Positions 1 through 33,867 of a DNA stretch of 33,867 nucleotides are shown piece after piece; the stretch's first letter is position 1; the number at the start of each line of letters is the position of its first letter. Origin of the DNA: Candidatus Firestoneibacteriota bacterium (GTDB taxonomy: Bacteria > Oederibacteriota > D2-FULL-39-29). Location of the stretch: the NCBI GenBank assembly GCA_903928075.1, contig CAIYPD010000037.1, positions 1-33,867 on the forward strand, in the 5' to 3' direction. Position numbers and translations under genes: made by a program. The notes below the pieces were generated by a model. It ran no database searches. It was not told the DNA's origin and was given only the letters and a program-made list of their open reading frames with translations.

Positions 1-703
1 CAATTCGCGCAAGTTCACGGCCATAACCCGGCATATTTTCTGAAGGGTGAAGCTCGCGGCTCTCCCAGCCATAGACATGGACTATCCAGGGCCGCTCAAA
101 GGCGCGTTCAAGATACTCAAACTTCGGGACTTTTCCTACGGCGGGGTACTTCGGCAGTAATTCCCATTTTAGCTCACTTGCCGTCCTAAACTTTCCTTTC
201 TTCTCATCGCAATAGGCGGGTCGGAAAGCATCAGCAGGCGGAAGTTCCGCAAGGCAGGTTAAGATAGCCGCGGTTTTAAGAGGAGTATCTTCAATATTTC
301 GTTTTCCGACATCAGGGATTATCTGATTTTGCTGTAATTCTTTTAAGCTGACGGTTGAGATCAAAGAATCCCCGGGCTTCATATTAAGAGGGTACTTAGC
401 CGTCAAATTTTCCTTAAAACAGTTGGTAAACCTGCCGTCATAGCCGCTAAAAGCCGTTACAGGCGGATTTAGCATCGAGCCGTTCCGGAAAGTCTTCCCC
501 GTCCCTGCAGGGGCAGGAGAAACAGCTTTTATAGTCACCGGGCCTATAACATAGTAGTCCCCGGTAATAAATTTTCCGGTTTCAACTTTTCTGTCAAACT
601 GCCAGGTAATGCCGTACTGGGATAAAGCATCAACCGCCTCAGAAAAGACGGGTAACACCAGAGAGCCCATGAGAAAAAGCGCTGAAAGAAATATTTTTTT
701 CAC
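1..703 (-). CDS. Secreted protein of unknown function, 5' part only
   Basis: The frame is open from a GTG at 703-701 to the left edge of the window, about 234 codons; the C-terminus is outside. The start is set by an AGGAG box about 6 bases upstream and by an immediate signal peptide (MKKIFLSALFLMGSLVLPVF, then cleavage near FSEA). The mature part opens with QYGITWQFDR and continues with GDYYVIGPVTI and NGSMLNPP, a beta-rich pattern I associate, from memory only, with uncharacterised secreted proteins of planctomycete-like bacteria. No catalytic motif is visible in the part present. It lies downstream of the GH106 gene on the same strand, separated by a repeat element, so it may belong to the same glycan locus. 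The function is not known. Confidence 0.85.
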   Translation of the reverse strand, partial: MKKIFLSALFLMGSLVLPVFSEAVDALSQYGITWQFDRKVETGKFITGDYYVIGPVTIKAVSPAPAGTGKTFRNGSMLNPPVTAFSGYDGRFTNCFKENLTAKYPLNMKPGDSLISTVSLKELQQNQIIPDVGKRNIEDTPLKTAAILTCLAELPPADAFRPAYCDEKKGKFRTASELKWELLPKYPAVGKVPKFEYLERAFERPWIVHVYGWESRELHPSENMPGYGRELARI

Positions 704-736
704 AATATTCTCCTGAGTATCAGCTTTCGTTTGCGC

Positions 737-861
737 TCAGGTACAAGGTACAAGGAACAAGGAAAAGCTTATTTATTTTCTGCACCCTTGACACCTTGTT
801 ATCTTGTACTATTGTATTCTGTTTTAATCTTGTACCTTGTACCTTGTACTTCGTACTTTGT
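737..861 (-). repeat. Dispersed GTACAAG-type intergenic repeat, copy 1
   Basis: A roughly 125-base element sits between the GH106 stop codon (872) and the next gene start (703). Its ends form a perfect 15-base inverted repeat, GTACAAGGTACAAGG at 741-755 and its complement at 835-849. One arm is built from tandem GTACAAG-like heptamers (831-860). A second copy is at 17464-17582 with the same ends and orientation but a different centre. On the minus strand it follows the GH106 stop by about 11 bases, so the transcript could fold into a hairpin there. It has no clear U-run after the stem, so a simple rho-independent terminator is not supported. It may be a REP- or MITE-like element. Confidence 0.75.
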
Positions 862-871
862 CCCTTACTTC

Positions 872-3859
872 TCAAAAAGCAGAGCGGGTTTTAACTTTTA
901 CTTCCCCGAATATTCCGTAAGGCACCAGATTGTATTTATCGGTCCAGTCGGCTTCATCCTGGAAGTAATGCGCCGAGGCCCAGTAGGTAATCCCGGGTTT
1001 TACATGATGCGGCCCGAGGAGATTTCGAAGACTGCTGACCAGCTCCAGCTCGATTATATTTCTGCCGTTTTTAGCAAGAGAAGTTATGTCTACGGTAAAA
1101 GGCTGCCAGCCGATTTTACCGGCAGATTTTCCGTTTACACTGACTTTTGCCACCACCGCGGTAAGGTTTTCCAGTTCAAGATACAACTTCTCCCCGGCCT
1201 TCTTTTTTAAGTCAACGGTCTGTTTATAGACCATTTCTCCGCCATAGAAGGGGTAGCCCTGCTTTACCCAATCACCCTTTACCAGAGTTTTTGATTCTTT
1301 GCCGATAAAGTAATGTTTATTATCCCGGCTATAGACGCCAAAATCCCCGATGACATACATACTTTCCAGTTCTATATCCGTCCGGTGCAGAAAGTTAAGA
1401 GTAATCTCATTATTGCCTTTTTTTACAAGGCCGCTTATATCTATTTTCTTGAATTCCAGGTCCACCCACCAGTCATTTTCCTTCTTAACATAAGTTACTT
1501 TTTTATTATTTACCAGTATCTCCATCCGTCCGGGTATTTCCATCGCGATAAATATTTTTCCGGGAACATCTTTAACTGTAAAATTATATTTGAGCGAGAC
1601 CTTTGACTTCCAGCCCACGCTCATATTTTTGTACAATTTCCAGAACTGGGTACCGTCATTCACCCTCAATTCTTCGGCTTCCTTTATCCCAAAAGCTTCT
1701 CTTATTCTTAACTGCGCTTTCCAGACCGGTACAGTATTCGACCAGGGGTCATCCTTGATCTTGTACCTGCAATAATCGAGAGTTAAGGCGTTATGGTCAA
1801 GCCGTTTGCCTGCCCATTTATTGCCCAGTTTAAGTTCCCCGGTAACGCGGCCTAAAACATCATCAACTGCATTCGTGGGTTGTTCTTCTTCATCCAAAAT
1901 TATCAGACGCGACTGCGCCGGGGCAAATTTCAAATTAAGCGCCGTGACCTCTTTCGTAGTCCCGTTCTCCAGGTCCCAGAGTTCTGTTTTTCCGCATTTT
2001 CCCAAATTAATAGCGGTCTCTACACCGGTCTTTTTATTAATATTTACGAAGAAGTAGATATGCTTTTTACCGTCTACCCTGTGCTGGCAGTAGATGGTAG
2101 CCGCTTCCTCGCCTTCGGCGTTCTTTATACTTACATCCCGGGGAAGAACTCCGCTCAGAACTTTTTCAATAGCGGCTTTGTCGTGTTCCACCACCAGAAC
2201 ATTCGGGTGCTTAAACAACTTTTCAAGTTCATTGCTTTTCACGCCTTCCAGCATAACCGGCAGGGGTTTAACGACTACAACTTTTCCCCCGGCCTTCAGA
2301 AATTTAGCAAGCAGGTCCACGGTGCTCTTAAACCAGCTTAAAGAAGGCGGGATTACGACCGTTTTGTAGGACATTTTATTGACAACAAATTTACCATTTA
2401 CTATCTTTGCGTGTTTTTTCATAACAAGCTCATCGCCGTAATCATAATCAAAGTGCAGCGCGGAAAGCCACATACTGAGATCGAGGAATTTATCGTGCAT
2501 TTTTTTCGTAGGCTCGGGGTCATTGGAATCAAAGAGGCACCAGGCCGAGGAGACAGAGTGCAGCATTAAAACATCCGCAGTGAATTTTCCGCGGGTCATG
2601 ATATAACTAAGGCGCCCGAAGTAGTCTTCTACCATGTTGTAATATTTCCACCAGCGCTGCTGGTAGCTTATCGCCTGTGGAAAATCGCGTTTTCTGCAGC
2701 CTTTAAGAGTATAAAGGGAAAGGTGCTGGCATCTGAAATTCACCCCTAAAACATATTCCCAGTCGCCTATCCATTTCTGGTCTTCAAAGGTTAAGTCCCA
2801 GCCGCCCACGCCGTAGAGTTCAGACATCACCCTTTCTTTTTCAAACTGATGTGCCATGCTGGTACATTGTTTTACCGTACCATGTATCCAAAAACAGCCT
2901 CTGACCTTATCTACAATTCCTGCCAGGTGGTCTATACCCGGCCACTGCATATACTCGTAATGCGGCATCGCCGCGCCGACAAAGTGTATCTGCGAGTTAA
3001 AGGTGTCCTCGTGCAAAACATGCCCGGTAAAATTAATTTTATTTTTGCCGCACCAGGTGCCGACACGTTTTGCAAAATTCTCCACGAACATTTCAGTGGC
3101 CGTTTTCCAGAAATCATGGCGTATTTTCTCAAAGCCCGGGGCTTTAAAACTCAGAAAATGCAGTTTATCATCTATTTTGTAACCGTTCTTAGCCTTAAAA
3201 TAACCAAAGAATTTATCGGTCCAGGGGAAGTTGCTAAAAAAATTCTCACCGTTCGTTACCCAGCTGACCAGACCGAAGGTCGGTTCATCCGTAAAAATTG
3301 CCGGCACGGTCTTCCCGAATTCCTTCCCGACAACTTTCCGGTAGGCTTCGTAAGTAGTATCAATGAAAGCGTCGGTCACCTCGGGGTTCAAAAGGTCAAT
3401 ATAGGAGGTACCGTTAAAACCGGGATTATTTGAAGGGGTGATTCTGGTATAATAATAGTAGTCCTCATTTTTATATTTATAACTATAAAGAAATTTCAGG
3501 TCCGGCAGGTCTTCTTTGGTTTTAAGACAAACTATGCTTTTTTGTCTGAACTCCGGATTTCTTTCCGGGACCATACCGCCCGCAAAACCGGACGGCCACC
3601 GGTCTTCATCATAGAGATAGGCGTACATTCCGAGTTTTTTGGCTTCCTTGACCGAAATCTTAATAATATCCATCCATTCTTTGCCCATATACGGGGTAAT
3701 TAGTCCTACCCGGGAGTGCATAAAGAAACCGCCGATACCCCTTTTTTTAAAGTCCCTTATCTGCCTTATTATCTCTTTTGCTTCAAGCTTGTCATTCCAG
3801 GACCAGAAAGGCGCCCCGCGGAAAATTGCTGCCGGATTCTTGAAATCAATAGAATTCAT
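872..3859 (-). CDS. GH106-like glycoside hydrolase (alpha-L-rhamnosidase family)
   Basis: The 995-residue product shows the N-terminal hallmark of GH106-type enzymes: FRGAPFWSWNDKL (residues 13-25), GGFFMHSRVGL (43-53) and YDEDRWPSGFAGG (83-95), followed by FTDEPTFG in the catalytic barrel. The C-terminal third is beta-rich and looks like galactose-binding-type modules (LYLELENLTAVVAKVSVNGK). GH106 members remove terminal alpha-L-rhamnose from pectin RG-I, RG-II and related glycans. The frame is open up to 3910, but the start at 3859 is preferred because GGGAG lies six bases upstream and the family motif begins right after it. There is no signal peptide, which suggests a cytosolic enzyme acting on imported oligosaccharides. 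It is divergent from the CorA gene. The exact substrate is inferred from the family only. Confidence 0.85.
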   Translation of the reverse strand: MNSIDFKNPAAIFRGAPFWSWNDKLEAKEIIRQIRDFKKRGIGGFFMHSRVGLITPYMGKEWMDIIKISVKEAKKLGMYAYLYDEDRWPSGFAGGMVPERNPEFRQKSIVCLKTKEDLPDLKFLYSYKYKNEDYYYYTRITPSNNPGFNGTSYIDLLNPEVTDAFIDTTYEAYRKVVGKEFGKTVPAIFTDEPTFGLVSWVTNGENFFSNFPWTDKFFGYFKAKNGYKIDDKLHFLSFKAPGFEKIRHDFWKTATEMFVENFAKRVGTWCGKNKINFTGHVLHEDTFNSQIHFVGAAMPHYEYMQWPGIDHLAGIVDKVRGCFWIHGTVKQCTSMAHQFEKERVMSELYGVGGWDLTFEDQKWIGDWEYVLGVNFRCQHLSLYTLKGCRKRDFPQAISYQQRWWKYYNMVEDYFGRLSYIMTRGKFTADVLMLHSVSSAWCLFDSNDPEPTKKMHDKFLDLSMWLSALHFDYDYGDELVMKKHAKIVNGKFVVNKMSYKTVVIPPSLSWFKSTVDLLAKFLKAGGKVVVVKPLPVMLEGVKSNELEKLFKHPNVLVVEHDKAAIEKVLSGVLPRDVSIKNAEGEEAATIYCQHRVDGKKHIYFFVNINKKTGVETAINLGKCGKTELWDLENGTTKEVTALNLKFAPAQSRLIILDEEEQPTNAVDDVLGRVTGELKLGNKWAGKRLDHNALTLDYCRYKIKDDPWSNTVPVWKAQLRIREAFGIKEAEELRVNDGTQFWKLYKNMSVGWKSKVSLKYNFTVKDVPGKIFIAMEIPGRMEILVNNKKVTYVKKENDWWVDLEFKKIDISGLVKKGNNEITLNFLHRTDIELESMYVIGDFGVYSRDNKHYFIGKESKTLVKGDWVKQGYPFYGGEMVYKQTVDLKKKAGEKLYLELENLTAVVAKVSVNGKSAGKIGWQPFTVDITSLAKNGRNIIELELVSSLRNLLGPHHVKPGITYWASAHYFQDEADWTDKYNLVPYGIFGEVKVKTRSAF

Positions 3860-3917
3860 ATTTTTCTCCCTTAAAATAAATAACAGGCTGAATCGAGGCC
3901 TGTCTCGCACTTATTTG

Positions 3918-4002
3918 TATATTCTACTCCAAAAACACAGTTATATTCTACTACTTTAACAATGTATTCTTGTATTAAGAAGAGCTTTTATAGTAGAATA
4001 TA
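3918..4002. promoter_or_regulatory. Three copies of AGTAGAATATA in a divergent intergenic region
   Basis: The 177-base gap between the GH106 start and the CorA start holds the same motif three times. On the minus strand AGTAGAATATA reads at 3928-3918 and TAGTAGAATATA at 3953-3942, with 24 bases between equivalent positions. The third copy, TAGTAGAATATA at 3991-4002, is on the plus strand, so copies two and three form a perfect 12-base inverted repeat. The plus-strand copy contains a TAGAAT -10-like hexamer. Shared operators for the divergent pair are the simplest reading. The binding protein is unknown. Confidence 0.5.
3970..3999 (+). promoter_or_regulatory. Predicted sigma70-type promoter of the CorA gene
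   Basis: TTGTAT at 3970-3975 and TAGAAT at 3994-3999 are separated by 18 bases. Transcription would start near 4006, about 30 bases before the ATG at 4037. The -10 hexamer lies inside the plus-strand copy of the AGTAGAATATA motif, so a protein bound there would block polymerase. The match is by eye and not tested. Confidence 0.45.
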
Positions 4003-4036
4003 CCGACAATTTCTATTCAGCGGTTTTGGAGCGGAA

Positions 4037-4975
4037 ATGATAAAAAAATACTCTGTAGTTGACGGCCGACTCGCGGAAGCGCTTGAGCAGCCTGCGCTTA
4101 TTTCCATTTATGTCGATCCCGATGAAACCGAAAAGAAATACCTTATTGAGGAAAAAAAGATAAACGAGCATACCATTCAATCTTCTCTGGATCCGCATGA
4201 ACTCGGCCGCATTGAATTCACACCGGACCACGCCACGCTTATACTCAAAACCCCAAAAAGCTATGTCTCCGAAGATGACTTCCTTTTTAAAGTGAAATCT
4301 TTCGGACTTTTCATCTTCAGCGACCATCTTATACTGCTGCTGGCTGATGATTTTCCTATCTTTGAAAGTGAGTATTTCAAGAATACTTCTAATATTCAAG
4401 ACGCCTTGTTAAAACTTATAAATCAGTCTATCGGGCATTTCGAGTCGCACCTTAAAGTAATAAATATGGTCAATGACGAATTGGAACACGAAATAAACAC
4501 CTCGGTAACCAACCAGCAGCTGCTTAATATGTTTAAACTCGAAAAAAGCCTGGTCTTTTATCTGAACGCTATAAGTTCAAACAGTCATGTCATAGACAAA
4601 ATTAAAGTCAACGCCGCCAAATTTAACTTTACCCCGGCGCATCTTGAACTCTTAGACGACCTGGCTATCGAAAATGTACAGTGCTATAAAATGGCCGAGA
4701 TCTATTCCCAGGTCATCTCCGGCCTTATGGACGCGAGAGCTTCACTAATAAGCAATAATCTGAACTTCATGATGAAAAACCTGAACGCGCTGGTTATTGC
4801 CGTAGCGGTTCCCAGTTTCTTTGCCGGAGTCGGAGGCATGTCCGAATTTATGGTTATCTTTGGCGCAAAGAATACAACCTTGAGTTATGCGCTCTTTGTG
4901 CTCTCCATGATATTTATCGGCGCCGGAACTTTTTATATAATTAAAAAGACGGAAAAATTCTGGCAGGACATTTAA
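4037..4975 (+). CDS. CorA-family divalent cation transporter, variant GMS signature
   Basis: The 312-residue protein has the CorA layout: a soluble alpha/beta N-terminal domain, long helices (residues about 120-245) and two C-terminal membrane segments (NALVIAVAVPSFFAGVGGM and LSYALFVLSMIFIGAGTFYI), ending in a basic tail. CorA proteins are pentameric Mg2+/Co2+/Ni2+ channels. The usual Gly-Met-Asn selectivity motif after the first membrane segment reads Gly-Met-Ser here (residues about 267-269, GGMSEF). The frame stays open back to 3962, but the ATG at 4037 has GGAG five bases upstream and starts at a normal family N-terminus. It is the only complete plus-strand gene here and is convergent with the DUF4838 gene, whose stop is 8 bases away. 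It looks like a housekeeping gene next to the glycan locus. Confidence 0.85.
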   Translation: MIKKYSVVDGRLAEALEQPALISIYVDPDETEKKYLIEEKKINEHTIQSSLDPHELGRIEFTPDHATLILKTPKSYVSEDDFLFKVKSFGLFIFSDHLILLLADDFPIFESEYFKNTSNIQDALLKLINQSIGHFESHLKVINMVNDELEHEINTSVTNQQLLNMFKLEKSLVFYLNAISSNSHVIDKIKVNAAKFNFTPAHLELLDDLAIENVQCYKMAEIYSQVISGLMDARASLISNNLNFMMKNLNALVIAVAVPSFFAGVGGMSEFMVIFGAKNTTLSYALFVLSMIFIGAGTFYIIKKTEKFWQDI

Positions 4976-4983
4976 GAGATAAA

Positions 4984-7398
4984 TTACTCTTCCAGAAGCC
5001 AGAAGCAATCTAAAAATACTTTTCCCGGCCCCGGGGAACTAGTTTGTACATTAAAAGTGAAATATGCAGGATTAACAACCTCACCGATTTCAATAGGTTG
5101 AAAGCGGCCTTCCTCCAGGGTTTCAGCAAGGATACTTTTCGATATCTCTTTCATGTGTCTTGCAGCTTCAAGCGAAAGACCCATCGTAATGAATTTTGCC
5201 GGGATGCCTCTTGGTTGTTCCACCCCTGTCCCATATCCGCTATTGGAAACATTAAAGGAAATAGTCGCTCCTTTTTTTAGTTTGCCCTCTGTTTTTGCAC
5301 GGGCAAATACCCTGTATTTTTTATCCGGGGTGTAGTCTTCCCCTGGTGTAAGCCCTGACCATACGCCGAAGGTAAATTCTTTTAATACCTCTGCCCAGCC
5401 ATCACTTGCGCCGGCAGTTCTTTGCCAGAATTTCTGTTCCCCGTCCATCTGACAGGCCTGTATCAATCTGTACTTTGTTACGGCAACATCCTTAAGTTCA
5501 GGCGGCAGCGCTTTTCCCTCAAGCTCCGCATAGTCCTTAAGCCAGTCCGCGAATGACAAATTGCCTGCGCCCTGTTCTTTCATGGTTTGCGCAAAGCTTT
5601 TCGCCAGCTCGCGTATATCTATCCTGCCTGTCTTTTCTTCGGCCATTTTCCAGGTCAGACTCTTTGGCCCACGTTTTGCTAATATATACCAGACCGGTAG
5701 ATGGGCGTGCCGCACTCTTTTTTCCGACTCAGGGTCGCCCTTTGCAAGTTTTTCGGCTTCTTTTAACGCCTGCTCGGAGGCGGAAATAATTTCCGGCCTT
5801 AGATGGAGCGAATTCAGGTAACTCCCGTGGAAAGGTAAATAAATTTCTTTATTCTCCCGGGGGAACTTATGCAGTATATCAATATATTTTTGAATAGCGG
5901 GTGCCGCCGCGCCATAATACCCGTTAAGGAATTCGGCTATGAGCGCTTTGCCGTTAACCTCCGGATTCCAGAGCGCCTTTGCCATGAGCCACATGCGAAG
6001 CCCGTAAAATTCCGCACCCCTGTTGCCCAGGGAACCGAGAATAAAAATACCCTTGAAGTTATGCTCTGAATAATATTTTATATTGGGGACGAGGACATCC
6101 AGGTCAGGGTAGGGCATATAGGGATGCTCCAGGCTAACCGTATAATCGTAAAGCAGCATATTCCCGGAAATCTTGCTCCAGCCTTCCACTTCTCTTTTAA
6201 CCCTTTTGTTCTCGCCGGGCCGGTAAAGGTAGTGGCTGCCGGGCTGAAAATCATTTTCTATATCAATGTTCTCATCATTTCCGGCGGTAAGAGGATGCGC
6301 GTAATCACCTGATAAGGAATCATAGGCGATAATTACATTATCCCGAGGCTTCAAGGTCTTTGGCGGGTTGCAGGCCCAGGAGTAAGCGCCGGTAAGAATG
6401 CGCGCACCGGGAATTTCCTTTTCCACCCCTTCGGCCACCTGGTTGGCAAAACTGACAATAAGTCCGGAAGGGCCTTCCTCTTTCACCAGTTCGTTACAGT
6501 CCCTACAATGGCAATACTTACCTATTCCTTCCGTATCTAAAGAGACGGAAACGAACTTCGCATCAGGGTGCTCTTTCTGCTCTCTTATCACACTTGCCGT
6601 TACCGCTTTGACTACTTCAGGATTTGTAAAACACGGTTGAGTGTTCGGTTTGCGCTCTCCGTCTATGAGCTGCCACATATTTTTCGTTATTGTTACGCCT
6701 GAACTTAAAAGGAGAGCCTTGGACCCGTGTAAAAAATGACTGCCGACATACTCATACCTGCCGCCGATTTTTTCCTGGTCTGCCCCGGATTCCCAGGACA
6801 TCCCGTTAAGTTTATTTCTTGCCATCCAGAGCTTGCCGCTTGCATCCCAGGCATTTCCGTTCATCATATCGCGGTATTCAATTTTTGGAATGTCGGAGAT
6901 ATTTATTTCCGGCAGGCTGATAGTTGTCAGTTTCGGAATGAGAGTATCTGCAGGGGTCCACCAGCGGACACCCAGCTTTTCCAGGAAGGTATAGACTCCG
7001 TACATTGTGCCGCGTCTCCGGCCGCCCGCGATTACCAGACATTTACCGACGGTCCGTATCTCATAACCGTCTTCGCCAAGTTTTTTTGCCTCGAGCCTGA
7101 CTCCGAGCGACTGCGCTGCCGGTCCGTCACCGAGTATAATAGCCTGTTTTGGGACCGGAACCGACTCTGTCTGCACCTCAAGCGTCACACCGCTAATTTT
7201 TTTTAGATGCTCCACGAGTTCTTCAGCGGCCCATTTTTCCGAGAGGCTCGCTTCTTTGGCTAAAAGTACCACATAGCCGCTTTGGCCTTCAGTAACCAGG
7301 GTTAAGTCCGAAGCAAACACAGGAAAACAGGCGGTCTGCAGCAGAGCAAGCACCATCAGGGTTACACTTAATATAGAAATTTCTACTTTGGCTTTCAT
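4984..7398 (-). CDS. Secreted DUF4838-type protein, cassette A
   Basis: The 804-residue product has a signal peptide (residues 1-30, ending FPVFA). Residues about 32-150 form an alpha-glucuronidase/GH20-type N-terminal domain, with LSEKWAAEELVEHLKKISG and RGTMYGVYTFLEKLGVRWW. The central barrel (about 160-520) has the DUF4838 hallmark YCHCRDC. A jelly-roll-like end closes with FLDCFWLLEE. DUF4838 proteins occur in polysaccharide loci and resemble glycoside hydrolases, but I know of no firmly assigned activity. It starts 25 bases after the CBM9 protein and is probably co-transcribed with it. A diverged paralogue, sharing the domain order and the cysteine motif, lies at 14439-16730. The ATG at 7398 has an AGGAA box upstream. 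Confidence 0.8.
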   Translation of the reverse strand: MKAKVEISILSVTLMVLALLQTACFPVFASDLTLVTEGQSGYVVLLAKEASLSEKWAAEELVEHLKKISGVTLEVQTESVPVPKQAIILGDGPAAQSLGVRLEAKKLGEDGYEIRTVGKCLVIAGGRRRGTMYGVYTFLEKLGVRWWTPADTLIPKLTTISLPEINISDIPKIEYRDMMNGNAWDASGKLWMARNKLNGMSWESGADQEKIGGRYEYVGSHFLHGSKALLLSSGVTITKNMWQLIDGERKPNTQPCFTNPEVVKAVTASVIREQKEHPDAKFVSVSLDTEGIGKYCHCRDCNELVKEEGPSGLIVSFANQVAEGVEKEIPGARILTGAYSWACNPPKTLKPRDNVIIAYDSLSGDYAHPLTAGNDENIDIENDFQPGSHYLYRPGENKRVKREVEGWSKISGNMLLYDYTVSLEHPYMPYPDLDVLVPNIKYYSEHNFKGIFILGSLGNRGAEFYGLRMWLMAKALWNPEVNGKALIAEFLNGYYGAAAPAIQKYIDILHKFPRENKEIYLPFHGSYLNSLHLRPEIISASEQALKEAEKLAKGDPESEKRVRHAHLPVWYILAKRGPKSLTWKMAEEKTGRIDIRELAKSFAQTMKEQGAGNLSFADWLKDYAELEGKALPPELKDVAVTKYRLIQACQMDGEQKFWQRTAGASDGWAEVLKEFTFGVWSGLTPGEDYTPDKKYRVFARAKTEGKLKKGATISFNVSNSGYGTGVEQPRGIPAKFITMGLSLEAARHMKEISKSILAETLEEGRFQPIEIGEVVNPAYFTFNVQTSSPGPGKVFLDCFWLLEE

Positions 7399-7423
7399 AG
7401 GCTTTTTCCTGTTTACCTTTTAA

Positions 7424-10225
7424 TTATTCCAGAATCAGCGTCCCCAAACCTCTGGCATCTTCCCAGAAGGAAAAATTTGGTTTGAAAGGATAAAGTAGAT
7501 TCTGCTTTCTTGCCCAGCTTACTATCTCCCTATCAGCGCCTTTTTTTGTCGTCATTAAATTATCCTCTTTATCCCGGTCAGAAACACTTACCTGGAAACC
7601 TATACTCTCTCCTGAACTTACATTAATTTCAGCAAGCGGCGCAGAGCCTTCCACAAGATACCCCGTAGAAGTCCGGTAACAGGTGTATTTAAAACCGTTC
7701 TTGCCCTCACCGGATAATTTTTCTTTAGTGAGCGGGGCGTCTATCTGCCAGGCAAAATCCCATTTTTCCGACTTACTCTTAAAATTAAGATAATTTGAGC
7801 CGGAGAAGCGGAATTCGCAGCCGTCGGTCTTGTCCAAAACATCATCTCTGACTTCCAGACCGAGATAAAGCATCTTAGCGTCATGACAGAGCCGGAGTCG
7901 GATAGAAAGGTCTTTAGGCCCGGTCCAGCTGTTCGGGAAAAATACATGGCCCGCCAGGAACTCCCCACCCTCCGCCGTAATATCGGTTGCGTTTTTAGGC
8001 CAGTTATCAAGATTTCCGTTCAGCTCAAAAGCAGAAATAATTTTAGCGGACTTCACTTCCGGCCTTTTTAAAATATCCTTTCTTAACTCCAGTTCCTTTT
8101 CGAGGCCAAAGCCCAGCGCAACATCTGCCGAGTAAAGTTTTCCGTCTGCAAATAATTTCTTTGCAGCCTTAAGCGGCTCCAGGTAAACTTCCGGCGCGGC
8201 ATTTTCTTTGAGAGCCTTAAGTCCTTTATAAATATTCTCATAATTCTTAAGCCTATTTTCAACAAAGTTTTTGTATTCAGGGCAGGTGACGGCGGTAACT
8301 TTAGGTTCCGTCAAAACATTATCCGTCAAAGTCACAAGTTCATAGGGCGGAAGTTTAATATTTTTCCCGTCCAGAAAGAGTTCAGAAGCAAAAGGAACTT
8401 TGCTTTGTATCGAGATGTACCGTTTATTTTTATAATTCACCCATCTGACCGTTACGGTATCAGGCGCACCGGCAACATCCTTTAATATTTGAAAAGGCAG
8501 AGAGCGGAAAGCTTTTGCAAATCTTCTGGCGGCCGTCTCCATGCCAAAATACTTAACATTCCAGGTACCCTGAGTTATGCCCAGCCGGTCATTATGGGCT
8601 ATTACCCGGCCTAAAGAGGCCAGCGAGAGTGAAAGTGGCGGATTAAAATCAGGGCCGGTCCAGTCTTTTCTATACCAGAAGTTTTTTCCCTCCATTAAGC
8701 CGGTCCACGCCTCATTGAAGGTCGAAAAAACAGCGGCATAGTTTGAGCCCGCATTGTCAGACCGGGCCTGCGAGCGATCCACATCATAGTAGACGGCCGC
8801 GCGCGGCTGAAAGGTATATTGATAATGACATCTATGGTCATCGGGATGGAACATCTCATAAAAATTCAGGCCTTCTATTTTTCTCATTTCCGCAGGATCA
8901 TTTTTCCAGGATTTAAGACAGGCGGCAACCTCTTTTGCCAGGAACTTTGACCAGTCCCCGCCTTCTTTTTCCCATTTTAAAACTATGTCAACCATATCCG
9001 GACTGGAATTTCCCTGTATGGTCGTCCCATCAAAATAAGGCGACTGCAGGTATTTATTCCCCACATAGGTCATAACTTCCCAGTCAGGCCGCTTTTTCTT
9101 TATAAATTCTACTACCTCTTTTACAATCCCGGCTTTTTCCAGGAGATTATAAAAACCTATGGTTTCCATACTGCCCAGGGCTACACCCTTGAGTGATTTA
9201 TACTTTCCGTATTTTCCAATAAATTCGCCGAAGCCTTTGAGTATGACCTCTTTGAGTTCCTCCGGTTTCATATTTATCACATCTTTACCTTTGGATGTGA
9301 CCGTACCGTACATTCCTACCGCGACGATCCCTGCAATGAAATCAATCCCGCCTTTTTCATCCATTACCTTCAGGATGTCGTCCAGATAACCTTTATCGTC
9401 CGTATCCCAGGCAGGGACCGTGCACATAGCACCCCAGCTCTGATTTGCATAGACCATCATTGTGACTCTGTTAATGCCCGTATATTTGCAGTACTCAAGC
9501 ATATGCTCAACTGATTTTGTACTTTTACTTCCAAAATAATCTCTTGTAGCTAAAAACGCCAGAGGAAAGAACATATCCATAACTCTCTGCCGGTTTGCTT
9601 CCGGAGCCTCAATCTTTAATTCCGGCAGACCCCCGGAAATCTCATAGACCCAGATTCTTGCAGCCGCGCCTGAAGAGCCGTTTTGCATCATATTCTCAAT
9701 TAAAAGAGGCGTCCAATTATCCTGCGGCCACGAAATATAGGTAAAGTACTGCATTTTATTTGAAAGCGGAAGCGGCTCTCCGGTATAAACCCCGCCTTCC
9801 TGACTGAAAGACAGATGAGGTGCGCCGGACCTGTTCGAATCATGAGTCATAAAACTCATAAGCCGGACGGCATCATCGGGGTATTCTATAACAATAAAAA
9901 TGGGGTTGTCTTTTCCCGCAGTCTTATGCATATAAGAAAAGAAGGCGTGCCTGTGCGCGGCTGTGACTCTATAGTTACCGGCCGCGCCGGTTGTTATCTT
10001 CGAGGTGCCCTGATCCATAAAGCCGTGCGGGTCTTTCTGGTTCGCACAGTCTATAAAATCTATAAGTTTAAGTTTTAACCCGTGCTCCAGTTCCGCCGGC
10101 AGAGCAGGCGCATTTTTTACTATTTCCGCCGACATTTCCGGTGTTACCGGCTGCGGCTTTTCCGCTGCAGTTATATTTACGGCAAAAACCATTCCTAAAA
10201 ATAATGCGCAATAATATTTACTCAT
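7424..10225 (-). CDS. Secreted TIM-barrel-like protein with C-terminal CBM9 domain, cassette A
   Basis: The 933-residue product has a signal peptide (MSKYYCALFLGMVFAVNITAA). A beta-rich N-terminal part (about 30-220) is followed by a probable TIM barrel (about 225-620), a linker helix region, and a CBM9-like domain at about 726-933 (FELNGNLDNWP, LYLGLEVRDDVLD, GYLVEGSAPLAEI, IGFQVSVSD). CBM9-type modules bind glycan ends in xylanases and related enzymes. The barrel family is not one I recognise, so catalysis is a guess. It is clearly paralogous to the protein at 17586-20441 along its whole length (for example IDFIDC against VDYIDC, VIEYPDDAVR against VVEYPDDKER, RIWVYEISGGLP against RIWIYRIKGGLP). 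A GGGAGG box precedes the ATG. The gene lies between the PIG-L and DUF4838 genes with 25-base gaps on both sides. Confidence 0.78.
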   Translation of the reverse strand: MSKYYCALFLGMVFAVNITAAEKPQPVTPEMSAEIVKNAPALPAELEHGLKLKLIDFIDCANQKDPHGFMDQGTSKITTGAAGNYRVTAAHRHAFFSYMHKTAGKDNPIFIVIEYPDDAVRLMSFMTHDSNRSGAPHLSFSQEGGVYTGEPLPLSNKMQYFTYISWPQDNWTPLLIENMMQNGSSGAAARIWVYEISGGLPELKIEAPEANRQRVMDMFFPLAFLATRDYFGSKSTKSVEHMLEYCKYTGINRVTMMVYANQSWGAMCTVPAWDTDDKGYLDDILKVMDEKGGIDFIAGIVAVGMYGTVTSKGKDVINMKPEELKEVILKGFGEFIGKYGKYKSLKGVALGSMETIGFYNLLEKAGIVKEVVEFIKKKRPDWEVMTYVGNKYLQSPYFDGTTIQGNSSPDMVDIVLKWEKEGGDWSKFLAKEVAACLKSWKNDPAEMRKIEGLNFYEMFHPDDHRCHYQYTFQPRAAVYYDVDRSQARSDNAGSNYAAVFSTFNEAWTGLMEGKNFWYRKDWTGPDFNPPLSLSLASLGRVIAHNDRLGITQGTWNVKYFGMETAARRFAKAFRSLPFQILKDVAGAPDTVTVRWVNYKNKRYISIQSKVPFASELFLDGKNIKLPPYELVTLTDNVLTEPKVTAVTCPEYKNFVENRLKNYENIYKGLKALKENAAPEVYLEPLKAAKKLFADGKLYSADVALGFGLEKELELRKDILKRPEVKSAKIISAFELNGNLDNWPKNATDITAEGGEFLAGHVFFPNSWTGPKDLSIRLRLCHDAKMLYLGLEVRDDVLDKTDGCEFRFSGSNYLNFKSKSEKWDFAWQIDAPLTKEKLSGEGKNGFKYTCYRTSTGYLVEGSAPLAEINVSSGESIGFQVSVSDRDKEDNLMTTKKGADREIVSWARKQNLLYPFKPNFSFWEDARGLGTLILE

Positions 10226-10250
10226 CAGATCCTCCCGGTTCTAAAACTTA

Positions 10251-10958
10251 TTATTTTTCCTTGTTTTCAAGGAACTGATTGACGGTGTTTGTCTCGGCAA
10301 TACAGAAAGAGATAAAGACCTTTTTTCTGTTTTTCTTTATATCTTCTATCTCCCGGTTAAAATCTTCCTCTGTTTTTCTAAAGACAGAGTATTGAGACCT
10401 TTGAGTTTTCCAGGCTTCAAGTTCTTTTTCTGCGTAACCTGTCACTTCAAAAGAAACATAGGGCAGGCGGTAATTAACTTCCTTAAAATCATAGGAGGCG
10501 GACTTATAATAGTAGAGCCAGGGTTTTTTACACGGGGCGCCGAGTTCGGCGGCAACAGGTTCAGAGGCGTGAAAATACGCGTCTCTTGTCAGAGCATGGG
10601 CGTTCCGGTGGTCCCGGTGCACATCTTCGGGGCCGTGAGTAAAGAGCGCCTCCGGCCGGTACTTTCTTATTAACTTTATACATTTTTTAAGATTTTCCTT
10701 ACTGTTGGAAAGCGCCATATCGGGCGCGTCAAGGAATTCCCTGTTTTTAATACCCAGCGCTCTATCACAGGCTTTTGCTTCTTTTTTTCTCAGGGCCACA
10801 ATTTTATTTTTCAGTTTGGGATCAGGGTAACCCTCGGAACCGTCGGTCATAGTGATCACGGTAACTTCAACGCCTTCTGCCGCCATTTTCGCTATTGCAC
10901 AAGCCATCACTATCTCGTCATCCGGATGCGCTCCAAAAACCATTATTCTCTTATACAT
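10251..10958 (-). CDS. PIG-L family (LmbE-like) zinc-dependent deacetylase
   Basis: The 235-residue protein begins with RIMVFGAHPDDE, the metal-binding HPDDE motif of the PIG-L/LmbE/BshB family, and has the second motif HRDHRNAH near residue 115. Members remove N-acetyl groups from GlcNAc-containing substrates or related small molecules. Cytosolic, no signal peptide. The frame could start seven codons further up, but the ATG at 10958 has a GGGGGA box five bases before it. It sits between the PNPOx-like gene (33 bases upstream) and the CBM9 protein (25 bases downstream), so it is probably the second gene of a four-gene operon. This suggests an amino-sugar substituent in the target glycan, but that is inference. 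Confidence 0.87.
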   Translation of the reverse strand: MYKRIMVFGAHPDDEIVMACAIAKMAAEGVEVTVITMTDGSEGYPDPKLKNKIVALRKKEAKACDRALGIKNREFLDAPDMALSNSKENLKKCIKLIRKYRPEALFTHGPEDVHRDHRNAHALTRDAYFHASEPVAAELGAPCKKPWLYYYKSASYDFKEVNYRLPYVSFEVTGYAEKELEAWKTQRSQYSVFRKTEEDFNREIEDIKKNRKKVFISFCIAETNTVNQFLENKEK

Positions 10959-10991
10959 AAGTTCCCCCAGTTGCTGCATTTTTAAATAGTC

Positions 10992-11459
10992 TTACCATCT
11001 TTTTTTTCCTTTTAAACCGGTGATGCTTATCTTTACAATCGTTGTCGCAAGCAGGGATGCGGCAGAGTATTTCACCTTGCTTTTTGTATACTGCCGTAGA
11101 AGTATATCCAGCCCTTTCTTTTTTTCCGCAGCGTTTGCAAGAATACGGCACCTGCCCCGGCCTATCACGCTCAAAAATTTGGTCCCGGCGTCACAGGAGG
11201 TCATGGCTTTCTTGTATTTAACATAGCCGACAAATTCAAAGCAAACATTTGGATTTTTTTTGATGAAATCAAGTTTAAGCCCTTTTCCGGCTGAGTGAAA
11301 ATATATCGACTTACCGTCATATCCGAAAGAAAGCGGGACCACATAAGGCACATTCTTATAAGCCATCGCCAGATGCAGGACATCCGCTTTAGCAATTATT
11401 CCGTCAATAACCTTTCGGTCAGTAATTTCTCTGTCTTTCCTCCGCATCTCTTCCATCAT
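10992..11459 (-). CDS. PNPOx-like (pyridoxamine 5'-phosphate oxidase family) flavin-binding protein
   Basis: The 155-residue protein shows the split-barrel pattern of this family: an N-terminal helix (REITDRKVIDGIIAKADVLHLAM), PYVVPLSFGYDGKSIYFHSAGKG, then NPNVCFEFVGY and FLSVIGRGRCRIL. It resembles the NimA/FMN-binding branch rather than true PdxH. The role may be reduction of, or resistance to, electrophiles, or haem handling; the sequence does not decide. Two adjacent ATGs (11459, 11456) follow a GGGAG box. It is cytosolic and unusual for a glycan locus. It lies directly downstream of an amidohydrolase remnant and upstream of PIG-L. Confidence 0.8.
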   Translation of the reverse strand: MMEEMRRKDREITDRKVIDGIIAKADVLHLAMAYKNVPYVVPLSFGYDGKSIYFHSAGKGLKLDFIKKNPNVCFEFVGYVKYKKAMTSCDAGTKFLSVIGRGRCRILANAAEKKKGLDILLRQYTKSKVKYSAASLLATTIVKISITGLKGKKRW

Positions 11460-11486
11460 AAGTCTCCCAATTTTTGACCCGCCTGT

Positions 11487-11558
11487 TTACAAATTGTATA
11501 ATTTTTTAGCATTCGAGTAAAGAATGTTGTTGGACCTCAAACCTAACTTTCGCAGCAT
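11487..11558 (-). pseudogene. C-terminal remnant of a metal-dependent amidohydrolase
   Basis: Reading the minus strand in one frame to the TAA at 11489-11487 gives a tail ending NNILYSNAKKLYNL. This matches the last residues of the intact amidohydrolase at 13072-14331, KNILYSNAKNFYRI, at nine of fourteen positions, including the unbroken run NILYSNAK. The frame has a stop at 11561-11559, so only about 23 codons remain (MLRKLGLRS precedes the tail). It starts ten bases after the stop of the 488-residue gene. The simplest reading is that an amidohydrolase paralogue was lost by recombination or replacement, leaving its last codons. Confidence 0.6.
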
Positions 11559-11567
11559 TTAATTTTT

Positions 11568-13034
11568 TCAGCGCGGCACGCCTTTATAGATCCACGCCGT
11601 GTTGTGCACGGGGAAATAATTGCTGTCCGTACCCCCGGCATACAGAGTCCCCGGCGGGTCATCTTGAAAAGGCGACAGTACCAGAGTTCTTGTGGAAACC
11701 AGTTTAGGTTTAACCGCCAGAACCGGGTCGCTGATTTCTTTAAGTTCATAACTGCCATCCGCATGGCGCACCAGAAAATGGGCATCGGCATTCCAGTATT
11801 TAAAACGGCGTGCCGGCGCCAGTTCCGGTGTTGCAATTTCAAATCCGATAAGCAATGATGGCGGTCCTTTTGACGGATATGGGTAGACAAGCATATTGTT
11901 ATATGCCGCTACTCCGTATTTAACGGTGGTTTTCCAAATCCCGGCAAGATATTTGGAGACATTCAAGTCTTCCCTCCATTCAAAGTTTGCCAGGGGATTG
12001 ACGCTAAGTATTACCAGCGGATCATCTTCTATCGTAAGGAGTATCTGCTCGCCTTTCCCGCCGGGGCCGGGTATAGCCGTAAGCCCTCTAAATCCTGTTC
12101 CCCGTCCCGAATCAGAATTCAAATGATGCTCGAAAACTATTTTCCAGTTGGGCTTTAATCCGTCCTGTCGCTCATAAAGCCGGTCATAGACCGAAGCGTA
12201 AAGTTTGCCGTTGCATTCTACAAAACTGGTAACCCGAAGGTCATCTTTCGGCTGTTTGACATAGGCTTTGCTTTCCAGCAGCTCCGGCTTTTCATCCCAG
12301 ACTATACGGTCCTTCCGTGAATCATATTTACCCGGATAAATACCGGGATGCTCTTTCCAGCCAAAGCCTGCCAGGATCCGCTGTGTATGCGTAATTTTAT
12401 CTTCATAGAGAACAAAGCTGCGTACCGGGTGATACTGTGTTCCGTCATCAAGGACTGCGTTTATCCATTTTTCTGATTTGTCTGTTTTGTAGAAAACCTC
12501 GGTTGCTCCATCGCCATTCAGCCATACGCCGGCTATAAGAATAGAAACAGGAGGAATAGAATTGCCTTCCAGGTCTCTGATAAATTTAACAGTTGAAAGC
12601 ATGCTCACTGCCAAATACTTTCTACACCCTGCAAAATGAAACCGCATTGCCCAATTTTTAACTATTCTTATATTTAAAGGATTCCATTTGACACGTTCCG
12701 GGAGTTCCAGGTCTACTTTCCATTCGGAATTTGCCGAATCCAGGACCAGTACCTGAGCTCCCGGTAACTCCGGATTCTTTAACTGTGAATCAGACCAGTA
12801 GCCTATGGCTGCATAGAGTTTGCCTTTAAAAGGGACTAGAGACCTAGTCTCCGTACCTCCGAGAGTCCTGGTTTCGGGAGACATCCATTCGACCGGCAGG
12901 GACCGACTCCAGGCAAACGCAGGGAAAGACAACGCTTCGGCCATTAAACCCTCCCCTGAAATTATGAGCAACAGCATCAGGCAGATTATACCCCGTCCGT
13001 TTTTGTGTTCCCTAAAATCCGTCAGCCTACACAT
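11568..13034 (-). CDS. Secreted beta-propeller-like protein of unknown function
   Basis: The 488-residue product has a hydrophobic stretch after a charged start (GIICLMLLLIISGEGLMAEA, about residues 15-34), consistent with a signal peptide. The rest is a series of beta-type repeats such as LVPFKGKLYAAIGYW, SFVECNGKLYASVYDRLY and TLYAGGTDSNYFPVHNTAWIYKG, which suggest a propeller of kelch or sialidase-like type. No catalytic residues are recognised. The ATG at 13034 has AAGGA about nine bases upstream; an internal ATG at 12977 would shorten the leader. It follows the amidohydrolase with a 37-base gap and is probably in the same transcript. It could act as a glycan-binding or lyase-like propeller; I would not assign a function. 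Confidence 0.7.
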   Translation of the reverse strand: MCRLTDFREHKNGRGIICLMLLLIISGEGLMAEALSFPAFAWSRSLPVEWMSPETRTLGGTETRSLVPFKGKLYAAIGYWSDSQLKNPELPGAQVLVLDSANSEWKVDLELPERVKWNPLNIRIVKNWAMRFHFAGCRKYLAVSMLSTVKFIRDLEGNSIPPVSILIAGVWLNGDGATEVFYKTDKSEKWINAVLDDGTQYHPVRSFVLYEDKITHTQRILAGFGWKEHPGIYPGKYDSRKDRIVWDEKPELLESKAYVKQPKDDLRVTSFVECNGKLYASVYDRLYERQDGLKPNWKIVFEHHLNSDSGRGTGFRGLTAIPGPGGKGEQILLTIEDDPLVILSVNPLANFEWREDLNVSKYLAGIWKTTVKYGVAAYNNMLVYPYPSKGPPSLLIGFEIATPELAPARRFKYWNADAHFLVRHADGSYELKEISDPVLAVKPKLVSTRTLVLSPFQDDPPGTLYAGGTDSNYFPVHNTAWIYKGVPR

Positions 13035-13071
13035 CCCATTTTTCCTTTACTTTCATTGTCCCGGCTGTTAA

Positions 13072-14331
13072 TTAGATCCGGTAAAAGTTTTTCGCATTAG
13101 AATAGAGTATGTTCTTTGCAATAAACTTCGCTTCTTCAACCGTGGCAGAGTTTTTTTCTATCCTTTTTGAAAGCGCGCGAAAGAGGCTCTGTCTGGCATA
13201 CTTTGCCGCGCCGTAGGCCTGTTCCGCCCTGGAGCAGTCTCCGCCCCAGAATATTTTATTTGAAGGAACACAGTCAAGGAGCTCATTAAGCAGTACTTCG
13301 GTTTTGGTATCTGATATGATAGGCATCCAGCAGAGATTAAAATACACATTGGTCTGGCTCTTTGCCAGGACTATCAGACTTTCGGTAAAAGGATATCCCG
13401 CATGAAAAATATCAAAGCGCGCTTTTTCATATTTGATGAACAAGTTGTTCAGGTTAAGAGGCCGGGTCCATTCCAGAGGCCTTCCTCCGCCGTGCTGTAT
13501 GCCTGTGTGAACCTGGACAGGAAGAGAATGCTTAATGGAGAGTTCCATTATCCGGTGCATCATAAAATCCTGGAGCGCGGTTTTTTCCTGCGGGGAGGCC
13601 TTTGTTTCTCCTTTAACAAATATCCGCTTCGCGTCTTTTTCGGTTGTTTCCGCAAAATAAAGGCTTCTGTCGTAGGCCAGAGCGTTCTTTAAGGCCACTG
13701 CTCCGGCTTTTTTGAATTCACCTATACGCCTGTCTGTCCAGTTGACATAATCGTCCAGGTTTTTTATTTTAATGCCCTGTTTTCCCGCAAATTCACGGGA
13801 GTTATGTCCATTATGGTCTTTTTCTCCGAGAGCAGACATCACGAAAGTATTTATTCTTAAAACAGGAATATCTTTTTCGCCCCTCTTTGGTATTTCAAGC
13901 GTCCAGTATTCGTCTTCTAAATATTTCTCAATACGGGTTTTCTTTAAGACCGTATGGAACCAGTCGCGGTCGCAGGAGCGTTCTCTTATTACTTTATCAT
14001 ATTCCAGCCAGTTGGACCTTTCAAGCGAAGCCTTAATACCGTAGAGCTCCTTTAAGCCGTCAAAGAGAGAGCGAAAATAGGTCGTGGACCTGACATAAGG
14101 GAGGACTTTTTCAATTTCTTTCCATTTTTCGGCGGAAGAGGCAGAGGGAGAGAATGCTTTTAAGCCGGCCCGGTTAAAATCCGCGCCCGCATAAGACGAG
14201 GCAAGGAAGGAAAAAAGCTCAAGGCCCTTTTCAAAACCCGCAGTTCCACCCTTGTACCTGAAATGCTCATGGGTGTCTATAATACTTAAATTATCAATAA
14301 AATCTTTAAGTCCCTCGAGTTTTGAGTTCAC
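13072..14331 (-). CDS. Metal-dependent amidohydrolase / uronate isomerase-like TIM barrel
   Basis: The 419-residue cytosolic protein has the amidohydrolase-superfamily ligands: His21-x-His23 in SIIDTHEHF, a lysine in AVALKNALAYDR, histidines in VQVHTGIQHGGG and FDIFHAGYPF, and an aspartate in IFWGGDCSRAEQ. The overall look is amidohydrolase-2/uronate-isomerase-like rather than deacetylase-like. In a pectin- or ulvan-type locus a role on a uronate or its lactone is plausible but unproven. The start is a GTG at 14331 with only a weak box. A five-codon frame, MGNLP, starts at the better-placed ATG 14345 and ends with a TGA that overlaps the GTG, so translation may be coupled. The next gene starts 37 bases downstream. 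Confidence 0.8.
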   Translation of the reverse strand: MNSKLEGLKDFIDNLSIIDTHEHFRYKGGTAGFEKGLELFSFLASSYAGADFNRAGLKAFSPSASSAEKWKEIEKVLPYVRSTTYFRSLFDGLKELYGIKASLERSNWLEYDKVIRERSCDRDWFHTVLKKTRIEKYLEDEYWTLEIPKRGEKDIPVLRINTFVMSALGEKDHNGHNSREFAGKQGIKIKNLDDYVNWTDRRIGEFKKAGAVALKNALAYDRSLYFAETTEKDAKRIFVKGETKASPQEKTALQDFMMHRIMELSIKHSLPVQVHTGIQHGGGRPLEWTRPLNLNNLFIKYEKARFDIFHAGYPFTESLIVLAKSQTNVYFNLCWMPIISDTKTEVLLNELLDCVPSNKIFWGGDCSRAEQAYGAAKYARQSLFRALSKRIEKNSATVEEAKFIAKNILYSNAKNFYRI

Positions 14332-14356
14332 GGCAAATTACCCATCTTTTAGAGTC

Positions 14357-14420
14357 CTTTGGTTTATCCTGAATTCAGAGCTATCAATAATCCTAATATA
14401 TAATAGCAAACAAACCAAAG
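14357..14420 (-). promoter_or_regulatory. Promoter region with nested inverted repeats before the amidohydrolase
   Basis: Between the DUF4838 stop and the amidohydrolase start lie CTTTGGTTT at 14357-14365 and its exact complement at 14412-14420, flanking a perfect palindrome CTGAATTCAG at 14369-14378. On the minus strand a TTGGTT hexamer inside the upstream arm is followed after 17 bases by TAGGAT, a modest promoter match. The arms and palindrome could be operator sites or a stem in the leader. Support is by eye only. Confidence 0.35.
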
Positions 14421-14438
14421 CATTTCTATCCTTAAAAT

Positions 14439-16730
14439 TTACTTTCCGGTCTCAACCAGCCAGATACAATCTATATAGAGAGCTTCCAGCCGGTCAGGTA
14501 AGTTAAGCTTACTCCAGAAGCCGCAGCCAATCCCCTTTAACTTCGTTTTACCCAATTCAAAAATATGCCAGTTTTCATCGTTAATTTCATCGGCTTTGAT
14601 TTTTTTTATTACCAGGTCATTTACTCCAAACTCAATAACCTCACCGGATAACTCTTTGCTTATACCTTTTACTTTACACCTTACAAATATTGAATAGTTC
14701 ACACCTTCCTTAAAATCGTTGGTATCGCTGAAATAATGCTGCACCTGCCTCTCTTTGCTTTTTTGCGTTTTCAAGGCCCAGCCCGCCGATGCATCACCGG
14801 CCCGCTCGCAGGAAGCCTCGCCCCTATCCAGCTGCCAGGAATGGATTAGCCGGAGATTACCGGTATCCTTCGTATTTATTTTAAGGACTTCAGTCACCTT
14901 CTTTTCTGAAATACTGCCGTAATCCTCTATGCACTTGATAAGTTTATTCAGGGACTGCCCTTCGGCGGATTTTTGTATGTTAAAATCCTTAACTACCCCA
15001 TTAAATTTGCGCGCAACCTCTTTTATCTCCGTTTTTCCCGCTTTTGCTTCTACCTCTTTCCACATAGGTGAAAATACACCCATTTTTAATAAAACATACC
15101 AGACAGGCATATGCGCATGGGCAACTCTTTTCATATAGACTTCGTTATTTTCTACCGCTTTTTCAGCCTCTCTTAAATAAACTTCCGCTTCGGCTATAAT
15201 CCCCGGAGCTATAAACGGCACATTGGTATGCCGGTAAATATTTAAGACAAAATCCTTATGCTCTCGGATATACCTGTGAATTGTTTCAATATATTTAAGT
15301 ATCGCCGGGGCCGCCGGACCGTAATAACCTTCCACAAATTCTTTTATTAGCGCCCTACTGTCGCTTGCCGGCTGCCATAATATTTTTGCCAGGACCCAGA
15401 GCCTTAGCTGGGCGAATTCGGTACCGGTGCCGTCCCAAGGGCCGAGTTCCATAACCCCCGTGACTTTATTATCGATATAATAACTGATATTTTCGGCCGG
15501 GGAATCCAGGTTTGGATAGGGCATTAGATAATGAAGGAAATTCGTCGAATAATCCCAGATGATTATTTTTGAGGATATTTTTGACCAGGCTTCCAGATCT
15601 TTTCTGAAAATTACATTTGCCTCATTTTTCGAAGTTCCTATCGGGTGCCCAAAATCACATTCATAAGAGCAGAGGATGATATAAACATTAGAGGCCGGCC
15701 GCAGTGTCTTTGGCGGCGTCTGGGACCAGGCGTAGGCGGTTGTGGCAATAAAGGCCTTCGGGATATCTTTTTTTACGGCGTCGGCTACTTTGTTTACAAA
15801 ATAAATTACAGGCGCGGACTCCGAGCCTTCTTCTTTTGCCAGTTTCGCACAATTCTCACAGCGGCAGTAATCGTAGCCGTCTTCCTGGCTGACGGTGATA
15901 AATTTCAGGCCTGGGGTTTTTCTCCACTCTTTTTTTACCGCCTCCGCCATCGCTAAAACTACATCAGGATTTGTAAGGCATAATTGGACATTTCTCTTAA
16001 GCTTTTCTTCCCGCCTGCCGTTTACAAAAGCGAGCATTTCCGGTTTTATATCTTTATTGTTTTTAAGCAGATTAAAATAGATGTGAGCCAGTCCCCCGCC
16101 GCCGTATTTATAGGCGCCGCCGTACTGTTCAGGAATCTGTTTCCAGCCGTTTAGCTTATTCCTTGCCGCCCAGAGTTTACCTTTTTCGTTGTAAATATCA
16201 TTATAGGCCAGGTCCCTGAGTTCTAACTTCGGCTTTTCCTCTAGTTCAAACTCAGAGAGGGTTATGGTTTTTTCCTCAGGAATACTGCTTTCCGTGGGAG
16301 TCCACCACCTGCATCCGAGTCTTTCCAAAAGGGTATAAACACCGTACAAAGTGCCTCTATCTTTACCCCCGGCTATCAGAATAAAATCCTTCTTTACTTT
16401 TATTAAATACTCATCCGGCGAGAAATCCTTGAAGCCCTCTTCATCAAACTCCCGCCAACCCGCAGCGCCCACATATACAGAAAGCAGGTTTTTCTCGGGC
16501 TCTTTAACTATCTTAATATCCGCCCCGCTTATAAGTTTAAGGTGGGCCTTAAGTTCTTCGGCCGCCCATTTCTCGCTGATACTCTCCTTGCCCGACAAAA
16601 CGATCACGCATTTAGGTTCATGATTTTCCGTTAAAACAACCCGGGTCTCGGCGCCGCAAGGAATAAATATTGCAAGTACTAATGAAAACCCTAAAACATT
16701 CCCGCATAGTACTCTTTTAAAATTCGTCAT
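14439..16730 (-). CDS. Secreted DUF4838-type protein, cassette B
   Basis: The 763-residue paralogue of the cassette A DUF4838 protein has a signal peptide (residues 1-28, about GFSLVLAIFIPCGAE) and an alpha-glucuronidase-type N-terminal domain with SEKWAAEELKAHLKLISG and RGTLYGVYTLLERLGCRWW. The DUF4838 barrel carries YCRCENCAKLAKEEG near residue 285 and TAYAWSQTPPKTLRP after it. A jelly-roll-like C-terminus ends LEALYIDCIWLVETGK. The ATG overlaps the TGA of the preceding small gene by four bases (ATGA at 16730-16727), so the two are translationally coupled. Known family context is secreted polysaccharide breakdown; the reaction is not established. Compared with copy A it is about 40 residues shorter. 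Confidence 0.8.
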   Translation of the reverse strand: MTNFKRVLCGNVLGFSLVLAIFIPCGAETRVVLTENHEPKCVIVLSGKESISEKWAAEELKAHLKLISGADIKIVKEPEKNLLSVYVGAAGWREFDEEGFKDFSPDEYLIKVKKDFILIAGGKDRGTLYGVYTLLERLGCRWWTPTESSIPEEKTITLSEFELEEKPKLELRDLAYNDIYNEKGKLWAARNKLNGWKQIPEQYGGAYKYGGGGLAHIYFNLLKNNKDIKPEMLAFVNGRREEKLKRNVQLCLTNPDVVLAMAEAVKKEWRKTPGLKFITVSQEDGYDYCRCENCAKLAKEEGSESAPVIYFVNKVADAVKKDIPKAFIATTAYAWSQTPPKTLRPASNVYIILCSYECDFGHPIGTSKNEANVIFRKDLEAWSKISSKIIIWDYSTNFLHYLMPYPNLDSPAENISYYIDNKVTGVMELGPWDGTGTEFAQLRLWVLAKILWQPASDSRALIKEFVEGYYGPAAPAILKYIETIHRYIREHKDFVLNIYRHTNVPFIAPGIIAEAEVYLREAEKAVENNEVYMKRVAHAHMPVWYVLLKMGVFSPMWKEVEAKAGKTEIKEVARKFNGVVKDFNIQKSAEGQSLNKLIKCIEDYGSISEKKVTEVLKINTKDTGNLRLIHSWQLDRGEASCERAGDASAGWALKTQKSKERQVQHYFSDTNDFKEGVNYSIFVRCKVKGISKELSGEVIEFGVNDLVIKKIKADEINDENWHIFELGKTKLKGIGCGFWSKLNLPDRLEALYIDCIWLVETGK

Positions 16731-17338
16731 TTACCTTCTTTACCGGGAGCGGCTTTTCCCTTTCCGCTGTCCTTTGCTTCAACAAAGGCCACTATCTCCG
16801 TCAGGGTCTTTGTGGTCATATACATTGTAAAAATAAATTCCTTACCGTCTTTTGTTATTTCCTTTCCGCCGCCGCTAAGGCCCTTAGCAGACATGGCCGG
16901 TTGCATTGTTAGAACTTTAAATTCCTGTCCCTTTGGACATACGAGCTTCACGGGATTACCTAAAGCATCCTTACAGCCGTCATTTTTTGTTTGAAGTGTT
17001 ACCGTCTTATCGGGAGCTTTCATAATATCACAATACTCCTCGCGCCATTTTGTAAAGTATTTTTTGCACAACGGTTCTGCCACACCCCGCAGAGCTTGAA
17101 TACTTTTTTTGTCACCTGGCACATCCCCGGTCTTTATGGTCGCCTTGGCCAGCAACGACTGAAAACTGCCGTCAGCATTTGTCTTTACCCGGAGTATTCC
17201 GTCCGGTAAAGCTTTAATTTCCTCGAACAAAGCAGCACTCTTTAATTCTTCAGCCGGATCCTTCTCCTGCCCCAGGAAGGGCAGTACCAGCGCAGCCAGC
17301 AGTATCAGACTTTTAGCAAACATCCGTGCATTTTTCAT
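16727..17338 (-). CDS. Small secreted protein of unknown function
   Basis: The 203-residue product has a signal peptide (MKNARMFAKSLILLAALVLP) and a mature part with four cysteines: CKKYF and EYCDIM, then DGCKDALG and LVCPKGQEF, which could form two disulfides. It ends in a glycine/lysine-rich tail (KGKAAPGKEGK). I do not recognise the family. A GGAGAG box lies about eight bases before the ATG. Its stop codon overlaps the start of the DUF4838 gene, so it is likely made in fixed ratio with that protein and may be its partner. Cassette A has no equivalent between its CBM9 and DUF4838 genes. Confidence 0.75.
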   Translation of the reverse strand: MKNARMFAKSLILLAALVLPFLGQEKDPAEELKSAALFEEIKALPDGILRVKTNADGSFQSLLAKATIKTGDVPGDKKSIQALRGVAEPLCKKYFTKWREEYCDIMKAPDKTVTLQTKNDGCKDALGNPVKLVCPKGQEFKVLTMQPAMSAKGLSGGGKEITKDGKEFIFTMYMTTKTLTEIVAFVEAKDSGKGKAAPGKEGK

Positions 17339-17463
17339 ATTTTTCTCTCCTTTTCATCAGCTTCCTTCTCCCTTTTTTATCTTTCAACATCTATTATCTA
17401 TTATTCTATTGTTCCATTGCTCTACCCCGGGAGAAAGTATGGATGAGGGTCATTGGTTTTCAC

Positions 17464-17582
17464 TCAGGTACAAGGTACAAGCAACAAGGAAAAGCCTATT
17501 TATTTCATGCTCTCTTACCCTGCGAAGCAGCCCGCCTCAGGAGAGTTGTCCCCTGTCCCTTGTACCTTGTACTTCGTACTTT
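17464..17582 (-). repeat. Dispersed GTACAAG-type intergenic repeat, copy 2
   Basis: The second copy of the element at 737-861. The left end (CTCAGGTACAAGGTACAAG) and the right end (CCTTGTACTTCGTACTTTG) are shared, while the central 50 or so bases differ. The inverted arms are at 17468-17481 and 17559-17572 (14 bases perfect). On the minus strand it begins three bases after the stop codon of the CBM9 protein at 17586. Both copies have the same orientation relative to the gene they follow. Conserved ends with a variable centre suggest hairpin-driven mobility or selection on the stem. Confidence 0.75.
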
Positions 17583-17585
17583 GCC

Positions 17586-20441
17586 TTATTGTTTCAATTC
17601 AAGTTCGCCGCAGGTTTGTGGGTCGCGGTCAGATCTCCAGAATTTGCGCGGATGAATCGGCCACTCCATCTGCTTCTCCTTCCGGAACGAAAATGTCATC
17701 CTAGCCAATTTCTTAAAATAGGTCTGATCCAGGTCCGTATCGGTCAAGATGATACTAACACCAATGCGTTCGCCGGATTTCATATTCAGGTCTGCCAGGG
17801 GAATTTTAACTTCACCCTGGTAACCGTCGCTATTTTTCTTCAAACAATAATTTTTCCCGTTTACGGCTTCGCCTGTCAGCGGAGCTTCCAGAGCCAGGGG
17901 TTTTAACTTCCCGTAACCCTGCTTCTCGTACGGCGAAAGATATTTATCCTTGTTTAAATATATTTCTATCTTATCCTTCGCCATAAGTACATCGTCTTGC
18001 ACCTTAAAAGCAATGTAAAGATTTTCATTATCATAAAGAAAAGATATAGTGGCGCTTAGGTCTGCTTTCCCTTTCCACCAGTTAAAGAGCCAGTGGTCGC
18101 TGACCAGATTGGCCGGTTCGTCAATATTGACAGTCACCGCGCCCTTCCATTCATCAAGCTGACCGTCAATTACTATATTATTTTTCGTTCTTGGACAGGC
18201 TATCTTTGGTTTGTCAAGATAAAGGTCAATATAAGCCGCCAGTTGATTATCCAAAGTGAACCCCAGAGCCAGGTCAGCCGCTTCCTCTTCCCCTTTGGCT
18301 AAAAGAGCCGCGACCTGCCGTGCTAGCGCTTTATATTTATCCAGAACAGGCGCCGCAGCGGATTTTTCCAGCCGTTTTATTTTGTCATTGAACGCACCTA
18401 TTCTATCTTGAATATGCCGGCGGCTTTCTTCACCACGGGTAAGGGAAATATTAGAGAGCTTTGAACCGCTTTGCGCCGTAAAGGTCTGCAGTTGATAAGG
18501 TTCCAGAGTGACCGTAAAGACGCCGGCCTTCGCCGCAAGTGCTTGCCCGTCAGTTAATTGTTCAGCCTTGCCTGCCCCGCCCAGACTAAAAGTTAAAGTA
18601 GCTTTACTATAGTGATTGTTTAGCAGGTAAAAATAATATTTGCCGTCAAGATTCAGGTCCCGGGTCACAATATAGCGGGATTTTTCTCGGGTGGTAAACT
18701 TCTCTGCCGGCAGGGTCCTGTAAGCCCGGGCAAACTCCCTCACCTGATGGGCGGAGCCGTTAATAGGATCTGACCAGCCGGAATTGATTATGAACGGCAC
18801 ATCATCGTGAGCCAGCGCGCCGGTATAACTTTCCATGAAATACGGTTCCGACGGATTACACTGGGGTGCTATCCAGGTCCGGTCCCACCAGAAATTTTGC
18901 CCTTCCAAAAGCGCCGAGGTAATTTCAAAATAAGTGCCAAAGAGACAGGCCCCGGTTGCGGCATTTCCGTTGGTGACAAGATCGGCAACCCCCTGGGAAC
19001 GGTTAAAATCCCGGTAAATCATATGGACCGGGGAAACGCTTAGCGGATAGGTTTCAAAAACCCGCTGATCTACCGGATAATAACTGCGTACCGGGACTAA
19101 ACCCTGCCGGTTCTTGTAGTCTGCGAGGTTCAACTTTATATCCTGATAATAGCGGCCGACATTTTTGGTGAGTAGATCCTCAAAAGCGGCTGCAGGTTCT
19201 TTTTCCCATTTTGAGATAATATCGGTATAGGGCCAGTGACCCTCTTTCTTTAAACTGAAGACGGCCCCGTGATGCAGGTACTGGTAGCCGAAATACGCGT
19301 ACACCAGAATGTCCGGCCGTTTTTTTGCAAGAATGGCGGTCAAGCCCTGCTGTAATTTGCCAAGGCTGTCGCTAAGCATCCGGTTGCAGCCGGCCGGGCC
19401 GCCAAACGAAATCCCCTTTAACGACGGGTGATTGCCGTATTTATCAACAAATTCTCCTATGGCTTTGACCCAGTTCTGCGCAGATTTTTCATCGAGATCG
19501 CCCGTCTGAACTCCATTGACCACAAATTCTTTCATGGGATCAAAAACTGCTATGAAATTTATTTTTTTCTTGTCGCAGGCTGCCAGCATATTCTCGGTAT
19601 CGGGATCTTTCTCTTCTCCAAAAGCCGGGAGAAAGCAGTGCGACCATTTATACATAACACTGTCAAAAGAAAATAGGTTTTGGCCGGAATAGGCAAGATA
19701 CTCGGTGAGGCGTTCAGACCCTTTTTGATTATTACCGAAATTATACCTGATCAAATGGCTATACTCATAAAAAGTTCCTATCTGCCGCTTGGCTCCCTTG
19801 GGTTCATTGACACGCGCTGCCGGCAGGCCGCCTTTGATACGATAGATCCAGATACGCGACATAGCTGCGGGTACGCCGTGCTGTAAGTTCAAACAGACCA
19901 GGGCCGGCCAGGGTGTCTTTGGCCAAAAAAATAATTGTTGATAGCAGTACTTATTTGTATTGGGAAATTCGCCGCCGCTGGAATAGCCTTCTTCAACATG
20001 AAAATTTAAATTAAAGGTTCCATTCATCCCCTCTTCATGCAGAAAAAGGCTGGCTACTCTTTCTTTATCGTCCGGATATTCCACCACTACCAGATGGGGT
20101 TCCTCAATGGCCTCGGTATTAAAACGGTAGGAGAAAAAACTGTTGTCCGCCACAGTGGTTTCCCGGTACTTCCCCATGAGACCTTCCGCCACTTTCGACC
20201 AGCCGTCATCCGTAAAAGGATGCGTTTCACCCGGTTCGGTGCAGTCGATGTAATCCACAAGCTCCAGGTCAAGATCCGGCGCCAGCCGGGCAGGCTTGGG
20301 GGCTTTTATGAGAATGGCGGAGATATCCTTCTTGGGAAGAGGAACAAACTTTACTTCCGCGCCGAAAGTCCCGGGAAAAATAAAAAGAAAACACAAAAGC
20401 ACCGGGAGCCTCAACCAAAAATTACCGGAATTATTTTTCAT
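17586..20441 (-). CDS. Secreted TIM-barrel-like protein with C-terminal CBM9 domain, cassette B
   Basis: The 951-residue paralogue of the protein at 7424-10225 has a signal peptide (LRLPVLLCFLFIFPGTFGAE, about residues 9-28), a beta-rich N-terminal part, a probable TIM barrel (about 230-640), a helical linker, and a CBM9-like domain at about 746-951 (NNIVIDGQLDEWKG, LYIAFKVQDDVL, GYQGEVKIPLADL, IGVSIILTD). The open frame extends to 20507, but the ATG at 20441 has an AGGAG box seven bases upstream and is followed at once by the signal sequence. The CBM9 core is better preserved here than in copy A. It lies 70 bases downstream of the agarase-like gene and is followed by the dispersed repeat. 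Its activity is unknown. Confidence 0.78.
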   Translation of the reverse strand: MKNNSGNFWLRLPVLLCFLFIFPGTFGAEVKFVPLPKKDISAILIKAPKPARLAPDLDLELVDYIDCTEPGETHPFTDDGWSKVAEGLMGKYRETTVADNSFFSYRFNTEAIEEPHLVVVEYPDDKERVASLFLHEEGMNGTFNLNFHVEEGYSSGGEFPNTNKYCYQQLFFWPKTPWPALVCLNLQHGVPAAMSRIWIYRIKGGLPAARVNEPKGAKRQIGTFYEYSHLIRYNFGNNQKGSERLTEYLAYSGQNLFSFDSVMYKWSHCFLPAFGEEKDPDTENMLAACDKKKINFIAVFDPMKEFVVNGVQTGDLDEKSAQNWVKAIGEFVDKYGNHPSLKGISFGGPAGCNRMLSDSLGKLQQGLTAILAKKRPDILVYAYFGYQYLHHGAVFSLKKEGHWPYTDIISKWEKEPAAAFEDLLTKNVGRYYQDIKLNLADYKNRQGLVPVRSYYPVDQRVFETYPLSVSPVHMIYRDFNRSQGVADLVTNGNAATGACLFGTYFEITSALLEGQNFWWDRTWIAPQCNPSEPYFMESYTGALAHDDVPFIINSGWSDPINGSAHQVREFARAYRTLPAEKFTTREKSRYIVTRDLNLDGKYYFYLLNNHYSKATLTFSLGGAGKAEQLTDGQALAAKAGVFTVTLEPYQLQTFTAQSGSKLSNISLTRGEESRRHIQDRIGAFNDKIKRLEKSAAAPVLDKYKALARQVAALLAKGEEEAADLALGFTLDNQLAAYIDLYLDKPKIACPRTKNNIVIDGQLDEWKGAVTVNIDEPANLVSDHWLFNWWKGKADLSATISFLYDNENLYIAFKVQDDVLMAKDKIEIYLNKDKYLSPYEKQGYGKLKPLALEAPLTGEAVNGKNYCLKKNSDGYQGEVKIPLADLNMKSGERIGVSIILTDTDLDQTYFKKLARMTFSFRKEKQMEWPIHPRKFWRSDRDPQTCGELELKQ

Positions 20442-20510
20442 TCTCCTGCTCCTCTGCCTCTTTGCTATTTTATATTTAAGGTTTTTCAATTTTATTGAAA
20501 ATTTCACTGC

Positions 20511-21929
20511 TTATTTTTCTGCGCCTCTCTCCACACCGTACAAATTTTCGTAAAGTTTTTTGTGAATCTCGGCGTAACGCTGTACCGTACGCGAGTACGG
20601 CCGGCCGTCCTGCTGAATCAAACCTTGTTTCAATATCTTATCACGGGGTAAATCAATGTATGTACAGCGGTGAATACCTATCATATACGGCCGCGCAAAT
20701 GCAGCGCTTAAGTACTCAGCATAAACATCGGCGGCTTTGTCTTCTGTCGGCCAGGAGCCCCACATACCCTGCGGGTACTGCTCCGTGGCAAAATTAACCG
20801 CAAAATCACAGAACAATACCGGTTTGCCGGTTCTTTCTTCCACCTTATCGTACAATTCAGTGTTGAACCGCTCTTTATCGAAGGGCTGAAGTGCCACAAC
20901 ATCTATATACGGAGCGGCTTCTTTTAGAACTTCTTCCAGTCCAGGGAGATCCGTCCCCGCATATCTGTCTCCAAATAGCAAGTGATTGGGATCTAGTTTT
21001 CGTATCTCTTCACGGCAAATTTTGTAATATTGCCGGGCAACAACCGCCGCAAAAGCTTTGTCATCCGAAAGTACGGTAGAATCATCCGGCCTCAAATTGG
21101 ACCAATTTTTTTCAGCCAGAAGACCGGCGCGCTCCGCCGCTCCCGACCCATAGGCTTTGTTGACCGCTTCCACCGTATTGTATCGTTTCAGTAAAAAATC
21201 CACATACTGCACTTTGCCGGGCGCCCCGGCGGCCAGTTTACGGTAGGCTGTAGCCCAATCATTGCCTTTCTTGCGTGCTGCGGGGTTCCACCAGAGCGGT
21301 AAATCCACATAAAAATACCCTATAAGATTTTTGGAATTTTTTACGGGTTCGACATGCCCCGCAATGCGTTTTGCCAGAATGGCGCGCGTGGCTTCGTCAA
21401 ACAAATCGAGCCGTTCGGGAGCTTTTGAAAACCTTGAGATACCAAGCAGGTCTTCCAGGGAAATCATCATCGGCATTTCTTTCATCATATCCAGCGCTTT
21501 GTCTTTCCAGCCGGTTCCGTAACCCGAAGAATTAAAGCCCCAGAGGCGCATGTTATCTGTCGCATCTTTATAAAATGCGGCGGGATTACTATTATAGGCA
21601 GACGGATAGATAGGTTGCACTAAGGTTTGTCCGATATGCACGACGCCAAGAGAGATCATTCCGTTACCGTCCGGTGAAACCAGCCACCAGCGGCCATTTA
21701 TTTTTTGCGCGGAAAACCAACCGGTCGCTTTGCCTTTGAGGGTCTTTGAGCCGCCATATGAGTCCAGGTCAAGTCGCGCCTTAACATCCACAACCTCAAT
21801 CTTCTTTGCAGTTTTAATATCAAAACTGCTGCTTCCGGAAGTTGATTTGTCTGCGTTTTCCTGGCCCCGCAATCCACCCAGCCAGCCAAATGCAATTAAA
21901 AAAATCGTAGCCAAAATTGTCTTTCGCAT
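20511..21929 (-). CDS. Secreted agarase-like TIM-barrel protein with altered active-site motifs
   Basis: The 472-residue protein has a signal peptide (TILATIFLIAFGWLGGLRGQ). The segment GKATGWFSAQKINGRWWLVS (66-85) followed by PDGNGMISLGVVHI matches the opening of agarase/GH50-like secreted proteins. At the place where these barrels usually carry an Asn-Glu acid/base pair, the sequence reads YFYVDLPLWW (205-214), and at the expected nucleophile strand it reads LFCDFA (372-377). So neither canonical glutamate is visible, and the chemistry may differ or be lost. The ATG at 21935 abuts its AGGAG box, so the ATG two codons later (21929), six bases from the box, is the better start. It lies between an esterase and the CBM9 protein in one probable operon. 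Confidence 0.72.
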   Translation of the reverse strand: MRKTILATIFLIAFGWLGGLRGQENADKSTSGSSSFDIKTAKKIEVVDVKARLDLDSYGGSKTLKGKATGWFSAQKINGRWWLVSPDGNGMISLGVVHIGQTLVQPIYPSAYNSNPAAFYKDATDNMRLWGFNSSGYGTGWKDKALDMMKEMPMMISLEDLLGISRFSKAPERLDLFDEATRAILAKRIAGHVEPVKNSKNLIGYFYVDLPLWWNPAARKKGNDWATAYRKLAAGAPGKVQYVDFLLKRYNTVEAVNKAYGSGAAERAGLLAEKNWSNLRPDDSTVLSDDKAFAAVVARQYYKICREEIRKLDPNHLLFGDRYAGTDLPGLEEVLKEAAPYIDVVALQPFDKERFNTELYDKVEERTGKPVLFCDFAVNFATEQYPQGMWGSWPTEDKAADVYAEYLSAAFARPYMIGIHRCTYIDLPRDKILKQGLIQQDGRPYSRTVQRYAEIHKKLYENLYGVERGAEK

Positions 21930-22002
21930 TTTCATCTCCTGCTTTAACTACATAAATGATAATAACATATCCCAAGGATAAGGTTTTCAGTCTTTCCTTA
22001 CT

Positions 22003-22923
22003 TTACTTTCCGGTTTTAAGGTGGCGGTCCAAAAATTCCAAAATCGTCTTATGGTTCTCCTCAGTAAATAATGCCGCGCCGGCATGACCGGTCCCTGGCA
22101 TCACCGTAAGAGTTGCTTCCACTCCTGCCTTTTGCAAAGCGGAGAGCAATATGCGAGCCTGTTCTATAGGAACTATTACATCTGCGTCGCCGTGCTGTAT
22201 CAAAAACGGCGGATTTTCGCGGCGCACATAGGTTATCGGGCTGGCCCACTTCGCCTTTTGCATAAGTTCCTTATCATCGGCGGCGGGCCCGAGCAATGAG
22301 GCCGCTGCCTTCCAAACATCGTTTCTATCGGGGTTCCGGCCCACCACCTGCGAAAGGTCCGTCGGTCCGTACATATCAATAACACATTGCACGCGAACGG
22401 ATTCATCAATCCTTTTCAAAGATGCTGTTGGTCCCGCGCTGAAATCCACATTATCAGAAGTGCCAATAAGCGCAGCCAGGTGTGCGCCAGCCGAACCACC
22501 CCAGACCCCGACCCGGTCAGGCTGAATATTATATTTCACCGCCTGACTCCGTAAGAATCTGATCGCCGCACGGCAATCCTCTATCTGCGCCGGAAATACT
22601 GCTTCTTTACTTAAGCGGTAGTTAATACTGGCAACGGCGTAACCGTGCTGCGCCAGAAACTTCGCCGGACAGCCGTCCTTACTGCCGCCGCGCCACCCGC
22701 CGCCGTGAATAAATACCAAAAGCGGCACTGCCTTACCTGCGGGTTCCGGCAGATAAAGATCCAGAGATTGGGACTTCCCGCCCCCGGACACATATTCAAT
22801 ATCCTTTTGCAGGGATGCGCCGGCCGGAGCTTCTGCCGTTTTATTTTTCTTTTCTGCACCATGCACCATAGAAAATAAGGCTAATACCAAAATACTGCCT
22901 GCTGCGAGCGGTTTCAAAGACAT
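22003..22923 (-). CDS. Secreted BD-FAE-type alpha/beta-hydrolase (carbohydrate esterase candidate)
   Basis: The 306-residue product has a signal peptide (LAAGSILVLALFSMVHGAE). It shows the oxyanion motif HGGGW (73-77), the nucleophile elbow GGSAG with Ser144, an acid in HGDADVIVP (Asp248) and His280 in MPGTGHAG, all in the order expected for the BD-FAE/carboxylesterase group. Such enzymes remove acetyl or feruloyl groups from plant and algal polysaccharides, and an esterase role on the same target as the neighbouring enzymes is likely. An AGGAGG box precedes the ATG. It is 55 bases downstream of a second, unrelated esterase. Confidence 0.86.
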   Translation of the reverse strand: MSLKPLAAGSILVLALFSMVHGAEKKNKTAEAPAGASLQKDIEYVSGGGKSQSLDLYLPEPAGKAVPLLVFIHGGGWRGGSKDGCPAKFLAQHGYAVASINYRLSKEAVFPAQIEDCRAAIRFLRSQAVKYNIQPDRVGVWGGSAGAHLAALIGTSDNVDFSAGPTASLKRIDESVRVQCVIDMYGPTDLSQVVGRNPDRNDVWKAAASLLGPAADDKELMQKAKWASPITYVRRENPPFLIQHGDADVIVPIEQARILLSALQKAGVEATLTVMPGTGHAGAALFTEENHKTILEFLDRHLKTGK

Positions 22924-22977
22924 AAAATACCTCCTAACTTTGCGTTCAATTTCACTAAACCGTTAACTTTTTTATCC

Positions 22978-23907
22978 TTATTGCGACAAAGAACGCCAGT
23001 GAAAATCTATCACTCCTGGCAGTTTATCCGACCAGAAAGCCCAGCCATGCTTCCCCGGGGATTCCTGATACTCGAAAGCAATCCCTTTTTCTTTAAGAAG
23101 GCTCTGCATCGCCCGGTTATGCGGTAGCAGCGGATCTTCGGTCCCGCAGATCATATAGATTTTTGGCAATTTCAAACCCTTCAGAACAACACTTTTAAGA
23201 TGTTCAAAAATATCCACGCTCCGGTGCCGTTCCGGAAATTCCCTGATGGAACCAAGCAGCGGTTCCCATTTTTTATCGGCATCAGTTTTTTCAAAAAGGC
23301 CGCTGAGACTGCTCACGGAAACAAATAGTTCCGGTTTAGTCAGCATATAATGAAAAGCGCCGAAGCCGCCCATCGAATTGCCGGTAAGCATCCGTTGCTT
23401 TGAATTTATCCTGTAATTTTGGTCGAGGCACGGAATAAATTCCTCAAAGAAGAAGGTGGTAAAAAGAGATTTTACTTTGGTACTGTCTTTTCCCCTCGCA
23501 ATATCCTGGAGATAGGGTGAATCCAGATACCACGAGAGGCCGTCCACATCCATACAGGTAACTATCATAGGTTTGTCTTTGAGCGCCCGGAGCAATACAG
23601 GGGTCATTGTAATATATCTGTCGATGGGGGATTTTGCGCCATGAAGCGTATAAAGAATAGGATATTTTTTCCCGGTATTATTCTTGTATTCCGGCGGAAG
23701 TACGACCAGAGCCTTTATCTCCCTGTTCATGGCAGGGGACAAAATCCGGAATTTTTCAATTGTACAGCCTTCAACCGTCTCTGTATTCTCATCCCTGAGA
23801 AGCTTAAATTCTCCGGTTTTTTCCTCACTCGCGAACGATCCCGTACCCATCAATGCAAAAAGAGCTATAAGTATTACAACCTGCCCCGGAGTCCGCCAAC
23901 TTTCCAT
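22978..23907 (-). CDS. Secreted esterase D/tributyrin-esterase-like protein
   Basis: The 309-residue product has an N-terminal hydrophobic leader (VVILIALFALMGTGSFA). Its core fits the PF00756 putative esterase family: YPILYTLHGAKSPIDRY (82-98), the nucleophile elbow GNSMGG (Ser178), an acid at Asp258 in CGTEDPLLPHN, and His287 in SPGKHGWAFW. This family includes feruloyl and acetyl xylan esterases and S-formylglutathione hydrolase; the secretion signal favours a polysaccharide esterase. A GGGAAGG box precedes the ATG, and it starts only 16 bases after the upstream gene, so they are co-transcribed. With the BD-FAE protein it gives the locus two different esterase folds. Confidence 0.84.
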   Translation of the reverse strand: MESWRTPGQVVILIALFALMGTGSFASEEKTGEFKLLRDENTETVEGCTIEKFRILSPAMNREIKALVVLPPEYKNNTGKKYPILYTLHGAKSPIDRYITMTPVLLRALKDKPMIVTCMDVDGLSWYLDSPYLQDIARGKDSTKVKSLFTTFFFEEFIPCLDQNYRINSKQRMLTGNSMGGFGAFHYMLTKPELFVSVSSLSGLFEKTDADKKWEPLLGSIREFPERHRSVDIFEHLKSVVLKGLKLPKIYMICGTEDPLLPHNRAMQSLLKEKGIAFEYQESPGKHGWAFWSDKLPGVIDFHWRSLSQ

Positions 23908-23922
23908 ACTTACCTTCCCGTC

Positions 23923-25203
23923 TTATAATTTCGCCTTGATATTTAGTTTCAGGTAACTATTCCAGAGTTCCAAAATAATAGGGAAAGCAAGCCATTTCTC
24001 AGTCTCGAACTTCGGGGTATCATGCCCCTTTCCGTTTGCATAGGAATGAAAACCCATGGAATTCTTATAGAGAAAATCCTCGTTCCCCACATACATAAGT
24101 TTTTCCATCTTCCGGCACGGCGCCGAATCATTCCATAGACCAAGCACTTTAAGAGTCAAAAGCATAACTGTATAGGAACAAAAGTTCTCCTCGCAATAAC
24201 TTAAAGAACTTCTCTTTCCGGAAGCGTCACCGCTGTTAAATTCTTTCATCATTCCGTCCTGGCCCAAAAACGGCGATTTTCCGTTATTAAGTATCCAGGA
24301 TTTCCCTTCGATGCCGTTAATTACCTTTTCGCTGTAATTGTATTCAGCAGCCAAGCTGTAAATATCGGCAATTTTACTTAGCGGAATATTACCGTAAGTG
24401 AAAGGATGCCTTACCCCGGTGCCGGTCCCCATCTCCTTATTTTTTTTCGGAGAAATATAGGCGCCGCCTTTTTCAAAGATTGTCTTCCAGTCATAGCAGG
24501 TCCAGACGGCTTTAATATTGGTAAAGCCGTACTCGTTGAACTTCTTCATATATTCTTCAAAATTAAATGAGGTATATATAGTATTAAGTTCTTCCGGCCC
24601 GAAATAGGCCGCGGCGGAAAGCACCACGAATATATACAAACGGTGATTTGGGTTCCATTTCTTATAGGAGTTATCATCGCAATGCAGGGAAGTTTTATAA
24701 TCATTGGCGTCGTCATAACCCCAGTGTCCCGCCACCGCCAGGGCCTTCATTATCCAATCCATGCGGTCTTTTTCTTCAGCGGAGAGCCGGTTCCAGACTT
24801 CAGGAGTTTTTTTCACCAGAACGAAAGCCTGGGCTACCGCGGTATGCGTCCAGCCGTTTAGACCACAGCCGGCATTGGGTTCACTCCCGCCTTTTATAGT
24901 ATTCCTGATCTGAATTAAAAGCTGATCCGCAACAAGGTGGCCATCAGCAGTTTTCATCTCCGGATTTATAGCGGCCAGCAACGCGTTAAGATAAACACTA
25001 TAACATTCTTTCTGCGGCCCGTTTTGAAGTTTGTTTTCCCCTCTAAAGGGGATTTTCTGAATCTGGACCATATTTAATATTTCAGAAGATATCTTCAGGT
25101 CTTTAAAAGCCTGCCGGTCCACTTTACCGGTCTCAGCAAAAGCAGGAAGAGCCTGCAATACAAAAAAACAAGAGACAAAAAAGAGAAAAGGCGGTATTTT
25201 CAT
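23923..25203 (-). CDS. Secreted protein, possible alpha/alpha-toroid polysaccharide lyase
   Basis: The 426-residue product has a signal peptide (MKIPPFLFFVSCFFVLQALPAFA). The mature part is helical with aromatic and charged clusters (CGLNGWTHTAVAQAFVLVKK, AGHWGYDDANDY, LHCDDNSYKKWNPNHRLYIF), which resembles the alpha/alpha-barrel lyases or unsaturated-uronyl hydrolases. I cannot assign a family; PL38-like or alginate-lyase-like enzymes are candidates, not conclusions. The frame is open to 25239, but the ATG at 25203 follows a GGAGG box by five bases and begins the signal peptide. It is the first gene of a close-spaced run through the two esterases, the agarase-like and the CBM9 proteins. Confidence 0.65.
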   Translation of the reverse strand: MKIPPFLFFVSCFFVLQALPAFAETGKVDRQAFKDLKISSEILNMVQIQKIPFRGENKLQNGPQKECYSVYLNALLAAINPEMKTADGHLVADQLLIQIRNTIKGGSEPNAGCGLNGWTHTAVAQAFVLVKKTPEVWNRLSAEEKDRMDWIMKALAVAGHWGYDDANDYKTSLHCDDNSYKKWNPNHRLYIFVVLSAAAYFGPEELNTIYTSFNFEEYMKKFNEYGFTNIKAVWTCYDWKTIFEKGGAYISPKKNKEMGTGTGVRHPFTYGNIPLSKIADIYSLAAEYNYSEKVINGIEGKSWILNNGKSPFLGQDGMMKEFNSGDASGKRSSLSYCEENFCSYTVMLLTLKVLGLWNDSAPCRKMEKLMYVGNEDFLYKNSMGFHSYANGKGHDTPKFETEKWLAFPIILELWNSYLKLNIKAKL

Positions 25204-25473
25204 AATTTCCTCCGGGTAGAATGGCAATTCCACTTCCACATCAAAGCGTTGGCGGATTTCGCTACTCCGCTCAAGCTTTCTTATTTAAATTTTTTTCATT
25301 TACTGTTTGCCGCTGCTACATAATTACGCCGTGCTAAATATTAATTTTCTTCTTAACTGTATCCTTTTTCGCCGACAGCAAAAACCTGATTATTGTAGTA
25401 AGCCCTGCTTTCAAACTCCGGCAACGGTCTCCTTAGAAGAATAAAACTGTTGTCTAACTTCTATATATGCTTA

Positions 25474-26010
25474 CTACTCTATGATGAAATCAGCTTCCGA
25501 AATGTTACACCATTTTGCGAATTTTTCAGAGGTATTACCATGCCCGACTACGCGGATAAAACGCGCGCTAATTTTTTTAAATTCAAAAGTTTCCAGATTC
25601 GCGCTTTTACCGGTATTTTTTCCTGTCTTAAGAACAGTAGTCCAGGATTTATCTTCTCCGGTCTCGCTTGCGAGGATATCAAAAGTATAAACTCTTTCAT
25701 TCCCTCTGGCAAACGCAAGTTTAACCGCTTTAAATGTTTTATTTTTTCCGAAATCATACTGAATCCATTCCCCGTCCCCTTCGGCCATCCAAGCGGTTTT
25801 CAGATCTCCGTCAAGTGATCGCTCCGGAGGCATATCTCCCCAGCCGCCATGCGCTTTTTGTTCAAAGGAACTAGCCGACACTTTAATCCCTTTTACCTCT
25901 TTTGCCTCCGTAACTTTTTCCGTCTTAGGCATATCCTTTTTTTCCTCTGCGGCGAAACCAGTCAAAACACAAGAAAGCAATACTGCCAGAAATACACTCA
26001 ACTTTTTCAT
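25474..26010 (-). CDS. Secreted single-domain F5/8 type C (CBM32-like) protein
   Basis: The 178-residue protein has a signal peptide (MKKLSVFLAVLLSCVLTGFAAEE), a short lysine/glutamate-rich spacer (about 23-45), and one discoidin-like domain: VSASSFEQ, PERSLDGDLKTAWMAEGDGEWIQYDFG, AVKLAFARGNERVYTFDILAS and SARFIRVVGHGN. CBM32/F5-8C modules bind galactose, uronate or similar residues. Alone, without a catalytic domain, it may be a glycan-capturing surface protein. A GAGGAGG box is five bases from the ATG. A gap of about 200 bases precedes it, with a possible promoter. It may head its own unit or join the genes downstream after a 270-base gap. Confidence 0.85.
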   Translation of the reverse strand: MKKLSVFLAVLLSCVLTGFAAEEKKDMPKTEKVTEAKEVKGIKVSASSFEQKAHGGWGDMPPERSLDGDLKTAWMAEGDGEWIQYDFGKNKTFKAVKLAFARGNERVYTFDILASETGEDKSWTTVLKTGKNTGKSANLETFEFKKISARFIRVVGHGNTSEKFAKWCNISEADFIIE

Positions 26011-26075
26011 CCGTTCCTCCTCGGTCTATTTGAAAATAATATCTCCGGGCATTTACGGCCGGAAAGCTTATGCAT

Positions 26076-26104
26076 TTTATCATAATTTTCGCAGATAACA
26101 CCAA
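26076..26104 (-). promoter_or_regulatory. Possible promoter before the CBM32 gene
   Basis: On the minus strand TTGGTG (26104-26099) is followed after 17 bases by GATAAA (26081-26076), which would start transcription about 60 bases before the ATG at 26010. The match to sigma70 boxes is moderate (four of six in each), so this is tentative. Confidence 0.3.
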
Positions 26105-26212
26105 GAGCTTTTTTCTGTTTTTTAAAAGATATCCAGAATCACAGTCCCACCAGGAGACTGAAAACAACCGCCCCCTGAGGTTTGCCCGGGAAAGAGACAT
26201 GTTTTTTCCGCC

Positions 26213-28087
26213 TTATTCCAGTACCAGATAGGAGGGCAAAGGACCGCCCGCAAATTGAACCTTGCCGTCCTTGACGGAAAACTTCTCCTCTCCGCCGATC
26301 AGATTAAGAACCTTAGAGGCCTTCTTGCCTGCGGGAATAGCAACACTGAGTTCACCCTTTTTCTGTTCCTGCCAGGCAATTATTACTTCTTTAGAATCCT
26401 TTTTGGTCCAATCGCACTTAAACTGATACGCATAGAACCCACCGGTTTCTTCTGAAATTGCCGACTGGATACGGGGCTTCGGCAATAACCTTATCATCTG
26501 CTGCGCTGCATAGGCTGAGGGCCGCCACTCTCTTGTCGCACTGTCAAAAAATCCATAATTATATTGGTCGTCATCTGTCGGCGCATCGGTTACCGAGATT
26601 ATAAAGACCTTTTTCACCCCAAGACGGGCAGAAAGGGTATACATTTTTATTACATTTGCCGCCGCCAGCCAAACCGGGATGGAAGGATGATACTTCTGTT
26701 CCGGGAATTTTCCCCCTTCACTTTGGAGAACCGGCCATCCAACCTCGGAATACCAGATAGGTTTCCCGGCAGAGCCGTTTTTTGCCAGAATTTTTTGTAT
26801 TCCGGTCCAGGCTTTGGTCACTGAATAAAAGCCCTGTATCCTCTCGGCCATCGGCGGTGCGTCGGAATAGGGATGCGTCGAAACAATGTCATAGGAATTT
26901 GCAACAGCCGGATCCGCCGCATGGACTTTTTCAATAAACCGCTGGTCATCGCGCCCGCTGGCGGAAAAACCTACAACCGTTATCGCAGGATATTTCTTTT
27001 TAATAAAAGCATAAGATTCTTTTAGAAGTTGAGCATACAAACTCTGCCGGTGGGCGTCTATCCCTTTCTTATCCGGTCCGTTGGCTATCAAACGGTGGTC
27101 GTTGGGTTCACTCCAGACTTCTATATACTTAACCGGATTCTTGGCCAGCTCCGGGCGCTTTTTAAAGAGACTCCCGCCGGGACCGTATTTTCCGCAGAAT
27201 TCATCCAGCACCGCCAGGTAGGCCTGAATGAACTCCTCATCGCTTTTATAAAAATCCCTGATGCGCTCCTTTCTGAATTCCTGCTTCGTATTACCTATCT
27301 GTAAAGTCACCAGGAGGGGCATACCGTCCTCGATTGCGTTTACAAGTGCTTCCTCATTCGGGGGTCCGCTGAACCGGTAGACTGTCCAGCCGACTTCTTT
27401 AATTTCCTTTCTGAACTGCGTGTATTGCTCCCCCCAGGAAAAACAACCATATAGAGGAATATCGTCAGACTTTTGCGCTGCGATACTTTCTATGGGTGGG
27501 AAGGTCTGGGGTGTAAACTTCCAGGCGCCCGTGTCACTCTTTGGCTGTACTACCTTTTTTTCCTTAACCAGCTGCCGCCAGTCTTCCATAGGCAGGGTAT
27601 TTTTATCTTTTTCCACAACCGCGGTCTTTGCGCCTGCTTTTTCTGACGGAAGGTCCTGCGCCAGTTTGGTGTCTGACGGGGAGGAAACCGCTTTATCTGT
27701 TTTTTTCATTTCAAACTTGCCGCTTTTAACTTCTTTCGTATCCTTTAGCTCAAGAATCGGGCCGCTGATATTATAATTTGAGGCTGTTGCCGTATAAACA
27801 AAATGCCGGGTCTTCTTTGTGCCCTGCATTAAGTAAAAGTCGCCCTTAACAGGTCCGTTTTTAAGATCCCCGGTCATAGTTCCGCTAAATATCTGAAATT
27901 TCCCTTTCCAATCTGTTTTAAAAACGCCTTCCCATTCATTCCCATCTTTTTTATCCACCCCGCCGCTTAATATATTAGGCCTGTCATTTTTATTAGGATT
28001 TTCATAGGTGCCTTCAAAATTTATATCATAAGCCGGTAAAACAGCGGTTACGGCCAAAAATACAGTTATGGTAAATAACTTTTTCAT
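26213..28087 (-). CDS. Secreted clan GH-A glycoside hydrolase with extra N-terminal domain
   Basis: The 624-residue product has a signal peptide (MKKLFTITVFLAVTAVLPAY), then a beta-rich domain of about 110 residues (YDINFEGTYENP to SGKFEMKK) of no family I recognise, a lysine/serine-rich linker (about 129-165), and a TIM barrel with intact clan GH-A residues: YIEVWSEPND with the acid/base Glu327, and PIWYSEVGWP with the nucleophile Glu448. The barrel resembles GH39/GH5-type enzymes acting on beta-linked substrates; the family within the clan is not settled. A short beta-sandwich ends in PSYLVLE. An AGGAG box is nine bases from the ATG. Upstream lies a structured region, so leader-based control is possible. 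Confidence 0.82.
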   Translation of the reverse strand: MKKLFTITVFLAVTAVLPAYDINFEGTYENPNKNDRPNILSGGVDKKDGNEWEGVFKTDWKGKFQIFSGTMTGDLKNGPVKGDFYLMQGTKKTRHFVYTATASNYNISGPILELKDTKEVKSGKFEMKKTDKAVSSPSDTKLAQDLPSEKAGAKTAVVEKDKNTLPMEDWRQLVKEKKVVQPKSDTGAWKFTPQTFPPIESIAAQKSDDIPLYGCFSWGEQYTQFRKEIKEVGWTVYRFSGPPNEEALVNAIEDGMPLLVTLQIGNTKQEFRKERIRDFYKSDEEFIQAYLAVLDEFCGKYGPGGSLFKKRPELAKNPVKYIEVWSEPNDHRLIANGPDKKGIDAHRQSLYAQLLKESYAFIKKKYPAITVVGFSASGRDDQRFIEKVHAADPAVANSYDIVSTHPYSDAPPMAERIQGFYSVTKAWTGIQKILAKNGSAGKPIWYSEVGWPVLQSEGGKFPEQKYHPSIPVWLAAANVIKMYTLSARLGVKKVFIISVTDAPTDDDQYNYGFFDSATREWRPSAYAAQQMIRLLPKPRIQSAISEETGGFYAYQFKCDWTKKDSKEVIIAWQEQKKGELSVAIPAGKKASKVLNLIGGEEKFSVKDGKVQFAGGPLPSYLVLE

Positions 28088-28112
28088 ATCCTCGTCTCCT
28101 TTTATTATGCGG

Positions 28113-28213
28113 GCGGTTTTTGAAAACTATGGGCGTTTAGCCCGTAGATGAAAAAACCGCGATTAATATTGCCTCTTCTCATAAGAGGATTCCAAAGGAG
28201 GATACTCCTTTGG
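28113..28213 (-). promoter_or_regulatory. Series of three hairpins in the leader of the GH-A gene
   Basis: From the gene outward: a two-part hairpin with outer stem GCGGTTTTT at 28113-28121 pairing with 28152-28160 and inner stem CTATGGGC at 28127-28134 pairing with GCCCGTAG at 28140-28147 (one wobble); a 6-base stem CCTCTT/AAGAGG at 28172-28177 and 28183-28188; and a perfect 9-base stem CCAAAGGAG at 28192-28200 with CTCCTTTGG at 28205-28213 around a GATA loop. None is followed by a U-run on the minus strand, so they are not obvious terminators. They may regulate the GH-A gene or be part of a mobile or repeated palindrome. Confidence 0.45.
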
Positions 28214-28232
28214 CTTGGTCGATAGACAAAGT

Positions 28233-28262
28233 TAAAAAGACGCCACGTCCGTAAGGGCGTGG
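28233..28262 (-). terminator. Rho-independent terminator of the sulfatase-IclR transcript
   Basis: Just after the IclR stop codon (28267) the minus strand forms an 8-base stem, CCACGCCC with GGACGTGG (one wobble), around a TTAC loop, followed by CGTC and a run of five T. This fits a terminator ending the transcript before the GH-A leader hairpins. Confidence 0.65.
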
Positions 28263-28266
28263 AGTT

Positions 28267-29025
28267 TCACTCCGTAAAGCCCAATTTGCTTGAAATTTCC
28301 AAAGCGCATTTAATAACTCCGGCTTTAAAATTATTTTTTTCCTTGAGGCGGAAAGACGGTCCCGCAATCCCCACAATTCCAAGGAGCCTGCCCTCATGGT
28401 CAAAGATGGGCGAGGCCATTCTGAAAATCTCCGGCCGCATTTCACCGATATCCAGATAGACTCCCTCCTTTTTTATCTTCGAAAGCTCCTCTTTAAATTT
28501 TGTAATGGCTCCCGCTGCACGGGGCCCGGGGTTTTTGAGCTTAAAATTCTTAAACCATTTTTCCCTGTTTTCTTCCGGAAGAAAAGCCAGAGCCACCTTA
28601 CCCGGAACATCTAAATATTGAGACATAAATCTAACACCGATTTTCGCAAAGATTCGTATGGAATTAAAACTTTCCAGTTTTTCTATGACTATGAGGCTGT
28701 CTTCATCATAGATCATAAGCTCTACGGTCTCCCCGGTAGATTTTAACAGCTCTTCCATAAAAGGTCTGGATGTTTCGCGCAAATCCAGAGAGTCCTGAAC
28801 ATGCATTCCGAAAGTCAGGAGTTTTAAGCCTAACTTATAGATTTTATTTTCTTGCCTGATATATTTTCTTTGCTTTAAAATATTAAGTATTCTAAGAACC
28901 GACGGTTTAGGAAGTTCGAGTTTTGAATGTACTTCTGTAAAAGAAAGACCCTTAGGATTGTTGTCTAATAATTCAAGAATATCCATACTTCTTTCGAGCG
29001 CAGGTACCGGACTTTTTGCTCTCAT
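28267..29025 (-). CDS. IclR-family transcriptional regulator
   Basis: The 252-residue protein has the IclR layout: an N-terminal winged helix-turn-helix (SPVPALERSMDILELL, LSFTEVHSKLELPKPSVLRI, KYIRQENKIYKLG; about 5-70) and a C-terminal effector-binding GAF-like domain (ELMIYDEDSLIVIEKLES, ARIFAKIGVRF-type strand, LGIVGIAGPSFRL). IclR proteins sense small acids or sugars such as uronate catabolites; KdgR, a pectin regulator, belongs here. The frame extends to 29073, but the ATG at 29025 has an AGGAG box four bases upstream and a normal N-terminus. It lies 63 bases downstream of the sulfatase and probably shares its transcript and promoter, making self-regulation likely. It is the only transcription regulator in the window. 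Confidence 0.9.
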   Translation of the reverse strand: MRAKSPVPALERSMDILELLDNNPKGLSFTEVHSKLELPKPSVLRILNILKQRKYIRQENKIYKLGLKLLTFGMHVQDSLDLRETSRPFMEELLKSTGETVELMIYDEDSLIVIEKLESFNSIRIFAKIGVRFMSQYLDVPGKVALAFLPEENREKWFKNFKLKNPGPRAAGAITKFKEELSKIKKEGVYLDIGEMRPEIFRMASPIFDHEGRLLGIVGIAGPSFRLKEKNNFKAGVIKCALEISSKLGFTE

Positions 29026-29088
29026 TATGCTCCTAGAAGTGATTCCGCTGATTACAAAACTTTCAGATTCCATTGATATAAACGAAAA

Positions 29089-30375
29089 TTACAAATTAGA
29101 AACAAAAGTGTCTTTTTCTTCTTCCAGATGTGCTTTAAGTTTCTTTTTCAATTCCTCGCGAATTTTCTTAGAAAACTTTTCTGAAGCAATATTTTTCATT
29201 TCAAACGGGTCCTTCTTAAGGTCATAAAGTTCCTCTTCACCGGTTTCATATATTGAATACTTATAATTTCTTGTCCTGATGCACCGTATCTCCACATTAT
29301 CGGTCCACTCAGAAAAGACCGCCTCATGTCCGGCAAACGGTTTTCCTTTGAGAGCAGGAAGAACACTTTGGCCGGGAAGGTTTGGATCAGCGGGCAGTCC
29401 GGCCAGGTCCATTATGGTCGGAACAATATCAATATGGCTGACCATTCCGCCGCTTCTTTTAGGAGTAAAAGCCCCGCCATTTGCTACCGTTTTCCATTTT
29501 CCGCCGATTGTGTTATCCGGCGGCGCAATAATCAAAGGCACATGCATTACACCCTCATACATGAACGGCCCTTTAAAAGGTATCCCGTGTTCGCCGCCCA
29601 TATCCCCGTGGTCGGCCGTAAATATCACCCAGGTGTTACAGCCATAACCGGAACAATACAACTCAGCGATAAGTTTGCCAATCTCCAGGTCTACACGTTC
29701 CAGCCTTTCGGCATAAAACTTACGGTAGTATTGCCACCTCTCCTCGCTCCAGGCCACCTGCCGGGTCTTCTGTATCTTTGGTTTTCCTTTTAGAGTATCA
29801 GAACTGTTTTTCCAGGGAGGAAGAACCTCCGGCACCGTTTCCGCACCATCAAGAAAATAAATGTCGTGAGGATCCATAAAAGAGACTACATGAAAGAAAG
29901 GCCGCTTTGAAGTTATCCAATCTCTATTTCGCCAGTACCGACTCGCTTCCAGGCGGGTGCTTTCATCGTAGCTATTCTCATAAGCCACTTCAAAGCCATA
30001 ATTAACAAGGTTTCCTTTTAGATGCGATTTCCCGTGATAGACAGTCTCATAGCCGTGGGCCTGCATCCGGTCCCCGATGGTCCCTATACCTTCGTTCAGT
30101 GGCGAATTCGCATTGCCGGGAACGCCGGCGCGGGTTGGATGAAGCCCGGTCATCAAGGTGGCGCGCGAAGGACAGCAAACCGGCGCGGTACAAAAAGCAT
30201 TCTCAAAAGTCACGCCTCTTTTTACCAATTTATCCATATTCGGAGTTTTTGCGTTGAAGTTATTGCAGACCGCGCCGATACTGTCGAAGCGCTGCTGATC
30301 AGTCATAATCAGCAAAATATTCGGTCTCTTCTCTGAATTACTCAGAAAATCCGGCGTAAAAATGGAATCCTTCAT
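29089..30375 (-). CDS. Type I sulfatase (S1 family), cytosolic
   Basis: The 428-residue product carries the S1 sulfatase core: metal-binding RPNILLIMTDQQ (17-28), the maturation motif Cys-Cys-Pro-Ser-Arg (67-71, Cys67 the expected formylglycine site), HGKSH (114-118), FMDPHD and TADHGDMGGEHG (253-264). It needs a sulfatase-maturating enzyme for the cysteine, and none is in this window. No signal peptide is seen, so it would desulfate imported oligosaccharides in the cytosol. The ATG at 30375 follows GGAGG by about seven bases; an upstream in-frame ATG at 30399 has no such box. The gene is led by a strong promoter with repeated half-sites and followed by IclR. The sugar specificity is not readable. 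Confidence 0.9.
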   Translation of the reverse strand: MKDSIFTPDFLSNSEKRPNILLIMTDQQRFDSIGAVCNNFNAKTPNMDKLVKRGVTFENAFCTAPVCCPSRATLMTGLHPTRAGVPGNANSPLNEGIGTIGDRMQAHGYETVYHGKSHLKGNLVNYGFEVAYENSYDESTRLEASRYWRNRDWITSKRPFFHVVSFMDPHDIYFLDGAETVPEVLPPWKNSSDTLKGKPKIQKTRQVAWSEERWQYYRKFYAERLERVDLEIGKLIAELYCSGYGCNTWVIFTADHGDMGGEHGIPFKGPFMYEGVMHVPLIIAPPDNTIGGKWKTVANGGAFTPKRSGGMVSHIDIVPTIMDLAGLPADPNLPGQSVLPALKGKPFAGHEAVFSEWTDNVEIRCIRTRNYKYSIYETGEEELYDLKKDPFEMKNIASEKFSKKIREELKKKLKAHLEEEKDTFVSNL

Positions 30376-30392
30376 AATGCTTCCTCCGTATT

Positions 30393-30424
30393 GTTTCATA
30401 TATGCAACTACTGTTTCTTATATG
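30393..30424 (-). promoter_or_regulatory. Candidate operator: two direct half-sites 20 bases apart
   Basis: CATATATGAAAC (30404-30393) and CATATAAGAAAC (30424-30413) on the minus strand differ at one position and are spaced exactly 20 bases start to start, two helical turns. The pair begins at the expected transcription start of the sulfatase gene. The TGAAAC core resembles half-sites of IclR-type regulators such as KdgR, and an IclR gene is in the same transcript. Binding is inferred. Confidence 0.5.
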
Positions 30425-30429
30425 AATAT

Positions 30430-30457
30430 AATATATCTCTACTCCTGTTCCTGTCAA
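30430..30457 (-). promoter_or_regulatory. Strong sigma70-type promoter of the sulfatase-IclR transcript
   Basis: The minus strand has a perfect TTGACA (30457-30452) and, 16 bases later, TATATT (30435-30430); TATTAT at 18 bases is an alternative. Transcription would start near 30423, about 48 bases before the sulfatase ATG, within the repeated half-sites. This is the best promoter match I find in the window. Confidence 0.65.
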
Positions 30458-30495
30458 GTATTTTTAAAGCATTATATAATCATTTGTATTGGCGC

Positions 30496-30537
30496 AAAAA
30501 AAAGGCTTTCTTCCTCTTAACAAGGAAGAAAGCCTTT
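30496..30537 (-). terminator. Strong rho-independent terminator after the LamG-like gene
   Basis: A perfect 15-base stem (AGGAAGAAAGCCTTT at 30523-30537 and its complement at 30501-30515) with a 7-base loop is followed on the minus strand by a run of eight T, three of them in the stem. It ends the transcript of the gene at 30558-31331 and isolates the sulfatase promoter. Confidence 0.92.
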
Positions 30538-30557
30538 GAAATATACTTAAGTACCGG

Positions 30558-31331
30558 CTATTTTGCGGGTGCGGGTGTCGCGTCTTTGGTTTCTACTTCA
30601 ATGTCATCCAGGTAAAACTTTTCTCCGGTAGGAGCAACTTTTGTCTCCTCGGCAACCGGAGCTTCGGCTTTTTCAGCGCCCTTCTTCGCTTTCTTCACCG
30701 GCGCTGCTTTCTTCTTCCCCATATCCGCAGGAGATTTTCCTCCGGCCATGATTATACCGGTGAAACCCTTATTAAAAAACTCAACTTTTTCGGATATCGA
30801 GCTTACTTCTTTTTCATCATTCTGCGTCACGCTTAAAGTTTTCTCATCCGTACAGGTAAAAGTATATTTGTTCCAGCCGGCTTTACCTCTGGTAATTTTG
30901 GACCACCATTTAGTGAACCACTGGTTCTCGGCGGTAAAAGTCACGGCATAGCCTGTCCCAAACTTTACACCTTTTGAAGATTGGGCCCAAAGAACCACCT
31001 TGTCCCCGTCGGCATTTACCAGGCCAAAAAAAGGCCCGCCCCAACCAAGCGGTGCAGTAGCTTCCGTCTTGCAATTACAGGAATCATAAACCCAGAAGCT
31101 TGCCGTTCCGAATTTATTTTCGGTCCCTATAGTGAAAATAGCCTGGGAGTTTTCCGGAACATAAAGGGCTGTTTTCCCGCCATGAAACTGATCCCCGGAA
31201 ATTACCACATCCCCTTCTATCTCCATCTTCTTAAGTATCTCTTTGCTTTCAAAGCCTTCGGTTATCTTCGCCCCGAAGGAGACTGACACGAGCATACACA
31301 CGAACAATCCCGTTCCTATTATCTTTTTCAT
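30558..31331 (-). CDS. Secreted LamG/concanavalin-like protein with a lysine/alanine-rich insertion
   Basis: The 257-residue product has a signal peptide (MKKIIGTGLFVCMLVSVSFG). The mature part is a beta-sandwich of LamG/concanavalin type (FGTASFWVYDS, GWNKYTFTCTDEKTLSVT, GFTGIIMAGG). Before the last strand (KFYLDDIEVE) there is an insertion of about 40 residues rich in lysine, alanine and proline (KKKAAPVKKAKKGAEKAEAP). Such folds bind sugars or proteins; here no enzyme motif is present. AGGAG lies eight bases before the ATG. It is bounded downstream by a strong terminator, so it is probably a single-gene unit made in quantity. The function is unknown. Confidence 0.78.
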   Translation of the reverse strand: MKKIIGTGLFVCMLVSVSFGAKITEGFESKEILKKMEIEGDVVISGDQFHGGKTALYVPENSQAIFTIGTENKFGTASFWVYDSCNCKTEATAPLGWGGPFFGLVNADGDKVVLWAQSSKGVKFGTGYAVTFTAENQWFTKWWSKITRGKAGWNKYTFTCTDEKTLSVTQNDEKEVSSISEKVEFFNKGFTGIIMAGGKSPADMGKKKAAPVKKAKKGAEKAEAPVAEETKVAPTGEKFYLDDIEVETKDATPAPAK

Positions 31332-31434
31332 TATTTCTTCTCCTATTATAAATTGTTCCTATGACTATTACCCTTTAGAACCCGCAAAAACCTCCTTTTC
31401 ATTTAATAACAATAATTACTTAGACGAATAATAC

Positions 31435-31465
31435 AGCAAAAAGGTTTATATTAAATACGAACCTT
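31435..31465 (-). terminator. Weak terminator after the isomerase gene
   Basis: On the minus strand AAGGTT (31465-31460) pairs with AACCTT (31446-31441) across a 13-base AT-rich loop, followed by a run of T. The stem is short, so this is a tentative end of the GH28-isomerase transcript. Confidence 0.4.
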
Positions 31466-31471
31466 AATATT

Positions 31472-32236
31472 TTAGTTTATACCCATCTTCTTTAAATTAT
31501 CAAAACTCATCTTTACGCTATCAAAAGGATTGCCTCCGCAATGATCCTGTTCCACGAAATACCACCTGCAATTTGTTCCTTTTAAAGCCTTAAAAATGCC
31601 ATTCCAGTTTAAATTGCCGTTTCCAACTTCTGACATTCTTACTTGATTCCAATGAACCGACATATCTTTGAGATGGATAATCGGGCATCTGTCCTTATAT
31701 TTATTTATCCAGTCGGCAGGATCGCCTCCGCCAAAAGCCAGCCAGTAGGTATCCAGTTCGGTCTGTAGATATCTGGGATCACTCTCGTCATAAATTATTT
31801 CCAGGCCTGTTTTGCCGCCATATCTCATCATTTCAAATGCATGATTGTGATAGCACAGGGTGATTCCGTTTTTTAGCAGCACTTCTCCTGCCTTGCTCAG
31901 TCTCTTTCCTATATTCGTGTAACCTTTTTCACTCATCATATCATCGGGCGGAACCGCACAGGCCACACTCGTATATCCCATTATCTTGCAAAGTTTTACC
32001 AGTTCCTCTGTTTTCTCTGTTATGGAATGGAACATATCATGGTAGGAGCAGGGAAGAAGTTTTGTTTCTTCCAGAAGTTCTTTAAGTCTTTTCGGTTCTA
32101 TCTTTCCAAACCCTGAGACCTGGACATTATCATAGCCCATAGCTTTTACTTTTTTCAAAGTATCCACCATCTCGGGTTCGGTCCTCAGGAACTGTCTCAA
32201 CGAAAACAATTGCAAACCAACCTTCTTCTCTGACAT
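31472..32236 (-). CDS. Sugar phosphate isomerase/epimerase-like TIM barrel (xylose isomerase-like family)
   Basis: The 254-residue cytosolic protein matches the AP-endonuclease-2/IolE-type barrel: VGLQLFSLRQFL at the start, YDNVQVSGFG, CSYHDMFHS, LCYHNHAFEM, LQTELDTYWLAFGG (metal-binding Glu/Asp strand), PIIHLKDM and WYFVEQDHC. These residues hold a divalent metal and rearrange keto sugars or inositols. It begins 27 bases after the GH28-like gene and is likely co-transcribed, so it may process the sugar that enzyme releases. A GGAG box is seven bases from the ATG. The exact substrate is unknown. Confidence 0.87.
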   Translation of the reverse strand: MSEKKVGLQLFSLRQFLRTEPEMVDTLKKVKAMGYDNVQVSGFGKIEPKRLKELLEETKLLPCSYHDMFHSITEKTEELVKLCKIMGYTSVACAVPPDDMMSEKGYTNIGKRLSKAGEVLLKNGITLCYHNHAFEMMRYGGKTGLEIIYDESDPRYLQTELDTYWLAFGGGDPADWINKYKDRCPIIHLKDMSVHWNQVRMSEVGNGNLNWNGIFKALKGTNCRWYFVEQDHCGGNPFDSVKMSFDNLKKMGIN

Positions 32237-32263
32237 TTACTTTCTCCTTTTAGTTATAACAAA

Positions 32264-33685
32264 CTAAGTTAATCTGATATTCTTAGCAAAACTACCAATC
32301 TTAAATCCGGCTTTTTCCGGTGCTGTCATTTTTATTCCGTTGATTACAAGATTTTCTATCTTAACATTTTCAACCGCACTGCCCCGGCCGTGACCGTAAA
32401 TTACCGATTCCGGAACGCATGGCCCTTTTACATCAATATTCTTAAAATAAATATTCTTCATGCCTCCCAACCCGTCACATTGCTTCCACATATTCTTCTT
32501 TATCTCCAGCACAATTAAGCGCGGATTATATTTCCCTTTTCCCGGTTTGTACCTGCTTTTTTTACCCTTCTGAAGCATCGGGTGGGGACTCCTCTCATCC
32601 ATTTCAAACCTGATATTCTCAAACCTTATGTTTGAAATTTTCGCGCAATCCCCGTGTTGTATATCCATCGCTATATAATCAGTCCTGATGATATCGCAGT
32701 TCTTGATAACAATATTCTTTATTTCAACCGCGCAGGTTTCGGCGCCAAACTCCAGGGCTCTTCCCCAGTCATTCCAGATAACGCAATTATTGACCACAAC
32801 ATCACTTACCGGGCGCTGGTCTTTGTGATCTTGTTTCCTGCTCTTCAAGCCCTTAAAAACAATACTGTCGTCAAAGGACCTGATAAAGCAATTACTTATT
32901 CTTATTTTTTGGCTGTTGCAAATATCAATGCCGTCGCTATTGTAACGCCATAAACCTATAAGTTTTATATTATCTATTTTGACATTTTTGCAGCGGTCTA
33001 TGGTAACGGTCCACATATGAGGATCCCTGATCACTACGCCTTCTATTTTGATGTTACGGCAGTTGTAGAAGTAAATAGACCCGGGTGTATAAACGGTGGG
33101 CGGCAGATCCTCCCGGGCAAAGCTGCTTGAGTCGAGGATGCCCCTTCCAATTATACTTATATTTGATACATTTTCGGCAGAAATTGACGCATGCACGATT
33201 GCGTCGCCTGCGATATAAACGGTCTGGCCGTCTTTAAGAACTATTTTTCCCGGTCTGTGTACACCCGGCCCGAAATATAGCACATTTTTATCTTTTCTGT
33301 TCACATTTTGAACTTTTTCCGGATTTACAAAAACATGCAGCGGACTGTGGCTCCCGTTCACTTCTACCACGAAATGCCCCGGCTTTTTTACCTTAAAACA
33401 AATCTTATCTTTCCTTATTTCCGGGAGTATCTTAAGAGAAGAAGGTTTGACACTACAGGTTTCTACCGGAAAGGCTGATTCAACTTCTATATTCTCCGGC
33501 CGCTTAATATCAAAATAAGCAAAAGACGCAAGCTCAGTCTGGTCCAGAGGCCTCTGGTAACCGGGCCAAACCTGATTGAATGGAACCGCAGAAACCCTTG
33601 CTTTATATACCGGGACCGGTTCGCCGCCGGCTTTTATTATGAAATCTTTTGACCGTTCTTCCCCGTTAATTTCATATTTTTTCAT
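32264..33685 (-). CDS. GH28/GH49-like right-handed beta-helix glycosidase, cytosolic
   Basis: The 473-residue protein has a beta-sandwich-like N-terminal domain (about 1-125) and a beta-helix core with GH28 hallmarks: GRGILDSSSF (180-189), NSDGID (249-254, candidate Asp251) and FDDSIVFKG (271-279, candidate Asp272/Asp273). The Gly-His-Gly motif of classical polygalacturonases is not found; that strand reads GRALEFGAET (308-317). The N-terminal domain plus helix layout also recalls GH49. Target bonds are probably between uronic acids or rhamnose and uronate, but this is inference. No signal peptide. GGAGG lies eight bases before the ATG at 33685; an upstream TTG at 33700 is less likely. An IS30-type end lies about 45 bases upstream. 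Confidence 0.8.
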   Translation of the reverse strand: MKKYEINGEERSKDFIIKAGGEPVPVYKARVSAVPFNQVWPGYQRPLDQTELASFAYFDIKRPENIEVESAFPVETCSVKPSSLKILPEIRKDKICFKVKKPGHFVVEVNGSHSPLHVFVNPEKVQNVNRKDKNVLYFGPGVHRPGKIVLKDGQTVYIAGDAIVHASISAENVSNISIIGRGILDSSSFAREDLPPTVYTPGSIYFYNCRNIKIEGVVIRDPHMWTVTIDRCKNVKIDNIKLIGLWRYNSDGIDICNSQKIRISNCFIRSFDDSIVFKGLKSRKQDHKDQRPVSDVVVNNCVIWNDWGRALEFGAETCAVEIKNIVIKNCDIIRTDYIAMDIQHGDCAKISNIRFENIRFEMDERSPHPMLQKGKKSRYKPGKGKYNPRLIVLEIKKNMWKQCDGLGGMKNIYFKNIDVKGPCVPESVIYGHGRGSAVENVKIENLVINGIKMTAPEKAGFKIGSFAKNIRLT

Positions 33686-33730
33686 TATGCCGCCCTCCAA
33701 AATTAGCCCTTAATTATACCGCAAAATAAC

Positions 33731-33754
33731 CTAGTCCCTCACATTTAACGCAAC
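33731..33754. mobile_element. Candidate left inverted repeat of an IS30-family element
   Basis: Directly upstream of a truncated IS30-type transposase start, 33731-33754 (CTAGTCCCTCACATTTAACG, then CAAC) is the expected position of the left terminal repeat. The right end is outside the window, so neither the repeat nor the target duplication can be checked here. The element ends about 45 bases before the GH28-like start codon and may have separated that gene from its original promoter. Confidence 0.45.
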
Positions 33755-33755
33755 A

Positions 33756-33777
33756 CTCTGGTGATATAATACCAGAG
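33756..33777 (+). promoter_or_regulatory. Hairpin upstream of the IS30-type transposase that overlaps its ribosome site
   Basis: CTCTGGT (33756-33762) and ACCAGAG (33771-33777) form a perfect 7-base stem with an 8-base loop. The right arm shares bases with the AGAGGAGG ribosome site (33774-33781) before the ATG at 33794. A transcript reading in from outside would fold this stem and hide the site, a known way for insertion elements to limit transposase made from outside promoters; here it is inferred. Confidence 0.4.
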
Positions 33778-33793
33778 GAGGCGTTGAAAATCA

Positions 33794-33867
33794 ATGACAG
33801 GGATAAAATATTCTAGACTAACTCTAAAAGAACGAGAAGAAATAAGTAGGTGTCTGGCTGTTGGCAA
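33794..33867 (+). CDS. IS30-family transposase, N-terminal start only
   Basis: Twenty-four codons are visible before the right edge of the window: MTGIKYSRLTLKEREEISRC then LAVG. The YSRLTLKEREEIS segment is the conserved opening of the IS30-type helix-turn-helix (HTH_38) that precedes the DDE catalytic core. An in-frame TGA lies three codons upstream, so the ATG at 33794 is the only ATG start. The rest of the gene is outside. It is in the opposite orientation to the neighbouring GH28-like gene. Confidence 0.8.
   Translation, partial: MTGIKYSRLTLKEREEISRCLAVG

Follow-up and report, generated by a model that had tools for sequence, protein, structure and literature searches.

The window, by which we mean the whole stretch of DNA analysed (33,867 nucleotides, the complete contig G000:C37 from a 2.7-Mb Candidatus Firestonebacteria genome), contains two gene pairs of the same make-up, and it is unlikely that one is a copy of the other. 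In the account that we favour and regard as fairly probable, two anciently diverged barrel paralogues each gained a DUF4838 gene behind them, by different routes. Barrels A and B would be old paralogues within an unclassified family of secreted proteins, and pair A would be an old two-gene unit that is conserved in the sister species. The ancestral B unit would have consisted of barrel B and a small secreted protein, and DUF4838-B would fill a variable slot behind that unit, a slot that in the sister species is taken by a beta-helix gene. Two points are worth keeping: the barrels form an unclassified family, and DUF4838-A is in an altered state. The case is also a caution for calling gene pairs from a single genome, as a two-gene arrangement can arise twice on one contig without duplication.

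The two gene pairs and their surroundings

The genus is represented by two species only, that of the window and a sister species, G001 (Candidatus Firestonebacteria AM-2014_bin-3360), whose genome is 86% complete. The preliminary description of the window had reported a gene for a CBM9-tailed barrel protein followed by a gene for a DUF4838 protein, twice, in the same order and on the same strand; all the open reading frames concerned were confirmed at their positions (Table 1). The paralogues had also been described as alignable along their length yet diverged, and the comparisons agree: barrels A and B align end-to-end with 29% identity over 961 columns (E=5e-109), and the two DUF4838 proteins with 36% identity over 730 columns (E=4e-140). 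Signal-peptide-like N-terminal stretches can be read from the sequence in all four proteins. In the second pair, the start of DUF4838-B overlaps the end of the small secreted gene by 4 bases.

Table 1. Positions in the window of the genes, codons and repeat copies discussed in the text
Feature	Positions	Strand	Remarks
Barrel A	10225-7424	minus	933 aa ORF; signal peptide; orthologue 83% identical in G001
DUF4838-A	7398-4984	minus	804 aa; Glyco_hydro_67N-like N-terminal domain and DUF4838; G001 orthologue 72% identical, adjacent to barrel
Barrel B	20441-17586	minus	951 aa; architecture as barrel A, other subfamily; G001 orthologue 82% identical
Small secreted gene	17338-16727	minus	203 aa; no Pfam match; behind barrel B in G001 too
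DUF4838-B	16730-14439	minus	763 aa; conserved DUF4838 residues kept
Codon of E505, barrel A	8711-8713	minus	candidate catalytic glutamate
Codon of E506, barrel B	18924-18926	minus	counterpart of E505 in barrel A
Interspersed hairpin repeat, 131 bp	17453-17583		absent from the same place in G001
Second, partial repeat copy	726-860		flanked by the GH106 gene and the gene truncated at the contig end

The window is a single polysaccharide-degradation cluster. Pfam matches around both pairs include GH106, GH28, a sulfatase, two esterases and an F5/8 type C protein, together with a UxaC-like amidohydrolase, a PIG-L deacetylase, an AP_endonuc_2 protein and an IclR regulator. These neighbours suggest, rather than prove, a substrate rich in rhamnose and uronate, and pectin is our guess at an example.

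The left end of the window (1-329) overlaps positions 1-329 of another contig, C48 (L022), over 329 bp with 93.6% identity. C48 holds the remainder of the gene that is truncated at window position 1 and then a third DUF4838 gene; it is probably the continuation of the same cluster, broken by strain variation. Between DUF4838-A and the GH106 gene, the window has a CorA-like transporter gene (3962-4975, plus strand); in G001 DUF4838-A and GH106 are directly adjacent, without this gene between them.

Trees, the sister species and the history of the pairs

The genome of the window has four barrel genes (A, B and one each on contigs C115 and C96) and four DUF4838 genes. The C115 barrel is nearest to A (47% identity) and the C96 barrel nearest to B (51%); no DUF4838 gene lies beside either. 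In a tree of 20 barrels, in which nearly all branches are well supported, barrel B of both species groups with the C96 and C58 barrels in a B-type clade. The A-type side includes C115, a protein from a genome of the Verrucomicrobiota sample (G210) and one from an Opitutales record (L026); fully supported branches separate the two subfamilies, and the G210 protein is a closer relative of barrel A than either C115 or barrel B. The split between A and B is thus older than the divergence of the A-type proteins, which now occur in two phyla. In the DUF4838 tree, DUF4838-A groups with the gene on C48 (support 96/94) and DUF4838-B falls outside that group. An AU test did not formally reject a grouping of DUF4838-A with DUF4838-B (p 0.08 on the careful tree, 0.26 on a larger, quick tree), and so the DUF4838 half of the history is less certain than the barrel half.

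G001 retains pair A whole, with 22 bases between the genes compared with 26 in the window. All orthologue pairs measured have omega of about 0.05-0.16. Pair A is thus genuinely conserved as a unit in both species, with purifying selection acting on it, and is a candidate transcription unit within the genus. At the B locus of G001, barrel B is followed after 43 bases (247 in the window) by the small secreted gene (74% identity), and this in turn by the gene for a beta-helix protein of 423 aa. DUF4838-B was found neither there nor elsewhere in the genome of G001; since that genome is 86% complete, the gene could lie in the missing sequence, and loss rather than gain is possible too. Only the species of the window is so far known to have the second pair. 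The opposite case occurs in the C96/C58 cluster: here a DUF4838 gene follows the barrel at a distance of about 8 kb in G001 and is missing from the genome of the window. Taken together, the B locus and this cluster indicate that the barrels stay put and that DUF4838 genes come and go. On C96 itself, a hydrolase-like gene is followed by an IS200-like (Y1_Tnp) transposase gene (L015, G000:C96, 6430-7116 and 7132-8843); the former is split over two frames in the genome of the window, compared with a single 550-aa ORF in G001.

The preliminary description had taken the two pairs for a duplicated cassette, a reading that distant placement of the copies in trees would count against. The barrels do fall in distant clades, and G001 has no DUF4838 gene at the B locus; only for the DUF4838 genes does the tree leave room, as the AU test shows. 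A version of the duplication that accommodates these results would place it very early, with DUF4838 lost afterwards from most lineages and DUF4838-B lost from G001. We consider this unlikely. The repetition of order and strand within one cluster speaks for it, as does the AU test, which does not reject an A+B clade of DUF4838 proteins, but it requires independent loss or separation at C115, at C96/C58, at G210, at the Opitutales barrel and in G001; furthermore, the nearest relative of DUF4838-A is the gene on C48, and the two families are unlinked in nearly all other genomes.

It had also been proposed that a repeat element and the small secreted gene entered between the genes of the second pair. 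For the repeat, the one new element between the B genes, this agrees with its absence from the same place in G001, but the small gene, which is behind barrel B in both species, is ancestral at the locus and not an intruder. The repeat has 35 matches in the genome of the window; in G001 a single, weak match is seen. Folded as single-stranded DNA, it forms a hairpin whose ends are complementary (z -3.1), and it may have contributed to rearrangements. Copies adjoin DUF4838-B and the DUF4838 gene on contig C47 (L131, 16333-16451), and a weak similarity to the repeat lies directly behind the DUF4838 gene on C48 (L022, about 3648-3693).

A near-identical copy of the C47 gene is found in G385, a 5.9-Mb genome of the Verrucomicrobiota sample, on an 8.5-kb contig (L132, G385:C86) that matches C47 with 97.6% identity over 7.2 kb. 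Rather than a transfer, this contig is most likely a stray, mis-binned piece of Firestonebacteria DNA, in view of that identity and of the fact that it carries the only repeat copy in G385.

An unclassified family of barrel proteins

In barrel A, an N-terminal beta-sandwich (about residues 40-200) is followed by a TIM-type barrel (about 235-560), a C-terminal sandwich (590-636), a helical linker (649-719) and the CBM9 tail (723-933); in barrel B the tail is at about residues 758-907. The CBM9_1 model (PF06452) matches A and B with 38.6 and 36.6 bits, respectively (Pfam cut-off 23.4). The tail also matches the CBM9 of Thermotoga maritima Xyn10A (1i82), by sequence with E=1.4e-5 and by structure with a TM-score of 0.62; the difference is that here it is attached to a barrel matched by no xylanase family model. 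When solved structures were searched by sequence, CBM9 was the sole match for the barrel proteins. As for the barrel, which had been said to fit no recognised family, the region indeed has no match in Pfam (E<=0.1) or NCBIfam.

A search of contigs with barrel A alone returned nothing, and a search with a seven-row alignment returned only G001 and one Opitutales record. The Verrucomicrobiota sample has many distant relatives, in which LamG domains often precede the barrel. Given so many copies and no Pfam or NCBIfam model, an assay of one barrel would name the function of many proteins. Two sets of matches were rejected as relatives: those in the same phylum outside the genus (G028, G038 and others) cover the CBM9 tail only, and the LamG domains of the distant relatives, which are missing from A and B, account for the matches of a wide profile to PDB sequences of arabinanase, pentraxin and neurotoxin binding domains.

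Six of the seven relatives that were run against Pfam give matches to GHL10 (PF02638) below the gathering score of 27.9 bits (best 25.4 bits, E down to 9.5e-6); barrels A and B have no match to this model at E<=0.1. In a single, weak profile comparison (E=0.008), the first barrel strands align in order with E. coli DigH. The GHL10 domain of C. difficile Cwp19 has a conserved Asp pair, D195/D196, and GHL10 has a Gly at the end of strand 7 (PMC5765458). The barrels seem to differ at both places: in the weak hhalign alignment to DigH, the Asp pair (after the DGxxFDD strand) is aligned with LGS/FGG or LHL in A and B, and in place of the Gly there is an invariant Glu at the probable end of strand 7.

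The C-terminal sandwich after the barrel is a likeness to GH13-type alpha-glucan enzymes, and in a 3Di search the barrel B model matches GH13 and GH30 enzymes best (E about 5e-12); however, the TM-scores are only 0.24-0.37, the strand-4 position has no acid, and the GH13 family models in Pfam and NCBIfam do not match the barrels. The structure models are moderate to weak (pLDDT 58-59, pTM about 0.5, with the second half of the barrel poorly defined), and Foldseek TM-scores are low except for the CBM9 tail, so the fold class and the assignment of strands are provisional. With the fold class read in that way, the barrels belong to an unclassified GHL10/GH13-like family.

E505 (numbering of barrel A) is invariant in 17 of 17 family sequences and, with the exception of D546 towards the end of the barrel, is the sole invariant acidic barrel residue among them; D463 and R465 are kept in most of the 17. 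By the order of predicted strands in the moderate models, E505 is probably located at the end of barrel strand 7, which is the position of the nucleophile in many glycosidases. At the strand-4 acid position of clan GH-A, the barrels have no conserved acid. E505 is therefore a candidate catalytic glutamate by conservation and predicted position, possibly acting together with D463. With moderate confidence, the barrels may be regarded as glycosidases; they would be exported enzymes of GH13/GHL10-like layout, held to their substrate by CBM9, with catalysis through the strand-7 E505, perhaps with D463.

A quite unlikely alternative is that the barrels are non-enzymatic secreted carbohydrate-binding proteins with a degenerate barrel. 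It would fit the unconserved GH-A acid, the non-acidic residues of A and B opposite the GHL10 Asp pair and the poor definition of the second barrel half in the models, but it does not sit well with the conservation of E505, D463 and R465 across distant relatives or with the purifying selection on the barrels.

DUF4838 proteins and their linkage to barrels

DUF4838-A and DUF4838-B are both full members of the DUF4838 family with a Glyco_hydro_67N / GH20b-like N-terminus (PF16126, 246.5 and 287 bits, respectively; Pfam cut-off 26.6). The family has matches in 173 of the 388 sampled genomes; in the literature, as available in part, DUF4838 has one passing mention, with nothing functional, and PF16126 has none. 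Positions conserved over 90% elsewhere were compared in a scan of 38 DUF4838 sequences. DUF4838-A is changed at 15 of 66 such near-invariant positions, the most of any row, whereas DUF4838-B is changed at 3 of 61. The changes in DUF4838-A, at residues kept by nearly all other members, include HPE to TKN (238-240), QxD to LxT (287, 289), W417 to Y and the two Cys of positions 360 and 364; DUF4838-A still has the CxCxxC motif. DUF4838-B keeps nearly all the family residues (HPE, QxD, CxCxxC), with K229 in place of the H.

The G001 orthologue of DUF4838-A is changed at 14 of 66 positions, in a list that hardly differs, and so the alteration is older than the split of the two species. Omega for DUF4838-A is about 0.1, with dS of 1.8 (near saturation), and thus the gene is not decaying. 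With many near-invariant residues changed under purifying selection, its chemistry or role has probably changed, which is most naturally read as a switch of substrate or a move to a non-catalytic role. The changed residues are presumably those of the active site. The suggestion that the two copies had split specificity is partly backed by these results, in that A has changed and B has not, and this natural contrast indicates residues of interest.

In the favoured account, DUF4838 proteins would be separate enzymes of GH67/GH20-like glycosidase fold that act in the same pathway as the barrels, probably on a rhamnose- and uronate-containing glycan such as pectin, and DUF4838-A, which does not have the usual active-site-like residues, would probably have a new substrate or no catalysis. 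A more specific proposal, possible but doubtful, is that the barrel is a new glycoside hydrolase family of Verrucomicrobiota and Firestonebacteria, with the strand-7 Glu set in a GHL10-like scaffold that has lost the Asp residues, and that in pair A it works alongside a DUF4838 protein that has taken on a new activity or become a non-catalytic helper.

Linkage outside the genus was examined in the flanks of 41 DUF4838 loci (40 and G198, in the Verrucomicrobiota sample) and 39 barrel loci (37 relatives in that sample, together with G210 and L026), with all ORFs in the flanks searched with profiles of both families. Several flank regions are shorter than 10 kb because contigs end, and in two of the 40 DUF4838 regions (L145 and L170) the DUF4838 gene was not recovered by the ORF caller. 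None of the 41 DUF4838 loci has a barrel nearby, and a DUF4838 gene is near one of the 39 barrels. In this sole linked locus (L090, genome G374), the DUF4838 gene is two genes on, with a prepilin-like gene between, and the cluster contains GH123. These counts argue against a general functional pair and make linkage the exception. The two proteins had been proposed to act as a pair on one glycan, with occurrence in other genomes as the check; the idea survives for pair A only. That barrel and DUF4838 form a dedicated pair on one linkage wherever found is very unlikely. In its favour, pair A is kept with short gaps in two species and L090 is an independent co-occurrence, but the counts outside the genus and the beta-helix protein in the partner's place at the B locus of G001 weigh against it.

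The nearest outside relatives of the DUF4838 group of the genus are two tandem DUF4838 genes (L133, 5792-10529, G198:C22) in a genome of the Verrucomicrobiota sample.
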